From: Nocardioides albidus
GTDB lineage: Bacteria > Actinomycetota > Actinomycetes > Propionibacteriales > Nocardioidaceae
Assembly: GCF_006335005.1 (NCBI RefSeq)
Contig: NZ_VDMP01000021.1
Coordinates: 24,089 to 88,088, forward strand
Length of the DNA: 64,000 nucleotides
Direction: 5' to 3'
Positions 1 through 64,000 of this stretch are shown here, one piece after another (the first letter of the stretch is position 1; every line of letters begins with the position of its first letter). Below the pieces are notes generated by a model that was not told where the DNA came from, searched no databases, and saw only the letters and a list, made by a program, of their open reading frames with translations. A program made the translations under genes and the position numbers.

Positions 1-177
1 CCCCAGGCCCGGTTCTGCCCGACGGGCGGGATCACCCCCGCCTCAGCCGCGTCCTACTTGGCCCTGCCCAACGTCGGCTGCGTCGGCGGCTCGTGGATCA
101 CGCCCGCCGACGCCGTCGCCGCGGGTGACTGGGACCGGATCAGCGGGCTCGCCGCCGAGGCCGCCGCGCTGCGATAG
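1..177 (+). CDS. eda: KDPG/KHG aldolase C-terminal end (partial)
   Basis: The reading frame is open from the window edge to a TAG at 175-177 and encodes the last 58 residues of a 2-dehydro-3-deoxy-phosphogluconate aldolase of the Eda type, which splits KDPG into pyruvate and glyceraldehyde 3-phosphate. The visible part carries the FCPTGGI phosphate-binding segment followed by the family's typical VGGSW stretch near the C-terminus. The start and the catalytic Lys region lie outside the window. It is convergent with tadA, only 10 bases away. Confidence 0.85.
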
Positions 178-187
178 TCCCTGGGCA

Positions 188-655
188 CTACGCGCGCTGG
201 GCGGCGAAGAAGCCGTCGAGCAGGGCAGCGGACTCGTCGGCCAGCACCCCGGCGACCACCTCGGGGCGGTGGTTGAGCCGCCGGTCGCGGACGACGTCCC
301 ACAGCGAGCCGACCGCGCCGGCCTTGTCGTCGTAGGCGCCGAAGACCACCCGGTCCACGCGGGCGAGCACGGCGGCGCCGGCGCACATGGTGCACGGCTC
401 GAGGGTGACGACGAGGGTGCAGCCGGTCAGCCGCCACTCGCCCCGCGCGGCGGCGGCCTCGCGGAGGGCGACGACCTCGGCGTGGCCGGTCGGATCGGCG
501 TCACGCTCGCGGACGTTGCGCCCCGTCCCGACGACCACCCCGGCGGGGTCCACGACGACGGCTCCGATGGGCACGTCGCCGGAGGACAGCGCGGCCGAGG
601 CCTCGGCGAGCGCCGCCCGCATCGGCTCCTCCCAGCGGGCGAGCGGGGTGCTCAC
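188..655 (-). CDS. tadA: tRNA(adenine34) deaminase TadA
   Basis: 155 aa, normal length for TadA, a zinc-dependent cytidine-deaminase fold enzyme that converts A34 of the tRNA-Arg(ACG) wobble position to inosine. The zinc and proton-shuttle signature is intact: His58-Ala-Glu60 and Pro-Cys88-Thr-Met-Cys91. The upstream gene on the same strand encodes the TadA-associated protein, the usual actinobacterial pairing. Assignment is secure at family level; tRNA specificity rests on family and neighbour. Confidence 0.93.
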
Positions 656-716
656 GCGGGGTCCCCGACGAGTTGTTCGGCGGAGCGAAGCGGGGGAGAA
701 GAACTCGGTGGGGTGC

Positions 717-1211
717 TCACGCCGAGGTGAGGCCGACGGCGTCGTCGAAGAGGTCGCCGAAGCCGAGCCCGCGAGCGATCTCGGAGAGCATCTCGTCGGG
801 GTAGAGCTCGTCGTCGTCGAGGATCGCGGCGAGGTCCATGGCGTTGACGCCGAGGTCGCTGAGCAGCTCGAGGTCGCCGGCCGGCTCGGGGTCGTCCTCG
901 TCCTCCACCGTCGGCAGGCCGAGGTGCTCGACGACGGCGGCCGCCAGCTCCCACTCGGTCGCCGCGGTGACGTCGGAGAGCATGACCCGGGTGCGCGGAC
1001 CCGCCACCCGCACGACGAAGAAGAAGTCCTCCTCGACCGCGACCAGTCCGACCGCGCCGCCGTCGCCGGGGAACCGGCGCAGCGCAGCGGCCAGGGTCTC
1101 GACGTCCGTGGCGTGGTCGGGCGTGAGCTCGGCGACCCGCCACACCCCCTCCTCGCGGTAGGCGGCGAGCGCGAAGTCGACGGACTCGATGGCCGTGCCG
1201 CTAGCGGTCAT
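717..1211 (-). CDS. tRNA adenosine deaminase-associated protein
   Basis: 164 aa acidic protein beginning [20 protein letters not shown]. It matches the actinobacterial family annotated as tRNA adenosine deaminase-associated protein, which is nearly always next to tadA. No catalytic motif is visible and its molecular role is not established. It lies 61 bases upstream of tadA on the same strand and is divergent from upp, so tadA is probably cotranscribed with it. Confidence 0.8.
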
Positions 1212-1239
1212 GTCGTCAAGCGTGGCACGGGAACGGGCA

Positions 1240-1271
1240 CAGGGCCAGAGGAATCACAGGGCCAGAGGAAT
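1240..1271. repeat. Tandem 15-bp direct repeat before upp
   Basis: CAGGGCCAGAGGAAT occurs at 1240-1254 and again, identically, at 1257-1271, separated by two bases. The pair lies in the 72-bp gap between the divergent TadA-associated gene and upp, directly upstream of the putative upp -10 box. It could be a regulator site or a simple slippage duplication. Confidence 0.8.
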
Positions 1272-1276
1272 AGGGT
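1271..1276 (+). promoter_or_regulatory. Putative -10 box of upp (leaderless)
   Basis: TAGGGT fits the actinobacterial TANNNT -10 pattern and ends 7 nt before the upp ATG at 1284, so transcription would begin at or next to the start codon. No convincing Shine-Dalgarno sequence precedes the ATG, which supports a leaderless mRNA. Confidence 0.55.
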
Positions 1277-1283
1277 GCTCTCC

Positions 1284-1928
1284 ATGCGCACCCTCGTCGT
1301 CGACCACCCGCTCGTCGCCCACAAGCTGACCGTGCTGCGCAACAAGGACACCGACTCCCCGACCTTCCGGTCGCTGGCCGACGAGCTGGTGACGCTGCTG
1401 GCCTACGAGGCGACCCGTGACGTCCGTGTCGAGCCGGCCGACATCGAGACCCCGGTGGCGCCGACGACGGGCACCCGGCTCGCGACGCCCCGCCCGCTCG
1501 TCGTGCCCATCCTGCGCGCCGGGCTCGGCATGCTCGACGGCATGATGCGGCTGCTGCCGACCGCGGAGGTGGGCTTCCTGGGCATGGTCCGCGACGAGGA
1601 GACGCTGGCCGCGACGACGTACGCCGAGCGTCTGCCCGAGGACCTGTCCGGGCGCCAGTGCTACGTGGTCGACCCCATGCTCGCGACCGGCGGGACCCTC
1701 GCCGCCGCGATCCGGTTCCTCGTGGACCGCGGCGCCGACCACATCACCGCGGTCTGCCTGCTCGCCGCGCCCGAGGGCTGTGCCCGCCTCGAGGAGGAGC
1801 TCGCGGACCTTGAGATCCCGGTCACAGTCGTGACGGCCGCGATGGACGAGCGGCTCAACGAGAGGGGCTACATCGTCCCCGGCCTCGGTGACGCGGGCGA
1901 CCGGATGTACGGCATCGCAGCGGGCTGA
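1284..1928 (+). CDS. upp: Uracil phosphoribosyltransferase
   Basis: 214 aa enzyme that makes UMP from uracil and PRPP in pyrimidine salvage. The PRPP-binding loop [11 protein letters not shown] and the C-terminal uracil-binding stretch [13 protein letters not shown] are both present, and the N-terminus [16 protein letters not shown] is typical of Upp. The open frame extends far upstream, but ATG 1284 gives the family's normal length and sits 7 nt after a TAGGGT box, so it is chosen. Confidence 0.95.
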
Positions 1929-2056
1929 CCCGGGCTCGTCCCGCTCATCGCGACGGGCATCGCGTAGATGTACGTCACACGTAAGACGGCAACCGCGATG
2001 CAGCCTGGCGTGTGTAGGTTGACCAGCGCTGTGTCCACAGAATGGCTGGAGGCTCG

Positions 2057-3604
2057 ATGCTGATCGGCATCCCGCGTGAGTCGAAACAGGGCGAGACCCT
2101 GGTTGCGGCGACTGCGAAGACCGTATCCCAACTGTCCAAGCTCGGCTACGAGATCGTCATCGAGTCGGGAGCCGGCGATCTCGCCGACCAGCCCGACAGC
2201 GCTTTCACGACGCTCGACGACCCGGCTGTGCGGGTCGGGACGGCCGACGAGGTGTGGGCCGCCGACGTCGTCGTCAAGGTCAACGCCCCCACCGACGAGG
2301 AGATCGGCCGGCTCCGTCGCGGCGCCACGATCATCTCGATGATGGCGCCGGGCCGCAGCCCCGAGCTGCTCGAGCGGCTCCAGACCCAGGGCGTGACCGC
2401 CCTGGCGATGGACGCGGTGCCGCGGATCTCGCGTGCGCAGTCGATGGACGTGCTGTCCTCGATGGCCAACGTCGCGGGCTACCGCGCGGTCGTCGAGGCC
2501 GCCCACGAGTTCGGCCGGATGTTCACCGGCCAGGTCACCGCCGCGGGCAAGATCCCGCCGGCCCGGGTCTTCGTCGTCGGCGCCGGTGTCGCCGGCCTGG
2601 CCGCGATCGGCGCCGCGTCCGCGATGGGTGCGGTCGTGCGCGCGTTCGACGTGCGCCCCGAGGTGGCCGAGCAGGTCGAGTCGATGGGCGCGGAGTTCGT
2701 CCACGTCGAGTTCGAGGCCGAGGTCTCCTCCGACGGCTACGCCAAGGAGATGACCGCCGAGCAGGTCGCGGCCACCGCCGCGATGTACGACGAGGAGGCG
2801 CGCGCCGCCGACATCGTCATCACCACCGCGCTCATCCCCGGACGTCCGGCCCCGTCGCTGATCACCGCCGAGACCGTCGCCGGGATGCGCAACGGCTCGA
2901 TCATCGTCGACATGGCCGCGGCCAACGGCGGCAACGCCGCGGGCACCGTCGCCGACCAGCGGGTCGTCACCGAGAACGGCGTCACGATCCTCGGCTACAC
3001 CGACCTCGCCGGCCGGCTCGCCGCGCAGACCTCGCAGCTGTACGGCACCAACATCGTCAACCTCCTCAAGCTGCTGACCCCGGAGAAGGACGGCGCGCTG
3101 ACGCTGGACTTCGACGACGTCGTCCAGCGCGGCATCACGGTGGTCCGTGACGGCGAGTCGACCTGGCCGCCCCCGGCGGTGCAGGTCTCCGCGGCCCCGG
3201 CCAGCGCGGCGCCCGCCGCCGCCGTACCGGCGAAGGAGCCGAAGGCGCAGCTCACCCCGGGCGGCAAGGTCGCCGTCGTGCTCGGCGCGATCGGCCTGTT
3301 CTGGCTCATCAACGCGCTGGCGCCGACCGACGAGCTGCGGCGCCACTTCACCGTGCTGATGCTCTCGATCGTGATCGGCTACTACGTGATCGGGAAGGTC
3401 GCGCACGCGCTGCACACGCCGCTGATGTCGGTGACCAACGCGATCTCCGGCGTGGTCGTGGTCGGTGCGCTCGTGCAGGTCGCCACCGCCGACAAGCTGG
3501 TGCTCGTCATGTCGGCGGTCGCGATCCTGCTCGCCTCGATCAATGTCTTCGGCGGCTTCGCGGTCACGCGCCGCATGCTCGCGATGTTCAGCAAGGGAGC
3601 CTGA
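2057..3604 (+). CDS. pntA: NAD(P) transhydrogenase alpha subunit (fused)
   Basis: 515 aa alpha subunit of the proton-translocating transhydrogenase, which moves hydride from NADH to NADP+ using the proton gradient. The N-terminal AlaDH/PNT-like half (about 1-370) contains the nucleotide-binding VVGAGVAGLAAIGAA; an Ala/Pro-rich linker follows, then three to four membrane helices (about 400-510), so PntAA- and PntAB-like parts are fused. An ATG at 2042 is also in frame, but GGAGG at 2048-2052 sits 4 nt before ATG 2057, and MLIGIPRE is the family start. pntB follows after three bases. Confidence 0.94.
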   Translation: MLIGIPRESKQGETLVAATAKTVSQLSKLGYEIVIESGAGDLADQPDSAFTTLDDPAVRVGTADEVWAADVVVKVNAPTDEEIGRLRRGATIISMMAPGRSPELLERLQTQGVTALAMDAVPRISRAQSMDVLSSMANVAGYRAVVEAAHEFGRMFTGQVTAAGKIPPARVFVVGAGVAGLAAIGAASAMGAVVRAFDVRPEVAEQVESMGAEFVHVEFEAEVSSDGYAKEMTAEQVAATAAMYDEEARAADIVITTALIPGRPAPSLITAETVAGMRNGSIIVDMAAANGGNAAGTVADQRVVTENGVTILGYTDLAGRLAAQTSQLYGTNIVNLLKLLTPEKDGALTLDFDDVVQRGITVVRDGESTWPPPAVQVSAAPASAAPAAAVPAKEPKAQLTPGGKVAVVLGAIGLFWLINALAPTDELRRHFTVLMLSIVIGYYVIGKVAHALHTPLMSVTNAISGVVVVGALVQVATADKLVLVMSAVAILLASINVFGGFAVTRRMLAMFSKGA

Positions 3605-3607
3605 TCC

Positions 3608-5041
3608 ATGGACATCACCTCGATCACCGGTGCGGCGTACATCGTCGCCGCCCTGCTGTTCATCCTCTCGCTGGCCGGCCTGTCCCGGCACGAGTCGGCC
3701 CGCAGCGGCCTGACCTTCGGCATCGTCGGGATGGCCGTGGCGCTCCTCGCCACGGTCGTGGGCGTCATCGACGTCAGCGAGTTCCTGCCCACGGGCGGCG
3801 ACCGGGCGCTGGTCATCATCCTGATGCTCGCCGCGGTCGCGATCGGCGCCGTCATCGGCCTGTGGCGCGCGCGGATCGTCGAGATGACCGGCATGCCCGA
3901 GCTGATCGCGGCCCTGCACTCGTTCGTGGGTCTCGCCGCGGTCCTCATCGGCTGGAACGGTCACATCCTGGGCTCGCACGAGTCGATGGACAGCCTGGTC
4001 AACATCCACGAGGCCGAGGTCGCGATCGGCATCTTCATCGGTGCCGTCACCTTCACGGGCTCGATCGTGGCCAACCTGAAGCTGTCGGCCAAGATGAAGT
4101 CCGCGCCGCTCATGCTGCCGGGCAAGAACCTCATCAACGTCGGTTCGCTGGTGCTGTTCGCGATCCTCACGGCGATCTATGTCTCGCTCGACACCCACGA
4201 CAACACCTCGGCCGACCTCCTGCTGGGCGTCCTGACCATCCTCGCCCTGGCGCTGGGCTGGCACCTGGTCGCCTCCATCGGCGGCGGCGACATGCCGGTC
4301 GTGGTGTCGATGCTCAACTCCTACTCCGGATGGGCCGCGGCCGCGTCGGGCTTCCTGCTCGGCAACGACCTGCTCATCGTCACTGGCGCCCTCGTCGGCT
4401 CCTCCGGTGCGTACCTGTCCTACATCATGTGCAAGGCGATGAACCGCTCGTTCATCTCCGTCATCGCCGGCGGCTTCGGCATCGAGGCTCCGGCGGGCGA
4501 CGACAAGGACTACGGCGAGCACCGCGAGATCCAGGCCGAGGCCGCCGCCGAGCTCCTCGCCGGCGCGTCGTCGGTGGTCATCACCCCCGGCTACGGCATG
4601 GCGGTGGCGCAGGCGCAGTACCCGGTCGCCGACCTCACCGCCAAGCTGCGGGCCAAGGGCGTCGACGTCCGCTTCGGCATCCACCCCGTCGCCGGCCGAC
4701 TGCCCGGGCACATGAACGTGCTGCTCGCCGAGGCCAAGGTGCCCTACGACATCGTGCTCGAGATGGACGAGATCAACGACGACCTCCCCGAGACCGACGT
4801 CGTCCTGGTCATCGGCGCCAACGACACGGTCAACCCGGCCGCGGCCGAGGACCCGACCTCCCCCATCGCCGGCATGCCGGTCCTCGAGGTCTGGAACGCC
4901 AAGGACGTCATCGTCTTCAAGCGCTCCATGGCCGCCGGGTACGCCGGGGTGCAGAACCCGCTGTTCTTCCGCGAGAACACCCAGATGCTGTTCGGCGACG
5001 CGAAGGACAAGGTCGAGGAGATCGTGCACCACCTCAACTGA
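3608..5041 (+). CDS. pntB: NAD(P) transhydrogenase beta subunit
   Basis: 477 aa beta subunit: about nine membrane helices in the first 290 residues (domain II), then the soluble NADP(H)-binding domain III with [34 protein letters not shown] and [14 protein letters not shown], all hallmarks of PntB. It is three bases after pntA, so both are one operon and form one membrane complex. A strong hairpin follows the stop codon. Confidence 0.96.
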
Positions 5042-5051
5042 TCCGCGCTGT

Positions 5052-5097
5052 ACGCCGAAGGGCCGGGTCCGCTGCGGCGGGCCCGGCCCTTCGGCGT
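5052..5097. terminator. Shared terminator hairpin pntB / thpR
   Basis: A perfect 16-bp stem (5052-5067 pairing with 5082-5097, ACGCCGAAGGGCCGGG and its complement) with a 14-nt loop lies between the convergent genes pntB and thpR. There is no long T tract, which is common in high-GC actinobacteria. Being symmetrical, it can serve both strands. Confidence 0.85.
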
Positions 5098-5108
5098 CTC
5101 GGCCCGGA

Positions 5109-5669
5109 TCAGAGCAGGATCTCGGCGAGCGTCTCGTAGCGGGGACTGCGACGCGGTCCCTCACCCAGGTGGGACGCGATCACCTGCACGGACGCGAGGG
5201 GCCAGGACGGGCCGGCGTAGGTGTCCAGGAGCCGGACCCAGCGGGTCATCTCGGTGGGCCGCCCGCCGGTGCGGGCGACGGTGACGTGCGGCCGGAAGCG
5301 CTGCCCGTCGACCTCGATGCCGCAGGCGACCGCGGCGTTGCGGGCCCGCAGGGACAGGGTCGCGAGGACGTCGCCGTCGGCCATGCCGGCGATGCCGGTC
5401 GCGAGCACCCGGGCCTCGGCGACGTTCGGGAAGACCACCGCGCCGGACAACGACAGCTCCACCGGCTCGAGACCGTCGAGGGACTCGGCCAGACGGTCGA
5501 CGTACGCCTCGACGCGGTGCTCGTCGGCGTCGGCCATGAACGCGAGGGTGATGTGCAGGTGCTCGGGCCGGGTCCAGCGGAAGGGCGCGGAGGAGCGGCG
5601 CGAGTCGAGGAAGGCGTCGAGGTGCTCGATCGCCTCGGGCGGCGGCACGACGGCCGTGAACAGACGCAT
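5109..5669 (-). CDS. thpR: RNA 2',3'-cyclic phosphodiesterase
   Basis: 186 aa 2H-phosphoesterase of the LigT/ThpR type, which opens 2',3'-cyclic phosphates in RNA. Both catalytic tetrapeptides are present: His39-Ile-Thr-Leu and His128-Val-Thr-Val. The frame is open further upstream, but MRLFTAV at 5669 is the family's standard start and lies 8 bases after the stop of the VIT-family gene, so the two are likely cotranscribed. Confidence 0.9.
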   Translation of the reverse strand: MRLFTAVVPPPEAIEHLDAFLDSRRSSAPFRWTRPEHLHITLAFMADADEHRVEAYVDRLAESLDGLEPVELSLSGAVVFPNVAEARVLATGIAGMADGDVLATLSLRARNAAVACGIEVDGQRFRPHVTVARTGGRPTEMTRWVRLLDTYAGPSWPLASVQVIASHLGEGPRRSPRYETLAEILL

Positions 5670-5677
5670 CGGCCGGC

Positions 5678-6424
5678 TCAGACCTGGGTGCCGACCAGCT
5701 GGCCGATGCCGTAGGTGACAGCCATCGCCAGCAGGCCGCCGATCACGTTGCGGATGACGGCGCGGCTGGGCGAGCCGTAGCCGAACCGCGCGCTGAGCCA
5801 CCCGGTCAGCATGAGCGCCGCGACCACGGCGACCACGGTGACCGCGACCCGGACCTCGGCCGCCACCAGCACGATGGTCAGCAGCGGGAGCAGGGCGCCG
5901 AGCGTGAACGACAGCATCGAGGCCAGCGCGGCGTTCCACGGGCTGGTGAGGTCGTCGGGGTCGATGCCCAGCTCGATCTCGGCGTGCGCGGCGAGCGCGT
6001 CCTTCGCGGTGAGCTGCTCGGCGACCTGGAGCGCCAGGTCGGGATCGAGCCCCTTGTCGACGTACAGTCCGGCGAGCTCGGCGAGCTCGTCCTCGGGCTC
6101 GTCGCGCAGCTCGCGGCTCTCCTTGGCCAGCAGTGCCTCCTCGGAGTCGCGCTGGGTGCTGACCGAGACGTACTCGCCGGCCGCCATGCTCATCGCGCCC
6201 GCGGCCAGCCCGGCGATGCCGGCGACCAGGATCGCCGTGCGGTCGCTGGTCGCGCCCGCGACGCCGAGGACGATGCCCGCCGTCGACACGATGCCGTCGT
6301 TGGCGCCGAGCACCCCCGCGCGCAGCCAGTTGAGCCGGTCGTTGAAGCCCTCCTGGTGGGGCTCGTCCGCGTGGGGTCCGATCGCCTCGTCCGGTGCTCC
6401 TGCCTGCTCATCCACTCCGGTCAC
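5678..6424 (-). CDS. VIT1/CCC1-family iron/manganese transporter
   Basis: 248 aa membrane protein of the VIT1/CCC1 transporter family, implicated in Fe2+ or Mn2+ transport. GANDGIVSTAGIVLGVAGA in the first helix and SMAAGEYVSVSTQRDSE in the second are diagnostic; an acidic cytoplasmic stretch (about 105-160, the metal-binding region in this family) and three C-terminal helices follow. The substrate metal cannot be read from sequence. Confidence 0.88.
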   Translation of the reverse strand: MTGVDEQAGAPDEAIGPHADEPHQEGFNDRLNWLRAGVLGANDGIVSTAGIVLGVAGATSDRTAILVAGIAGLAAGAMSMAAGEYVSVSTQRDSEEALLAKESRELRDEPEDELAELAGLYVDKGLDPDLALQVAEQLTAKDALAAHAEIELGIDPDDLTSPWNAALASMLSFTLGALLPLLTIVLVAAEVRVAVTVVAVVAALMLTGWLSARFGYGSPSRAVIRNVIGGLLAMAVTYGIGQLVGTQV

Positions 6425-6497
6425 CCCTCCATGATCCCCGACGCGGGGCAGGGCGCGCGATCACATTCGGAGGCGGCGGTTCAGCGGGGCGGTTCCC

Positions 6498-6533
6498 GCG
6501 CTTGTCAGGGGTGGCAACACCCCTGACAAGCGC
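6498..6533. terminator. Perfect 16-bp hairpin with GCAA tetraloop
   Basis: GCGCTTGTCAGGGGTG (6498-6513), loop GCAA, and the exact reverse complement at 6518-6533. It lies 7 bases beyond the stop of the acyl-CoA dehydrogenase (minus strand) and upstream of the VIT gene, so it most likely ends the dehydrogenase transcript. GNRA loops are unusually stable. No T tract follows. Confidence 0.88.
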
Positions 6534-6540
6534 AGGAGAC

Positions 6541-7686
6541 TCAGAGCCCGAGATCGCGCCCGATGAGCTCCTTCATGATCTCGTTCGAGCCGGCCCAGAT
6601 CTTGGTGACCCGGGCGTCGCGCCAGGCGCGGGCGACGCGGTACTCGTTCATGAAGCCGTAGCCGCCGTGCAACTGGACGCAGTGGTCGAGGACCTCGGAC
6701 TGCACCTGCGAGGAGAACCACTTGGCCTTCGCAGCGTCGATCGCGGTGAGCGTCTTCTGCGAGTGGTTGAGGACGCACTTGTCGATGTACGCCTCGGCCG
6801 CCTCGATGCGGGTGACGAGGTCGGCGAGCAGGAACTTGTTGTGCTGGAAGGTGCCGATCGGCGCCCCGAAGGCCTGGCGCTCCTTGGCGTAGTCGATGGT
6901 CTCGAGCAGGATCTGCTTGGCGTGGGCGACGTTGGACACCGCGCAGCCGAGCCGCTCCTGCGGGAGCTTCTCCATCATGTGGATGAAGCCCATGTTGAGC
7001 TCGCCGATGATCTCGGCGTCGGTGACCCGGACGTTCTCGAAGAACAGCTCGGCCGTGTCGGACTCCTCCATGCCGACCTTGTCGAGCTTGCGGCCGCGCG
7101 AGAAGCCCTCCTGGGTGGCCTCGATGCCGAAGAGGGTGATCCCCTTGGGCCCCTTCTCCGGGTCGGTGCGCACGGCGGTGACGAAGAGGTCGCCGGAGTA
7201 GCCGTTGGTGATGAAGGTCTTCGAGCCGTTGATGATCCACGAGTCGCCGTCGCGGACGGCGGTGGTCTTCAGCGCCGCGAGGTCGGAGCCGCCCCCCGGC
7301 TCGGTCATGCCGATGCCGAGCAGGATCTCACCGGACGCGACACCCGGGAGCCAGCGCTGCTTCTGCTCCTCGGTGCCGAGCTCCACGATGTACGGCGCCG
7401 TGATGTCGGCGTGGATGCCGTGACAGGTGGGGTACGCCGCACCGACCTTGGAGAGCTCCTCCTGCAGGACGGCGTTGAACCGGTAGTCGCCGGCGTCGGA
7501 GCCGCCGTACTCCTCGGGGATGCACAGGCCGAGCAGGCCCTGCTTGCCGGCCTCGAGCCAGAACTCGCGCGGCAGCGCCTTGGCCTTGATGTGCTCCTCG
7601 GTGTGGGGCAGCACGGAACGGTCCACGAACTCCTTGACGGATGCGCGGAAGGCCTCGTGGTCCTCGTCGTAGATCTCACGCTTCAT
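6541..7686 (-). CDS. Acyl-CoA dehydrogenase (copy 1)
   Basis: 381 aa flavoprotein of the acyl-CoA dehydrogenase family, which introduces the alpha-beta double bond into an acyl-CoA. It contains MTEPGGGSDLAALKTTAV (FAD/substrate region), SKTFITNGYSGDL, and QLHGGYGFMNEYRVARAW with GSNEIM near the C-terminus. The IYEGT-type motif that carries the catalytic Glu in MCAD-like enzymes reads IWAGS here, so the base is probably elsewhere, as in long-chain/isovaleryl types. It is closely similar along its whole length to the 41050-42195 gene. Chain-length preference is unknown. Confidence 0.93.
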   Translation of the reverse strand: MKREIYDEDHEAFRASVKEFVDRSVLPHTEEHIKAKALPREFWLEAGKQGLLGLCIPEEYGGSDAGDYRFNAVLQEELSKVGAAYPTCHGIHADITAPYIVELGTEEQKQRWLPGVASGEILLGIGMTEPGGGSDLAALKTTAVRDGDSWIINGSKTFITNGYSGDLFVTAVRTDPEKGPKGITLFGIEATQEGFSRGRKLDKVGMEESDTAELFFENVRVTDAEIIGELNMGFIHMMEKLPQERLGCAVSNVAHAKQILLETIDYAKERQAFGAPIGTFQHNKFLLADLVTRIEAAEAYIDKCVLNHSQKTLTAIDAAKAKWFSSQVQSEVLDHCVQLHGGYGFMNEYRVARAWRDARVTKIWAGSNEIMKELIGRDLGL

Positions 7687-7884
7687 GGCTCGGACTCTAC
7701 TCGCGGGTCACTTGCGCGGTCGTTGTCCCCGGGCACAACAACGCGGCCCCGCGGGTTGGTCAGGCGCCCGCCGGCACGACCCGCTTCGGCATGAGCAGGC
7801 CGGCCAGGACCAGCCCTGTGCGAGCGCCGCGACGGCGAGGAGGACGGCGTGCAGCGCCGGCAGCCACACGGGGCATTCCCTCCC
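7687..7884 (-). other. Gap with possible broken small membrane-protein gene
   Basis: Between the acyl-CoA dehydrogenase and padR the minus strand reads VWLPALHAVLLAVAALA from a GTG preceded by GGGAGGG, then after a one-base frame change GLVLAGLLMPKRVVPAGA and a stop. Joined, this looks like a small hydrophobic protein of about 38 residues disrupted by a frameshift, or a chance hydrophobic stretch. Short complementary GTTGT/ACAAC repeats around 7720-7745 fall in the promoter region of the dehydrogenase. Nothing firmer can be said. Confidence 0.25.
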
Positions 7885-7890
7885 TAGACT
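7885..7890 (+). promoter_or_regulatory. Putative -10 box of padR (leaderless)
   Basis: TAGACT ends 6 nt before the padR ATG at 7897. There is no Shine-Dalgarno sequence in those 6 nt, so the transcript probably starts at the ATG. Confidence 0.55.
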
Positions 7891-7896
7891 CGGCCC

Positions 7897-8526
7897 ATGG
7901 CCGCCCACGACACCCGGATGCTGCTGTTGGGGGCCGTCGCGTTGTTCGAGCCGGTCAACGGCTACCAGATCCGCCGCGAGCTGCTGTCGTGGAGCGTGGA
8001 CGACTGGGCCCACCTGAACCCGGGCTCGATCTACAGCGGTCTGGCCACGCTGACCAAGCAGGGCTTCATCGTGCGTCACGACCTCGACGACGGCGGGCGG
8101 GAGGTGGCCGTCTACGAGTCGACGGCGCAGGGGCGCAGCGAGCTGGAGCGGCTGGTGACCGCCGGCCTCGAGGAGGTCAGCGTCGTGGACCGCAAGGGGT
8201 TCAGCGCGGCGTTCGGCCTGCTGCCCCTGGTCCCCGAGGATCAGGCGCTGCGCTCGCTGGTACGGCGCCGGGTGGCGCTCGAGGAGCTCGTCGCCCGCCT
8301 CGCGCAGCCGCCCGCCCCCGGCGACGCGCCGCCGCACGCCCTGCGCACCGTCATGCTCTGGCTCGACCTCGCCACCGCGGAGCTCGCCTGGCTGCGCGAG
8401 TCGATCGAGGAGATGAAGGCCGGCCGGCTCGCCCTCGACGCGTCGACCTGGACCCCGCCGGCGGACGACCCGGGTTGGCAGATGAACGCCGACCGCGAGC
8501 GCTACCGGGCCCTCCTCCGAGGCTGA
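7897..8526 (+). CDS. PadR-family transcriptional regulator
   Basis: 209 aa regulator. The N-terminal winged helix (about 1-90) has the PadR pattern LLGAVALFEPVNGYQIRREL and SIYSGLATLTKQGFIV; the C-terminal part is helical, as in PadR/Vir proteins that dimerise through it. PadR proteins commonly repress an adjacent exporter in response to a drug-like ligand. Here the next two genes encode an ABC exporter, whose promoter carries tandem inverted repeats (8605-8643) that are good candidate sites for this protein. Confidence 0.9.
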   Translation: MAAHDTRMLLLGAVALFEPVNGYQIRRELLSWSVDDWAHLNPGSIYSGLATLTKQGFIVRHDLDDGGREVAVYESTAQGRSELERLVTAGLEEVSVVDRKGFSAAFGLLPLVPEDQALRSLVRRRVALEELVARLAQPPAPGDAPPHALRTVMLWLDLATAELAWLRESIEEMKAGRLALDASTWTPPADDPGWQMNADRERYRALLRG

Positions 8527-8594
8527 GTCCGGGCCCGTCCCGGCCACCGATGAATGTCGGCGGTCGGTGCTGTCGTCTCTCCGGGGCGGCACGT

Positions 8595-8643
8595 TTGACA
8601 TGCGGTGTTCAAGTTTGAATACTGGCCACTGTTCAACCTTGAC
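8595..8643 (+). promoter_or_regulatory. Promoter and tandem operators of the ABC exporter
   Basis: TTGACA (8595-8600), a 17-nt spacer and AATACT (8618-8623) form a near-consensus promoter. Overlapping the spacer and -10 box is TTCAA-GT-TTGAA (8608-8619), extended to 8605-8622 with one mismatch. A second, weaker copy TTCAA-CC-TTGAC lies at 8632-8643, 24 bp downstream and near the expected start of transcription. Both are placed to block RNA polymerase. PadR binding is inferred from context. Confidence 0.7.
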
Positions 8644-8660
8644 TACGAGGGGATTCGACC

Positions 8661-9643
<983 letters not shown>

Positions 9644-9647
<4 letters not shown>

Positions 9648-10396
9648 CGACCTTCCTGCGCGAGTCCTGGATCGTGTTCAACCGCCAGCTGCGGATGAAC
9701 CTGCGCAACCCGGCCTGGGTGATCATCGGGATGCTGCAGCCGGTGCTCTACCTGCTCCTGTTCGGGCCGCTGCTCGAGCCGGTCATCGCCCAGCTCGGCG
9801 GCAACAAGTACACCTGGTTCGTGCCGGGCATGCTGGTCCAGCTCGGCATCTTCGGCGCCTTCTTCGCCGGATTCTCCCTCATCGGCGAGTGGCGCGAGGG
9901 TGTCATCGAGGCCGAGCGGGTCACCCCCGCACACCGCTCCGCGCTGCTGTTCGGCCGGCTCTACCGCGACCTGCTGCAGCTGTTCGTGCAGGCGGTGATC
10001 CTCGTGGTCCTCGGCCTGATCATGGGCATGGACGCCTCGTTCGGCGGGATCGTGGTCGGCGTCGTGCTCACCCTGCTGCTCGGCGGCGCGTGCGCCGCGG
10101 CGTCGAACGCGCTGGCCCTCACCACCAAGAGCGAGGACGTGATGGCGCCGGTCATCAACGTCGTGATGATGCCGGTGCTGCTGCTCAGCGGCATCCTCCT
10201 GCCGATGAGCTTCGGCGCCGGCTGGCTGGAGCGCACCAGCGACTTCATGCCGATCCGCCACGTCGTCGACGCCGTCCGGTCCGCCTTCTTCGGCGACTTC
10301 GACGCCTCGATGCTGTGGGGCGTCGGCTGGACGGTGGTGCTGTTCGGACTCGCGGTGTGGTGGGGCACGTCGGTGTTCAAGAGGGAGAACGCCTGA
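9644..10396 (+). CDS. ABC exporter permease (ABC-2 type, DrrB-like)
   Basis: 250 aa membrane protein with about six helices. It starts at GTG 9644, overlapping the ATPase stop (GTGA), with GAAGGAG upstream. The order of segments, with an N-terminal amphipathic stretch, the RVTPAHRSALLFGRLYRDL loop and a conserved region around MPVLLLSGILLPM, is that of ABC-2 type drug permeases. The 150-bp gap after it contains GGGCGGCCGCCC and an imperfect hairpin near 10432-10450 that may slow transcription. Confidence 0.9.
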
Positions 10397-10532
10397 CCGG
10401 GCGGCCGCCCGCGCCAGGTCGCCGCCGAGCCACCCGGCACGTGCCCGGGTCCCGTCGGATCGAGCCGTGCCTCACCCGGTGACCAGCGGAACCGAGGACG
10501 GCCGACGCCCTGCGCGGGCCCGATCCCGCCCC

Positions 10533-10538
10533 TAGCAT
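10533..10538 (+). promoter_or_regulatory. Putative -10 box of the kinase gene (leaderless)
   Basis: TAGCAT ends 7 nt before the GTG start at 10546; there is no Shine-Dalgarno sequence between them. Confidence 0.5.
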
Positions 10539-10545
10539 CGGCGGG

Positions 10546-12726
10546 GTGGAGCCGAGCGCAGCACCGTCGCGCCCGTTCGCCGTCTCCGTCGAGCGCGGCC
10601 TCCACATCGCGATCGGTGTGGTCATCCTCGCCAAGACCATCGTCTTCGTCGCGGCGCTGACCGCCCGGCCGTCGTACGACGCGGGCGACGTCCTGCTGTC
10701 CCTGGTCGTGGTCGCCAGCGTGGCAACCGCCGGCGTGCACTGCGTCCTGGGCCGGCCCGGCCGTCTCGACGTGGCGCTGTGCACGGTCGCCATGGTGGCG
10801 GGAGCGTTGCTCCACCAGGGCAGCACGCCGCCGGTCGGTGCGGCGGACTCCCCGATCATCCACCTCGCCGAGCCGATGCTGCTCGTGGTGGCCGTGCGGA
10901 TGCGAGCGCTCACCGTGCTGGCCGTCGCCGCCCTCTACGTCGCCCTGCGTTGGGAGACCGGCGGCGATGCGACCGCGCTGCGCTACGGCGTGCAGGAGGC
11001 AGCGTTCATCACGGGCACGGTGCTGGCGGTGTTCGTGCTGGTGGGCCTCATGCGCCGCACGGCCGCGCGGGCCGAGGCGGCCCTGCGGGCCGAGGGCGCA
11101 CGACAGGCGGCGCAGAGCGGTCGCGCGGAGATGGATGCCACCGCGTTCCTGCACGACGAGCTCGTCCCGGCGCTGCTGTCGATCGCCGGCCTTCCGCGGG
11201 CCGAGCCGTCGATGGAGGCCGCGGCCACCGCGCTCGACGGGCTCACCACGCCGGCACCGCCCGGGTCGCGGGCCCAGCTCGTCGAGCAGGTCCGGGCGGT
11301 CGCGGACAGCAGCGGGCTGGACGTGCTGCTCGTCGTGCGGGGGCGGCGCGCCGCCGTACCCGAGGACGTGCGGGACGCTCTCGTCGGCGCCACCCGCGAG
11401 GCGCTGCGCAACGTGGCCCGACACAGCGGCGTGCACCGCGCGACGATCACCGTCGCGCAGCGCCCCGGGCGGGCCCGCGTCAGGGTCGAGGACGACGGCG
11501 CCGGCTTCGCCGTCACCCCGGGCGTGGGGCTGCGGGTCGCGGTCACGGGCCGGATCGAGGCCGTGGGCGGCACCGCCCTGGTCGAGAGCGCACCGGGCGC
11601 CGGGACGCGGGTGACCCTCGACTGGCGCGCCCGCCGGCTCGCGCGGCTCCTCGGCGCCTCCTCCGACACCGACACCTTCGCCCGGGCTGCGGTCGGCCGA
11701 CCGGGCCGGGCCGCACTGCAGGCCTGCGGAGTCCTGATGGCCGGGTACGCCGGGTCCGGCCTGCTGCTCGCCGCCGACGGGGTGCGCCAGCCGGCCACCT
11801 GGGCGGGCGCGGCCGTCGTCGCGGTCCTCGTCGTGGGCCTCGGGTGGCGGATCGACCGGGGACCGGCGTCCGCCGGCGTCGTCGGCCTCGGCGCCGTCGC
11901 GCCGGCGATCGTGCTCGGCCTGGTCCTGCCCACCGTGTCGCACGAAGGCCTGGGCGGCCTGGAGTCGTGGATCGTCGAGTTCACCGCCCTCCCGGCGATG
12001 GTCCTGGCCTGGACCATCTCGCTGCGGGTGGTGGCCCTGTTGCTGGCGCCCAACGCCGTGGTCATCTCCCTCGTCGGCATCCAGGCGGGCGTCTCCGCCG
12101 CCGAGCTGCCCAACCTGCTGTTCGTCCAACCGCTGAACACCTTCTTCGTCGCGGTCATCATCGGCGTCTGCCGCCGCGCCGGACTGGTGCTCGCCGGCGT
12201 CGACGCCGCGACCGGACCCGACCGCGGCAGCGCCGCGCGCCGCCTCCTCGGTCCGCTGCTGCCCGAGGTGGAGCGCACCCTCGCCACACCGACCAGCGCC
12301 GAGGCCGCAGCGGACGCGGGCGTGCTGGCGCACTGCGTGCGCGACTGCCTCTACCTGCCCGGCCCGGCCCACCTCGCGTTGCGCGAGGAGCTGCGCCACC
12401 TGCGTCGGGCCGGCGCGGACATCGTCGTCACGCTGCACGCGGACCTCGCCGACAGCGCCACCCTCGCCCGCGCCGTCGCGGTCCTGCGCGCCATCGCGCC
12501 GCGCCGGGTCACCGTCTCCGGCACCGACCTGCAGACCAGCCTGGTCGTGGTCCCCGCGATCCCGCCGGCTGCGGCGGCGGCCGTCGCCGACGCCCTGCCC
12601 CGGACCTGGGTGATGAACCCCGACCCCGACGCCACGCTGTTCTCGGGACCACCCGGCGAGCTGACGGCTGACGCCGCGGAGCCCGACGTCAACCGTCCAG
12701 GTGGCCGTCTGCTCGCGCCCGGCTGA
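10546..12726 (+). CDS. Histidine kinase-like protein with second membrane block
   Basis: 726 aa. About five N-terminal helices (about 18-170) lead to a dimerisation stretch with His203 in FLHDELVPALL, resembling the HisKA_3 phospho-acceptor, and an HATPase domain with N box Asn289 (REALRNVARHSG) and G1 box Asp316 (VEDDGAGF). A usual NarL-type kinase would end near residue 365. Here a second block of about five membrane helices (385-555) and a 170-residue soluble domain follow, with no motif I recognise. It converges on a LuxR-type response regulator and overlaps its end by 38 bases, which suggests a pair. The tail could be a sensor or a second output. Confidence 0.75.
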   Translation: MEPSAAPSRPFAVSVERGLHIAIGVVILAKTIVFVAALTARPSYDAGDVLLSLVVVASVATAGVHCVLGRPGRLDVALCTVAMVAGALLHQGSTPPVGAADSPIIHLAEPMLLVVAVRMRALTVLAVAALYVALRWETGGDATALRYGVQEAAFITGTVLAVFVLVGLMRRTAARAEAALRAEGARQAAQSGRAEMDATAFLHDELVPALLSIAGLPRAEPSMEAAATALDGLTTPAPPGSRAQLVEQVRAVADSSGLDVLLVVRGRRAAVPEDVRDALVGATREALRNVARHSGVHRATITVAQRPGRARVRVEDDGAGFAVTPGVGLRVAVTGRIEAVGGTALVESAPGAGTRVTLDWRARRLARLLGASSDTDTFARAAVGRPGRAALQACGVLMAGYAGSGLLLAADGVRQPATWAGAAVVAVLVVGLGWRIDRGPASAGVVGLGAVAPAIVLGLVLPTVSHEGLGGLESWIVEFTALPAMVLAWTISLRVVALLLAPNAVVISLVGIQAGVSAAELPNLLFVQPLNTFFVAVIIGVCRRAGLVLAGVDAATGPDRGSAARRLLGPLLPEVERTLATPTSAEAAADAGVLAHCVRDCLYLPGPAHLALREELRHLRRAGADIVVTLHADLADSATLARAVAVLRAIAPRRVTVSGTDLQTSLVVVPAIPPAAAAAVADALPRTWVMNPDPDATLFSGPPGELTADAAEPDVNRPGGRLLAPG

Positions 12727-13327
12727 TCAGGCCGTGCACGTTGCCGGTCTCGACCCCGCCCTCGCGGTAGGCCTTCGCCGCGCGGGCGAGGTGCTCGCGC
12801 ACCGTCACCTCGCCGATGCCGAGCTGCCGGCCGACCATGCGGTACGGCAGTCCGGCGCTGACGGCGCGCAGGATCTCGATCTGCCGGGGCGAGAGCCGCG
12901 TGCCGACGTCCTCGTCGGACAGCAGCATCGTCGCCAGCTGGCTGGAGCAGGCCAGGTCGCCCGCCACCGCGTCCCGGATCGACTGCGCGATCGACTCGAC
13001 CGGGTCGACCTTGAGGATGAGTCCCGCGGCGCCGGCCCCTATCGCGCGTCGTACGGGCACCGGCCGCTCCTCCGCGGTGAACAGCACGACCACCAGTCCG
13101 TGCTCCACGAGGGTCGCGACCGTCTCGTGGGCCGGCGGCTGTCCCGGGATCCTCATGTCGAGCAGCACGACGTCGAGCCCGTCGTGCGCCCGCTCGAGGA
13201 GCTCGTCGGCCGATCCCGCGATCGCCACCAGGCGCATGTCCGGGGCCGTCTCCGCGAAGGCCGCGCCGAGCCCCAGCAGCACCACGGGGTGATTGTCGAT
13301 CGCCCCGACACGGATCAGCCGACTCAC
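12689..13327 (-). CDS. NarL/LuxR-type response regulator
   Basis: 212 aa. The receiver domain (about 5-120) has the acidic site in AIDNHPVV, phospho-acceptor Asp57 in VVLLDMRIPG and a late Lys in LILKVDP. The LuxR-type helix-turn-helix (about 145-205) begins LSPRQIEILRAVSAGL. The last 38 bases overlap, tail to tail, the end of the histidine kinase gene, its likely partner. The GTG start lies 7 nt after AATAAT. Confidence 0.9.
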   Translation of the reverse strand: MSRLIRVGAIDNHPVVLLGLGAAFAETAPDMRLVAIAGSADELLERAHDGLDVVLLDMRIPGQPPAHETVATLVEHGLVVVLFTAEERPVPVRRAIGAGAAGLILKVDPVESIAQSIRDAVAGDLACSSQLATMLLSDEDVGTRLSPRQIEILRAVSAGLPYRMVGRQLGIGEVTVREHLARAAKAYREGGVETGNVHGLISRARADGHLDG

Positions 13328-13334
13328 GGCCGCG

Positions 13335-13340
13335 ATTATT
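13335..13340 (-). promoter_or_regulatory. Putative -10 box of the response regulator
   Basis: On the minus strand AATAAT stands 7 nt before the GTG at 13327 in otherwise very GC-rich sequence, consistent with a leaderless transcript. Confidence 0.5.
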
Positions 13341-13433
13341 CGCGGACGCAGGCGGCGGCAGGCGCCGAATCCCGAGTTCTTTGCGTACGGCCCTGTCCGG
13401 ACTTCCCCTGGTGGGGGAGATCCACGCTCAGGT

Positions 13434-15593
13434 CTAGACCAGCACGCGGTCCTGCGGGACGCGCGGCGCGTCCGGCGTCCCGACGTCCTCGCGGAAGCCG
13501 TGCCGCTCCCACCAGCGGGCGAGCGGGCCGGGCGCCCACCAGTTCCAGCGCCCGAGCAGCTTCATCGTCGCCGGCACCAGCAGCGCGCGCACCACCGTCG
13601 CGTCGACCAGGATGGCGACGAGCATCCCGAGGCCGAGCATCTTCATGAAGACGACGCCGCTGAGGCTGAACGCGCCGATCACGACCGCGAGCAGGAGCGC
13701 GGCGCTGGTGATGATCCGGCCGGTCTTCTGCACCCCCGTCTGGACGGCGAGGTCGTTGTCCCCGGTCGCGTCCCACTGCTCCCGGACCCGGGACAGGAGG
13801 AACACCTCGTAGTCCATGGACAACCCGAACAGGACCGCCAGCATCACGATCGGGTTGGTGAGGTCGAGGAAGCCCTGGGGGGTGAAGCCCAGCAGGCCGG
13901 CCAGGTGGCCGTCGCTGAAGATCCAGGTGACGACGCCGAACGAGGCCGTGATCGAGAGGGCGTTCATCAGCACGGCCTTCAGGGGCAGCACCACCGACCC
14001 GAAGGCCAGGAAGAGCAGCACCAGCATCACGCCGACGACGATCGCCCCCATCAGCGGGAGGTGGTCGCCGACCGAGCTCGCCAGGTCGACGGTGTCGGCC
14101 GTCAGGCCACCCACGAGGGCGTCCGACCCGTCGGGCGCGGCGACCCCGCGCAGGTCGCGGACGACCTGCTGGGAGTGGTCGGTCTGGCTGTTGCCTTCCC
14201 ACGCCGCGCGCAGCAGCGTGGTGTCGCCCTCGCTCGCCACCGGCCGGACGTCGACCACACCGGGGACGTCGTCCAGCGCTTGCGTGTACGACGTCAGGCC
14301 GGCCTCGTCCGCGCCGCGCACCAGGATGTTGGCGGTCGAGCGCTCCGGGCCGAACTCCGCGTTCAGCCGCTCGGAGGCCTGGTGGGAGGGGGTGTCCGCG
14401 GGCAGCACGCGGTAGTCGACGCTGCCCCACTTCACGCCGAGGAACGGCGACGCCACGGCGAGCAGCACCACGACCACGGCGGCGGCGACCAAGACCGGGC
14501 GGCGCATCACCGCGCGCGCCAGTCGGGCCCACGCGCCGTGGCCGGTCTCGACCGGCGTGGCCCGCTGCAGGAAGGGGATCCGGACCGCGTCGATGCGGGT
14601 GCCGAGCAGGGCCAGGACCGCGGGCAGGACGGTGAGCGCGGCGAGCATCGCGATCAGCACGGCCGCGATGCCGCCGTACCCGATCGACTTGAGGAACGTC
14701 TGGGGGAACACCAGCAGCGAGCTCATCGCGGCCGCGACGGTGAGGGCGGAGAAGGCGACGGTGCGTCCGGCAGTGGCCATGGTCCGGACCACCGCGCCAC
14801 GGGTGTCGCCGGGATCGCGGTCGATCTCCTCGCGGAAGCGGGAGACCACGAAGAGGGCGTAGTCGATGGCCAGGCCCAGGCCCAGCAGGGTGATGATGTT
14901 GGGCGCGAAGATCGAGACGTCGACGAGCTGGTTGAGACCCGCGATGGTCGCGCGAGCCCCGAGCACGGCGACCAGGCCGACGAGCACCGGCATCAGCGCC
15001 GCGACGACGCTGCGGAAGATGACGAGCGACAGGAGCAGCACGATCGGCATCGACACGATCTCCGCGCGCAGGAGGTCGGACTTCGTCTCCTCGTTGACGT
15101 CGGTGTAGACCGCGTACGGTCCGGCGAGGTCGGTGTCCAGCGAGCTCGCGCCGACGGCCGGACGGAGCCGGTCGAAGGAGTCGATGAAGTCGTTCTGGCT
15201 CTCGCCGGCGAGCGAGACGTAGACGGCGGTCGCGTGACCGTCCTTGCTGACCATCGCGGGGTCGGCGACGTCGTACCAGGTCAGGACGGAGACGACGCTT
15301 TCCTGCGGGATGGCGGCGACCGTGCGCCGGACCTCGGCCCGGAAGGCCGGGTCGTCGGCCATCTCGTCCTCGCTGGAGAAGATCACGATCGCGTCGATCG
15401 AGCGGTTGCCGAAGGTCGACCGCTCGAGGGCCAGCTCCCGAGCGGACTCGGTGCCGGGGTCGTCGAACCCGCCCGCCGCGAGCTTGTCCTCGAGGCCGAT
15501 GCCGGCGAGCGCGGCGAGCGCGGTCACCCCGAGCCCGACCAGCAGCACCGCCACGGCCCGGCGCACGACCAGGGCACCCCATCGCTCGATCAT
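13434..15593 (-). CDS. MMPL-family RND transporter
   Basis: 719 aa exporter of the MMPL branch of the RND superfamily, using the proton gradient to move lipids or drugs. Twelve helices are arranged as one plus five, twice, with large extracytoplasmic loops at about 40-175 and 375-515. The motif GLGLAIDYALFVVSRFREE in the first half and VLFGLSMDYEVFLLSRVREQ in the second carry the proton-relay Asp residues. GGGAGGAG precedes the ATG. It is divergent from a TetR gene, and the shared gap holds a clear operator. Substrate unknown. Confidence 0.93.
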   Translation of the reverse strand: MIERWGALVVRRAVAVLLVGLGVTALAALAGIGLEDKLAAGGFDDPGTESARELALERSTFGNRSIDAIVIFSSEDEMADDPAFRAEVRRTVAAIPQESVVSVLTWYDVADPAMVSKDGHATAVYVSLAGESQNDFIDSFDRLRPAVGASSLDTDLAGPYAVYTDVNEETKSDLLRAEIVSMPIVLLLSLVIFRSVVAALMPVLVGLVAVLGARATIAGLNQLVDVSIFAPNIITLLGLGLAIDYALFVVSRFREEIDRDPGDTRGAVVRTMATAGRTVAFSALTVAAAMSSLLVFPQTFLKSIGYGGIAAVLIAMLAALTVLPAVLALLGTRIDAVRIPFLQRATPVETGHGAWARLARAVMRRPVLVAAAVVVVLLAVASPFLGVKWGSVDYRVLPADTPSHQASERLNAEFGPERSTANILVRGADEAGLTSYTQALDDVPGVVDVRPVASEGDTTLLRAAWEGNSQTDHSQQVVRDLRGVAAPDGSDALVGGLTADTVDLASSVGDHLPLMGAIVVGVMLVLLFLAFGSVVLPLKAVLMNALSITASFGVVTWIFSDGHLAGLLGFTPQGFLDLTNPIVMLAVLFGLSMDYEVFLLSRVREQWDATGDNDLAVQTGVQKTGRIITSAALLLAVVIGAFSLSGVVFMKMLGLGMLVAILVDATVVRALLVPATMKLLGRWNWWAPGPLARWWERHGFREDVGTPDAPRVPQDRVLV

Positions 15594-15637
15594 GACGACT
15601 CCTCCCGAAGGCCGCGTGTACTCGCGTGAACCTCCGT

Positions 15638-15677
15638 CAGTTTAGTTTACGGCGTAAACGGTAAACAGTGTAAACTG
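15638..15677. promoter_or_regulatory. TetR operator between MMPL exporter and tetR
   Basis: The gap contains CAGTTTA (15638-15644), GTTTAC (15645-15650), GGC, GTAAAC (15654-15659), GTAAAC (15661-15666) and GTAAACTG (15670-15677). The central GTTTAC-GGC-GTAAAC is a perfect inverted repeat, and the outer CAGTTTA/TAAACTG arms are also complementary. TAAACT elements usable as -10 boxes in both directions overlap the repeats. Autoregulation plus control of the exporter is inferred. Confidence 0.8.
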
Positions 15678-15726
15678 CTGCCGTCAAGTGTTCACCCGGC
15701 TGACCGGGTCGATCTCGAGGAGTCCC

Positions 15727-16497
15727 GTGCCGCATCTCCGCGCACCCACCACCCGCAGGGAACGCCAGCGCGAGGCGACGTACGACGAGATCGTGGAGGT
15801 CTCCGCCCGCCTGCTCGCGGAGGGGGCCGATCTGTCCCTGCGCGCGGTCGCCGCGGGGATGGGGATGACCGCGCCGGCGCTCTACCGCTACGTCGCGAAC
15901 TACCAGCAGCTCGTCGACCTCGTCGCCTTCGAGCTCGACAAGGCGGCGACGGCCGAGTGGGCCGAGGCGGCCTCCCGCTTCCCCGAGGACGACCCGGCCG
16001 CGCGGCTCGCGGTCGCCTGCGCACGCTTCCGGCAGTGGGCGCTGGCGAAGCCCCGGGAGTTCGCCCTCGTCTTCGCCAACCCGATCGCCGAGGGGGACAG
16101 CGATCGACGCGAGCTGCTCACCCTGTCGACCTCGGGCCATTACTTCACCGACCTGCTCTGGCAGATCTGGGAGATCTACCAGTTCCCCTTCCCGTCGCTC
16201 GACGAGCTCGACCCGGTCGTGCGCGAGGCGGTCCTCGACCCGCTGATCCCGGCCAAGGCCGAGCACATCCCTACCGAGGACCGCGGCCTGCTGTGGGTCT
16301 ACATGCGCGCCTGGTCGGCGCTGTACGGCGTCGTCACGCTGGAGTCCACGGGGCACTGCGACCCGCGCGTGATCGAGTCCGGCCAGCTCTTCCGCGCCAC
16401 CCTGCTCGACTGGCTCGAGCCGCTCGGCCTGCAACACGAGCGCCCGCGGATCGTCCGGATCCTCGACGAGGAGCTGGCCGTGCCGGGCCCGAGCTGA
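15727..16497 (+). CDS. TetR-family regulator of the MMPL exporter
   Basis: 256 aa from GTG 15727, chosen because GAGGAG ends 4 nt upstream; an in-frame GTG at 15688 would place the start within 11 bases of the operator. The helix-turn-helix is clear (ADLSLRAVAAGMGMTAPALYRYV), and the rest is a TetR C-terminal ligand domain. Divergent orientation with the exporter and the inverted repeats at 15638-15677 indicate it represses both genes. The gene ends 21 bases from the convergent sirtuin gene. Confidence 0.9.
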   Translation: MPHLRAPTTRRERQREATYDEIVEVSARLLAEGADLSLRAVAAGMGMTAPALYRYVANYQQLVDLVAFELDKAATAEWAEAASRFPEDDPAARLAVACARFRQWALAKPREFALVFANPIAEGDSDRRELLTLSTSGHYFTDLLWQIWEIYQFPFPSLDELDPVVREAVLDPLIPAKAEHIPTEDRGLLWVYMRAWSALYGVVTLESTGHCDPRVIESGQLFRATLLDWLEPLGLQHERPRIVRILDEELAVPGPS

Positions 16498-16518
16498 GCC
16501 TGAGCTGAGCCGGGCCGC

Positions 16519-17211
16519 TCAGGACCAGAGCACCTCGCGGGCCCACACCGGCACCAGATCGCCGGCCCGGCCCTGTCGCGCCTCGTGGAAGAAGTGGCTG
16601 CCCTCGCTCGGCTCGAGGTTGAGCTCGAGGGTGCGGGCACCGTGGCGGCGAGCGTGCTGGACGAAGCCGGCCGCCGGGTAGACCGCGCCCGACGTACCGA
16701 TCGAGACGAACATGCTCGCCTCGGCGAGCGCGTCCGCGATCCGGTCCATCTCGTAGGGGACCTCGCCGAACCACACGACGTCGGGTCGCAGATCGTGGAC
16801 CCCGCAGCCCGGGCAGGCCGGCTCGTCGCTCAGGGCGCCGGTCCACGGGAAGGTGCCTCCGCAGGACCGGCACAGCGCCTTCAGCAGCTCGCCGTGCATG
16901 TGGACGACATGGCGCGACCCGGCCCGCTCGTGGAGATCGTCGATGTTCTGGGTGACCACCAGCAACGCCGAGCCCAGGCTCTCCTCGAGCTCGGCCAGGG
17001 CCCGGTGCGCGGCGTTCGGCTCGACCTTGGCGAGCGCGGCCCGTCGCTCGTCGTAGAAGCGCTGCACCATCGCGCGATCGCGCTCGAAGCCCTCCGGCGT
17101 CGCGACGTCGTCGACCCGGTGGCCCTCCCAGAGACCGTCCTCGTCGCGGAACGTCGGCACGCCGCTCTCGGCGGAGATGCCGGCACCGGTCAGGACGACG
17201 ATCTGAGGCAC
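16519..17211 (-). CDS. cobB: Sirtuin NAD-dependent deacylase
   Basis: 230 aa. GAGISAESGVPTFR binds NAD, TQNIDDLHERAG and His106 in HMHGEL form the catalytic centre, and Cys114/117/133/136 bind zinc. Tyr53 and Arg56 (FYDERR) match the Tyr-x-x-Arg pair of class III (SIRT5-like) sirtuins, so removal of succinyl or malonyl groups from lysines is as likely as deacetylation. The GTG start lies 6 nt after TAGCCT, so its own leaderless promoter is plausible. Confidence 0.93.
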   Translation of the reverse strand: MPQIVVLTGAGISAESGVPTFRDEDGLWEGHRVDDVATPEGFERDRAMVQRFYDERRAALAKVEPNAAHRALAELEESLGSALLVVTQNIDDLHERAGSRHVVHMHGELLKALCRSCGGTFPWTGALSDEPACPGCGVHDLRPDVVWFGEVPYEMDRIADALAEASMFVSIGTSGAVYPAAGFVQHARRHGARTLELNLEPSEGSHFFHEARQGRAGDLVPVWAREVLWS

Positions 17212-17217
17212 GCTGGG

Positions 17218-17223
17218 AGGCTA
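17218..17223 (-). promoter_or_regulatory. Putative -10 box of the sirtuin gene
   Basis: On the minus strand TAGCCT ends 6 nt before the GTG start at 17211, with no Shine-Dalgarno sequence between. Confidence 0.45.
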
Positions 17224-17292
17224 CCTGCCACGAGGGTGACCGCCGTCACCCGGCCATCACGCGAGCCCGGGGCGCGGCGGGCGCCGCACCAC

Positions 17293-18714
17293 TCAGGAGT
17301 CGAATCCCAGACCGAGCGCGTCGAGGGTGCGCAGCCAGGCGTTGCGGCGGCCTCCCCGCTGATCGGCCCGGTCCAGGGACCACCGGGTGGCCTGGATGCC
17401 GATGGAGGCGATCGGCTCCGGAGGGAAGGGGACCGGCATCCGGCGCACCATGTCGAGGCGGGTGCGCTCGGTGTCCAGCCCGGCGAGGCGGTCGAGCATC
17501 ACGTCGGCCGCGAAGCGGGAGGCCCCCACCCCGAGGCCGGTGAAGCCTGCGGTGTGGGCGACCCGGCCGTTCATGGCCCGCCCGTGGAAGGCGCAGAAGC
17601 GGGTCGAGGTGTCGATCGCGCCGGCCCACTGGTGGCTGAACCGCAGGCCCTCCAGCTGGGGGAAGGTCGTGAGGAAGTGCTCCGCAAGGCGTCGGTAGGT
17701 CTCGGGGCGCCGCTCATAGGCCGGGCGCACCTTGCGGCCGAAGTGGTAGACGGCGTCGTATCCGCCCCACAGGATCCGGTTGTCGCGGCTGAGCCGGTAG
17801 TAGTGGAACTGGTTGGCCATGTCGCCGACGCCCTGGCGGCCCTCCCAGCCGACGGAGGCGAGCTGCTCCGCGGTGAGCGGCTCGGTCATGAGGACGTGGT
17901 CGTAGACCGGCACCGTGTGCATCCGGTAGCGCGCCAGCAGGCTCGGGAACACATTGGTGGCGAGGGCGACGCGACGGGCGCTCACGGTGCCGCCGGTCGT
18001 GGTGACCCGGACCGGGCCCTGCCTGCCGTCGCCCGAGATGCCGGTGGCACGGGTGCTCTCGAAGATCTCGACGCCGAGGTCGACGGCGACGCGGGCCAGC
18101 TCGGTGGCCAGCTTGGCCGGGTGGACCAGCGCGACGTCGGGGTCGAGGACGCCGGCGAGGTAGGTCGGGCTGTCGACCAGCGCGCGCAGCGCGTCGCCCC
18201 CGATGACCTCCGCTCCGCTCTCCCTCAGTGCCGCGACCTGGTGGGGCTCGATCGCCACGTCCAGCTCGCCGGTGCGCTCGAAGTCGCAGTCCATCGCGAA
18301 CTCCGCGACCGTCGCCTCGATCGCCGCCAGGTTGGCGGTGCCGAGCCGCTCGAGCTCGTCGTACTGGTCGGGCCAGCGGGACCGGCCGTTCTCCTCGCCG
18401 TGGGTGATGCTGGCCGCGCAGAACCCGCCGTTGCGCCCCGAGGCCGCCCAGCCGATCCGCTGGGCCTCGAGCAGGACCACCCGCCGGTCGGGCTCGCGCT
18501 GCTTGGCCAGCACGGCGGTCCACAGCCCGGTGTAGCCGCCGCCGACGACCAGCAGGTCGGTGTCGATCGAGCGGGTGAGGGAGGGGTACGCCGCCCGCTC
18601 GCCGAGGTCCTCGATCCAGAAGCAGCCGTCCCGCACGCCTGCGAGCGCATGGTCGACGACGGCCGGGGCGACGGGCGTGCGGGAGAAGACGGTCCCGCGG
18701 ACGGTGGTTGCCAC
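17293..18714 (-). CDS. FAD-dependent oxidoreductase (DAO family)
   Basis: 473 aa. The dinucleotide-binding motif VVGGGYTGLWTAVLA (about 56-70) and the C-terminal GFTGLGVGASRFAADVML region are those of the D-amino acid oxidase/glycine oxidase superfamily. The N-terminal extension of about 50 residues before the Rossmann fold is typical of the PuuB/OrdL-like amine or amino-acid oxidising branch. Substrate not determinable. It lies 4 bases after the DUF5994 gene on the same strand. Confidence 0.85.
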   Translation of the reverse strand: MATTVRGTVFSRTPVAPAVVDHALAGVRDGCFWIEDLGERAAYPSLTRSIDTDLLVVGGGYTGLWTAVLAKQREPDRRVVLLEAQRIGWAASGRNGGFCAASITHGEENGRSRWPDQYDELERLGTANLAAIEATVAEFAMDCDFERTGELDVAIEPHQVAALRESGAEVIGGDALRALVDSPTYLAGVLDPDVALVHPAKLATELARVAVDLGVEIFESTRATGISGDGRQGPVRVTTTGGTVSARRVALATNVFPSLLARYRMHTVPVYDHVLMTEPLTAEQLASVGWEGRQGVGDMANQFHYYRLSRDNRILWGGYDAVYHFGRKVRPAYERRPETYRRLAEHFLTTFPQLEGLRFSHQWAGAIDTSTRFCAFHGRAMNGRVAHTAGFTGLGVGASRFAADVMLDRLAGLDTERTRLDMVRRMPVPFPPEPIASIGIQATRWSLDRADQRGGRRNAWLRTLDALGLGFDS

Positions 18715-18718
18715 GGGC

Positions 18719-19228
18719 CTACCCTGACAGACCGTCGGCCTCCGGTGTCGTGCGGAAGGACGGCGCCCGGCGCTCGCCCCACCACGACCCGCCGTCGTCG
18801 GTCCAGTGGTCGGCCGGGTCGACGTCGGGATGCTCGGTCACGAGGGCGAGCAGGTCCGTCGCGGAGTGGGCGTTGCCGGGCGTGGCGGCGGCCAGGAGGG
18901 CCTCGTCGCCCTGGTCCTCGCTGAGGTCGGGAGGGACGACGAGCACCCGCAGGACGCTGCCGTCCGCGGTGGTCAGCTCGATGGTGTGCGGCAGGTCCGC
19001 GTCGAGCGGTCCGGCCTCGACGCTGCCGCCGGCGACCGGCACCCGGTCCGGCGGGGGCGCGTCCCAGTCCGCCGTGAAGACGAGCGCGCGGACGATCCGG
19101 CCATGCTCGGCGGGGAAGTGATCGACCAGATCGGCCAGCTCCACGGCCAGATCGCGGCTCCGCGGCCACCAGCCGCCGTCGAGACGGTCGGCGCCCCCGG
19201 CGCGTCCCATCCTCAGGCGCAATGTCAT
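18719..19228 (-). CDS. DUF5994 family protein
   Basis: 169 aa soluble protein with the LDGGWWPRSRDLAVELADL segment characteristic of the actinobacterial DUF5994 family; function unknown. GGAAGGGG precedes the ATG by 4 nt. Only 4 bases separate it from the FAD oxidoreductase, so they probably share a transcript, but nothing in the sequence links them functionally. Confidence 0.7.
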   Translation of the reverse strand: MTLRLRMGRAGGADRLDGGWWPRSRDLAVELADLVDHFPAEHGRIVRALVFTADWDAPPPDRVPVAGGSVEAGPLDADLPHTIELTTADGSVLRVLVVPPDLSEDQGDEALLAAATPGNAHSATDLLALVTEHPDVDPADHWTDDGGSWWGERRAPSFRTTPEADGLSG

Positions 19229-19293
19229 GACGCCCCTTCCGATCGGACCCTTGTCGCCACCCTAGCCGCGCGCACCGCGATCCCGGACCGGTC

Positions 19294-20868
19294 TCAGCCG
19301 GTCGCGGTCGGCGACTCCGGCCGCGAGCCGCCGGTGGGAGCACCGGCCATCAGCGCGGTGATGGCCTCGCGGTCGCGCTCGCACACGCTGCCCCAGCCCG
19401 GCTGGTAGCCGACCAGCTCGCGCAGCGAGAGCGTCTCGCGCTGCGCGAAGAGGATCTCGATGTCGCCGGCGTCGATCAGGCCGGGGTGCACCACGCCGCA
19501 GGTCTCGCTGACCTTGAGCAGGTCGCGGCGCAGCGTCTTCACGTAGTTGGCGTAGCGCACCGCCTTCAGCGCCGGGTCCAGCCCGTGCGCCAGCCAGGGG
19601 TTCTGGGTCGCGACCCCCGTGGGACAGGTGTCGGTGTGGCACTTCTGCGCCTGGATGCAGCCGATCGACAGCATCGCCTCGCGACCGACGTTGACCAGGT
19701 CGCAGCCGAGCGCGAGCGCGACGATCGCGTTGTCGGGCAGGCCGAGCTTGCCGGAGCCGACGAAGGCCACGTCGTCGGCGAGGCCGGCGCGCGCGAACGC
19801 GGCGTACACGCGAGGGAAGCCGAACCGGAAGGGCAGCGAGACGGAGTCGCTGAAGATCATCGGCGCCGCGCCCGTGCCGCCCTCGCCGCCGTCCACGGTG
19901 ACGAAGTCGACGCCGCGGTCACCGCGGGCCATGGCGGCGACGAGGTCGTCCCAGAAGTCCATCACCCCCACGGCCGCCTTGATCCCCACCGGAAGCCCGG
20001 TCGCGTCCGCCAGGAGCTCGACCCAGTCGAGGAGGCTGTCCACGTCGGAGAACTCCGCGTGCCGCGACGGGCTCACGCAGTCCTTGCCCTCCTCCACGCC
20101 GCGGATCTCCGCGATCTCCGCCGTCACCTTCGCGCCCGGCAGGAGCCCGCCGAGACCCGGCTTCGCGCCCTGGCTGAGCTTGATCTCGATCGCGCGCACC
20201 GGGGCCCCGGCGACCACGTCCTTGAGCCGGTCGAGGTCGAAGCGCCCGCGACTGTCGCGGCAGCCGAAGTAGCCGGTCCCGATCTGCAGCACCAGCTCTC
20301 CACCGTTGCGGTGGTACGGCGACAGGCCGCCCTCACCGGTGTTGTGCAGGCAGCCCGCCAGGGCGGCTCCCCGGTTGAGGGCCTCGATGGCGGTGTGCGA
20401 GAGCGAGCCGAAGCTCATCGCGGAGATGTTGACCAGCGACGCGGGCCGGAACGCGCCCCTTCGTCCGCGGGCCGCGCCCACGACCTTGGCGCACGGCAGC
20501 GGCGTCTCCTCCCCCGCGTGGGAGCCCGACGGCGGAGCGGTGTCGCCGAAGGTGCGGTGCTTGATGATCGTGTAGCCCTCGGTGTGCTCGACGTCGTTGT
20601 CGGTGCCGAAGCCGAAGTAGTTGTTCTCGAGCTTCGCCGAGGCGTAGATCCAGCGTCGCTGGTCGCGGGAGAACGGCCGCTCCTCGTCGTTGCCGGCGAC
20701 GATGTACTGCCGCAGCTCGGGACCGACGGCCTCCAGCAGATAGCGCGCGTGGCCCAGCACCGGGAAGTTGCGGAGCAGCGCGTGCTGCCGCTGGCGCAGG
20801 TCGCGCGCCGCCAGCCCGGCGATGCCGGCGAGTGCGGCGGCCGGGATCGCCCGCGCCCATCGGTTCAT
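19294..20868 (-). CDS. FMN-binding glutamate synthase-like protein
   Basis: 524 aa. A hydrophobic N-terminal helix (about 8-22) precedes a GltS-type TIM barrel with GGEGGTGAAP (FMN/2-oxoglutarate region) and Cys-Ile-Gln-Ala-Gln-Lys-Cys-His-Thr-Asp-Thr-Cys, the three-cysteine 3Fe-4S motif of glutamate synthases. There is no glutaminase domain, so it is the short single-domain family, whose reaction is not established. It is divergent from the lipoate ligase-like gene. Confidence 0.87.
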   Translation of the reverse strand: MNRWARAIPAAALAGIAGLAARDLRQRQHALLRNFPVLGHARYLLEAVGPELRQYIVAGNDEERPFSRDQRRWIYASAKLENNYFGFGTDNDVEHTEGYTIIKHRTFGDTAPPSGSHAGEETPLPCAKVVGAARGRRGAFRPASLVNISAMSFGSLSHTAIEALNRGAALAGCLHNTGEGGLSPYHRNGGELVLQIGTGYFGCRDSRGRFDLDRLKDVVAGAPVRAIEIKLSQGAKPGLGGLLPGAKVTAEIAEIRGVEEGKDCVSPSRHAEFSDVDSLLDWVELLADATGLPVGIKAAVGVMDFWDDLVAAMARGDRGVDFVTVDGGEGGTGAAPMIFSDSVSLPFRFGFPRVYAAFARAGLADDVAFVGSGKLGLPDNAIVALALGCDLVNVGREAMLSIGCIQAQKCHTDTCPTGVATQNPWLAHGLDPALKAVRYANYVKTLRRDLLKVSETCGVVHPGLIDAGDIEILFAQRETLSLRELVGYQPGWGSVCERDREAITALMAGAPTGGSRPESPTATG

Positions 20869-20937
20869 GGGCTTGCGCTACCCGACGCGGCACGGGCCAT
20901 GCCCGTCCGGGCTCCGGAGGCTCGTCCGGCACAATCC

Positions 20938-21618
20938 ATGACCGTGCAGGTGCGCCACGTGACCGGGTCGATCGCCGACTTCCACGCGCGCCCGATCCCG
21001 GACGACCTCGCGGAGGCGGAGGTCTGGTCCTTCGAGCCCGACGGGCCGGCGCTCGTCCTCGGCAGCGCCCAGGACCACACGACCGCGGACGCCGCCGCGA
21101 CCGCCGCGGCCGGCGTGGACGTCGTACGCCGCCGCAGCGGTGGCGGCGCCGTGCACGTCGACCCCGCCCGGTGCGTGTGGCTCGACGTCGTCGTGCCCCG
21201 CCACGACCCGCGGTGGAGCGACGACCTCCGGGAGTCGGTCTACTGGCTCGGCGAGGCGTGGCGGCGGGCGCTCGCGACCCTCGGCGTGGAGTCCGAGCTC
21301 TACCGCGGCGGCCTCGAACAGACCCCGTGGGGGCGGTTGGTCTGCTTCGCCGCCCTCGGCCCCGGCGAGGTGCTCGTCGAGGGCCGCAAGCTGGTGGGGA
21401 TCTCGCAGCGGCGCACGAAGGCGGGGGCCCGCTTCCAGTGCATCGCCTACGACCACTGGGACCCGTTCGACGTCCTCGACCTGCTGCAGATGACGAGCGC
21501 CGATCGCGCGGCCGCCGGCGCCGACCTGCGCGACCGGGCGACCGGTGTCGGCTCCCGTCTGACGGAGCTCAGGAAGGCGGTCCTCGGCGAGCTGGTTGGC
21601 GACAGATCCATGCACTGA
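20938..21618 (+). CDS. Lipoate/biotin protein ligase-like protein
   Basis: 226 aa member of the biotin/lipoate A/B protein ligase family. RRRSGGGAVHVD is the lipoyl-AMP-binding RRxSGGGAV motif, and GRKLVGISQRR carries the conserved Lys. It is shorter than LplA and lacks its C-terminal domain, so it may be a transferase or a ligase needing a partner. The pyruvate dehydrogenase E2 gene nearby is a potential lipoylation target, which is inference. ATG 20938 has no close Shine-Dalgarno; GTG 20944 is an alternative start 8 nt after CACAAT. Confidence 0.8.
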   Translation: MTVQVRHVTGSIADFHARPIPDDLAEAEVWSFEPDGPALVLGSAQDHTTADAAATAAAGVDVVRRRSGGGAVHVDPARCVWLDVVVPRHDPRWSDDLRESVYWLGEAWRRALATLGVESELYRGGLEQTPWGRLVCFAALGPGEVLVEGRKLVGISQRRTKAGARFQCIAYDHWDPFDVLDLLQMTSADRAAAGADLRDRATGVGSRLTELRKAVLGELVGDRSMH

Positions 21619-21630
21619 CAGCATGGGTGC

Positions 21631-22527
21631 ATGGAGCTGGACACGATCCGCGCATTCCTGGCGGTGGCCGACGGCAGCACGGTGACCGAGACGGCGGATC
21701 TGGTCCACCGCACGCAGCCCGCGGTCTCGCGGGCCCTCGCGCGCCTCGAGCGGGACGTCGGCACTCCGCTCTTCCAGCGCGTCGGGCGCGGCCTGGTGCT
21801 CACCCCCGCCGGCCGCGAGCTCGTCCATCACGCCCGCGAGACCCTCGACTCCTACGAGCGCGGGGTCCGCTCGGTGCAGGACATCACCGCTCCCGACGGG
21901 GGCTTCGTCCCGGTCGCCTTCCTCCACACCCTCGGCACCTGGCTGGTGCCGGAGCTGATCCGCACCTTCCGCGCCCGGCGCCCGCAGGTGCGCTTCGACC
22001 TGCGCCAGCACGGCGACGCCGGCCTCGTCGACGACCTGCTGGGAGGCGCCGTCGACCTCGCCATCACCGGCGACCTCCCGGAGCCGGGCCAGCTGGAGAG
22101 CCGCCGGCTCTTCCTCGAGCCGCTGCGCCTGGTGGTGCCGCCCGACCACCGGCTCGCCGCCCGGCGTACCGCCCGGCTCGCGGACATGGCGGACGAGCAG
22201 TTCATCGTGCTCAAGCCGGGCTTCAGCCTGCGTGCCGTCACCGAGGACCTCTGCGCCGAGGTCGGCTTCACGCCGCGGATCGGCTTCGAGGGCGAGGAGG
22301 TCGAGACGCTGCGCGGTCTGGTGTCCGCTGGTCTCGGCGTCGCGCTGCTGCCCGAGCCCCGCGGCGGCGCCTCCCCCGCGGCACCGTCGCTGCGGGTCAA
22401 GGACGTCCGCGCCTTCCGCGAGATCGGGCTGGCCTGGGTCCGCGACCGGACCCTGCCCCCCGCCTCGGCACACTTCCGCGAGCACGTGCTGCGCACCAGC
22501 CGGAAGATCCATGTGTCTGACACATGA
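21631..22527 (+). CDS. LysR-family transcriptional regulator
   Basis: 298 aa with an N-terminal helix-turn-helix (about 1-60: FLAVADGSTVTETADLVHRTQPAVSRALARLE) and a LysR ligand-binding domain. It starts 12 bases after the lipoate ligase-like gene and ends 86 bases before aceE, all on the plus strand. Its last codons form a perfect palindrome (22510-22526) that may serve the aceE promoter. Whether it regulates aceE is not shown. Confidence 0.9.
   Translation: MELDTIRAFLAVADGSTVTETADLVHRTQPAVSRALARLERDVGTPLFQRVGRGLVLTPAGRELVHHARETLDSYERGVRSVQDITAPDGGFVPVAFLHTLGTWLVPELIRTFRARRPQVRFDLRQHGDAGLVDDLLGGAVDLAITGDLPEPGQLESRRLFLEPLRLVVPPDHRLAARRTARLADMADEQFIVLKPGFSLRAVTEDLCAEVGFTPRIGFEGEEVETLRGLVSAGLGVALLPEPRGGASPAAPSLRVKDVRAFREIGLAWVRDRTLPPASAHFREHVLRTSRKIHVSDT
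22510..22526. promoter_or_regulatory. Palindrome upstream of aceE
   Basis: CATGTGTC-T-GACACATG is a perfect 8-bp inverted repeat around one base, spanning the end of the LysR gene and most of its stop codon, 88 bp before the aceE start. The core TGTCTGACA resembles operators of FadR-type GntR regulators. It may control the pyruvate dehydrogenase operon; the binding protein is unknown. Confidence 0.55.
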
Positions 22528-22613
22528 TTCGTCTCTCATCTAGTCATTGGACGCATAGCGAACCGGCACCGGAGGATGGTGGTGCCCGTCACCCGCCGAC
22601 CTGAGGACACCCG

Positions 22614-25262
<2,649 letters not shown>

Positions 25263-25273
25263 GGACAGTAGAA

Positions 25274-26545
25274 GTGGACAACTCCGTGGACATCCGCGTT
25301 CCCGACATCGGTGACTTCTCCGACGTACCCGTCATCGAGGTGCTCGTCGCCCCCGGCGCCGTCGTACGTGCCGAGGACCCGCTCATCACCCTGGAGACCG
25401 ACAAGGCCACCATGGAGGTGCCCTCGCCGGTCGACGGCACCATCGTGTCGATCTCGGTCGGCGTCGGCGACACGGTCAGCCAGGGCACGGTGATCGCGGT
25501 CGCCGCGACCGCCGCCGCCGAGCCCGCACCGGCTGCCGCGGTCGCGGAGACCCCCGCGCCGGTGGTCGAGGAGGCCGCGCAGAGCGCCCCGGTGGCCGAG
25601 GCGGCCGCCCCGACCGCTCCGGTCGGCCGTCCCGAGACCCCCGAGGCCGACGGCCTGCGCGCCACCCCCCTGGTCCGCCGCCTCGCCCGCGAGCTCGAGG
25701 TCGACCTGACCGCCGTCAGCGGCAGCGGCCCGAAGGGCCGGGTCACCAAGCAGGACCTGCTCACCCACTACGACCGCAGCGTGGCGCCCGCGGCCGGCGG
25801 TTCCCCCGCGGGTGCGGGGATCCCGCCGATCCCGGAGGTCGACTTCTCGAAGTTCGGGCCCGTCCGGCGGGTCCCGCTCTCCCGGATCAAGAAGCTCTCG
25901 GGCCCGCACCTGCACCGCTCCTGGCTCAACGTCCCGCATGTCACCCACGCCGACGAGGCCGACATCACCGAGCTCGACGCCTACCGTCGCGAGCTCGACG
26001 AGCAGGCGAAGGCCGACGGCTACCGGGTGACTCTGCTCAGCTTCCTGATGAAGGCGGCGGCCTCGGCCCTGCGCAAGCATCCCGAGGTCAACAGCTCGCT
26101 GTCCGGCGAGGAGCTGGTGCTCAAGGACTACGTGCACGTCGGCGTCGCCGTCGACACCCCCGACGGACTGATCGTCCCGGTCGTGCGCGACGTCGACCGC
26201 AAGGGCATCCTCGAGCTCAGCCAGGAGCTCGGCGAGCTCTCCGCCCGGGCCCGCGACGGCAAGCTCAGCGCCGCCGACCTGCAGGGCGCGACGTTCACGA
26301 TCAGCAGCCTCGGCGGCATCGGCGGCACGCACTTCACGCCGATCGTCAACGCACCGGAGGTGGCCATCCTCGGCGTCGTACGCTCGAAGATGGCTCCGGT
26401 GTGGGACGGCGAGACATTCGTCCCGCGCCTGATGCTCCCGCTGTGCCTGTCCTACGACCACCGTGTCATCGACGGCGCACTGGCCGCCCGCTTCACCGCC
26501 CACCTGGCGCACCTGGCCGCCGACGTACGACGCTTGGCCCTCTGA
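25274..26545 (+). CDS. Dihydrolipoamide acyltransferase E2
   Basis: 423 aa. A lipoyl domain (1-80; lipoyl Lys44 in ETDKATME), an Ala/Pro-rich linker, a peripheral-subunit-binding domain (about 130-165; ATPLVRRLARELEVDL) and the catalytic domain with SYDHRVIDG (His396, Asp400) are all present. The frame is open far upstream; GTG 25274 is chosen because GAGG at 25261-25264 precedes it and VDNSVDIRVPDIGDF is a normal lipoyl-domain start. With aceE just upstream it should be the pyruvate complex E2; no E3 gene is in the window. Confidence 0.93.
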   Translation: MDNSVDIRVPDIGDFSDVPVIEVLVAPGAVVRAEDPLITLETDKATMEVPSPVDGTIVSISVGVGDTVSQGTVIAVAATAAAEPAPAAAVAETPAPVVEEAAQSAPVAEAAAPTAPVGRPETPEADGLRATPLVRRLARELEVDLTAVSGSGPKGRVTKQDLLTHYDRSVAPAAGGSPAGAGIPPIPEVDFSKFGPVRRVPLSRIKKLSGPHLHRSWLNVPHVTHADEADITELDAYRRELDEQAKADGYRVTLLSFLMKAAASALRKHPEVNSSLSGEELVLKDYVHVGVAVDTPDGLIVPVVRDVDRKGILELSQELGELSARARDGKLSAADLQGATFTISSLGGIGGTHFTPIVNAPEVAILGVVRSKMAPVWDGETFVPRLMLPLCLSYDHRVIDGALAARFTAHLAHLAADVRRLAL

Positions 26546-26574
26546 CACCCGCACAGCCGACTGCAGGAGGTCTC

Positions 26575-29500
26575 ATGTTCTCGAAGGTCCTCGTCGCCAA
26601 CCGGGGCGAGATCGCGATCCGGGCCTTCCGGGCGGCGTACGAGCTGGGAGCGGCCACGGTCGCGGTCTTCCCCTATGAGGACCGCGGCTCCGAGCACCGG
26701 CTGAAGGCCGACGAGGCCTACCAGATCGGCGAGCGCGGCCACCCGGTGCGGACCTACCTCGACCCGGACGCGATCGTCGCGGCGGCGGTGGCGTGCGGCG
26801 CGGACGCGATCTATCCGGGCTACGGCTTCCTGTCGGAGAACCCCGCACTGGCCGAGGCCTGCGCCGCCGCGGGGATCACCTTCGTGGGGCCCTCGGCCGA
26901 GGTGCTCACCCTGACCGGCAACAAGGCCCGTGCGATCGCCGCGGCCAAGGCGGCCGGCGTACCCACGCTGGCGTCGGTGGAGCCTTCGACCGATGTCGAA
27001 GCGCTCGTGGCGGCGGCCGAGGCGATCCCCGCGCCGCTGTTCGTCAAGGCGGTCGCCGGCGGCGGTGGCCGCGGCATGCGCCGGGTCGACGACCGGGCGC
27101 AGCTGCGCGAGGCGATCGAGACCTGCATGCGCGAGGCCGAGGGCGCGTTCGGCGATCCGACGGTGTTCATCGAGCAGGCCGTGGTGGACCCGCGGCACAT
27201 CGAGGTGCAGATCCTCGCCGACGGCTCGGGCAACGTGATGCACCTCTTCGAGCGGGACTGCTCGGTGCAGCGGCGGCACCAGAAGGTCGTCGAGATCGCG
27301 CCGGCGCCCGGCCTCGATCCCGAGCTGCGCGAGCGGATGTGCGCCGACGCGGTGCGCTTCGCCCGCGAGATCGGCTATTCGTGCGCGGGCACGGTCGAGT
27401 TCCTCCTCGACCCCGCCGGCAACTACGTGTTCATCGAGATGAACCCGCGGATCCAGGTCGAGCACACGGTGACCGAGGAGGTCACCGACGTCGACCTGGT
27501 CCAGGCGCAGCTGCGGATCGCCTCGGGCGAGACCCTCGCCGACCTTGACCTGTCCCAGGACACCGTGCGGCTGCGGGGCGCGGCGCTGCAGTGCCGGATC
27601 ACGACCGAGGACCCCGCCAACGGGTTCCGGCCCGACACCGGCACCATCACGGCCTACCGCTCCCCGGGCGGGGCGGGCGTGCGGATCGACGGCGGCACGA
27701 CCTTCACCGGTGCCGAGGTCAGCCCGCACTTCGACTCGATGCTCGCCAAGCTGACCTGCCGCGGACGCACGTTCGAGGACGCGGTCGCCCGTGCGCGGCG
27801 GGCGGTGGCGGAGTTCCGGATCCGCGGCGTGGCCACGAACATCCCGTTCCTGCAGGCGTTGCTGGACGACCCGGACTTCGCCGCGGCCTCGACAGGCTCC
27901 GTGACCACCTCGTTCATCGAGACCCATCCCCAGCTGCTGACCGCCCGCGCGTCGGGCGACCGCGGCACCCGGCTGCTCACCTACCTGGCCGACGTGACGG
28001 TGAACCAGCCGCACGGTCCGGTGCCGGTCTCGGTGGCGCCCGCGGCGAAGCTGCCCGCGGTCGACCTCGCCACCGCGCCGCCGGACGGGTCGCGCCAGCG
28101 GCTGCTCGAGATCGGACCCGAGGCCTTCGCCGACGAGCTGCGCGCCCGGTCGGGGGTCGCGGTCACCGACACGACCTTCCGCGACGCCCACCAGTCGCTG
28201 CTCGCCACCCGGGTGCGCACCCACGACCTCCTCGGCGTCGCCGGGCACGTCGCGCGGACGACCCCCGAGCTGTGGTCGATGGAGTGCTGGGGCGGGGCGA
28301 CGTACGACGTCGCGCTGCGCTTCCTGTCCGAAGACCCGTGGGACCGGCTGGCCAGGCTCCGCGAGGCCGTCCCCAACATCTGCCTGCAGATGCTCCTGCG
28401 CGGGCGCAACACGGTCGGCTACACGCCGTACCCGACCGCGGTGACCGACGCCTTCGTCGAGGAGGCCGCCGCCACGGGCATCGACGTGTTCCGGATCTTC
28501 GACGCGCTCAACGACGTCGAGCAGATGAGGCCGGCGATCGAGGCGGTGCGCGCCACCGGGACCGCGGTCGCCGAGGTCGCGCTGTGCTACACCGGCGACC
28601 TCTCCTCGCCGTCCGAGGAGCTCTACACGCTCGACTACTACCTGCGCCTCGCCGAGCGGATCGTCGACGCTGGCGCGCACGTCCTGGCGATCAAGGACAT
28701 GGCCGGGCTCCTGCGCGCGCCCGCGGCTCACACCCTGGTGACCGCGCTGCGCGGGCGCTTCGACCTGCCGGTGCACCTGCACACCCACGACACGGCCGGC
28801 GGCCAGCTCGCCACCCTCACCGCCGCGATCGCCGCGGGCGTGGACGCCGTCGACGCCGCCACCGCCTCCATGGCCGGCACCACCTCGCAGCCGCCGCTCT
28901 CCTCGCTGGTCGCGGCGACCGACCACTCGCCTCGGTCGACGGGGCTCTCCCTGTCGGCCGTCAACGCGCTCGAGCCCTACTGGGAGGCCGTACGCCGCCT
29001 CTACGCACCGTTCGAGTCCGGGCTCCCCGCGCCGACCGGCCGCGTCTACCGCCACGAGATCCCCGGCGGCCAGCTCTCCAACCTGCGCCAGCAGGCGATC
29101 GCGCTCGGCCTCGGCGAGAAGTTCGAGCAGGTCGAGGACATGTACGCCGCGGCCAACGACATCCTCGGCCGCGTCCCCAAGGTCACCCCGTCATCGAAGG
29201 TGATCGGCGACCTCGCCCTCGCGCTCGTGGCCGCCGGCGCCGATCCCGCGGCGTTCGAGGCCGACCCCTCGTCGTACGACATCCCGGCGTCGGTCATCGG
29301 GTTCCTGCACGGCGAGCTCGGCGACCCGCCGGGCGGCTGGCCCGAGCCCTTCCGCTCCAAGGCGATCGCCGGGCGGCCGTGGAGCCCGCCGGCCGAGACC
29401 CTGTCCGCCGAGGACGAGGCTGGCCTGGTCTCGGACCGCCGAGGGACCCTGAACCGCCTGCTCTTCCCCGGCCCGACCCGCGAGTTCGCCGAGGCGCGGG

Positions 29501-29961
29501 CGAGGTGGGGCGACCTGTCCGTCGTACCGACCACGGAGTTCCTCTACGGCCTCCAGCCCGACACCGAGCACGCCGTCGACATCGACGAGGGCAAGCGGGT
29601 CCTCGTCGAGCTCGAGGCCATCAGCGAGCCCGACGAGCGCGGCTACCGCACCGTCCTGGCCCGTCTCAACGGCCAGATCCGCCCCATCTCGGTGCGCGAC
29701 CGCTCGGTCTCGGCCGAGGTCGCCGCCGCCGAGAAGGCCGACCCCGCCCAGCCCGGCCACGTCGCCGCACCCTTCCAGGGCGCGGTCACCGTGACCGTCG
29801 CCGAGGGCGACGAGGTGGCGGCCGGCGACACCGTCGCCACCATCGAGGCGATGAAGATGGAGGCCGCCATCACCGCGCCCATGGGCGGAACGGTGAAGCG
29901 GCTCGCCATCCGCGGCACCCAGGCCGTCGACGGGGGCGACCTGATCCTCGAGCTGGCCTGA
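26575..29961 (+). CDS. pyc: Pyruvate carboxylase
   Basis: 1128 aa, full length for the single-chain enzyme that makes oxaloacetate from pyruvate, bicarbonate and ATP. Domains in order: biotin carboxylase (about 1-450; AGGGGRGMRRV and IEMNPRIQVEHTVTEE), carboxyltransferase (about 530-800; VTDTTFRDAHQSLLATR), the PYC allosteric/tetramerisation region, and the biotinyl domain with Lys1094 in EAMKMEAAI. AGGAGG stands 4 nt before the ATG. It is 29 bases after the E2 gene, so acetyl-CoA formation and anaplerosis may be coexpressed. Confidence 0.97.
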   Translation: MFSKVLVANRGEIAIRAFRAAYELGAATVAVFPYEDRGSEHRLKADEAYQIGERGHPVRTYLDPDAIVAAAVACGADAIYPGYGFLSENPALAEACAAAGITFVGPSAEVLTLTGNKARAIAAAKAAGVPTLASVEPSTDVEALVAAAEAIPAPLFVKAVAGGGGRGMRRVDDRAQLREAIETCMREAEGAFGDPTVFIEQAVVDPRHIEVQILADGSGNVMHLFERDCSVQRRHQKVVEIAPAPGLDPELRERMCADAVRFAREIGYSCAGTVEFLLDPAGNYVFIEMNPRIQVEHTVTEEVTDVDLVQAQLRIASGETLADLDLSQDTVRLRGAALQCRITTEDPANGFRPDTGTITAYRSPGGAGVRIDGGTTFTGAEVSPHFDSMLAKLTCRGRTFEDAVARARRAVAEFRIRGVATNIPFLQALLDDPDFAAASTGSVTTSFIETHPQLLTARASGDRGTRLLTYLADVTVNQPHGPVPVSVAPAAKLPAVDLATAPPDGSRQRLLEIGPEAFADELRARSGVAVTDTTFRDAHQSLLATRVRTHDLLGVAGHVARTTPELWSMECWGGATYDVALRFLSEDPWDRLARLREAVPNICLQMLLRGRNTVGYTPYPTAVTDAFVEEAAATGIDVFRIFDALNDVEQMRPAIEAVRATGTAVAEVALCYTGDLSSPSEELYTLDYYLRLAERIVDAGAHVLAIKDMAGLLRAPAAHTLVTALRGRFDLPVHLHTHDTAGGQLATLTAAIAAGVDAVDAATASMAGTTSQPPLSSLVAATDHSPRSTGLSLSAVNALEPYWEAVRRLYAPFESGLPAPTGRVYRHEIPGGQLSNLRQQAIALGLGEKFEQVEDMYAAANDILGRVPKVTPSSKVIGDLALALVAAGADPAAFEADPSSYDIPASVIGFLHGELGDPPGGWPEPFRSKAIAGRPWSPPAETLSAEDEAGLVSDRRGTLNRLLFPGPTREFAEARARWGDLSVVPTTEFLYGLQPDTEHAVDIDEGKRVLVELEAISEPDERGYRTVLARLNGQIRPISVRDRSVSAEVAAAEKADPAQPGHVAAPFQGAVTVTVAEGDEVAAGDTVATIEAMKMEAAITAPMGGTVKRLAIRGTQAVDGGDLILELA

Positions 29962-29965
29962 CCGC

Positions 29966-29982
29966 GATCAGTAGTACCAGGG
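29966..29982. repeat. 17-bp direct repeat, left copy (att-like)
   Basis: GATCAGTAGTACCAGGG, 4 bases after the pyc stop, recurs exactly at 33408-33424. The 70 bases after it, up to GACCTGCGGAAAC at 30036-30048, are also related to the sequence after the right copy. This has the look of an integration site beside a housekeeping gene. The rest of the gap to 30149 (GCGATTCTCCTGCCACGC around 30090) is related to 33341-33370. Confidence 0.75.
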
Positions 29983-30148
29983 AAAGCGTGGCACGCTCAG
30001 CGGGTGTTGGTGGGCATCGACGGCACTGTGCCGCTGACCTGCGGAAACGTGATTGGCGGCGTTGGCCGTCGACGGCCACAAGCGATTCTCCTGCCACGCT
30101 CTTGCTACGCACGCGGGCGGCCCATCCGGCGTCACTACCCTGTTCATC

Positions 30149-30850
30149 ATGCCCGTGCCGAAGGTCGTCGACTCCTTCCGCGCGTGCGTCGCGTTCAAGT
30201 CTCTCCAGACGCGCTGGGCGATCAAGAGCCGCTGGCGGCGACTGCGCGGTCACCATGGCGCGTTCAAGCATGGTGAGGTCAGCGGCCGCGCCGCTCACCT
30301 CACCGATCTGTGGGATCGGACCTGGCCCGTGGCCAGTCCCCTCGGCTACGAACTGCGGGGTGCGTACAGCGACCGATGGGTCCGGTTCCACAGCCTCCCC
30401 GAGCCGAAGCGGTACGCCGACAGTGACGCTGGGTGCGCCGAGATCCTCCGACGCCATCGCACGGTCCTTCGAGAACTCCACGGCTCGGCTGACCTGACCG
30501 ACCTCTGGGTGATCGCCGTCGACTGGGGCTCGGATGACCTCGCCGCCGGGTGGTCGAAAGGCCGCCTGCCGTCGGCCTGGCCCTGGCAGAGGCGGCAAGC
30601 CGAGGATGACCCCGACGCCGCCTTCAACTACTTCTGGGCCTCGTCCGGTTTGGCGGACGCCAGTATCGACTCTCTGTTGCTCGCGGCCGCCGACGACGAG
30701 GGCCGTTTCGTCATCGGGGCTCCCGATCTTGAGTGGCTCTACTGCCCGTACGACGGCGGAGCCGACGTTCTACTCCCGAGCGCCGTCGAGCGCGACGCGC
30801 TCATGAAGCGCCACGCCGACTGGCTGTCGGCGCATCCTCAGGGACTCTGA
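30149..30850 (+). CDS. DUF3885-like hypothetical protein
   Basis: 233 aa from ATG 30149; the frame is open further upstream into repeat sequence, so the start is uncertain. RFHSLPEPKRYADSDAGCAE followed by an invariant-looking LRRHRTVLREL matches the DUF3885 pattern. C-terminal half: DAAFNYFWASSGLADASIDS, DLEWLYCPYDGGADVLLPS and ERDALMKRHADWLSAHPQGL. No enzyme motif is visible. DUF3885-like proteins are often found in accessory or polymorphic-toxin surroundings as possible immunity proteins; that role is inference. A broken paralogue of the C-terminus lies at 32405-32541. Confidence 0.65.
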   Translation: MPVPKVVDSFRACVAFKSLQTRWAIKSRWRRLRGHHGAFKHGEVSGRAAHLTDLWDRTWPVASPLGYELRGAYSDRWVRFHSLPEPKRYADSDAGCAEILRRHRTVLRELHGSADLTDLWVIAVDWGSDDLAAGWSKGRLPSAWPWQRRQAEDDPDAAFNYFWASSGLADASIDSLLLAAADDEGRFVIGAPDLEWLYCPYDGGADVLLPSAVERDALMKRHADWLSAHPQGL

Positions 30851-30913
30851 CCTGTGACCGATGGCGGAGCTCCGAGGAAGAGCGTCCCGTCGCAGAGCTG
30901 ACCGAGCAACACT

Positions 30914-30977
30914 GTCCCTTTGTCTCTTAATAAGTGACAAAGGGACGCCTGCGCCCGTAGACTTGACACTTAATAAA
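30914..30977 (+). promoter_or_regulatory. Palindromic control region of the Fic gene
   Basis: GTCCCTTTGTC (30914-30924) and GACAAAGGGAC (30936-30946) are exact reverse complements; between them CTTAATAAG (30926-30934) is itself palindromic, giving a 33-nt near-perfect palindrome. A related half, CTTAATAAAGGAC, starts at 30969, just after TTGACA (30963-30968). The whole region is strikingly A+T-rich for this genome. It is most simply an operator, and repeated CTTAATAA(G/A) suggests two binding sites. Confidence 0.75.
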
Positions 30978-30989
30978 GGACATACGGAC

Positions 30990-32147
30990 ATGACTTCCCT
31001 CTTCGCCACCCCAGACCCGGATCTCGAAGACCAGCAGGCCATCGGGGAGATCCACGAAACGCGCGCATCGCTCGCGGACTACCTACGCGCACCCAAACGC
31101 TGGAACGGACTGCTCCGACGCACCTCCACAGCGCGCGCTATCCAGGGCTCCAACACCATCGAGGGCTACACCGTGAGCGAGGAGGACGCCGTCGCGGCCG
31201 TCGATGACGAGCCTCCGCTGAGCGCCGACGACGCGACCTGGCTCGAGATCATCGCCTACCGCCGGGTCCTCACCTACGTCCTCAACGTGGCAACGGAGCC
31301 AGGCTTCGTGATCGACGAGGCTGTCCTCCGGTCGATGCACTTCATGCTGCTCGATCACGACCTGTCCAAGACACCCGGTCGCTACCGCACCAAGGAGATC
31401 TTCGTCCGCGACGACAAGCGCGGCGTCAACGTCTACGCAGGTCCGGACGGCGATCTGGTACCGGAGTTGATGCGTTCGCTGTCCGAGTCGCTGTCGACGC
31501 CCACAGCCGACGATCCGTTGGTGCGCGGGGCGATGGCCCACCTGAACCTCGTCATGATCCACCCCTTCCGCGACGGAAACGGGCGCATGGCCCGCGCCCT
31601 CCAGACGATGGTGCTCGCACAGGACCAAGTGGTCGAGCCGACCTTCTCCAGCATTGAGGAGTGGCTCGGCAACAACACCCAAGACTATTACGACGTCCTT
31701 GCAGCGACCGGGCACGGTGCTTGGAACCCTGGAAACGATGCGACGCTTTGGGTGAAGTTCAACCTGCGGGCGCATCACATGCAGGCTCAGACGATGCGCC
31801 GCCGATTCGACGAGGCCGAGATCCAGTGGCGCAAGATCGACGAACTGGTCGCAGAGCACCGCCTCAACGACAGGATCGGCGCAGCGCTCTTCGATGCATT
31901 GATCGGGTTGCGCGTGACACGGCCGTCCTACGTGAAGCTCACCGAGTTGGACGAACGGACCGCCACACGAGACTTGGTCAGCGCCGCCAACATCGGCCTC
32001 CTGGAAGCACGAGGCGAGCGGCGCGGTCGCCACTACGTCGCCGGCGAACCGCTCCGGCGGATCCAAGCCGCGCTGAGGGCGGACCGCAAGCCCTTGGACG
32101 ATCCCTATCCGACACTCATCGGCGAGATCCGGCGAGCGCGGCCGTGA
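30990..32147 (+). CDS. Fic-family protein (AMPylator type)
   Basis: 385 aa. The catalytic Fic loop HPFRDGNGRMAR (His191) is complete, so transfer of AMP or a related group onto a target protein is expected. SNTIEG at 54-59 matches the (S/T)xxxE(G/N) inhibitory-helix motif of class II Fic proteins, in which Glu58 self-inhibits the enzyme. The C-terminal 100 residues (VTRPSYVKLTELDERTATRD onward) look like a winged helix, as in DNA-binding Fic proteins. ATG 30990 follows AAAGGA by 9 nt; an upstream in-frame extension would run through the palindrome and is rejected. Confidence 0.9.
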   Translation: MTSLFATPDPDLEDQQAIGEIHETRASLADYLRAPKRWNGLLRRTSTARAIQGSNTIEGYTVSEEDAVAAVDDEPPLSADDATWLEIIAYRRVLTYVLNVATEPGFVIDEAVLRSMHFMLLDHDLSKTPGRYRTKEIFVRDDKRGVNVYAGPDGDLVPELMRSLSESLSTPTADDPLVRGAMAHLNLVMIHPFRDGNGRMARALQTMVLAQDQVVEPTFSSIEEWLGNNTQDYYDVLAATGHGAWNPGNDATLWVKFNLRAHHMQAQTMRRRFDEAEIQWRKIDELVAEHRLNDRIGAALFDALIGLRVTRPSYVKLTELDERTATRDLVSAANIGLLEARGERRGRHYVAGEPLRRIQAALRADRKPLDDPYPTLIGEIRRARP

Positions 32148-32156
32148 AGACACCGT

Positions 32157-32417
32157 CTAACAACCCCGTAGGGACAGCTGCCCATCGAAATCATCGGCGT
32201 CCGGTTGACGGGGTGTGTTTCCGATTAGGAAGCCGTCGACCCAGCGCGTGGCGTCCGGCAGCGCGTCCGACATTTCGCTCTTGGAGACTCTGAAGCTCGC
32301 CTGATCCGTCTGGCACCAGGCGGCTATCCGGCCCGGGAAGGTCCGCCATTGCTCACACAGGACGTAGTCGCGTTCGCCCGGGTGATTGCGACATTCGAAC
32401 CAAAGTGGCTCTTCCAA
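32157..32417 (-). CDS. Small hypothetical ORF
   Basis: 86 aa reading frame (MEEPLWFECRNHPGERDYVL at the start) between the Fic gene and the broken DUF3885 copy. No family is recognised, no ribosome binding site stands out and its start overlaps the relic on the other strand, so it may be a gene fragment or chance. It is listed because nothing else explains 32148-32404. Confidence 0.25.
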   Translation of the reverse strand: MEEPLWFECRNHPGERDYVLCEQWRTFPGRIAAWCQTDQASFRVSKSEMSDALPDATRWVDGFLIGNTPRQPDADDFDGQLSLRGC

Positions 32418-32541
32418 AGCTCGAATGGCTCTACTGCCCTTACGGGTGGGCCCCGACGTTGTCCCTCAAAGTGCGTTCGAGCGCGACGCCCTCAAGGCTC
32501 GTCATGCCGGCTGGTTGTCTTCGTACCCAGGCGGTCTCTGA
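32405..32541 (+). pseudogene. DUF3885-like gene fragment (C-terminus)
   Basis: VALPKLEWLYCPY, then after a frameshift PDVVPQSAFERDALKARHAG and WLSSYPGGL with a TGA at 32539-32541. This aligns residue for residue with the last 45 residues of the intact gene at 30149-30850 (DLEWLYCPY, ADVLLPSAVERDALMKRHAD, WLSAHPQGL). The front of the gene is missing. It is a duplicate or the remains of a second immunity-like gene. Confidence 0.75.
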
Positions 32542-32560
32542 CGATGACACTGCGGCATGC

Positions 32561-33060
32561 ACCAGCCTCGATGCGCTGCACGAACTCGTCGACCCAGGCC
32601 ACGGCGGCACCCACGTCAGGCAGTACGTCCATGTCCTCGATCACGGTCTCATACAGCGTGTCCCAACCGGCACCAGACTCGATGGTCGGCGGCCATGGTT
32701 TCTGGCGCCGGTAGTCGAAGAGCTGGATGCACGTGGCCTTGACCTGCGCGAGGTCGAGGTCTGCGCCCTTGTCGAGCAACTGAAGGTCGACGAGGTCGCG
32801 CACTCGCGCGCTGCCAGGCGGCCGAGACCGCATGCAGATTCTGGACGACCTGGTGATCGGCATGCATCACCGGCCCCGGCTTGGGCGCCTTCGAGACCGA
32901 CCTCGGTGAAGAGCTGCACCAAGCCGCCGGCGAGTTGGTACTCCGGCTCCTCGAAGTCGCTATGGAACCGAGCCAACGGCTGCACGCGAGCAGCGTGGAG
33001 ATCCTGGGTGAGTTCACAGTTGAGCGAACGGCGGGTGCGGCCCAGACCAATGTCAGAGCC
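32561..33060 (-). pseudogene. AbiEii-type nucleotidyltransferase toxin relic
   Basis: Three reading frames must be joined: SDIGLGRTRRSLN with VQPLARFHSDFEEPEYQLAG and LVQLFTEVGLE; then PKPGPVMHADHQVVQNLHAV; then RVRDLVDLQLLDKGADLDLA, IQLFDYRRQKPWPP and AVAWVDEFVQRIEAG. Together they resemble the C-terminal half of AbiEii/AbiGii toxins (the RxRDLVDLQLL and LFxxRxxxxWPP stretches). At least two frameshifts and loss of the N-terminal nucleotidyltransferase core make it non-functional. No AbiEi antitoxin gene is visible. Confidence 0.7.
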
Positions 33061-33075
33061 GCACTCGTCAGTGAC

Positions 33076-33294
33076 TCAAGATTCAATGCCCCGGTTCTTC
33101 AGGTACCGGGCGGCCACGATCACACCTGTCAGTGAACCAAGAACCACCATGCTCCAGCGAAGTGCTGGGCTGTGATTCAGCCAACCCAGCTGAGCGGCGA
33201 GCGCGATCAAGCCGGCCACCAACGCACCGCTCAGCATGCCTGCTGCAACCGATTCCAGTTGAAGTCGCCATTTCTGACGAGGCTGCCTATCCAC
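33076..33294 (-). CDS. Possible small two-helix membrane protein
   Basis: 72 aa from GTG 33294: a charged start (DRQPRQKWRLQLES) and two hydrophobic segments, AAGMLSGALVAGLIALAAQL and WSMVVLGSLTGVIVAARYL, ending KNRGIES. The GTG overlaps the stop of an upstream open frame (CTAGTGG), suggesting past translational coupling. No family is recognised. It sits among relics and may not be expressed. Confidence 0.35.
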   Translation of the reverse strand: MDRQPRQKWRLQLESVAAGMLSGALVAGLIALAAQLGWLNHSPALRWSMVVLGSLTGVIVAARYLKNRGIES

Positions 33295-33335
33295 TAGCGC
33301 CACTTGAGGACGAGCTTGGGCTCCGTCGAACCGTC

Positions 33336-33500
33336 CGCGGGCGATTCTTGCCACGCATCTGCCACGCATGAGGCCCGAACATGCCTCTGACCTGCACAAA
33401 CGCGCCAGATCAGTAGTACCAGGGGGACGATTCGAGGGGTTCTTGGGCCTTGGTGACTGACACTGGACATGACCGGAAACTCTGTCTGACCTGCGCAAAC
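33336..33500. repeat. Right att-like module with 17-bp direct repeat
   Basis: Contains GATTCTTGCCACGC and a second CTGCCACGC (33342-33370), GACCTGCACAAAC (33389-33401), the exact 17-bp repeat GATCAGTAGTACCAGGG (33408-33424) and GACCTGCGCAAAC (33488-33500). The 93 bases from the 17-mer to the second GACCTG element correspond to 29966-30048. With the left copy it brackets 3.4 kb that includes the Fic gene and relics. No integrase gene survives nearby. The rest of the gap to 33761 shows no gene I can support. Confidence 0.65.
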
Positions 33501-33761
33501 ACGCCCGCCCGTTCGTTGATCGTCGATGGCCAGCAGTGGTCGTTCCGGGACCTTCTGCGGACTATCTGCGGACCGCAGGCGGCTGGTCGTCGTCGCGCCC
33601 TCGTTAGTACCAATGCCGCGGAACGAAGCAGTGAGAACACCTTTGGGCGAGGTCACCAGACTTCCGGAACGTGGACTACGCGGGTCCTTCTGATCCGCAT
33701 GGCTCTGCTGGAGCGTCCGGCGCCGACGACCATCATATGCGTTTCACCTGACCACCGAAGG

Positions 33762-33950
33762 TCAGGGACGTCCCCAGAACCGGTCCTCGGCTACGCCGTT
33801 CTCGGAGAACAGGTGCACCTCGACGATCTTGCCGTCACGGACAGTAAGCAGGTCCACTCCGGTCATGTCCATCGACGCCCCATCGCGGCGGCCGGTGAAG
33901 CGCACAGGCACAGCAACCAGCTCGCCGTTGACCATGGCCGGGCCCGTCAC
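33762..33950 (-). pseudogene. SnoaL/NTF2-like protein fragment
   Basis: The last 60 residues of a SnoaL-like (NTF2-fold) protein: GPAMVNGELVAVPVRFTGRR, MTGVDLLTVRDGKIVEVHLF and the typical ending AEDRFWGRP. The N-terminal half is gone: upstream of residue one the sequence turns abruptly into an HxlR-type regulator on the opposite strand. The open frame continues to 34190 but without SnoaL similarity. Confidence 0.7.
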
Positions 33951-34235
33951 CGCGAGCTGGAAGCTCCTCTGGCTGGACGACGGGCCGCTTCGGTTCGGCG
34001 CGCTCCGCGAGAGAGTCGACGGCATCAGCGGCAAGGTCCTCACCGAGACCCTGCGCGACCTCGAGCGCGACGGGACCTCACCCGCACTATGTACAACGAG
34101 ATGCCACTCCGCGTGGAGTACGAACTCACCGCCCTCGGCCAGACCCTGCGCAAGCCCCTCGCCGCGCTCGGGCAATGGGCCGAAGAGCACATCGAGACAG
34201 TCCTACGCGCCCGCGACGAATACGACAGCCGCTGA
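33946..34235 (+). pseudogene. HxlR-family regulator fragment, frameshifted
   Basis: WKLLWLDDGPLRFGALRERV, DGISGKVLTETLRDLERDG in one frame, then after a frameshift near 34074-34080 LTRTMYNEMPLRVEYELTAL, GQTLRKPLAALGQWAEEH to a TGA at 34235. This is the HxlR winged-helix pattern (GPLRFxxL, GISxKxLTxTLRxLExDG, VEYxLTxLG). The N-terminus is missing at the junction with the SnoaL-like fragment. The two were probably a divergent regulator/target pair before a deletion. Confidence 0.75.
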
Positions 34236-34762
34236 AGACTGCAATCTGTGCGCCGCGGTGAGCACGCCCTCGATCCAGCGATTCAGTGTCCTCACGAGAT
34301 AGCCATAGGCGGAGACAATCAGGCCCGGCTCGAGCTAAGTCATCCTCCAGCGAGAAGCGAGACGGCCTTGTCGGGGGACAATTCGAGGGCCTTCTGGGGC
34401 TTGACGACTGCCGCTGACGGTGATTAGAAAACACGGCCAGACCTGCGCGAACACTGCATGCCGGCCGATGATGGTTGATGGTGAAAATTCGTGGTCCCGT
34501 GACGACCATCTGCCGACTGCCGGCTCGCCCCGGTCGCGTGTCGGCGCCGCCCGCCGGGAGCGATTTCCGCTCCCGGCGACCCGCCTCTCCGACTCCGGGT
34601 GGGCCGGCCAGGCCAATGCGACGCCAGGAAGGAGCGCTCTACCTTCTGAGGCGAGCACGAGCTCGGTTGCCACTGCCTCTGTCGTGGGCGACGCCACAGG
34701 CGTCCGCCCACGACGACCACCATGTTGCTTGGCGGCACTCGTGGACCCGCAGGGTCCGCTCT
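34236..34762. other. Gene-free stretch with third att-like module copy
   Basis: No convincing gene on either strand. 34373-34487 aligns with 33422-33530: GGGGGACAATTCGAGGG matches GGGGGACGATTCGAGGG, and GACCTGCGCGAAC (34440-34452) matches GACCTGCGCAAAC; the 17-bp repeat itself is not conserved. The overall identity is moderate by eye. 34500-34762 shows nothing I can identify. Confidence 0.5.
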
Positions 34763-35398
34763 TCAGCCGGCGAAGGAGGCGCGGCCCTGCATGGCGGAAG
34801 TGCCGAGGTCACTCTTGGGCAGCGCGGCTCCAGCGGCGACGGCCTCCGCCCAGGCTTTGGTGCTGGCGACCGCTGCGAAGTTGGAGTGCAGCAGCACGAG
34901 CAGGGCCTGGTGCAGCTCGTCGGCGGAGACCTTGCCCGCCTCGTTGGCCAGGTGGATCGCACCGCTCGCATCAGAGAGGATCTCCGCAGCCAGGCCGAGC
35001 TCCTCGGCGCCCACCGCTGTGGCGATGTCGCAGTTGTTGGTCATAAAGCCGACGATGGTGATGGTGTCGACCTCCTGCTCGAGCAGCCATGCGGCGACGT
35101 CGGTGCCAGCGAAGACGCTGCCCTTGTCCTTGGTCACCCGCTTCCAGGAGGGCTTCAGGCGCCGCTCGATCTCGGGGCGCAACGACCAGCTGTGACTTCC
35201 GACGGCGAAGACCGGCGCGCCCTCGGGCAGCTCGTGCTGGACGACGACCACGGGCATGTCCTGGCGCTCCGCGGTATCGAGCGCGGCCAGGATGTTGGCA
35301 AGAGACTGCTCGCGTGACGGGGACTGGATCTGGAGGATGCCGTCGAAGTACTCCTGCTGGACGTCGACGACGATCAGCGCGCGGCGGGGCGTGGACAC
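34763..35398 (-). CDS. Isochorismatase-family cysteine hydrolase
   Basis: 211 aa from GTG 35398 (AGGAG 8 nt upstream); the frame is open beyond but overlaps the divergent gene. The catalytic Asp (VVDVQQEYF), Lys (in TKDKGSVF) and nucleophile Cys (GFMTNNCDIATA) of the isochorismatase-like hydrolase superfamily are all present. Members cleave isochorismate, nicotinamide, N-carbamoyl compounds and similar amides. It is divergent from a GlxA-type regulator, which probably controls it. Confidence 0.88.
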   Translation of the reverse strand: MSTPRRALIVVDVQQEYFDGILQIQSPSREQSLANILAALDTAERQDMPVVVVQHELPEGAPVFAVGSHSWSLRPEIERRLKPSWKRVTKDKGSVFAGTDVAAWLLEQEVDTITIVGFMTNNCDIATAVGAEELGLAAEILSDASGAIHLANEAGKVSADELHQALLVLLHSNFAAVASTKAWAEAVAAGAALPKSDLGTSAMQGRASFAG

Positions 35399-35504
35399 AG
35401 AGACTCTCCTGCTTAGGTGGGTGGGGCCTTCCCCTCCACTCTGGTCGCTGCGAGGCGGTACCGTGAGTGGCACGAAAGACGACCTTCGATGAGATCGGGC
35501 CACA

Positions 35505-36458
35505 ATGCGCATCGTCGTGCACGCCTTCGACGGCATAACCATGTTCCACCTTGCCGCTCCGCTGCTGGTTTTCGGCGAGGTCAGCCGCCTCGGTCTGGCC
35601 GAAGGATGGACTCCCGTCGTGTGGACCGAGGACGGGCACGGCATCCGGACCGCCGAGGGGCTCCGGGTCGAAGCCGTCGCAGGACCCGACGTCGTCGAGG
35701 ACGCCGACCTCGTGGTGATGCCGTCGTGGCCGAGCGACCTCCCGCCAACCGACGCGGTCCTGGCCGACAGGATCCGCGCCGCGCAGGCGCGGGGCAGCCA
35801 CATCGCAGGGCTGTGCCTCGGAGCCTTCCCCGTCGTGGACAGCGGGGTCCTCGACGGAAGGGATGTCGTCACCCACTGGGGCGCGGTCGAAGAGCTCGCC
35901 AAGCGACGCCCGGATGTGACCGTCACGCCGGCAGCGCTCTATCGGGACCACGGCGACGTCCTCACATCCGCCGGCACGGCGTCGGCAATCGACGCGTGTT
36001 TGTCGATCGTGCGCTCGCAGCTCGGATCGACCGCGGCAGCCACCGTCGCTCGCCATCTCGTCGTCGCGCCCCAGCGCGAAGGCGACCAGGCTCAGTACGT
36101 CGACCGCCCCATACCGGCGGCGGGGGGCGTGGGCGACCTCGGAACCACAATCGACTGGGCCCTCGCCCACCTCGATGAGCGACTCTCGGTCGACGACCTG
36201 GCAGCCCACGCCCGGATGAGCCGGCGCAACTTCACGCGCCGATTCGCGGAGGTCACCGGCACAACACCAGCACGATGGGTCCTCACTCGTCGTCTCGACG
36301 AAGCTCGCCGCCTCCTCGAGACGACGACCTGGCCGATCTCCCGCATCGCAGAAGAGTGCGGCTTCAGCAGCGTCGTGACCTTCCGGCAGAACTTCACTAC
36401 AGCGTTCGCGACGACGCCGACTTCCTATCGACGGCGATTCGCGCCAGCTGGACCATAG
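35505..36458 (+). CDS. GlxA-family AraC-type regulator
   Basis: 317 aa with an N-terminal DJ-1/PfpI-like domain (about 1-170; nucleophile-elbow-like GLCLGAFPV) and a C-terminal AraC double helix-turn-helix (about 215-317; LSVDDLAAHARMSRRNFTRR and ISRIAEECGFSSVVTFRQNF). The GlxA type often controls amine or amino-acid-derived compound breakdown. The 106-bp gap to the divergent isochorismatase-like gene should hold both promoters; no repeat stands out. Confidence 0.92.
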   Translation: MRIVVHAFDGITMFHLAAPLLVFGEVSRLGLAEGWTPVVWTEDGHGIRTAEGLRVEAVAGPDVVEDADLVVMPSWPSDLPPTDAVLADRIRAAQARGSHIAGLCLGAFPVVDSGVLDGRDVVTHWGAVEELAKRRPDVTVTPAALYRDHGDVLTSAGTASAIDACLSIVRSQLGSTAAATVARHLVVAPQREGDQAQYVDRPIPAAGGVGDLGTTIDWALAHLDERLSVDDLAAHARMSRRNFTRRFAEVTGTTPARWVLTRRLDEARRLLETTTWPISRIAEECGFSSVVTFRQNFTTAFATTPTSYRRRFAPAGP

Positions 36459-36616
36459 GCGTCACCGGTTGCGAGCCGCGCCAGTCCTCCGCGAGGCAGC
36501 ACGTCGAAGTCTCCGATCAGCAGCCCGACCAGAGCAGGAGTCGCGCGACGATCTCGTCCAACGAGACCTGGCATGGCCGGTCTACGACGTCTCCATCAGA
36601 GGCGCCGCGCGGAGCC

Positions 36617-36633
36617 GAGGATGACTCATCCTC
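36617..36633. other. Perfect 8-bp palindrome between convergent genes
   Basis: GAGGATGA-C-TCATCCTC lies in the 210-bp gap between the convergent glxA-like gene and cbtA. With a one-base centre it would be a poor hairpin, so it may be a protein site or part of a weak terminator. The rest of the gap (36459-36668) shows no gene. Confidence 0.5.
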
Positions 36634-36668
36634 CGATTTGACGACGGGCGCACGGCGTCGCCTCCAGC

Positions 36669-37466
36669 TCATCGACCCCGAGCCATCAAGCTCACCGACT
36701 CACGCTCTCGTTCGCGATGCAGCAACACGCCATGAACGATCCCCATCGTCGTCCACAGGGCGGCCGTCTGCACCAGCGATCCGACACGGAAGTCCCAGAC
36801 GAGATCAGCAGGAATTACCGAAGGCACTCGCTCCTCGACGTGCGGCACCGAAAAGACGACCAAGGCGCCGATCGCGACCGCCGCTGCAGTCAGGAGCCAG
36901 CGCCCCTCCGGCGCGATGCCCCTGTCGACCGCTGCCCGATGGAGCGCGAATACGACTCCGACGAAGAGCACGCCGACCAAGATGATCAACAGATATATCA
37001 GCGTCCGCCGGCCCACGGTGTCCGAGCTGCCGATCCCGGGCGGATTAGCCGGCACCATCACGCTCGGCACGGCAGCGACGACGGTGAACGCCAGCGCCGC
37101 GAGGCTCAGCGCCCTTCCCAGATCCGTCTCCTCAGAGAAGCGGTGCTGCACACGCGCGTAGATCACGGCGAATGCAAGTCCGAGGAGCACGCCAACGACG
37201 AGAACGGTGATCGTGCCCCCGATCTGCTGCTGCAGGCGCGTCACCGTGGCGCCGTGTTCGTGAGCACCCCCGGCCTCGTGCCGGCCGTGCATCTCCTCCT
37301 CGAGCAGGATGGCTCGGCCGATGACCGGTTCGACCATCAGCCAGAGGACCACGACAGACGCTAGGCCGCCCGCTGCTCCCGCGACCGCACCACACCTGAG
37401 GCGCAGCCCCCAGGACGTCGCAGCCACGGTGTCAGTCGCACGGCACGCCGAGTGCATGCCGTCCAT
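36669..37466 (-). CDS. cbtA: CbtA-type cobalt transporter subunit
   Basis: 265 aa membrane protein with about six helices and a His/Glu-rich loop after the first helix (EEEMHGRHEAGGAHEHG), matching the CbtA family predicted to take up cobalt. Its start lies 35 bases inside cbtB. It is the last gene of the nitrile hydratase operon; that hydratase is of the cobalt type, so this gene pair most likely feeds Co to its maturation rather than only to cobalamin synthesis. Confidence 0.88.
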   Translation of the reverse strand: MDGMHSACRATDTVAATSWGLRLRCGAVAGAAGGLASVVVLWLMVEPVIGRAILLEEEMHGRHEAGGAHEHGATVTRLQQQIGGTITVLVVGVLLGLAFAVIYARVQHRFSEETDLGRALSLAALAFTVVAAVPSVMVPANPPGIGSSDTVGRRTLIYLLIILVGVLFVGVVFALHRAAVDRGIAPEGRWLLTAAAVAIGALVVFSVPHVEERVPSVIPADLVWDFRVGSLVQTAALWTTMGIVHGVLLHRERERESVSLMARGR

Positions 37467-37635
37467 CGTGCGTGACCTCGTGCAGCCACGAGCCCATCTC
37501 GGCAGAGAGGAGAGAGTCGTTCCCCTGGAGGATCAAGAACACGGCAAGCAGCGCCACGGCCGCGAGTGCCGAGGCCCAGAGCGGCACGGCCGACGAGGTG
37601 GGACGATGGGCGAGGGGGGTGGATTCGATGTTCAC
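37432..37635 (-). CDS. cbtB: CbtB-type cobalt transporter subunit
   Basis: 67 aa with one membrane helix (about 18-37) and the C-terminal signature LHEVTHDGRHALGVPCD, the CbtB HDGRHxLGxPC motif. GTG 37635 overlaps the stop of the hydratase accessory gene (GTGA) and follows GGAGG. It pairs with cbtA. Confidence 0.9.
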   Translation of the reverse strand: MNIESTPLAHRPTSSAVPLWASALAAVALLAVFLILQGNDSLLSAEMGSWLHEVTHDGRHALGVPCD

Positions 37636-38069
37636 GGTGCCTCCGGGATCGACGTCGTCCTCGCGGGGTCGACGGCGATCGGCTCGTAATGCGGTTCGTG
37701 ATGGTTGCGGTTCTTGGGGGTGGCGAGGACGTCGCAGGTGCGGACCTCCACAGCGTCGCGATCGACCGTCCCCCGCTCGCCCAGCACCGCCTCGAACGCC
37801 CGGACCCAGTGCTCGTAGTACGACCATGGGGCACGCGTGGCGGCGGGGGATTCTTCCCACTGCCGGATGGAGGCGATCAGGGCCTGCTGGAACTCGCCCC
37901 AGGGATAGCCACCGGCCTCGTAGGCGGCGACGACGAGGGCGAAGGCGCGCAGCTCCCACGGCTCGTCGAAGGCGAGGTCGCCGGAGCGACCCGGGAGATC
38001 GCCGACAAGTGTGTCCAGCCCGCGCCGCAGCTCCGCCGTCAGCTCGGCGCCCGCCACCGGGGTCGTCAC
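37632..38069 (-). CDS. Nitrile hydratase accessory protein
   Basis: 145 aa. [20 protein letters not shown] and [13 protein letters not shown] match the small accessory/activator proteins that resemble the N-terminal part of the hydratase beta subunit and help insert cobalt. GTG 38069 overlaps the alpha-subunit stop (GTGA), so translation is coupled. The C-terminal end is [20 protein letters not shown]. Confidence 0.85.
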
Positions 38070-38665
38070 GAGACCGCCCCGACGGGAGCGACGCCGATCA
38101 TCGAGTCGCGGGTGACCAACGTGGCGAGCTGCTCCTCCGACCACCCGTCCGTGCCGGCCGGACGCTGGGGCAGCACCCAGTAGCGGATCTCGGAGCTGGA
38201 GTCCCAGACGCGGATCTCCCTGGTATCGGGGATCTCGTAGCCGAAGTCCTCGGCCAGCACCTTGCGCGGCGCGCGGACCATGCGGGAGCGGTACTGCGGC
38301 TCCTTGTACCAGTTGGGCGGCAGGCCGAGGACGGGCCACGGGTAGCAGGAGCACAGGGTGCAGACGACGGCGTGGTGCACCTCGTCGCTGTCCTCGAGGA
38401 CCACCATGTGCTCGCCCTGGCCACCTCCGATGCCGAGCTCGGCGCAGGCCGCGGTCGCATCCTGGAGGAGTCGGGCCTTGAACTCCGGGTCGGCCCAGGC
38501 CTTGGCGACCACCTTCGCGCCGAGTTGGGGCCCGACCTCGTTCTCGTAGATGTCGACATAGCGGTCGACCATCTCGGTGGTCAGCAGTCCCTGCTCGATG
38601 AGCATGGACTCCAGCGCCTTCACCCGCGCCGCGATCTCCTCGGACGTACGGTCGGCTTCACTCAC
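38066..38665 (-). CDS. nthA: Nitrile hydratase alpha subunit, cobalt type
   Basis: 199 aa metal-binding subunit; the enzyme hydrates nitriles to amides. The metal-site motif is Val-Cys102-Thr-Leu-Cys105-Ser-Cys107; Thr in this position is the mark of cobalt (rather than iron) hydratases. Gene order is beta then alpha, the usual cobalt-type order. GTG 38665 lies 8 bases within the beta gene; the accessory gene overlaps its end. Confidence 0.95.
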
Positions 38666-39368
38666 GCTCTGCTCCTTCGCTCTCTCGCACCATCTCGATG
38701 TAGGGCTCCCAGACGTCGAAGGTCGAGGAGGTCCGCGGGTCGGCGTACTCCTCGCCCCACAGCTCGGCACCGCTGAGCTGGATCGTGTACAGGTGCTGCG
38801 GATCCTCGCCACGCTCGTTGCCCGCGGAGTCGGGGAACACGAAGGACCCGCGGTACGCCACCACCGTGCCGACCTTGCCACGCACGTAGCGGGCCATCCG
38901 GGTGTGACCGAGAGGAGCCACGCTGCGGACGCGCACGACGTCGCCCACGCGGAAGCCGACCGGCGCGTCGGTCGGCCGCGTGGCGGGCGCACCATGGGTG
39001 GACAGCGCCTCGACGACCGCGATCAGCTCCGGCTTCGGGTCATGGCGCGGGAGCGGCGCGTGCGGGTCGTCCAGGAATGCCTGGGTACGACGATCCAGCT
39101 CGGCCGGATCGATCATGCCCTTCGTGATCCCGTGGTGCTCCAACGAGTGGAGCCAGTGCTCGTAGTACGACGTACTCAGGTAGGTCACCGGATCCATCTG
39201 TTCGATGCCGTGCCGGAAGGAGTCCAGTCCGCACCAGCCGCCGATCATGCAGGACAGCTGCATCGTGAAGACCGCTCGCTCCCAGTCATGGGTGAACGCC
39301 GGCTCCTCGGGCGGCGCCTCGATCCGCCCGAGACCGTCGGTCCCGCCGAGGTCGAACACTCCGTTCAT
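38658..39368 (-). CDS. nthB: Nitrile hydratase beta subunit
   Basis: 236 aa, starting [17 protein letters not shown] as in other beta subunits. It has the conserved [14 protein letters not shown] segment and the C-terminal SH3-like region with GDVVRVRS and [15 protein letters not shown]. The ATG overlaps the amidase stop (ATGA). It forms the alpha-beta heterodimer with the next gene product. Confidence 0.95.
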
Positions 39369-40906
39369 GACGCAACCTCCACTCGGTCGGGGCGCGGGAA
39401 TCCACCCACCTCGGTCTCGAAAGCATGGGCGACGCGCAGCACGGTGGCGTCATCGAACCGCCTCCCGACGATCATCATCCCGACCGGCAGTCCCCCGACC
39501 AGGCCTGCGGGCACCGAGCAGGCGGGGTGCCCGGTGATGTCGAAGGGGGCGGTGTTGGTGAGCATCTCGGTGCCTCGGGCGAGGACCTCGAGCACGCCCG
39601 CGTCCGGCTCCGGAAGCGGGGTCGCCCGCATCGGCGTCGTGGGCATCACCAGGACGTCGTGATGGCGCAACGCCTCGTCGTAGGCGGCAGTGAGCTGCCG
39701 CTCCAGATTGCGCGCCATCGCATAGTGGCGTCCGTGTCCATTGTCGCGGGCATGGCGGCCGGCCAGCATCGTCATCTGGAGCGACTCCGAGAACGCGGAC
39801 GGATCCGCCCGCCGCCGGGCACCGTAGTGCGCCATCAGATCGGGGTCGTAGCGACCCTTCCAACCGAAGCCGAAGGTGTTGCCCTCGACGAGCTGGGCGA
39901 GCCCGCCCTCGAACGCGATCACGCTGAACAGGGCCGGCGCGGTGGCGTGCCAGGGAACCGACACCTCCTCCACGACCATGCCGGCCGACCGGAGGCTCTC
40001 GACAGCAGCGCGGACCGCGTCGTCGACCTCGCCCTCCGAGTTGGCGTGACCGAACCCCTCGGTGACCACCCCGACCCGCAGGCCGGCCGCACCTCTTCCG
40101 AGGAGCGTCGCGTAGTCGAACGGCTCCATCGAGGACGGCTGACGTGGGTCGAGCCCGTCCGGACCGGCGATGACCGCGAGCATCTGAGCGGCCTCGGTCA
40201 CCGTCCGCGCGGTCGGCCCCAGGTGGTCCAGGCTCGGCTCGACCGGCACCGCGCCGGTGTAGGGCACCAGACCCCAGGTGGGCTTGTGACCGACGATGCC
40301 CAGCCACGACGCGGGGATGCGGATGGAGCCGCCCTGGTCGCCCGACAGGCCCAGGTCGGCCTCACCGGTCGCGACGAGCACGCCGCTGCCGCTGGAGGAT
40401 CCGCCGGCCGCCCGGCTCGGATCCCACGGATTGCGCACCGGACCGCTCTTGCTGGTGTGGGATCCCCCGGACATGCAGAGGTCCTCGCACACGGACTTGC
40501 CGACGATCACGGCACCGGCCGCCAGCAGCCGCGACACCACGGTCGCGTCCTCACGAGGGACGAAGTCCTCGAGCATCTTCGAGCCGTCCATCATCGGTAC
40601 GCCGGCGACACTGGTGTTGTCCTTGATCACGACGCGCCGGCCGGCCAGCGGACCGTCGGCGCGGTCCTGGATCTCGGTCCGGACGTACCAGGCACCCCAG
40701 GGGTTGTCCGGGTCGTCGGGCCGCGACCACGCGCGCTCAGGAACCGCCGGCGCGTGCTGTGCGTAGAGCGACTCGACGAGGTCCCAGGCCGCCATGGAGT
40801 CCTCCGCCACGGCGCGATAGCACTCCAGGTCCGCTGGTGAGATCTCGAGGCCGTAGCCTGCGGCGATCCGCTCGAGAGCCGATGTGGTGGGCCGATCGAT
40901 GGGCAC
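39365..40906 (-). CDS. Amidase (amidase signature family)
   Basis: 513 aa from GTG 40906, preceded by AGGAGGG; upstream in-frame residues are not protein-like. The Ser-cisSer-Lys triad is visible: Lys95 (VVIKDNTSV), cis-Ser171 in GGSSSGSG and Ser194 in SGDQGGSIRIPAS. It hydrolyses the amide made by the nitrile hydratase to acid and ammonia. It is the first gene of the overlapping chain amidase-nthB-nthA-accessory-cbtB-cbtA. Confidence 0.94.
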   Translation of the reverse strand: MPIDRPTTSALERIAAGYGLEISPADLECYRAVAEDSMAAWDLVESLYAQHAPAVPERAWSRPDDPDNPWGAWYVRTEIQDRADGPLAGRRVVIKDNTSVAGVPMMDGSKMLEDFVPREDATVVSRLLAAGAVIVGKSVCEDLCMSGGSHTSKSGPVRNPWDPSRAAGGSSSGSGVLVATGEADLGLSGDQGGSIRIPASWLGIVGHKPTWGLVPYTGAVPVEPSLDHLGPTARTVTEAAQMLAVIAGPDGLDPRQPSSMEPFDYATLLGRGAAGLRVGVVTEGFGHANSEGEVDDAVRAAVESLRSAGMVVEEVSVPWHATAPALFSVIAFEGGLAQLVEGNTFGFGWKGRYDPDLMAHYGARRRADPSAFSESLQMTMLAGRHARDNGHGRHYAMARNLERQLTAAYDEALRHHDVLVMPTTPMRATPLPEPDAGVLEVLARGTEMLTNTAPFDITGHPACSVPAGLVGGLPVGMMIVGRRFDDATVLRVAHAFETEVGGFPRPDRVEVAS

Positions 40907-41049
40907 GTGCCCTCCTTCATCCTGACGGGTTCGTCGATGCTGACGGGCCCGCCGCGGTCGTGGCAACAGAGGGAGCGCAGAGTCGGACCCCCACCCTTGT
41001 CGGAATCCTCAAGGCACCGTGGCCGCCGACTGTGGTGGACGCAGCACGG

Positions 41050-42195
41050 TCACAGACCGAGGTCGCGACCGATCAGCTCCTTCATGATCTCGTTCGAGCC
41101 GGCCCAGATCTTGGTGACCCGGGCGTCGCGCCAGGCACGGGCCACGCGGTACTCGTTCATGAACCCGTATCCACCGTGCAACTGCACGCAGTGGTCGAGG
41201 ACCTCGGACTGCGCTTGGGCAGACCACCACTTCGCCTTGGCCGCATCGATGGCGGTGAGCTCGCCGTGCACGTGCGCCATCACGCACTTGTCGACGTACG
41301 CCTCGGCGACCTCGATCTGGGTGAAGAGCTCAGCCAGCAGGAACTTGTTGTGCTGGAAGGATCCGATCGGCTGTCCGAACGCCTGGCGCTCCTTGGTGTA
41401 CTCCAGCGTCTCGATCAAGATCTGCTTGGCGTGCGCCACGTTGTTGATGGCGGAGCCGAGCCGTTCCTGCGGCAGCCACTGCATCATGTGGATGAAGCCC
41501 TGGTCGAGCTCGCCGATGACCTCGGCGTCGGTGACCCGGACGTTGTCGAAGAACAGCTCGGCGGTGTCGGACTCGTCCTGACCCACCTTGTCGAGCTTGC
41601 GCCCGCGGGAGAACCCCTCCTTCGAGGTCTCCACCGCGAAGAGCGAGATTCCGCGCGCCTTCTTCTCGGGACTGGTCTTCGCCGCGACCAGGACGAGGTC
41701 GGCGGAGTAGCCGTTGGTGATGAACGTCTTGGAGCCGTTGATGACCCACTCGTCGCCGTCCCGCACCGCCGTCGTCTTCAACGCTGCCAGGTCGGACCCT
41801 CCGCCCGGCTCCGTCATGCCGATCGCGGAGAGGATCTCTCCGGACGCCATGCCGGGGAGCCACCGCTGCTTCTGCTCCTCGGTGCCCAGCTCGACGAAGT
41901 AGGGCGGCACCGTGTCGCAGTGGATCCCGAAGCAGCTGTTGAGGGCGGCGAGGACCTTCGCGGTCTCCTCTCCGAGCACCGCGGCGAACCGGAAGTCCTC
42001 GGCACCGCTGCCGCCGTACTCCTCCGGGATGCCGAGGCCGAGAAGGCCCTGCTCACCGGCTGCGAGCCACATCTCGCGCGGGAAGGCCTTGTCCTCCGCG
42101 TAGGAGTCGAGGTTGGGGATGACCGAGCGCTCCATGAACTCCCGGACGGACTTCCGGAACGCCTCGTGATCACCGTCGTAGATCTCGCGTCTCAC
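41050..42195 (-). CDS. Acyl-CoA dehydrogenase (copy 2)
   Basis: 381 aa, same length as and very similar throughout to the gene at 6541-7686 (for example QLHGGYGFMNEYRVARAWRD and GSNEIMKELIGRDLGL identical). It has the flavin motif MTEPGGGSDLAALKTTAV. Here it sits between the aldehyde dehydrogenase (49 bases upstream) and the amidase (143 bases downstream), so this copy probably serves the nitrile/amide-derived acid after CoA activation. Confidence 0.93.
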   Translation of the reverse strand: MRREIYDGDHEAFRKSVREFMERSVIPNLDSYAEDKAFPREMWLAAGEQGLLGLGIPEEYGGSGAEDFRFAAVLGEETAKVLAALNSCFGIHCDTVPPYFVELGTEEQKQRWLPGMASGEILSAIGMTEPGGGSDLAALKTTAVRDGDEWVINGSKTFITNGYSADLVLVAAKTSPEKKARGISLFAVETSKEGFSRGRKLDKVGQDESDTAELFFDNVRVTDAEVIGELDQGFIHMMQWLPQERLGSAINNVAHAKQILIETLEYTKERQAFGQPIGSFQHNKFLLAELFTQIEVAEAYVDKCVMAHVHGELTAIDAAKAKWWSAQAQSEVLDHCVQLHGGYGFMNEYRVARAWRDARVTKIWAGSNEIMKELIGRDLGL

Positions 42196-42244
42196 GTGCT
42201 GCTGCCTTGCCTCTCGTCATGCGGTCAGTCGGCGTTCCGAACGA

Positions 42245-43588
42245 TCAACGGACGATCCTGACCATCTTCTTGTTGAGGAACTCCTCGATGCCGAGACGGC
42301 CGAGCTCACGGCCGAAGCCCGATCGCTTCACACCACCGAAGGGCATCTCGGGTCCCATCGCGTTGACGCCGTTGATGAAGACCATGCCGGTCTCCAGCCG
42401 GCTCGCCACCCTGCGTGCCTGCTCGGGGTCGGTCGTGAAGATGTACGAGCCGAGTCCGTAGTCGGTGTCATTGGCGACACGGATCGCCTCTGCCTCGTCG
42501 TGGACCTTGAACACCATGGCGACCGGTCCGAAGAGCTCGTCCCGGGCGATGTTGCTGCCCTCGACGCCCGTGAGCACACCGGGGGCGAACCAGGCGCCTC
42601 CCTGCTCCTCGGCGCCGGCGAGCGTCGCGCCGTCAGCGACAGCTTGCGACACCTGCTGCTCCAGCCGCTCCGCCGCAGCCAGGGAGGACAGCGGCGCCGC
42701 AGGTATCGCCGTCATCCGGGCACTGAACTTCGCCACGAACTCGTCGTACAGGTCCTCGTGGACGATCATCCGCTTGCCCGCGTTGCACGCCTGCCCGGCG
42801 TTCCCGACGCGAGCGATCACCGCGGCCTCGACCGTGGCGTCCAGGTCGTCGCTGCTGAGCACGATGAACGGGTCGGAGCCACCGAGCTCGAGGACGACCT
42901 TCTTCAGGTGCCGGCCGGCGATCTCCGCGACTGCCGCGCCCGCCCGCTCCGATCCGGTCAGCGACACGCCCTGGACGCGGCGGTCGGCGATCACGGCCTC
43001 GATCTGGGCGTTCGTCGCGTAGATGTTGTTGTACGCCCCGGCCGGGAAGCCGGCGTCGGCGAAGAGCGCGGCCAGCGCGGCGGCGGACTCCGGGCACTGG
43101 GGGGCGTGCTTGAGGACGATCGTGTTGCCGGCCACCAGGTTCGGCGCGGCGAAGCGGGCGACCTGGTAGACGGGGAAGTTCCACGGCATGATGCCGAGCA
43201 GCACCCCGAGCGGCTGCCGCTGGATGAGCGCGGATCCGCCGCCCCACTGCACCGGGATCTCCTCGTCGGCGAGGAAGGCCTCTGCGTTCGCCGCGTAGTA
43301 GGCGAAGATGCTGGCGCTGAAGTCGACCTCCATGAGCGCCTGGTCGAGTGGCTTGCCCATCTCGCGGCTGATGATGGCCGCGAGCTCGTCCCGCCGCTCC
43401 GCGTGGAGCTCTGCCGCGCGCTGCGTGCACTTCGCCCGGTCGCTGACGGCGGCGTCGCGCGCCCACGTCTCGTAGGCCTCGGCCGCGTTCGCCACGGCCA
43501 CCATCACCTCGTCGTCGGTGGCCGTCGGATAGGCGCGGACCTCCTCGCCCGTCGCGGGGTCGACCACGGCATAGCGCTGCTCAGACAT
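42245..43588 (-). CDS. Aldehyde dehydrogenase (succinate-semialdehyde type)
   Basis: 447 aa NAD(P)-dependent aldehyde dehydrogenase. It has MPWNFPVYQVARFAAPNLVA, the catalytic Glu in LELGGSDPF and catalytic Cys in GNAGQACNAGKR. The short GabD-like class fits. Odd: after KFSARMTAIP the usual GDPxDxxxDxGP turn is lacking and the chain resumes at APLSSLAAAERLEQQV, an apparent loss of about ten residues in a surface region. GGAGAGATGG precedes the ATG. An AGTGCACT palindrome lies about 100 bp upstream. Confidence 0.9.
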   Translation of the reverse strand: MSEQRYAVVDPATGEEVRAYPTATDDEVMVAVANAAEAYETWARDAAVSDRAKCTQRAAELHAERRDELAAIISREMGKPLDQALMEVDFSASIFAYYAANAEAFLADEEIPVQWGGGSALIQRQPLGVLLGIMPWNFPVYQVARFAAPNLVAGNTIVLKHAPQCPESAAALAALFADAGFPAGAYNNIYATNAQIEAVIADRRVQGVSLTGSERAGAAVAEIAGRHLKKVVLELGGSDPFIVLSSDDLDATVEAAVIARVGNAGQACNAGKRMIVHEDLYDEFVAKFSARMTAIPAAPLSSLAAAERLEQQVSQAVADGATLAGAEEQGGAWFAPGVLTGVEGSNIARDELFGPVAMVFKVHDEAEAIRVANDTDYGLGSYIFTTDPEQARRVASRLETGMVFINGVNAMGPEMPFGGVKRSGFGRELGRLGIEEFLNKKMVRIVR

Positions 43589-43688
43589 CCATCTCTCCGT
43601 TCGTGAGGGCCGAGGGCCGCTGATGCCAGCGAGTCGCGCTGCGGCGGGGGCGTCGAGGTCGTCGCGGACACGATCGTACGCCCTCAAC

Positions 43689-43704
43689 TGAAAGTGCACT
43701 CTCA
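43689..43704. promoter_or_regulatory. Shared palindromic operator, site 1
   Basis: TGAAAGTGCACTCTCA, 101 bp before the aldehyde dehydrogenase start. The arms TGA-x-AGTG/CACT-x-TCA are symmetrical. Nearly the same sequence precedes the flavin monooxygenase (46727-46742) and the flavin reductase (60972-60987). Confidence 0.8.
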
Positions 43705-43770
43705 CTCTAGATCGGAGGGGGAGCGGCGGCAAGGGTCTCGGCGAGATTTGTCGCCGTGCTGCCCGAGCGG

Positions 43771-44562
43771 TCAGAGCTGTCGTGAGCGAAGGGCCTGCGT
43801 CACCGTTGGCGATGGTGTCACCGATCGCTGGGTGCGGGCATCGAAGAACACCAGGGTGGAACTCCCCCGAGCGAAGGCCGTGTCCCCGTGCGCCACGACG
43901 GAGTCGATGGTCATCGACCGATTGCCGATGCGGGACACCCAGCTCCACACGTCCAGCGCCACCGACTGCGCGAGGTCCGGCCGGTGGAAGTCGACGTCCT
44001 TGTGAGCCACCACGGTGGAGGTGGGCTCGAGATCCATCTGCGCCATCAATGCGATCCGCGCCTCCTGCAGGTACTCGAAGACCGCCGTGTCGGCAACCAC
44101 GCCCTGCGGAGACAGGTCGGCGAAGCGTACGGCGGCCGCCGAGTGGTGGGCCCGCTCGACCAGGTTCGGATCCAGAGCTGGTGCCCGACCGCGTCCCTGC
44201 CCAGGTGAGGGCCCGAGGACGACCCTCGATCGGGCAAGCACACGCTGCTCGCCGGGAGCGTCCTCGAAGAGCTCGGCCAGGACCACCGGCTCGCCCTGGG
44301 TCGCGTCGAGCCAGGCGCGGGTCGCGACGGTCGAGCCGGTGCCGAACATCAGCGGACTCAGGTAGCTGATCTCCTGACGTCGAACCGCCCACGGATGCTC
44401 GCCGACCGCGTCGGCACGGGCATTGAGGAGACGGTGGTGCGCGTCCTCGAAGTAGGCGGCGTACGCGACGTTGTTGACGTGCCCCAGCTCGTCGACGTCG
44501 GCCCATCGGAGCTGGACCTCGCATCGGATCACCGATCCATCTCCTCGCAGCGGCCACTCCAT
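43771..44562 (-). CDS. Tandem hotdog acyl-CoA thioesterase-like protein
   Basis: 263 aa from ATG 44562, preceded by GGAGG; a longer in-frame start exists but overlaps the neighbouring promoter. Two hotdog (4HBT) units: about 10-120 with WADVDELGHVNNVAYAAYFE, and about 135-260 with FADLSPQGVVADTAVFEYLQ, the acyl-CoA thioesterase pattern. It may release or balance acyl-CoA intermediates. Divergent from a TetR gene 62 bases away. Confidence 0.85.
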   Translation of the reverse strand: MEWPLRGDGSVIRCEVQLRWADVDELGHVNNVAYAAYFEDAHHRLLNARADAVGEHPWAVRRQEISYLSPLMFGTGSTVATRAWLDATQGEPVVLAELFEDAPGEQRVLARSRVVLGPSPGQGRGRAPALDPNLVERAHHSAAAVRFADLSPQGVVADTAVFEYLQEARIALMAQMDLEPTSTVVAHKDVDFHRPDLAQSVALDVWSWVSRIGNRSMTIDSVVAHGDTAFARGSSTLVFFDARTQRSVTPSPTVTQALRSRQL

Positions 44563-44624
44563 CACTCCCCACCTCCCCGGAGGTGCTCCTCTAGACTGCC
44601 GCGCAGACCGAAGGAGAGGTGCGC

Positions 44625-45305
44625 GTGGCATCGGACACTCCCCCGCAGCTGGGTCTGCGGGAGCGCAAGAAGCGGGAAGCGATGGCGCGGATGCGCGCCG
44701 CAGCCCGCGATCTGATGTGGGACCGCGGCTACGACGCCGTGACGACCAAGGAGATCGCCGCTCGCGCCGACGTCGGGGAGGCGACGCTGTTCCGCTACTT
44801 CCCCTCGAAGCTCGACCTGTTCCTGATGGTCTACGGCGAGGAGTTCGAGCGGGTCATCGACGCCTGCGCCGCGCAGGAGGCTGAGAACCATACGACGCCC
44901 TCCCGCGACGCCGGGGCCTACGTCGACCGCATCCTGGCCTGCTACCGGATGTTCGCCGACCTCTACGTGCGGTATCCGGACCTGGCCTTCACCTATGTGA
45001 AGGAGTCGTTCGGCGCCCACACCGACGTGGCCCAGAGCGGGCTCACCTACGCGGACCGATGGTTCGAGCTCCTCGAGGCGATCGTCGCCCAGGCCCAGGC
45101 CGCGCGGGCATTCGCCGGCATCGACCCGGCGATCATCGTGCAGAACTGTCATGCGCTCTACGTCCACGAGGTGCTCCGCTCCCACGCTCGCGGCCTCTCG
45201 TCGGCGAAGCTGCCGGATCGGCTGGCGCACCGCCTCGAGGCGCTGCTGCGTCCGCTCCAGATCCTGCCCAAGGGGAAGTGGCTCGAGCAGCTGGCGTCGA
45301 TCTGA
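44625..45305 (+). CDS. TetR-family regulator of the catabolic region
   Basis: 226 aa from GTG 44625; GTG 44619 also fits the frame but AAGGAG (44611-44616) is correctly spaced only for 44625. The helix-turn-helix reads VTTKEIAARADVGEATLFRYFPSK. It is surrounded by the aldehyde dehydrogenase, thioesterase and flavin monooxygenase genes, two of which carry the AGTGCACT palindrome; it is the best candidate to bind that site, but no copy lies at its own promoter. Confidence 0.9.
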   Translation: MASDTPPQLGLRERKKREAMARMRAAARDLMWDRGYDAVTTKEIAARADVGEATLFRYFPSKLDLFLMVYGEEFERVIDACAAQEAENHTTPSRDAGAYVDRILACYRMFADLYVRYPDLAFTYVKESFGAHTDVAQSGLTYADRWFELLEAIVAQAQAARAFAGIDPAIIVQNCHALYVHEVLRSHARGLSSAKLPDRLAHRLEALLRPLQILPKGKWLEQLASI

Positions 45306-45310
45306 GCCGA

Positions 45311-46690
45311 TCAAGCCGGCGTGACACCGGATCGCGCCGCCCGCGCGCCCGGGTGGGTGGCCGACAGCCGCTTGTTCCCGGGCCCGGCGATGTACTCCCG
45401 CAGGGTCTCGCCCTCGTAGTCCTTCCAGACGCGTCCGCGCTTCTGCAGCTCGGGCACGACCGTGTCGACGAACGCCTCGATGTCGTGGGGCGTGACCGCA
45501 TAGGACAGGTTGATCCCGTCGAGATCGCCCTCGTCGATCCACCGCTCGATCTCGTCAGCGACAGTCTCGGCGCTGCCGACCAGAACAGGCTCCACTCCGC
45601 CGATGCTCATGTGGGCGCCGATGTCGGCGGGCGTCCACTTCCGCGACGGGTCGAGCTTGGTGAACAGGTCGAGGACCGTCTGGATGGCGTTCGTGTCGCC
45701 GGCGGCCAACGGGCTGTCCGGGTCGAAGCGCGAGAGGTCGACGCCGGAGAAGCCGCCGAACAGTGCCATGGCCCCTTCAGGAGAGGCGAACTCCTGGTAC
45801 TCCTGGTATCGGCGTTCGGCCTCCGCGTCGGAGTCTGCGACGACAGCGGTGAGGATCGTGTAGATCTTGACGTCGTCCCGCTTGCGGCCCGCGGCCTCGA
45901 CCTGGTCGCGGATGTCCTTCGTGATCACCCTGCTGAGCCCGGAGTTGAGCACGTTGACGAACAGTCCCTCACCGTGCTCGGCGGCGAAGGCACGGCCCCT
46001 GGACGAGGCGCCCGCCTGGAAGATCACGGGCGTCTTCTGTGGCGAGGGCTCGGACATGTTGAAGCCGTCCACCTCGAAGTAGCGGCCCTTGTGGCGAATG
46101 GGGTGGACCTTGTCCGGGTTGACGAAGACACCGCGCTCGCGGTCGAGCTCGACGGCGTCGTCGTCCCACGATCCCTCCCACAGCTGGTACATGACCGACA
46201 TGAACTCCTCGGCCATCTCGTAGCGCTCGTCGTGCGGCAGCGGCTGCGACCCGAAGTTCCGCGAGGCGCTGGGGAGATAGGAGGTCACCACGTTCCAGCC
46301 GACTCTTCCCTTGGTCAGGTGGTCCAAGGTGCTGAAGCGGCGCGCCAGCGGGTACGGGTGCTCGAACGTGGCCGACGCAGTCAGCGCGAAGCCCAGCCGC
46401 TCGGTCACCGACGCCATCGCCGAGACGTACTGGAACGGGTCGTTCGCGGGGATCTGCATCCCGTTGCGCAGCGCCGGATCGACCGAGCCCTCGTAGACGT
46501 CGTACGGCCCCAGCACGTCGGCGAGGAAGATCGAGTCGAAGCGTCCTCGCTCGAGCGTGCGGGCCAGGTCCAGCCAGTGGTCCAGGTCCTTGTAGCGATG
46601 GGCCTGGCTCTGGGGGTGTCGCCACAGGCCCGAGCTCTGGTGCCCCGCCGCGGTCATGTTGAAGGCGTTGAGGGCGATGCGCTTGCTCAC
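45311..46690 (-). CDS. NtaA/DmoA-type FMN-dependent monooxygenase
   Basis: 459 aa bacterial luciferase-like monooxygenase of the NtaA/SnaA/DszA/DmoA group, starting MSKRIALNAFNMTAAGHQSS. It contains RFDSIFLADVLGPYD, HPIRHKGRYFEVDGFN and PVIFQAGASSRGRAFAAEHG, all typical. Such enzymes use reduced FMN from a separate flavin reductase to oxidise aminopolycarboxylates, sulfones or related compounds. A flavin reductase gene under the same operator lies at 59743-60924. The substrate cannot be deduced. Confidence 0.92.
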   Translation of the reverse strand: MSKRIALNAFNMTAAGHQSSGLWRHPQSQAHRYKDLDHWLDLARTLERGRFDSIFLADVLGPYDVYEGSVDPALRNGMQIPANDPFQYVSAMASVTERLGFALTASATFEHPYPLARRFSTLDHLTKGRVGWNVVTSYLPSASRNFGSQPLPHDERYEMAEEFMSVMYQLWEGSWDDDAVELDRERGVFVNPDKVHPIRHKGRYFEVDGFNMSEPSPQKTPVIFQAGASSRGRAFAAEHGEGLFVNVLNSGLSRVITKDIRDQVEAAGRKRDDVKIYTILTAVVADSDAEAERRYQEYQEFASPEGAMALFGGFSGVDLSRFDPDSPLAAGDTNAIQTVLDLFTKLDPSRKWTPADIGAHMSIGGVEPVLVGSAETVADEIERWIDEGDLDGINLSYAVTPHDIEAFVDTVVPELQKRGRVWKDYEGETLREYIAGPGNKRLSATHPGARAARSGVTPA

Positions 46691-46726
46691 TCGTGACTCC
46701 TGAACTGTCGAGACGCTTCACTTCGA

Positions 46727-46742
46727 TCGAAGTGCACTCTCA
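46727..46742. promoter_or_regulatory. Shared palindromic operator, site 2
   Basis: TCGAAGTGCACTCTCA, 37 bp before the flavin monooxygenase start. It overlaps a second perfect palindrome, CACTTCGATCGAAGTG (46719-46734), a related half of which (GCACTTCGAT) is also present next to site 3. Confidence 0.8.
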
Positions 46743-46796
46743 GTTTCTCATGTCAGCGAGCAAAGCGGAAGCGTCGACCGAGGAGTCCTTCCTGGA

Positions 46797-47201
46797 TCAA
46801 GCGCCCTTCGCGCCGACTGTCGCGGTGACGTCCTCGACGCCGTGAATGACGTGGGTGATCTCGCCGGTCCCGTCGAACACCGGCTGGTTGACGGGTTGCC
46901 AGTAGTGCATCTGGAAGACCCCGTCGGCGTCCGCGATGTCGTAGCGAGTCACCGGCATCACGTGGCCGGCTCTCTCCTCCAGCACCCGCTCGAGGGCCGC
47001 GCGCATGGCCGCCGTGCCCGCGGCATCCGGGTCGTCGGGATTGTCCGGGAACACCTCGAACTGGCTCCGCCCGACGACCTCGTCACGAGCTCGCTCGCCC
47101 AACGCGGTGTCGGTGATCGCCACGATGTTCCAGTCGAGGTCGAGGACGAGGTAGTTGGCCGGAATGGCGTTGAAGAGGCGCTCGAAGTCGGGTGCGTTCA
47201 T
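46797..47201 (-). CDS. Stand-alone PAS-domain protein
   Basis: 134 aa, essentially one PAS domain: FERLFNAIPANYLVLDLDWN at the start, then GRSQFEVFPDNPDDP, and the last strand ITHVIHGVEDVTATV. No kinase or DNA-binding part is attached. AGGAG precedes the ATG by 7 nt. It could be a ligand or redox sensor passing a signal to a partner, or the remains of a larger sensor. The 258 bp between it and the divergent CoA ligase show nothing else. Confidence 0.8.
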   Translation of the reverse strand: MNAPDFERLFNAIPANYLVLDLDWNIVAITDTALGERARDEVVGRSQFEVFPDNPDDPDAAGTAAMRAALERVLEERAGHVMPVTRYDIADADGVFQMHYWQPVNQPVFDGTGEITHVIHGVEDVTATVGAKGA

Positions 47202-47459
47202 AGGGAGGCTCCTCGGTGGGGTCGACGGGACTGGGAGCAGTCCAGCATCTGCCCGGACCTGCTGACGAGTACCAACTTCGAACCCATCTCCTTGACTCCG
47301 CGCGGCCACAGATGAACCCTTGGCGATAACACAACGTCCGTCACCGAAAGGCTGCGCACTCTCTATGGCGGGTGCTCGCGGAGCCTCCCAGGATCACGTC
47401 TGCCACCGGTCCCGCAGACATCTCAGGGATGTGGCTTCGCGCGACGGAGGAGAGTTCAC

Positions 47460-49001
47460 ATGGTCAATGCGGTGCAGAACATCTGGCGCCATGCAGACGC
47501 GGTGCCCGACCACGTCGCCCTGCGGGTCGACCGGCGCTCTTGGAGCTACGGCGAGCTGCGGGCCCACGCGCGCAACGCCGCGCGTGAACTGGCTGATCGC
47601 GGCGTGACCCGCGGCGACCGCGTCCTCATCATGCTCCCGACAAGCGCGGAGTTCGTCTTCGTCTACCACGGGGTGCTGGCGCTCGGCGCTGTCGCCGTCA
47701 CGGTCAACACCCTGTGCACGCCCCGCGAGGTCGACTACTTCCAATCCGACGCCGAGTGCGTTCTCGCGGTCGGTTGCCCTGACACTCGAGACACCCTTCT
47801 CGCCTCACCGTCGTCCGACCGGCCGAACTGGATCGTCGAGCCCGACTCGCTCGTGGCGGCTGGGGCGGCGGTCGACGACGCGATGACCTATGTGGAGGCG
47901 GATCCGGTCGATGCCGCCGTCCTGCTCTACACGTCCGGAACCACCGGGAGGCCCAAGGGCGCGGTCCTGACGCACGGCAACCTCCTGGCGTGCGGCCGAT
48001 CCTTGTCGCAGGTCCAGGGACTCGAGCCGAAGGACCGGGTGGGCACGGCGCTTCCGCTCTTCCACGTCTTCGGGCAGGCCTCGGTGATGGCCTCCGTCCA
48101 GCACGCCGGTGCTGCGCTGTCGCTGCTTCGACCGTTCGATGCCGCGCAGATGCTCGACATGGCCGTCTCCCACCGACTGACCATGATGGCCGGCGTGCCG
48201 ACGATGTGGAACGAGATGCTTCATGCCGACACGCCCATCACGGCCGACGACCTTCCCGACCTGCGCTACTTCCTGACAGGCGGCGCGCCGCTTCCCCACT
48301 CCGTCAGGGTCGAGTTCGAGACCCGGTTCGGGGCACGCGTGCTGGACGGCTACGGGCTGAGCGAGACGACCGGAGCCGCCACTGGCCAGCCCCTCGGCGA
48401 GGAGCCCAAGGAGGGCAGCGTCGGTCGCGCCGTCCCCGGTTGCCGGCTCGCCATCCTCGGGGTGGATCGTCAGCCGGTGCCCGCCGGTGAGATCGGCGAG
48501 GTCGCCGTCCAGGGCCCCAACGTCATGCGGGAGTACTGGAACCGGCCGGACGCCACCGCCGCCGTACGCAGAGGCCCGTGGTTCCTCACCGGCGATCTCG
48601 GCCGGATGGACGACGACGGCGACCTGTGGATCGTCGGCCGGCTCAAGGAGCTGATCCTCCGCGGGGGCTACAACGTCTATCCCGCTGAGGTCGAGGGCGT
48701 CCTCTACCGCCACCCGGCCGTGGTGGAGTGCGCGGTGATCGGCATTCCCGATGAACGGCTGGGCGAGGAGGTCGCCGCCGTCCTGGTCCTCGAACCGGGT
48801 CACGACCTCAACGTGGCCGAGGTGCGCACCTGGCTCGGTGAGCGACTCGCTTCGTACAAGGTCCCGCGCGTCTACCACCTCTGCGACGCCCTCCCGAAGG
48901 GCTCGACGGGCAAGATCCTCAAGCGCGCGATCGAGATCGACGACGTCGCACGGCACGGCATCAGGCCGCGCCGCGGCGACAGCACGAAGGCGACCGCCTA
49001 G
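47460..49001 (+). CDS. Acyl-CoA ligase (AMP-forming)
   Basis: 513 aa adenylate-forming enzyme. It has the P-loop-like LLYTSGTTGRPKGAVLTHGN, DGYGLSETTGA, TGDLGRMDDDG, GRLKELILRGGYNVYP and the C-terminal catalytic Lys in PKGSTGKILKRAI. It activates a carboxylic acid, medium- to long-chain or aromatic, to its CoA thioester. GGAGGAGAG precedes the ATG. In this cluster it is a natural step between amidase product and acyl-CoA dehydrogenase. Confidence 0.94.
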   Translation: MVNAVQNIWRHADAVPDHVALRVDRRSWSYGELRAHARNAARELADRGVTRGDRVLIMLPTSAEFVFVYHGVLALGAVAVTVNTLCTPREVDYFQSDAECVLAVGCPDTRDTLLASPSSDRPNWIVEPDSLVAAGAAVDDAMTYVEADPVDAAVLLYTSGTTGRPKGAVLTHGNLLACGRSLSQVQGLEPKDRVGTALPLFHVFGQASVMASVQHAGAALSLLRPFDAAQMLDMAVSHRLTMMAGVPTMWNEMLHADTPITADDLPDLRYFLTGGAPLPHSVRVEFETRFGARVLDGYGLSETTGAATGQPLGEEPKEGSVGRAVPGCRLAILGVDRQPVPAGEIGEVAVQGPNVMREYWNRPDATAAVRRGPWFLTGDLGRMDDDGDLWIVGRLKELILRGGYNVYPAEVEGVLYRHPAVVECAVIGIPDERLGEEVAAVLVLEPGHDLNVAEVRTWLGERLASYKVPRVYHLCDALPKGSTGKILKRAIEIDDVARHGIRPRRGDSTKATA

Positions 49002-49062
49002 AAGCGACCGGCAGCGGGCGCCCGTCAGGGCCACAGCAGGTCGGGACGTCAGGTAGTGACCT

Positions 49063-50712
49063 TCACAGGTAGTAGAGCCGCGAGAGCGCGACCTTGTCGG
49101 CCGGTCGACTCGACAGGGCGTGACCATCGAAGGTGACCGAGGTCGTGTCGGGGTCGACCTCGACCACGCCTGTGCGTCCGTGGCGAACCATCGCGGACAG
49201 GTCGACGGTGCGGGTGTCCCGCACGGCGACGCGGAGTCTCCGGGTCGGTGCCGTGTCCTTGCCGGAGTCGATGCTGGCCTGGCTCACATAGAGGACGGAG
49301 AGCTCCATGGCGGCGGCTCCGTGGCCGCCCAGGTGGGGCCCGAGGACGATGGGTTCGGCGAGCGGGATCGAGGCGTTGGGATCACCCGTCGTGCCCCAGG
49401 CGGGGAACCCGGACTTCAGGACCATCTCGGGAGTCGTCCCGAAGCGGGCGGGTGACCACAGGACGAGGTCGGCTCGGAGACCGGGCGCGACGCGGCCGAT
49501 GTCGTGGCTCAGGCCGTGGGCGATCGCAGGATTCGTGGTGAGCTTGGCTAGGTAGCGCAGCACGCGGGCGTTGTCGTGCCGCTCGTGCTCGGCCCCTCGC
49601 TCGGCCTTCATCTTGCCCGCGAGGGCGAACGTACGCCGAACCGTCTCTCCGGCCCTGCCCATGCCGAGTGCGTCGGAGGAGGTGATGGGGATGACACCGA
49701 GGTCGTGGAGGACGTCCTCGGCCGCCATGGTGGAGGCGCGGATCCGGTCGCGTGCTCGTCGCGTCGCATCGGCCATGTCGTCCGAATGACCGTGCACCGC
49801 CAAGATCATGGGCACGTGCTCTGCGATCGCATCCCGGCCGAAGGGGAGGGTGGGGTTGGTCGAGGACGCGATCACGTTGGAGATGCCAGCGAGCCGCAGC
49901 ACGTCCGGGACGTGTCCGCCACCGCAGCCTTCGACGTGGAAGGCGTGCACGGTCCGTCCACCGATCACGGCCAACGTGTCGGCGACCGAGCCTGACTCGT
50001 TGAGCCCGTCGGTGTGCAGCGCGACCTGGACGTCGTACTCGTCGGCGACCTTGAGAGCGGTGTCCAGGGCGCGGGGATGAGCGCCCAGGTCCTCGTGGAC
50101 CTTGAATCCGCAGACCCCGCCCTCGACGACTGCTTCCACCAGCGCGTGCGGCGTGGAGGACGACCCACGGCCGAGGATTCCGACATTGACCGGCCAGTCG
50201 TCGAACGCCGACTGCGCCGCGCGCAGAGCCCACGGCGAGTTCACGCCGACTCCCCACACGCGTCCGAACTCCTGACAGATGACCGTCGTCACGCCGCTGG
50301 AGAGTGCCTCCTCCAGGACGCGCGGTGTCAGGAGGTGGACGTGGGTGTCGATCACCCCGGCGGTGAGCAGCATGCCGTCGGCGTCGACGATGGTCGTGCC
50401 GGTTCCGACCACGACATCGACGCCGTCGAGTGTGTCGGGATTGCCGGCGCGGCCGATGGCCGAGATGCGCCCTGCCCGGACGCCGATCGAGGTGCGCACG
50501 ACGCCGAGTTCGGGATCCAGGACAAGCGCATTGACGATGGCTATGTCACACGTCTCCGCCGCGCTCGCTGCCTTGAGGTGGAGCCCGTCCCTCGCGGTCT
50601 GAGCGAAGCCCACGGTGAACTCTTCGGTGGGCTTCTCCGCGTCGTGCTCGACCTCGACGACCAGTCCGCTGTCGCCCAGCACCACCCGATCGCCTTGATG
50701 GAATCGGGTCAT
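49063..50712 (-). CDS. Divergent urease alpha-subunit-like amidohydrolase
   Basis: 549 aa, a little shorter than UreC (about 570). All nickel-site residues seem kept: His124/His126 (IDTHVH), carbamylation Lys204 (GFKVHEDLG), His233 (LHTDGLNESG), His259 (FHVEGCGGGHVPD) and Asp347 (SSDALGMGR), as well as catalytic His206 and His307. The flap Cys of MVCHHL in ureases is Val306 (AVHGHSD), and the N-terminal third is clearly unlike normal UreC. No UreDEFG maturation gene is in the window. It overlaps the UreAB-like gene (ATGA). It may be a true but divergent urease or hydrolyse a substituted urea or amide. Confidence 0.82.
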   Translation of the reverse strand: MTRFHQGDRVVLGDSGLVVEVEHDAEKPTEEFTVGFAQTARDGLHLKAASAAETCDIAIVNALVLDPELGVVRTSIGVRAGRISAIGRAGNPDTLDGVDVVVGTGTTIVDADGMLLTAGVIDTHVHLLTPRVLEEALSSGVTTVICQEFGRVWGVGVNSPWALRAAQSAFDDWPVNVGILGRGSSSTPHALVEAVVEGGVCGFKVHEDLGAHPRALDTALKVADEYDVQVALHTDGLNESGSVADTLAVIGGRTVHAFHVEGCGGGHVPDVLRLAGISNVIASSTNPTLPFGRDAIAEHVPMILAVHGHSDDMADATRRARDRIRASTMAAEDVLHDLGVIPITSSDALGMGRAGETVRRTFALAGKMKAERGAEHERHDNARVLRYLAKLTTNPAIAHGLSHDIGRVAPGLRADLVLWSPARFGTTPEMVLKSGFPAWGTTGDPNASIPLAEPIVLGPHLGGHGAAAMELSVLYVSQASIDSGKDTAPTRRLRVAVRDTRTVDLSAMVRHGRTGVVEVDPDTTSVTFDGHALSSRPADKVALSRLYYL

Positions 50713-51500
50713 GACTGGGCTGCTTCGTCGCCGGTGGGCCAACCGGTCGTATCCGGAACGCCGGACGTCCCGAGGACGCCGGCCTGTCGGGCACGACGGA
50801 ACGCCGCGTCGCGCACGGCAGGGTCGTCGAGCCGACCGTCGACATATCCGGAGAAGCCCACGACCACACGATCGCCCCCGATGGGTACGAGATCGACACA
50901 ATTCGCTACACCTGGGTCGAAGCGGATGTTGGATCCGCCCGCCAACGCCAGCCGCCGTCCGTAGGCGGATGCACGATCAAAGCGCAGCAACGGATTGACC
51001 TCGAAGAAGTGGAAATGGGAGGTGACGGTGATCGGCACGGCTCCCGTGTTGGTCACCACGAGTCTGACGACACTCGCCGGATCGAACGCGGCGCCCCGGG
51101 ATGCGATGGCGGCCACCTCGCCTCGTAGCACCGTGCCGGGAGGCAACCTGCCCGCCTCTGCTGCGCTCAGCGTCGGATCGGGAGGGGATGAGCCGGCGGG
51201 GCCGAACGGTTCCGTCACGATGACGAGGCGAGTCCCGTCGTCGAAGGTCGCCTCCACGGCCACCGCGCCCACGGTCTCCGGAACACCGGGCAGCAACTGG
51301 GCGCGGGAGAGCGCGTGTCTGCCGGCGACCAGCGCCTCCGTGTGTCTGAGGCCGTCCCTGGCGGCTTCGACCACCGCGTCGGCGACGATCGCCGTGGCCT
51401 CCGGGGCGTTGAGCAGAACGCCGCGCTGCAGCCTGCGGCGCGCGAGCTCGGCGACGAGGAAGATCTGGAGGTGGTCGTTCTCTGTCGGCGTCAGGTGCAT
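50709..51500 (-). CDS. Fused urease gamma-beta-like subunit
   Basis: 263 aa. The N-terminal gamma-like part (1-100; MHLTPTENDHLQIFLVAELA, GVPETVGAVAVEATFDDGT) is followed by a beta-like part (about 120-235; NTGAVPITVTSHFHFFEVNP, AGGSNIRFDPG). The urease consensus NTGDRPxQVGSHxHF is loosely kept. Gamma-beta fusion is known in some bacterial ureases. It would assemble with the UreC-like protein encoded next. Confidence 0.87.
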   Translation of the reverse strand: MHLTPTENDHLQIFLVAELARRRLQRGVLLNAPEATAIVADAVVEAARDGLRHTEALVAGRHALSRAQLLPGVPETVGAVAVEATFDDGTRLVIVTEPFGPAGSSPPDPTLSAAEAGRLPPGTVLRGEVAAIASRGAAFDPASVVRLVVTNTGAVPITVTSHFHFFEVNPLLRFDRASAYGRRLALAGGSNIRFDPGVANCVDLVPIGGDRVVVGFSGYVDGRLDDPAVRDAAFRRARQAGVLGTSGVPDTTGWPTGDEAAQS

Positions 51501-51537
51501 CGGGGCTTCTTCGTGGGCGACATCGTGGCGTGTTCCG

Positions 51538-52656
51538 TCAACCGTGCTGGGGCACCCGGCTCACGTTCCTCGCAGCGACCTCGATCGCGGCAGCCTGGTG
51601 GGGCAGCAGACCGAGCCCCTCCGTGGTCGCATAGCCGAGGTAGGGGTCGACGACCTCCGTCGCGATGCCGGACAGCTCCTCGAGCACGGCGAGCCCGTAG
51701 TAGGGCACAGTCCAGCGGGAATAGCCACCCTCATGCAGGAACACCAATCGCCCGTCACACAACTGGTCTGCGGCCAGCAGCAGCTTCTGCGTGAGCTCCC
51801 GATACCCGCTCGAATGCATGAGCATCCTGCCCATGGGGTCCATGTGACCGGCATCGAACCCACAGGGAACGACGATGAGGTCGGGACGGAACCTGTCCAG
51901 CGCGGGAAGCACGATCGTGTCGAAGACCTCGTTGTACGCCGCAGCCGAGCAGCCGGCAGGCAGCGGAATGTTCAGGTTCGTTCCTGCCGCCGCACCCTGA
52001 CCGACCTGGTCCACGAAGCCGTCGTCTGGCGGGAAGAGGCGGTCCTGGTGAATCGAGATGGTGAGCGCCCGAGGCTCGTCGTACAGAGCGGCCTGAGTGC
52101 CATTGCCGTGATGCACGTCCCAGTCGACGAGAGCGACCCGGTCCAGCCCACCCTGTTCCAGAACATGCCGAGCAGCGATCGCCGCGTTGGAGAAGATGCA
52201 GAAGCCCATCGAACGATCCGGCTCGGCGTGATGCCCCGCAGGGCGCAGCAGGGCGTAGGCGTTGTCCACCTCGCCCCCGACGACCGCGTCGACCGCAGCG
52301 ATGGCTCCGCCCGCAGCGAGAGAGGCGATCTCGTAGGCGCCACGGGGAACGGGGGCGAAGACGCCGGCCTCCCCACCCATGGGCAGGTCGGAGAGGTCCT
52401 TGACCGTCTGGATGAACGCCTCGGGGTGGACGCGACCGAGCTCGGCCTCCGACGCCTTGCGTGCGGCGACCCGGGTCAACTGGTCGAGGAGGCCGCTCAC
52501 TTCGAGCAGGCTGCGGAACCGCCGTACGACCTCATGGTCATAGACATGCCGATCGGGTTGGATGCTCAAGCCGTCCGGGTGGACGAGGCCCGCGTCCTGA
52601 CCCAGGTCGAACCATGCGTACTTCTCGTGCCAGACGAATCCGGTGCGTCGTGTCAT
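51538..52656 (-). CDS. Class II HDAC-like deacetylase
   Basis: 372 aa zinc-dependent deacetylase of the histone deacetylase/acetylpolyamine amidohydrolase superfamily. It has RPAGHHAEPDRSMGFCIFSN (tandem His), VDWDVHHGNGTQ and GFDAGHMDP (zinc ligands) and the catalytic Tyr in HEGGYSRWTVPYYG. Such bacterial enzymes remove acetyl groups from polyamines or other small amines, or open cyclic amides. It lies 37 bases before the urease-like pair and 15 bases after the ABC permease, so substrate import and deacetylation are probably linked. Confidence 0.9.
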   Translation of the reverse strand: MTRRTGFVWHEKYAWFDLGQDAGLVHPDGLSIQPDRHVYDHEVVRRFRSLLEVSGLLDQLTRVAARKASEAELGRVHPEAFIQTVKDLSDLPMGGEAGVFAPVPRGAYEIASLAAGGAIAAVDAVVGGEVDNAYALLRPAGHHAEPDRSMGFCIFSNAAIAARHVLEQGGLDRVALVDWDVHHGNGTQAALYDEPRALTISIHQDRLFPPDDGFVDQVGQGAAAGTNLNIPLPAGCSAAAYNEVFDTIVLPALDRFRPDLIVVPCGFDAGHMDPMGRMLMHSSGYRELTQKLLLAADQLCDGRLVFLHEGGYSRWTVPYYGLAVLEELSGIATEVVDPYLGYATTEGLGLLPHQAAAIEVAARNVSRVPQHG

Positions 52657-52671
52657 CGGTGTTCCTTTCCC

Positions 52672-53697
52672 CTACGCCTTGCCTGCGCGTCGTTGGGAGA
52701 TTGCGGGGGACACGGCGACGGCCACGAGGAGTGCGACGCCGTTGAAGGTGGGCTCGACCCAGTCCGCCGCGCCGGCGAGAACCAGGCCGTTGACGCTGAA
52801 GGCCACGAAGAGGACTCCGAGGAGCGTGCCGACGACGTTGAAGGTTCCAGGCTTGATCGCGGTAGCTCCCAGGAACGCAGCGGACAAGGCGGGAAGGGTG
52901 AATCCCGGACCGACCAGCGGATTGGCCGTTCCGGCACGGGCCAGCAACAACACACCCGCGATGCCGCACAGCGCACCGGAGAGCACGAAGCTGGAGAGGA
53001 CCATGCGGGATACGTCGAGTCCCACCAGGCGTGCTGACGTCGGGCTCGAGCCCACGGACGCGAGGTAGCGCCCGTAGGGCGTGTGACGGAGCAGGTAGTA
53101 GACCAGCGCCGAGATGAGGACAAGCGCCCACAGGGTGCGCGGAACCCCCAGCCACAGCCCCGACCCGACGTCGGTCAGAGCTTCAGGGATCCCCGTCGTC
53201 AACACCTGGTTCTCCGTGTACAGGCTGATCAGTCCCGCGACGACGGTCGAGGTGCCGAGAGTTGCGATGAGGGCGTTCACGTCGCGATAGGCGACCAGCC
53301 AGCCGTTCAGCAGTCCGACGACGGCTCCGGAGAGGACTCCCAGGCAGACGGCGGTGACGAGGGGCAGTTGGTGTGTCGCAGCCGCGCTACCAGTGACGAT
53401 CGACGACAGGCCGATCATGGCACCCACGGACAGGTCGAACTTGCCGCACGTGAGGGGAAGGATGGAGGCAAGGGCTGCCACGGCGACGACCGATTGGCTG
53501 CCGAGCACGTTCCTGATGTTCGCAAGTGTCGGGAACGTCTCCGCCGTCTGCCCGTAGACCGTGAAGAACAGGCACAGCACCGCGAACAGGACGGCGAGCG
53601 CGTATTTCTCGAGCTGGGCGAGTAGTTCGGGCCCTCTGCGCGATGTAGTCCGGGTCACCGATCCGACAGTCGCTTCACGATTGGTTGTCATGGTCAC
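52672..53697 (-). CDS. ABC importer permease (ribose/sugar type)
   Basis: 341 aa with 8-10 membrane helices, of the RbsC/branched-chain permease superfamily (LTCGKFDLSVGAMIGLSSIV, LGTSTVVAGLISLYTEN, GVDFxxSR-like region replaced by VGLDVSRMVLSSFVLSG). The GTG start overlaps the ATPase stop. Single permease gene, so it acts as a homodimer with the double-domain ATPase next to it. Confidence 0.9.
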   Translation of the reverse strand: MTMTTNREATVGSVTRTTSRRGPELLAQLEKYALAVLFAVLCLFFTVYGQTAETFPTLANIRNVLGSQSVVAVAALASILPLTCGKFDLSVGAMIGLSSIVTGSAAATHQLPLVTAVCLGVLSGAVVGLLNGWLVAYRDVNALIATLGTSTVVAGLISLYTENQVLTTGIPEALTDVGSGLWLGVPRTLWALVLISALVYYLLRHTPYGRYLASVGSSPTSARLVGLDVSRMVLSSFVLSGALCGIAGVLLLARAGTANPLVGPGFTLPALSAAFLGATAIKPGTFNVVGTLLGVLFVAFSVNGLVLAGAADWVEPTFNGVALLVAVAVSPAISQRRAGKA

Positions 53698-55241
53698 GCC
53701 ACGTTCTCCTCGGACAGGTATGAGAGCTCGGTCAGACGATGGGGCTCGATGTCAGCGCCGGTCACCTCTGCGCAGACTCGTCCCTCCCGCAGGACCAGGA
53801 CCCGGTCGGCTGCGAGGGCGAGCTCCTCGAAGTCGGAGGTGACGAGCAGGACGGCAGTACCCGCTTCGACGGCGCGTCGGACGTGGGCGTAGATGTCTGC
53901 CCGCGCCTGGACATCGACGCCCTGGGTCGGCTCGTCCAGCATCAGGACGAGCGGATCGCGCCGCAGCCACCTGGCGAGCACGATCTTCTGCTGGTTGCCG
54001 CCGGAGAGTGTCCCCGCCAGAGCGGCGTCGCTGGCGGGCTTCACGCCGAATCCTGCGATCAGACCCCGAGCATCGGCGCGCTCCCTGCGATGCTGCAGTC
54101 GACCCGCTGACCAGTAGCGGGGAACGACGGCAGCCGACAGGTTCTCCCGCACCGACTGGGAGGCGAACAACGCCTCGGCACCGCGGTCCTCCGGCACCAG
54201 TCCGAAGCCCGCCCGGATCGCCGCAGCCGGACTGGAGGGCTCATAAGGAGCCCCGTTCAGGCGAATGTCTCCCTCCGTGGCGGGCAGGTCGCCGAACAGT
54301 GCCCTCAACAGTCCACTGCGGCCCGACCCCAACAGGCCCGCGATGCCGAGGATCTCCCCCCGATGCAGGTCCAGGTCCACTCCCCGGAGCGGGCCGGCGA
54401 CAAGTCCCCGTACCGACAAGACGCGCTCCTTGCCGATATCGCCCACCCGAGCAGGAATCATCCGGTCGAGGCTGCGACCTGCGATGAGCTCGACCAACTG
54501 CCCTTCGGTCATGCCGGCCACCTCCCGGGTCACCACCTGGGCGCCGTCCCGCAGCACGGTGACCCGGTCGGCGATCTCGAGGATCTCTGAAAGACGATGA
54601 CTCACGTACACGATCGTCTGGCCCGCTGCGGCGAACTTGCGCAGAGCGCCCAGGAGAATGTCGACCTCCCAGTCCGGCAGCGAGGCGGTCGGCTCGTCCA
54701 GGACCAGCACCCCGTCATGAGCACCGTCCTGGTCCTGGAGTGCCCGTGCGATCGCCAGCATCGTGCGCTCTGCTGGACGCAGGGTCGAGACCTGCGAGTC
54801 GGGTGAGATGTCCAGGGAGAACCGCTTCAGCACCTCGGCCGCGTGTCGCCGGGTCCTGCGCCAGTCGATGCGACCTCCTGTCGCTCGGGCGAAGCCGCGA
54901 CCGATCGCGAGATTCTCGGCCACGGTCAGCGAACCGAAGACAGCCGGATCCTGGTGCACGAAGTGCAGCCCAGCGGACCGAGCCAGCGTGGGAGACCATT
55001 CGCCGGCATCCGCGCGGACGCCTTGGACCTCGATCGTCCCGCCCGGATCGGCGTCGTAGACCCCGGCCAGCAACTTGATGAGTGTGGACTTGCCCGAGCC
55101 GTTGCCGCCCAGCAGTGCGTGCACCTCCCCTCGCCGCACGTCCAGGCTTGCATCACGAAGGACCGTGGTGCCGGCGAAGGTCTTGCTGAGCCCCCTGGTC
55201 AACAGCACGACGTCGTCGACGTCAGCGGCAACACCAGTCAC
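53694..55241 (-). CDS. ABC importer ATPase, two domains (RbsA-like)
   Basis: 515 aa with two ATPase domains as in sugar importers. Domain 1 has Walker A LLGGNGSGKSTL and Walker B GVLVLDEPTAS, with a degenerate signature (LRPAERTMLAIAR). Domain 2 has a Walker A-like GLLGSGRSGL and a full signature LSGGNQQKIVLARWL with LMLDEPTQGVDV. This asymmetry is normal for RbsA/MglA. Overlaps both neighbours (GTGA-type junctions). Confidence 0.93.
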   Translation of the reverse strand: MTGVAADVDDVVLLTRGLSKTFAGTTVLRDASLDVRRGEVHALLGGNGSGKSTLIKLLAGVYDADPGGTIEVQGVRADAGEWSPTLARSAGLHFVHQDPAVFGSLTVAENLAIGRGFARATGGRIDWRRTRRHAAEVLKRFSLDISPDSQVSTLRPAERTMLAIARALQDQDGAHDGVLVLDEPTASLPDWEVDILLGALRKFAAAGQTIVYVSHRLSEILEIADRVTVLRDGAQVVTREVAGMTEGQLVELIAGRSLDRMIPARVGDIGKERVLSVRGLVAGPLRGVDLDLHRGEILGIAGLLGSGRSGLLRALFGDLPATEGDIRLNGAPYEPSSPAAAIRAGFGLVPEDRGAEALFASQSVRENLSAAVVPRYWSAGRLQHRRERADARGLIAGFGVKPASDAALAGTLSGGNQQKIVLARWLRRDPLVLMLDEPTQGVDVQARADIYAHVRRAVEAGTAVLLVTSDFEELALAADRVLVLREGRVCAEVTGADIEPHRLTELSYLSEENVA

Positions 55242-56461
55242 GAGATGCCCCAGATCTTGCGGTAGTTGGCCTCGTAGTCCTGTTTGGGCTTGCCGTCCGC
55301 GTCCACATTCCCGTCGTAGTACGTCGTCTCACTCGGGAACGGGCCCTTGCTGTCGATCGTCTGGTAACCGATCCCGGAGTCCACCTGGGGCTCCCCCTGC
55401 AAGAGGCGGTTCATGCCGTCGATAGCGGCCCAACCCACCCAGCGCGCCGGCGTGCCAGCAATGAAGTCCTGGCCCTTGTTGTCCTGCACGAAGCCGACGT
55501 TGGGCGTCAAGCCCTCACCCCCGACGACCAACACATCGTCGTTGCGCCCTGAGGCCACCACGGCCTGTGAGATGCCTGCGGTCAACGCTGCGTCGTAGGG
55601 CACGTAGACCACATCGGCCTGCGGGTTCTGGGTCAGCGCCGCCTCGGTCTTCCCCTGGAGCTTCCCCGTCACGAGGTCGGTCAGGGTGAAGGGCACCTTC
55701 TTCACGATCTCGCACCCGCCACACTCGGCGACGCGCTTCTCGAAGCCCATGTTCAGGTGCTGCGCGATCAGGATGTCGGTCTCGGTGAACTCGATGATCT
55801 TCGCCTCACCGTCCGTACTGGCGATCGCGTAGTCGGCCTGGCTGCGGGAGTAGTGCTCCTCACTGAACTCCTGGTAGGTGATGCCGCCCGCCAATAGCAG
55901 TTGCGCGTCGAACAAGGGGGCGCCACCCGAGGCGAGCATCGGGTCGTCGCAGTCGAAGGCGTAGAAGGCGAACGTCTTGACCCCCGCCTGCTTGGCATTC
56001 GCCAAGGCGCTCTTCGCGTTGACGCAGTCGATGTTCGCGAGGATGATCCCGTCCGCCTTGGCCGCGATGGCGGAGTTGATCCCGTTCGCATACTCCTCAG
56101 GGCTGCCCTTGCCGTCGACGATCGTGACGTCCCATCCGATGGCCTCACCAGCCTCCTTGGCTGACTCTGCAGGCACCGAGCAGCCCTCGGCTGCCATGGT
56201 CGAGCAGACCACCCAGATGTTCTGGCCGGCCTGGGGTGCCGGCCCGCTGGCGGGCAGCGGGGCGTCCTGGCCCCCACGGTTCGCCCGCACGGCCGCGGTG
56301 GCGTCTGAGAGGACCTCCTCAGAGGTCTTCCCACCGCCTCCGGATCCGCCGGAGCCTCCGCACGCGGAGAGGAACACCAGACCTGCTGTCAGTGATGCCA
56401 TCAACAACCGATGCCGAGGCTTCCGAGGCGCGCATCCACGCGTACCGGTGATGTGTGTCAT
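55238..56461 (-). CDS. Substrate-binding lipoprotein of the ABC importer
   Basis: 407 aa periplasmic-binding-protein (sugar-binding type I fold) with a lipoprotein signal peptide: LLMASLTAGLVF followed by lipobox LSAC with Cys34 as lipid anchor and a Gly/Ser linker. ATG 56461 is preferred to 56476 because GGAG stands 4 nt upstream. It heads the operon binding protein-ATPase-permease-deacetylase-UreAB-UreC. The fold binds sugars, autoinducer-like molecules or nucleosides; ligand unknown. Confidence 0.9.
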   Translation of the reverse strand: MTHITGTRGCAPRKPRHRLLMASLTAGLVFLSACGGSGGSGGGGKTSEEVLSDATAAVRANRGGQDAPLPASGPAPQAGQNIWVVCSTMAAEGCSVPAESAKEAGEAIGWDVTIVDGKGSPEEYANGINSAIAAKADGIILANIDCVNAKSALANAKQAGVKTFAFYAFDCDDPMLASGGAPLFDAQLLLAGGITYQEFSEEHYSRSQADYAIASTDGEAKIIEFTETDILIAQHLNMGFEKRVAECGGCEIVKKVPFTLTDLVTGKLQGKTEAALTQNPQADVVYVPYDAALTAGISQAVVASGRNDDVLVVGGEGLTPNVGFVQDNKGQDFIAGTPARWVGWAAIDGMNRLLQGEPQVDSGIGYQTIDSKGPFPSETTYYDGNVDADGKPKQDYEANYRKIWGIS

Positions 56462-56689
56462 GCCACTCCAGTCCAATCGATCGCAGTGCCGCCCGAGCCG
56501 TGAGTTAGGTCACGCGGTGGCGATCAGTGTGGGAGGGCCGCCAGCCGGCCGGGAACAGAGGAAGTCCAGCGTTTGCCGTGTCTGTGTCGCAGAATGCGCA
56601 ACGCTCGGTGAGCGAAGCCCGGCTCGATCAGCGGCTGAGCCGGCGTCCGGGCCGGCGACAGCGAAGGACACCCTGCTCTCACGTCGGAT

Positions 56690-57508
56690 TCACGCGGAAT
56701 GGAAGAGACTCGAGAACTGGTCTGCCAGCCACGGCCTCGGGCCCGAGGCCGCGACCCCGTCGACGAGGGCAGGCACGTCGGGGCCGAGACGGCCGTAGCT
56801 GAGCAGGAGCCAGCTCACGGGGTCTGCGTCGAACCGGACGTCGACCGGTCCGGGGTCGTCGGGGTCCACCGTCAGGGCTCCGTTGTGGAACCGGTAGGTG
56901 TGGCTGACGTCCAGACCGCGGAGCTCGAGCCGGTAGACAGCACTGTGTCCCGCCGCCGCGACCGGATCGACCCATCCGGGCATGACCTGGTGGGTTCCTT
57001 GCAGAATCAGCGGGACGTGCGCCGGATCGATCGGCCAGTCCTCGCCGACAGTGCCTGCGATGTCGTACCCGTGGACGACGAACTCTCCGAGGAGAGTCCC
57101 CAGTGAGCGGTCGGCGCGGATGCGCTGGTTCCCATCGAAGTTCATGAGGCGGGGGGCGCCGCGGAACGAATCGACGAGCTCCACGAACCGACGGGTGTCG
57201 GTCGTCAGCATCGCCGCCAGTTGCTGGGCGTCGCGGGTGGGCAGGTTGCGAATCTGCTCGGCGTTGTAGTCAGGCAGCTCCGACGACCGGGCCGGCCATG
57301 TCCCGGCGCCCAGGGCAAGTGCGTGGTAGCGCGACGGCTCCATCGCCACGTGGCCGAGCGTGTCGAGGATCGACCAGCCTGGCGTCGCGGCCACCGGCCG
57401 ATCCGGATCGGCGGCCTTCGAGGCGAGCTGCGCGAACCGCTCAGCCATGGTGAGCACTGCTGTCGCGCGCTTGGCCGACATGATCCTGAAGTCGTCGATG
57501 TCGCTCAT
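56690..57508 (-). CDS. Maleylpyruvate isomerase-like mycothiol-dependent protein
   Basis: 272 aa of the DinB-like maleylpyruvate isomerase N-domain family. It has TPGWSILDTLGHVAMEPSRY and GEFVVHGYDIAGTVGEDWPI, which supply the family's metal-binding His residues, and a C-terminal SCP2-like part (about 190-272). Family members use mycothiol as cofactor or nucleophile. It is 43 bases after the SDR gene, probably cotranscribed. Its substrate need not be maleylpyruvate. The 228 bp gap towards the ABC operon (56462-56689) shows no gene. Confidence 0.8.
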   Translation of the reverse strand: MSDIDDFRIMSAKRATAVLTMAERFAQLASKAADPDRPVAATPGWSILDTLGHVAMEPSRYHALALGAGTWPARSSELPDYNAEQIRNLPTRDAQQLAAMLTTDTRRFVELVDSFRGAPRLMNFDGNQRIRADRSLGTLLGEFVVHGYDIAGTVGEDWPIDPAHVPLILQGTHQVMPGWVDPVAAAGHSAVYRLELRGLDVSHTYRFHNGALTVDPDDPGPVDVRFDADPVSWLLLSYGRLGPDVPALVDGVAASGPRPWLADQFSSLFHSA

Positions 57509-57551
57509 GCTCGACCTTGCGTACTGCGGCCGATCCCCCGATCGAACCTCC

Positions 57552-58319
57552 TCATCCTCGAGGTCCTCCGGCCGCGTACAGGACCTGACCGGACACGAAT
57601 CCGGCCTCCGGACTGACGAAGAAGGACACGCAGTGCGCGATGTCGTCGGGGTGACCCGTCCGGCCGACGGGGATGTCCTCGGCCGCGCGGGCCGTGAAGT
57701 CCTCGAAGGACAGGCCGACCCTCTCGGCGGTCTCGGCCGTCATCTCCGTCTCGATGAAGCCCGGGGCCACGGCGTTCGCCGTGACACCGAACCTTCCGAG
57801 CTCCAGCGCCAGGGTCTTGGTGAAACCCTGCAGGCCAGCCTTGGCCGCCGAGTAGTTCGCCTGCCCACGGTTGCCGAGCGCCGAACCGCTGGAGAGGTTC
57901 ACGATCCGGCCGAAGCCGGCCGTCACCATGTGTCCCTGCACCGCCCTGCTCATCAGGAACGCGCCGCGCAGATGCACCTCCATGACGCTGTCCCAGTCGG
58001 CGACGCTCATCCGGAACAGCAGGTGGTCGCGGATGATCCCCGCGTTGTTGACGAGCACCGTCGGCGCGCCCAGCTCGTCCGTGACCCTGGCGACCGCCGC
58101 CTCGACGACGTCCTCGTCGACCACGTCCGCACCCACCGCGATGGCTCGCCCGCCTGCAGCCCGGATGTCCTGCACCACGGGCTCACAGGCGGCGCTGTCG
58201 AGGTCGAGGAGGCCGATGGCCAGGCCGTCAGCGGCGAGGCGACGGGCGACGGCTGCGCCGATTCCTCGCGCAGCGCCCGTCACGATCGCGACCCGGGAGC
58301 CCGGCACGGATGACGTCAC
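57552..58319 (-). CDS. Short-chain dehydrogenase (FabG-like)
   Basis: 255 aa SDR. It has TGAARGIG (cofactor), NNAG, the catalytic Ser in NLSSGSAL, and Tyr-x-x-x-Lys in NYSAAKAGLQGF. Probably reduces or oxidises a 3-hydroxy/3-oxoacyl-CoA, given the thiolase next to it. GTG 58319 overlaps the thiolase stop (GTGA); the longer open frame upstream is within the thiolase and is rejected. Confidence 0.9.
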   Translation of the reverse strand: MTSSVPGSRVAIVTGAARGIGAAVARRLAADGLAIGLLDLDSAACEPVVQDIRAAGGRAIAVGADVVDEDVVEAAVARVTDELGAPTVLVNNAGIIRDHLLFRMSVADWDSVMEVHLRGAFLMSRAVQGHMVTAGFGRIVNLSSGSALGNRGQANYSAAKAGLQGFTKTLALELGRFGVTANAVAPGFIETEMTAETAERVGLSFEDFTARAAEDIPVGRTGHPDDIAHCVSFFVSPEAGFVSGQVLYAAGGPRG

Positions 58320-59533
58320 GAGAGCCGCTCGAGAACCATGGCCATGCCCTGCCCCCCGCCCACGCACATGGTCTCCAGGCCGAACTGCTTGTCGTGCCAT
58401 TGCAGCGAGTTGATCAGCGTGCTGGTGATCCGCGCTCCGGTCATGCCGAACGGGTGGCCGACCGCGATCGCGCCTCCATTGACATTGAGACGGTCCTCGT
58501 CGATCCCGAGCTCGCGTGCGGACGCGATGACCTGCGCGGCGAAGGCCTCGTTGATCTCGACCAGGTCGATGTCGCCCATACTCAGGCCCGCGAGGTCCAG
58601 AGCGCGCTGCGACGCCTCGACAGGACCGAGCCCCATGATCTCGGGTGACAGGCCGCTGACGCCGGTGCTGACGATCCGGGCCAACGGAGTCAGTCCGAGC
58701 TCCCGGGCCTTGACGTCCGACATGATCACCAGCGCCGCCGCGCCGTCGTTGAGCGGGCAGCAGTTGCCGGCCGTGACCGTTCCGTCGGGCCGGAAGACCG
58801 GCTTCAGCCCCGAGACGCTCTCCAGCGTGACCCCGGCCCGCGGCCCGTCGTCGGCGTTGACGATCGTTCCGTCAGGGAGGGTCACCGGAGTGATCTCACG
58901 CGCCCAGAATCCCTTGGCGATGGCCTCCTCGGCCCGGTTCTGGCTCCGTACGGCGAAGGCGTCCTGGTCGGCACGGCTGACTCCGGCCACCTGCGCAACG
59001 TTCTCCGCGGTCTGCCCCATCGCGATGTAGACGTCCGGCAGGTCGTCGCCGATCGTCGGGTCCGACCAGACCTGCCCACCTGCCGCGAACTTCTCGGTCC
59101 GCGCCTGGGCCTCGGCGAACAGCGGGTTCTCGGTGCCGGGAGGGCCGTCGGCGCCACCGTTGGAGGTACGGCTCACGGTCTCGACGCCGCCGGAGATGAA
59201 GACGTGGCCCTCACCCGACCGGATGGCGTGCAGCGCCATCCGGGTGGTCTGAAGGCTCGCCGAGCAGTACCGGTTCACGGTGACTCCAGGCAGGTGGTCC
59301 ATACCGGCGAGGACCGCGACAGCCCGTCCGATGTTGTAGCCCGCCTCGCCGGCGGGCTGCCCCACGCCGAGCATCAGGTCCTCGACATCGCGCGGGTCCA
59401 ACTCGGGGACCTTCGCGAGGGCCGCGTCGATCATCTGCACGGTCAGGTCGTCGGGACGCATCTCCTTCAACGACCCCTTGAAGGCTCGGCCGATCGGCGA
59501 GCGGGCGGTGGCGACGATGACGGCTTCTGGCAT
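58316..59533 (-). CDS. Acetyl-CoA acetyltransferase (thiolase)
   Basis: 405 aa thiolase that cleaves 3-oxoacyl-CoA to acetyl-CoA. Nucleophile Cys90 (NRYCSASLQ), His360 (VGHPFGMTGAR) and Cys390 (CVGGGQG) are in place. AAGGAG lies 7 nt before ATG 59533; in-frame residues upstream are not thiolase-like. With the SDR it completes the beta-oxidation steps after an acyl-CoA dehydrogenase. The 209-bp gap towards the flavin reductase gene holds its promoter. Confidence 0.94.
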   Translation of the reverse strand: MPEAVIVATARSPIGRAFKGSLKEMRPDDLTVQMIDAALAKVPELDPRDVEDLMLGVGQPAGEAGYNIGRAVAVLAGMDHLPGVTVNRYCSASLQTTRMALHAIRSGEGHVFISGGVETVSRTSNGGADGPPGTENPLFAEAQARTEKFAAGGQVWSDPTIGDDLPDVYIAMGQTAENVAQVAGVSRADQDAFAVRSQNRAEEAIAKGFWAREITPVTLPDGTIVNADDGPRAGVTLESVSGLKPVFRPDGTVTAGNCCPLNDGAAALVIMSDVKARELGLTPLARIVSTGVSGLSPEIMGLGPVEASQRALDLAGLSMGDIDLVEINEAFAAQVIASARELGIDEDRLNVNGGAIAVGHPFGMTGARITSTLINSLQWHDKQFGLETMCVGGGQGMAMVLERLS

Positions 59534-59742
59534 GACATGCTCCTTGGATCGATCGGCCGGGTGAGTACCCGGCTTCTGGAGGCGCTCGGCGCCGCCGGAC
59601 GGGCGACGCGATGCGGACGGGACCAAGGGTGGCGCCACCGGCCTCGCCCGCCGTAGGGGAATCGCGAAGAGTTTGGGGGGCGGTCGTGGCGATTACGTCA
59701 AACGCCCACGCGCGAGTGTGACGCGCACCGCGCCGAGCACCG

Positions 59743-60924
59743 CTATGCCACGTCTGCGACGACGCGAGAGGCCGCCGCGGCCGCCTGGACCAGCGCCTGC
59801 GCGCGCTGCCGGATATCGGCAGGCGAGGTCAGTCCGGGCCTGCCCCAGAGCGTCAGCATGTAGGCGATACGGCCGTCAGGGCCGAAGACCGGCGCACTGA
59901 GCGAGCGCAGCTCGACATCGCCGTCCGGATCCTCAGGCCGGTTGTAGCCGGGGAGTGCGGAGAAGAAGGCCTTCCGCAGATCATCCGGGGACGTGCCAGG
60001 GTCTCCCGCGTTGATCCGCGTCGCCACCGACTCGAGATGGGCGCCCTCCCGGTGTCCGACCGCGATCGCGTAACCACGCTGACGGACCAGCTCCGGCACC
60101 CCGCGCAGAGCGGCCAGCTCGGCGGCATCCATCCCGTCGGCGACCCGGGCGATCCACCTCTCGCACAGCTCGTCGTCACCCCACGCTGCGAAGCAGCTGC
60201 CGATCGGTGCCATGAAAGGCAGACGCTGACCCACGCGCGTCGGCGACACGGCGATGTCGGTGTGTCCCGCTGCCGCGGCGAGGATCATCTCGTCGCCGAC
60301 CAGGGCGATCGCGGTCACCTCGGTGTCCAGGTCGGCGGCCAATGACTCCATCTGCGGGCGCGCCAGGTCGATCAGGCCGAGGTGCGACAGCAGGTCCGAG
60401 TCGCCCGAGACCAGGGAGGAGGGGCGGAACGAGCCGTACCCGCCGCGGAAGAACAGCAGCGGATCGCCGGACGATCCGAAGTCGAGATCCACCACGCGTC
60501 CCACGACGATGTCGTGGTCGCCGCCGTCGTGGATCCGGTCGGTAACGCAGTCGATCCACACGACCGCGTCCTCGAGCACCGGGTTCCCGGCCGGCGATCG
60601 GTGCCACTCGAAGCCGGCGAACTTGTCGCTCTTGCGCATCGCGACCGCACGGCACAGATCCTCCTGGTCGGCACGGAGCACGTTGATGCAGAACCGGTCG
60701 CCCGTCGCCCGCAGGGCGGCCCACGAAGAGGACGTCTTGCTCGGCAGGAAGGCCACCAGCGGAGGATCGAGAGACACCGAGGTGAACGATCCGACGGTCA
60801 TGCCGACCGGTTCCCCCGCGGTGTCCGGCGCGGTCACGACGACCACACCCGTGGGGTACTGGCCCAGCACCTCGCGGAAGTGGCGTGCCTCGATCCGGGT
60901 TCCGCCTTGCGTCCGGTCCGACAT
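59743..60924 (-). CDS. Flavin reductase fused to IclR-type ligand domain
   Basis: 393 aa. The N-terminal part (about 12-165) is a flavin reductase of the HpaC/split-barrel type: QYPTGVVVVTAP, GMTVGSFTSVSLDPPLVAFL and RFCINVLRADQEDLC. The C-terminal part (about 185-393) resembles the effector-binding domain of IclR regulators (TEVTAIALVGDEMILAAAAG, YAIAVGHREGAHLESVATRI, FGPDGRIAYMLTLWG) but has no helix-turn-helix. It likely supplies reduced flavin to the NtaA-type monooxygenase, with activity tuned by a ligand. ATG 60924 is chosen over 60939 because GGAGG precedes it. Confidence 0.87.
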   Translation of the reverse strand: MSDRTQGGTRIEARHFREVLGQYPTGVVVVTAPDTAGEPVGMTVGSFTSVSLDPPLVAFLPSKTSSSWAALRATGDRFCINVLRADQEDLCRAVAMRKSDKFAGFEWHRSPAGNPVLEDAVVWIDCVTDRIHDGGDHDIVVGRVVDLDFGSSGDPLLFFRGGYGSFRPSSLVSGDSDLLSHLGLIDLARPQMESLAADLDTEVTAIALVGDEMILAAAAGHTDIAVSPTRVGQRLPFMAPIGSCFAAWGDDELCERWIARVADGMDAAELAALRGVPELVRQRGYAIAVGHREGAHLESVATRINAGDPGTSPDDLRKAFFSALPGYNRPEDPDGDVELRSLSAPVFGPDGRIAYMLTLWGRPGLTSPADIRQRAQALVQAAAAASRVVADVA

Positions 60925-60971
60925 GGACCCTCCGTCCATTCAGCGTGCGCTAAAGCGAGCGCACTTCGATT

Positions 60972-60987
60972 TGATAGTGCACTCTCA
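60972..60987. promoter_or_regulatory. Shared palindromic operator, site 3
   Basis: TGATAGTGCACTCTCA, 48 bp before the flavin reductase start. It shares 12 contiguous bases (AGTGCACTCTCA) with sites 1 and 2, and GCACTTCGAT lies immediately before it, as a variant of the element at site 2. Confidence 0.8.
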
Positions 60988-61037
60988 TTAGAGCACCGGT
61001 GTCGTGCCGCCGCAAGGATCCCGAGTTCGGAAAGGGT

Positions 61038-62438
61038 CTAGACCGCTCCGACCGGTGTCCGGCGCGCGAGGTTCTCCAGCGCCGGCCCCCTCCACTTCCT
61101 CGACTCCTCCAGGGCTGCGCTCACCTCGGGATCGCCCACGTGCTCGCTCATGCCTCGAGCCGGGTTGAGCCGGGTCTCGCGGGACCACGAGCGGAGCTCC
61201 GGGATCGCATTGCGTCGCGCGGCACTCTCCAGATAGGTGTTGGTGAACGACATCAGGTCGTCGATGTGACCGGTGTAGACGACCGGGAGAGACAGATGCT
61301 CCTTGAGCGCGTCGTCATCGAGCAGGGCCTCGATCACGCCGAGCGTGGCAGCACTCCAGCAGGCGAACCCGGGTGTCACGTACTGGACCGTGATCCGCCC
61401 GCTCTCGAACACGGGCTGGGGGTCGATAGTCCGCAGGCCGGTGGCCGTGCAGTCGACGTAGATCCTCCCGGCGGGCTGGGCGACGCGCGTACCGTTCTCG
61501 AACTCCATGCCGGCGCCGGTCAGGCGCCGGACCCGCCCGGCGCGCACGACGTCGTCGATCCGGCGCAGGCCGTCCATCTCCGCGGGGCTGATGGTCGCCC
61601 CTCGGTAGCCCGTGGGTGCGACGGAGCGGTCGACCCGGAGGAACAGGCCGGCCTCCTCGAGCCGCAAGGCCATCTCTGCACCGCTGGCCGACTCGGCCGC
61701 GGCCCTCATCCAGGCCGCCCCGTATCGCGCCTGGGCGAGCACGAGATCCAGCGGTTGGGTCCATTCCCGGTTCACCGACCACACGTCGCGGGAGCGGACC
61801 CACGTGATGGAGCCCGGAGGGACGCCGTGCTCGAGCAGCCATGTGCACACGTCCATGGCGGTCTTGCCGGCGCCGAGGACGGTGAATCCCGCGGGCACGG
61901 ATCCGAGCGTGACGAGGTCGTTGGGAGGAACGACCTGGACACCCGGCTCGATCTCATACGGCGGCCGGCGGGTCGCCGGGATCTCGGGCTCGATGAAGGT
62001 CGCGTCGACCAGCCGCTTCCTGACCTTGACCTTCACCTTCTCGCCGGTGAGCAGGGAGACGATGCGGTGATCACCCGGGGCCACCTCTCGGTACTCGGAC
62101 ATGGCGAGGAACCTCACCTGGCCCGAGGGCAGCAGCACCCGGTCCATCACTTCGGAGAAGTAGCTGCAGATCTCGGCCGCCGACGACAGCTCGTACATGC
62201 CGGCGTTGACCCCGGCGAGATCGATGCGGTCGCCGCCCAGCATGGTCGACGAGACGCCGTAGGCGGCAGCGGGCTGGTGCAGGCGTACGAAGGGGTAGGC
62301 GTCGTGCCAGTGTCCGCCGGGCTTGTGCCGACGATCGACCATGATCACGTCGGCGTCCGAATGCTCGATGAGGGCGTCGACGAACGCCATGCCGGACGCG
62401 CCGGCTCCCACGACGAGGTAGTCGGTCTCAAGCTGCAT
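61038..62438 (-). CDS. FAD/NAD(P)-binding monooxygenase-like protein
   Basis: 466 aa. The FAD-binding motif VVGAGASGMAFVDAL at the N-terminus and a second Rossmann motif VLGAGKTAMDVCTWLLEHG (about 185-203) resemble flavin-containing monooxygenases, but the FMO/BVMO fingerprint FxGxxxHxxxW/D is not visible. PFVRLHQPAAAYGVSS and WTQPLDL are typical of this uncharacterised actinobacterial NAD(P)-binding group. It is 51 bases after the APC permease gene on the same strand; the permease may import its substrate. Confidence 0.8.
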   Translation of the reverse strand: MQLETDYLVVGAGASGMAFVDALIEHSDADVIMVDRRHKPGGHWHDAYPFVRLHQPAAAYGVSSTMLGGDRIDLAGVNAGMYELSSAAEICSYFSEVMDRVLLPSGQVRFLAMSEYREVAPGDHRIVSLLTGEKVKVKVRKRLVDATFIEPEIPATRRPPYEIEPGVQVVPPNDLVTLGSVPAGFTVLGAGKTAMDVCTWLLEHGVPPGSITWVRSRDVWSVNREWTQPLDLVLAQARYGAAWMRAAAESASGAEMALRLEEAGLFLRVDRSVAPTGYRGATISPAEMDGLRRIDDVVRAGRVRRLTGAGMEFENGTRVAQPAGRIYVDCTATGLRTIDPQPVFESGRITVQYVTPGFACWSAATLGVIEALLDDDALKEHLSLPVVYTGHIDDLMSFTNTYLESAARRNAIPELRSWSRETRLNPARGMSEHVGDPEVSAALEESRKWRGPALENLARRTPVGAV

Positions 62439-62489
62439 GGTGGTGATGTCCGTTCCGAAGTGGTGAGTGACGACGCTGGCCGGACGGAC

Positions 62490-63965
62490 CTACGCGACAG
62501 GACTCGAGGGCTGCTCCGGATGTTGACCGGCGTCGAACCGCCGCGAGCGCCGTCGTATGAGTGCGCCGATCACGAAGCACATTGGCGTGGCTCCGATCAT
62601 GAGTGCGTTCGGCAGCGGGTCGGTGTAGCCGCTGAGATAGCTGAAGTTGGAGATCATCAGGTACAGCGCGATGGCGAGGCCGACGAGGCCCAGGGCGGGT
62701 GCCACCAGGACCCGCAGGGCACTGTGGCCGCGACGGTCCCGGAGGAAGTAGGCCACGACCGCGAGTGCGCAGACGGCCTGTGCCGCCACGACACCGATCA
62801 CCCCGGAGGCGTAGAGCCACGTGCCGAGCTGGAGGTAGGGGTCCAGGCCGGCGATCATGGCCACGATCACGACCACGTAGGTGATGGTGGTCAGCACGAG
62901 GCTCGCGATGTGTGGCGAGGACATGCGTGGGTGCGTGCGCCCGAGCGCACGCGGCAGCATGCCATCGCGACCCAGCGAGAACATGTAGCGAGTGCACGCG
63001 TTGTGGAACGCGATGACGGTCGCCAGGAAGCTCGTCACGATGAGGATGCGCAGGGCGGTCACGAGACCTCCGCCGACATACTGGTCGGCCTGGGCGAAGA
63101 CCATGTTCAAGAAGTCGTCCCTCTGCGCCGCCTCCAGGGCGCCGTCGACCCCGTAGCCGTAGACCACCACCCAGAAGCTGAGCGTGTAGAACAGCGCGAG
63201 GAATCCCACGGCGAGGTACGTCGCGCGCGGCACCGAGCGCTCAGGACTCTTCGCCTCCTCGGCGTAGATGGCCGTTCCCTCGAAGCCGATGAAGGCGCCG
63301 AACGCCAGGAGGAAGAGGGTCCCGGATCCGTCCGCGAAGAAGACGTTGTCCACCGACAGCGGCGCCACCGAGGGGCTATCGGCGCCGCCCTGGAAGAGGA
63401 CCGCGACGAGCAGCACCACGATGACGCCGATCTCCAGGGTCAGCAGCACTCCCAGCACCTTCGCGCCCACGTCGATCTGGCCGTAGCCGACGATGCCGAC
63501 GACCGCGGCGAAGAGGAGCGACCAGACCTGCCAGGGCAGGTCGAGGTGCAGGATGTCCGTGGCCGACTGGTCGGCGAAGACGCCGAGGTAGCCGATGAAG
63601 CCGATGACGCACAGCCCGTAGGCCGCCATCGTCATCAGCGCGGTACCGGCACCGGGGCGCGGGCCGAGCCCCTCGCCGACGTAGGCGTAGAAGGCGCCGG
63701 CGTCCCTGACGTACTTCGACATCGCGGTGAAGCCGCAGGCGAACAGGATCAGCACCGCTCCGGTCGCCAGCATGGCGCCGGGAGCGCCGATCCCGCCGAA
63801 GCGGAGCGAGAAGGGGCCGGTGCTGAGCACGACGGTGAGAGGCGATGCGGCCGCAATGACGAAGAAGACGATCTGGAGCGTCCCCAGCCGTCCCCCGGCG
63901 AGACGACCCCTCGCGGTGTCGGCGCTCTGCTGCGCCGCACCGCCGCTGACGGATCCGGTTGTCAT
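62490..63965 (-). CDS. APC-family amino acid/amine permease
   Basis: 491 aa with about 12 membrane helices. It has the N-terminal APC hallmark (FFVIAAASPLTVVLSTGPFS) and the helix 6 region GFEGTAIYAEEAKSPERSVP with the E(E)xxxPxRxIP-type motif of amino acid permeases. It takes up an amino acid, amine or related compound; it probably works with the adjacent oxygenase-like gene. The last 35 bases of the window contain GAGGAG before its ATG and no further gene. Confidence 0.92.
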   Translation of the reverse strand: MTTGSVSGGAAQQSADTARGRLAGGRLGTLQIVFFVIAAASPLTVVLSTGPFSLRFGGIGAPGAMLATGAVLILFACGFTAMSKYVRDAGAFYAYVGEGLGPRPGAGTALMTMAAYGLCVIGFIGYLGVFADQSATDILHLDLPWQVWSLLFAAVVGIVGYGQIDVGAKVLGVLLTLEIGVIVVLLVAVLFQGGADSPSVAPLSVDNVFFADGSGTLFLLAFGAFIGFEGTAIYAEEAKSPERSVPRATYLAVGFLALFYTLSFWVVVYGYGVDGALEAAQRDDFLNMVFAQADQYVGGGLVTALRILIVTSFLATVIAFHNACTRYMFSLGRDGMLPRALGRTHPRMSSPHIASLVLTTITYVVVIVAMIAGLDPYLQLGTWLYASGVIGVVAAQAVCALAVVAYFLRDRRGHSALRVLVAPALGLVGLAIALYLMISNFSYLSGYTDPLPNALMIGATPMCFVIGALIRRRSRRFDAGQHPEQPSSPVA

Positions 63966-64000
63966 GAGAACTCCTCGAGTGCCGACAGCGCGTGGCCGCA

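What the first reader, a model, noticed from the sequence alone, without database searches (positions are those of the whole stretch)
29966..33424. 3.4-kb segment bracketed by a perfect 17-bp direct repeat next to pyc
GATCAGTAGTACCAGGG begins 4 bases after the pyc stop and recurs at 33408. Between the copies are accessory-type genes only (DUF3885-like, Fic) and relics (second DUF3885 end, AbiEii). This is the expected footprint of an integrated element that has lost its integrase.
Basis: partly seen in the sequence, partly recalled or inferred. Interest (0 to 1): 0.6.

Follow-up and report, generated by a model that had tools for sequence, protein, structure and literature searches.

The report
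Integrase-less mini-island at menB site
The repeat-bounded segment is a small stranded mobile element that uses the end of the menB gene as its landing site, one of a group of tiny toxin- or defence-gene cassettes in soil bacteria that carry no integration enzyme of their own yet seem to have moved between species.

Summary
The repeat is real and the segment is an integrated element without an integrase, but the site is not pyc. The shared core, TCAGTAGTACCAGGG, is the 3' end of menB (minus strand...PWYY-stop). Genome G000 (Nocardioides) has three cores: window 29968, 33410, and 85420 (beyond the window), where it ends the real menB. They delimit two tandem elements: A (29968-33424, the reported segment) and B (33410-85434, about 52 kb), which has relaxase and integrase beside menB. 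Of 215 genus genomes, 182 have the exact core and 24 have two or more.

A has conserved ends (about 150 bp left, 84 bp right, two TGCCACG-type repeats each) and no detectable integrase or relaxase. Seven other integrase-free elements at menB, 1.1-3.6 kb, share these ends (one has a decayed right end) around toxin-antitoxin, Fic or AbiE cargo. A's DUF3885-Fic pair recurs as a 2.4-kb element at menB in a distant host: Fic 93% identical, five neighbouring chromosomal proteins 54-64%. A's right half is the relic of a second mini-element.

Best filing: a CIME-type element (att ends kept, integration and transfer genes lost) accreted with an IME-like element; new variant of a known kind. Mobilisation is inferred, not shown.

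The parts
29968..29982 (+). core 1 (left attachment core of A), copy of the menB 3' end
29966..30116 (+). conserved left end of A (core, CTGACCTGCGGAAAC motif, two TGCCACG-type arm repeats, one with a mismatch)
   Evidence: matches 27 places in 26 of 215 genus genomes; alignment of 13 left ends; repeats counted
30149..30850 (+). DUF3885 gene (233 aa)
   Evidence: PF13021 E 4.1e-36
30914..30946 (.). inverted repeat upstream of fic, possible operator (inference)
   Evidence: 94% complementary 16-nt arms
30990..32147 (+). fic gene (385 aa), Fic motif complete, distant relative of SoFic
   Evidence: PF02661; PADLOC SoFic model E 1.5e-48; below NCBIfam SoFic cut-off
32420..33011 (.). relic of a second mini-element: DUF3885 tail followed by a broken AbiEii gene on the minus strand
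   Evidence: collinear with the G227b element
33341..33424 (+). conserved right end of A including core 2 (two TGCCACG arm repeats)
33410..33424 (+). core 2: right core of A and left core of B
33410..64000 (+). part of element B inside the window (B runs on to core 3 at window coordinate 85420-85434, contig C14:109508-109522, the end of menB)
   Evidence: same element alone at menB in G138
34373..34538 (+). second, decayed copy of B's left end without a core, also present in G138

Best explanation
Element A is a CIME-like mini-element: a short stretch with conserved tyrosine-integrase-type ends and no integration or transfer genes, carrying a DUF3885 gene and a Fic gene plus the relic of a second mini-element. 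It sits at the menB 3' end, accreted with B, an IME-like 52-kb element inserted at the same site between A and menB. Inferred working: a type-1 integrase supplied by a fuller element (as found in G176, G051, G057) binds the TGCCACG arm repeats, exchanges strands in the 15-bp core and so inserts or excises A; the core restores the menB C-terminus, so insertion is harmless. The cargo (Fic here; ParE, PIN, AbiE-type genes in sister elements) probably favours retention or defence. G000 has no type-1 integrase, so A is presumably stranded there now. Shown: site, ends, cargo, absence of integrase, tandem layout, distribution. Inferred: excision, trans-mobilisation, cargo function.
For: Core is the end of menB (24 of 31 loci fetched show it; MenB identified by NCBIfam equivalogs above cut-off). 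Third core and integrase at the real menB. Single-core menB sites in G002, G056, G020, G006. Ends of A align with those of 12 other elements. G127 has the same DUF3885-Fic unit between two cores at menB, 2.4 kb, with no other called gene. Transfer: Fic 93% and DUF3885 87% identical to G127 while five other proteins beside menB are 54-64% (MenB 86%); DUF3885 of G227 and G148, hosts nearer to G000 on the menB tree, is only 70% and 67%. B stands at menB without A in G138. No integrase match at E 0.1 and no relaxase match at E 0.01 in A.
Against: No excision, circle or transfer was observed. fic dS between G000 and G127 (0.78) exceeds menB dS (0.39), DUF3885 is lower (0.24), so transfer is not recent and the three values do not agree. 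Independent integrase losses in the two lineages stay possible; very weak integrase C-terminal matches at the right ends of G234, G112, G127 (E 0.04-0.1) fit descent by deletion. Why pyc is the left neighbour is unexplained: G014 shares aceE-aceF on that side without pyc.
Confidence: 0.87

Rival explanations
1. A is a plain dead remnant: one full type-1 element per lineage decayed in place by deletion, and the other mini-elements are independent decay products kept only because their toxin-antitoxin-like cargo resists loss. Nothing moves without an integrase.
For: Four of the 14 analysed elements keep broken or fragmentary integrases (G222, G195, G050, G044), weak integrase C-terminal matches lie at three more right ends, and cargo is toxin-antitoxin-like, which would bias survival.
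Against: The DUF3885-Fic unit is in two distant hosts in integrase-free form, and a second mini-element type is shared by G227, G234 and G208; 8 of 14 have no integrase match at E 1e-5, and G227 has two such elements in tandem.
Confidence: 0.4
2. A and B were brought in and moved as one composite island, with A carried along in cis by B's integrase.
For: They are in tandem and share the core; the review PMC5704250 reports conjugative transfer of CIME-ICE tandems (passage).
Against: Arms differ between A and B; B occurs at menB in G138 without A; G127's version of A stands without B.
Confidence: 0.15
3. Chance repeat around ancestral chromosomal genes.
For: Bare 17-bp repeats are not rare in this window.
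Against: Both copies equal the end of menB, the ends recur in other genomes, and several relatives have the site without the segment.
Confidence: 0.01

Closest known systems
CIME (cis-mobilizable element), as defined for ICE-related elements
   Same: attL and attR kept, integration and transfer genes absent, tandem with an integrase-bearing element at one gene's 3' end (definition seen in passages of PMC5704250)
   Different: A and its sisters are only 1.1-3.6 kb, share conserved ends around unrelated toxin-antitoxin-type cargo, and mostly stand at the site without an integrase-bearing neighbour; A's arm repeats differ from B's
Dehalococcoides ssrA islands without integration module
   Same: tandem islands bounded by repeats of a gene's 3' end, 15 of them without an integration module (passages of PMC3146451)
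   Different: tmRNA gene and serine recombinase there; here a protein-coding gene, menB, and tyrosine integrases
Actinobacterial integrative elements with tyrosine integrase and TrwC (MobF) relaxase
   Same: B and the full type-1 elements of G176 and G057 have integrase and TrwC relaxase plus a small HTH protein
   Different: site is menB; the survey PMC3218068 says most tyrosine-integrase AICEs sit in tRNA genes, and the word naphthoate does not occur in it (passages)
SoFic (Shewanella oneidensis Fic)
   Same: match along most of the protein to the PADLOC SoFic model and sequence matches to SoFic structures
   Different: far below the NCBIfam SoFic equivalog cut-off (61.7 against 550 bits); carried beside DUF3885 on a mini-element

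Membership tests
CIME | attL and attR kept at both ends | tested here: met
   cores and aligned ends with two arm repeats each; by sequence only, function not tested
CIME | integration genes lost | tested here: met
   no match to two integrases in A at E 0.1; best match to a type-1 integrase in the genome is B's, 60%
CIME | transfer genes lost | tested here: met
   no match to the G176 relaxase in A at E 0.01; other transfer genes not searched
CIME | accreted with an integrase-bearing element at the same site | tested here: met
   A - core 2 - B - core 3/menB; not met for most sister mini-elements seen
CIME | can be mobilised through recombination with the neighbour | not testable with these tools
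   needs excision and mating assays
IME (element B) | own integrase and relaxase, flanked by att cores | tested here: met
IME (element B) | no conjugation machinery of its own | not tested
   only part of B's proteins went to Pfam; the rest seen as ORF calls
SoFic | NCBIfam equivalog cut-off for SoFic | tested here: not met
   61.7 bits against 550
Fic family | Pfam Fic domain above cut-off and motif HPFxxGNGRxxR (motif recalled) | tested here: met
   PF02661 55.4 bits against 24; HPFRDGNGRMAR in the protein printed

The most novel reading that the evidence does not exclude
Nocardioides hosts a family of miniature, integrase-free elements, the tyrosine-integrase counterpart of non-autonomous transposons: about 150 bp and 84 bp of conserved end sequence wrapped around interchangeable toxin-antitoxin, AbiE or Fic cargo, mobilised in trans by fuller type-1 elements and stacking at the end of menB.
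Probability: 0.5. Interest if true: 0.62.

Novelty: new variant of a known kind. Interest (0 to 1): 0.47.

Why it matters
It offers a naturally replicated test, within one genus, of whether elements that have lost their integrase can still spread. It also marks menB, a menaquinone-pathway protein gene, as an integration hotspot: 16 of the 39 Unstab_antitox hits found in 215 Nocardioides genomes lie within 7.2 kb of a copy of the core. Paper searches for this site returned no paper; only open-licence papers are in that library, so prior reports elsewhere are not excluded.

Tried and rejected
Rejected: pyc as the site. A tRNA or known RNA as the site: ARAGORN found none in the window, Rfam none in 24000-40000 at gathering thresholds. 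A simple inversion to explain pyc: genes right of menB are collinear with G002 while pyc alone lies elsewhere and inverted; left unresolved. dS as proof of recent transfer: the values disagree. Integrase read-through as a feature of all these elements: seen in G000, G138 and G188, not in G176 or G203; for the other genomes tried the script returned no row. A SoFic name for the Fic protein: below the equivalog cut-off. Left out of counts: of 27 left-end matches the 14 with E 3.1e-18 or better were analysed and 13 weaker ones were not counted; of the 39 antitoxin hits, six (G204 twice, G223, G214, G230, G242) are in genomes whose core coordinates were not listed, and one (G211) lies 0.4 kb from a left-end fragment but has no exact core; none of these seven is counted as near a core. 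The menB tree used 51 rows, after a duplicate row was dropped.

Full report
Observation. The 17-mer is exact at 29966 and 33408, and these are its only two exact copies in the genome. A repeat of this length is not remarkable by itself: 18 exact direct repeats of at least 17 bp occur in the window, 4 within 10 kb, against shuffle means of 1.4 and 0.4.

What the repeat is. Of 96 genomes searched with up to one mismatch, 37 had a match. In 24 of the 31 loci fetched there the sequence, read on the minus strand, is the end of one conserved gene...EGRDQFLEKREPDWSPYPWYY-stop or close to it. The G000 protein with that end passes the NCBIfam cut-offs for 1,4-dihydroxy-2-naphthoyl-CoA synthase, MenB. 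The exact 15-mer is present in 182 of 215 genus genomes; 24 have two or more copies (counted by eye from the table) and only G000 has three.

The real layout. In G000 the intact menB is on the same contig, 52 kb to the right of the second repeat. Its 3' end is core 3, window coordinate 85420. Before it lie a TrwC relaxase gene, two small HTH-type genes (one scanned: MerR_1 above and HTH_17 just below cut-off) and a tyrosine integrase. The order is pyc, core 1, element A, core 2, element B, core 3/menB. A has TGCCACG-type arm repeats at both ends, B has TGCGGAC repeats at both ends. In G138 the same element B lies at menB without A, in collinear blocks of 84-98% identity. Cores 2 and 3 are therefore B's own limits, and A is a separate element.

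Sites without A. G002, G020, G006 and G056 show one core, at menB, with other sequence to its left and no element ends. The left flank of menB differs among the relatives compared. G014 shares LysR-aceE-aceF with G000 on that side but not pyc. pyc was sought in 24 genomes; in none of the other 23 is it within 25 kb of menB on the same contig, many being on separate contigs, and G034 gave only weak matches.

Element A and its sisters. The left end of A matched 27 places in 26 of 215 genomes. I analysed the 14 best (E 3.1e-18 or better). Integrase: full length in 2 (G057, G176); broken or fragmentary in 4 (G222, G195, G050, G044); no match at E 1e-5 in 8 (A, G127, two in tandem in G227, G234, G208, G112, G186). 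Very weak matches to the integrase C-terminus at the right ends of G234, G112 and G127 (E 0.04-0.1) fit descent from full elements by deletion. The ends are not perfect everywhere: the first G227 element has lost the arm repeats of its right end, G186's left core and the second G227 element's right core each have one mismatch, and G050 has no recognisable right end. G051 has a full type-1 integrase at menB, but its left end was not found. One named record, JAGIBL010000002.1 (L119), holds a further 2.0-kb integrase-free element of this build.

Cargo. The 12 elements without a full-length integrase all have toxin-antitoxin, AbiE or Fic-type genes, on evidence of unequal strength: Pfam matches for A, G112, G234, G186, the second G227 element, G195 and, below cut-off, G050; Unstab_antitox matches for the first G227 element, G208 and, below cut-off, G222; homology to these for G127 and G044. 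G112's antitoxin match is below cut-off and G234's presumed toxin had no Pfam match. In 215 genomes there are 39 Unstab_antitox hits; 16 lie within 7.2 kb of a copy of the core, 15 of them within 1.8 kb; six more could not be placed.

Transfer. A and the G127 element are collinear for 2.2 kb at 86.5% identity, plus the right end at 86.9%. Fic is identical at 359 of 385 residues and DUF3885 at 87%, while five other proteins encoded beside menB are 54-64% identical between these hosts and MenB 86%. The menB tree puts G000 and G127 in different groups of 11 and 20 rows, each with SH-aLRT support of 99 (quick method, single gene). DUF3885 of G227 and G148, hosts close to G000 on that tree, is only 70% and 67% identical. 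Against a recent event, fic dS (0.78) exceeds menB dS (0.39) and DUF3885 dS is 0.24. A second type is shared by the first G227 element, G234 and G208 at 83-88% over stretches of 0.3-0.7 kb, although two large proteins beside menB are 85-87% identical to G000's in G234 and G227 but 52% in G208; G208 and G234 were not compared directly, and the G208 assembly is 70% complete.

A is a fusion. Its right part, 32420-33011, is collinear with the second G227 element, DUF3885 tail then AbiEii, while its left part matches G127. The simplest reading is two tandem mini-elements fused by deletion; this is inference.

Mechanism. Shown: the site, conserved ends, cargo exchange between like ends, lack of integrase in A, and the tandem. 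Inferred: arm recognition by a type-1 integrase, mobilisation in trans, tolerance through a restored menB end, and retention or defence by the cargo. The best match to a type-1 integrase in G000 is B's, at 60%, so A should be immobile there unless B's integrase accepts its arms.

Known context. PMC5704250 (passages) defines CIMEs and describes accretion. PMC3146451 (passages) reports tandem islands without an integration module in Dehalococcoides. PMC3218068 (passages) surveys actinobacterial elements. Searches for menB or naphthoate synthase with attachment-site terms returned no paper, a looser search, listed 8 of 126 papers, none with 'naphthoate synthase'. I file A as a new variant of a known kind; the miniature family is the interesting part.

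Noticed in passing
L035:217-2379 (window coordinates 84217-86379, beyond the window): B's integrase frame has no stop before core 3 and runs on through antisense menB (720 aa); in the joined circle it would end 11 residues after the core (417 aa). Same read-through in G138 and G188. Phage Mx8, whose attP lies in its integrase gene, is recalled as a parallel.
   Followed up: partly
L106 about 16730; L260 reverse strand about 6163: An element with a 412-aa transposase (IS110-like by my reading) is inserted directly after CTGAC of the conserved CTGACCTGC motif, once in a right end (G014) and once in a left end (G192).
   Followed up: partly
window 38066-40906 and 49063-51500: Element B carries nitrile hydratase alpha and beta, an amidase and urease structural genes.
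   Followed up: partly
window 30914-30946: Near-perfect inverted repeat between DUF3885 and fic, possibly an operator of fic.
   Followed up: no
contigs around the core in G054, G129, G106, G184, G201: Unstab_antitox genes lie 0.3-1.0 kb from the single exact core in these genomes; perhaps remnants of the same family.
   Followed up: no
window 26575-29961: pyc directly follows aceF in G000; G014 has aceE-aceF on the same side of menB without pyc, and G034 has no full-length pyc match.
   Followed up: partly
L042 reverse strand 9055-11379 (G028): The same Fic gene (333 of 385 residues identical) sits at menB between cores with B-type (TGCGGAC) arms and an integrase fragment, so cargo crosses between the two end types.
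   Followed up: partly
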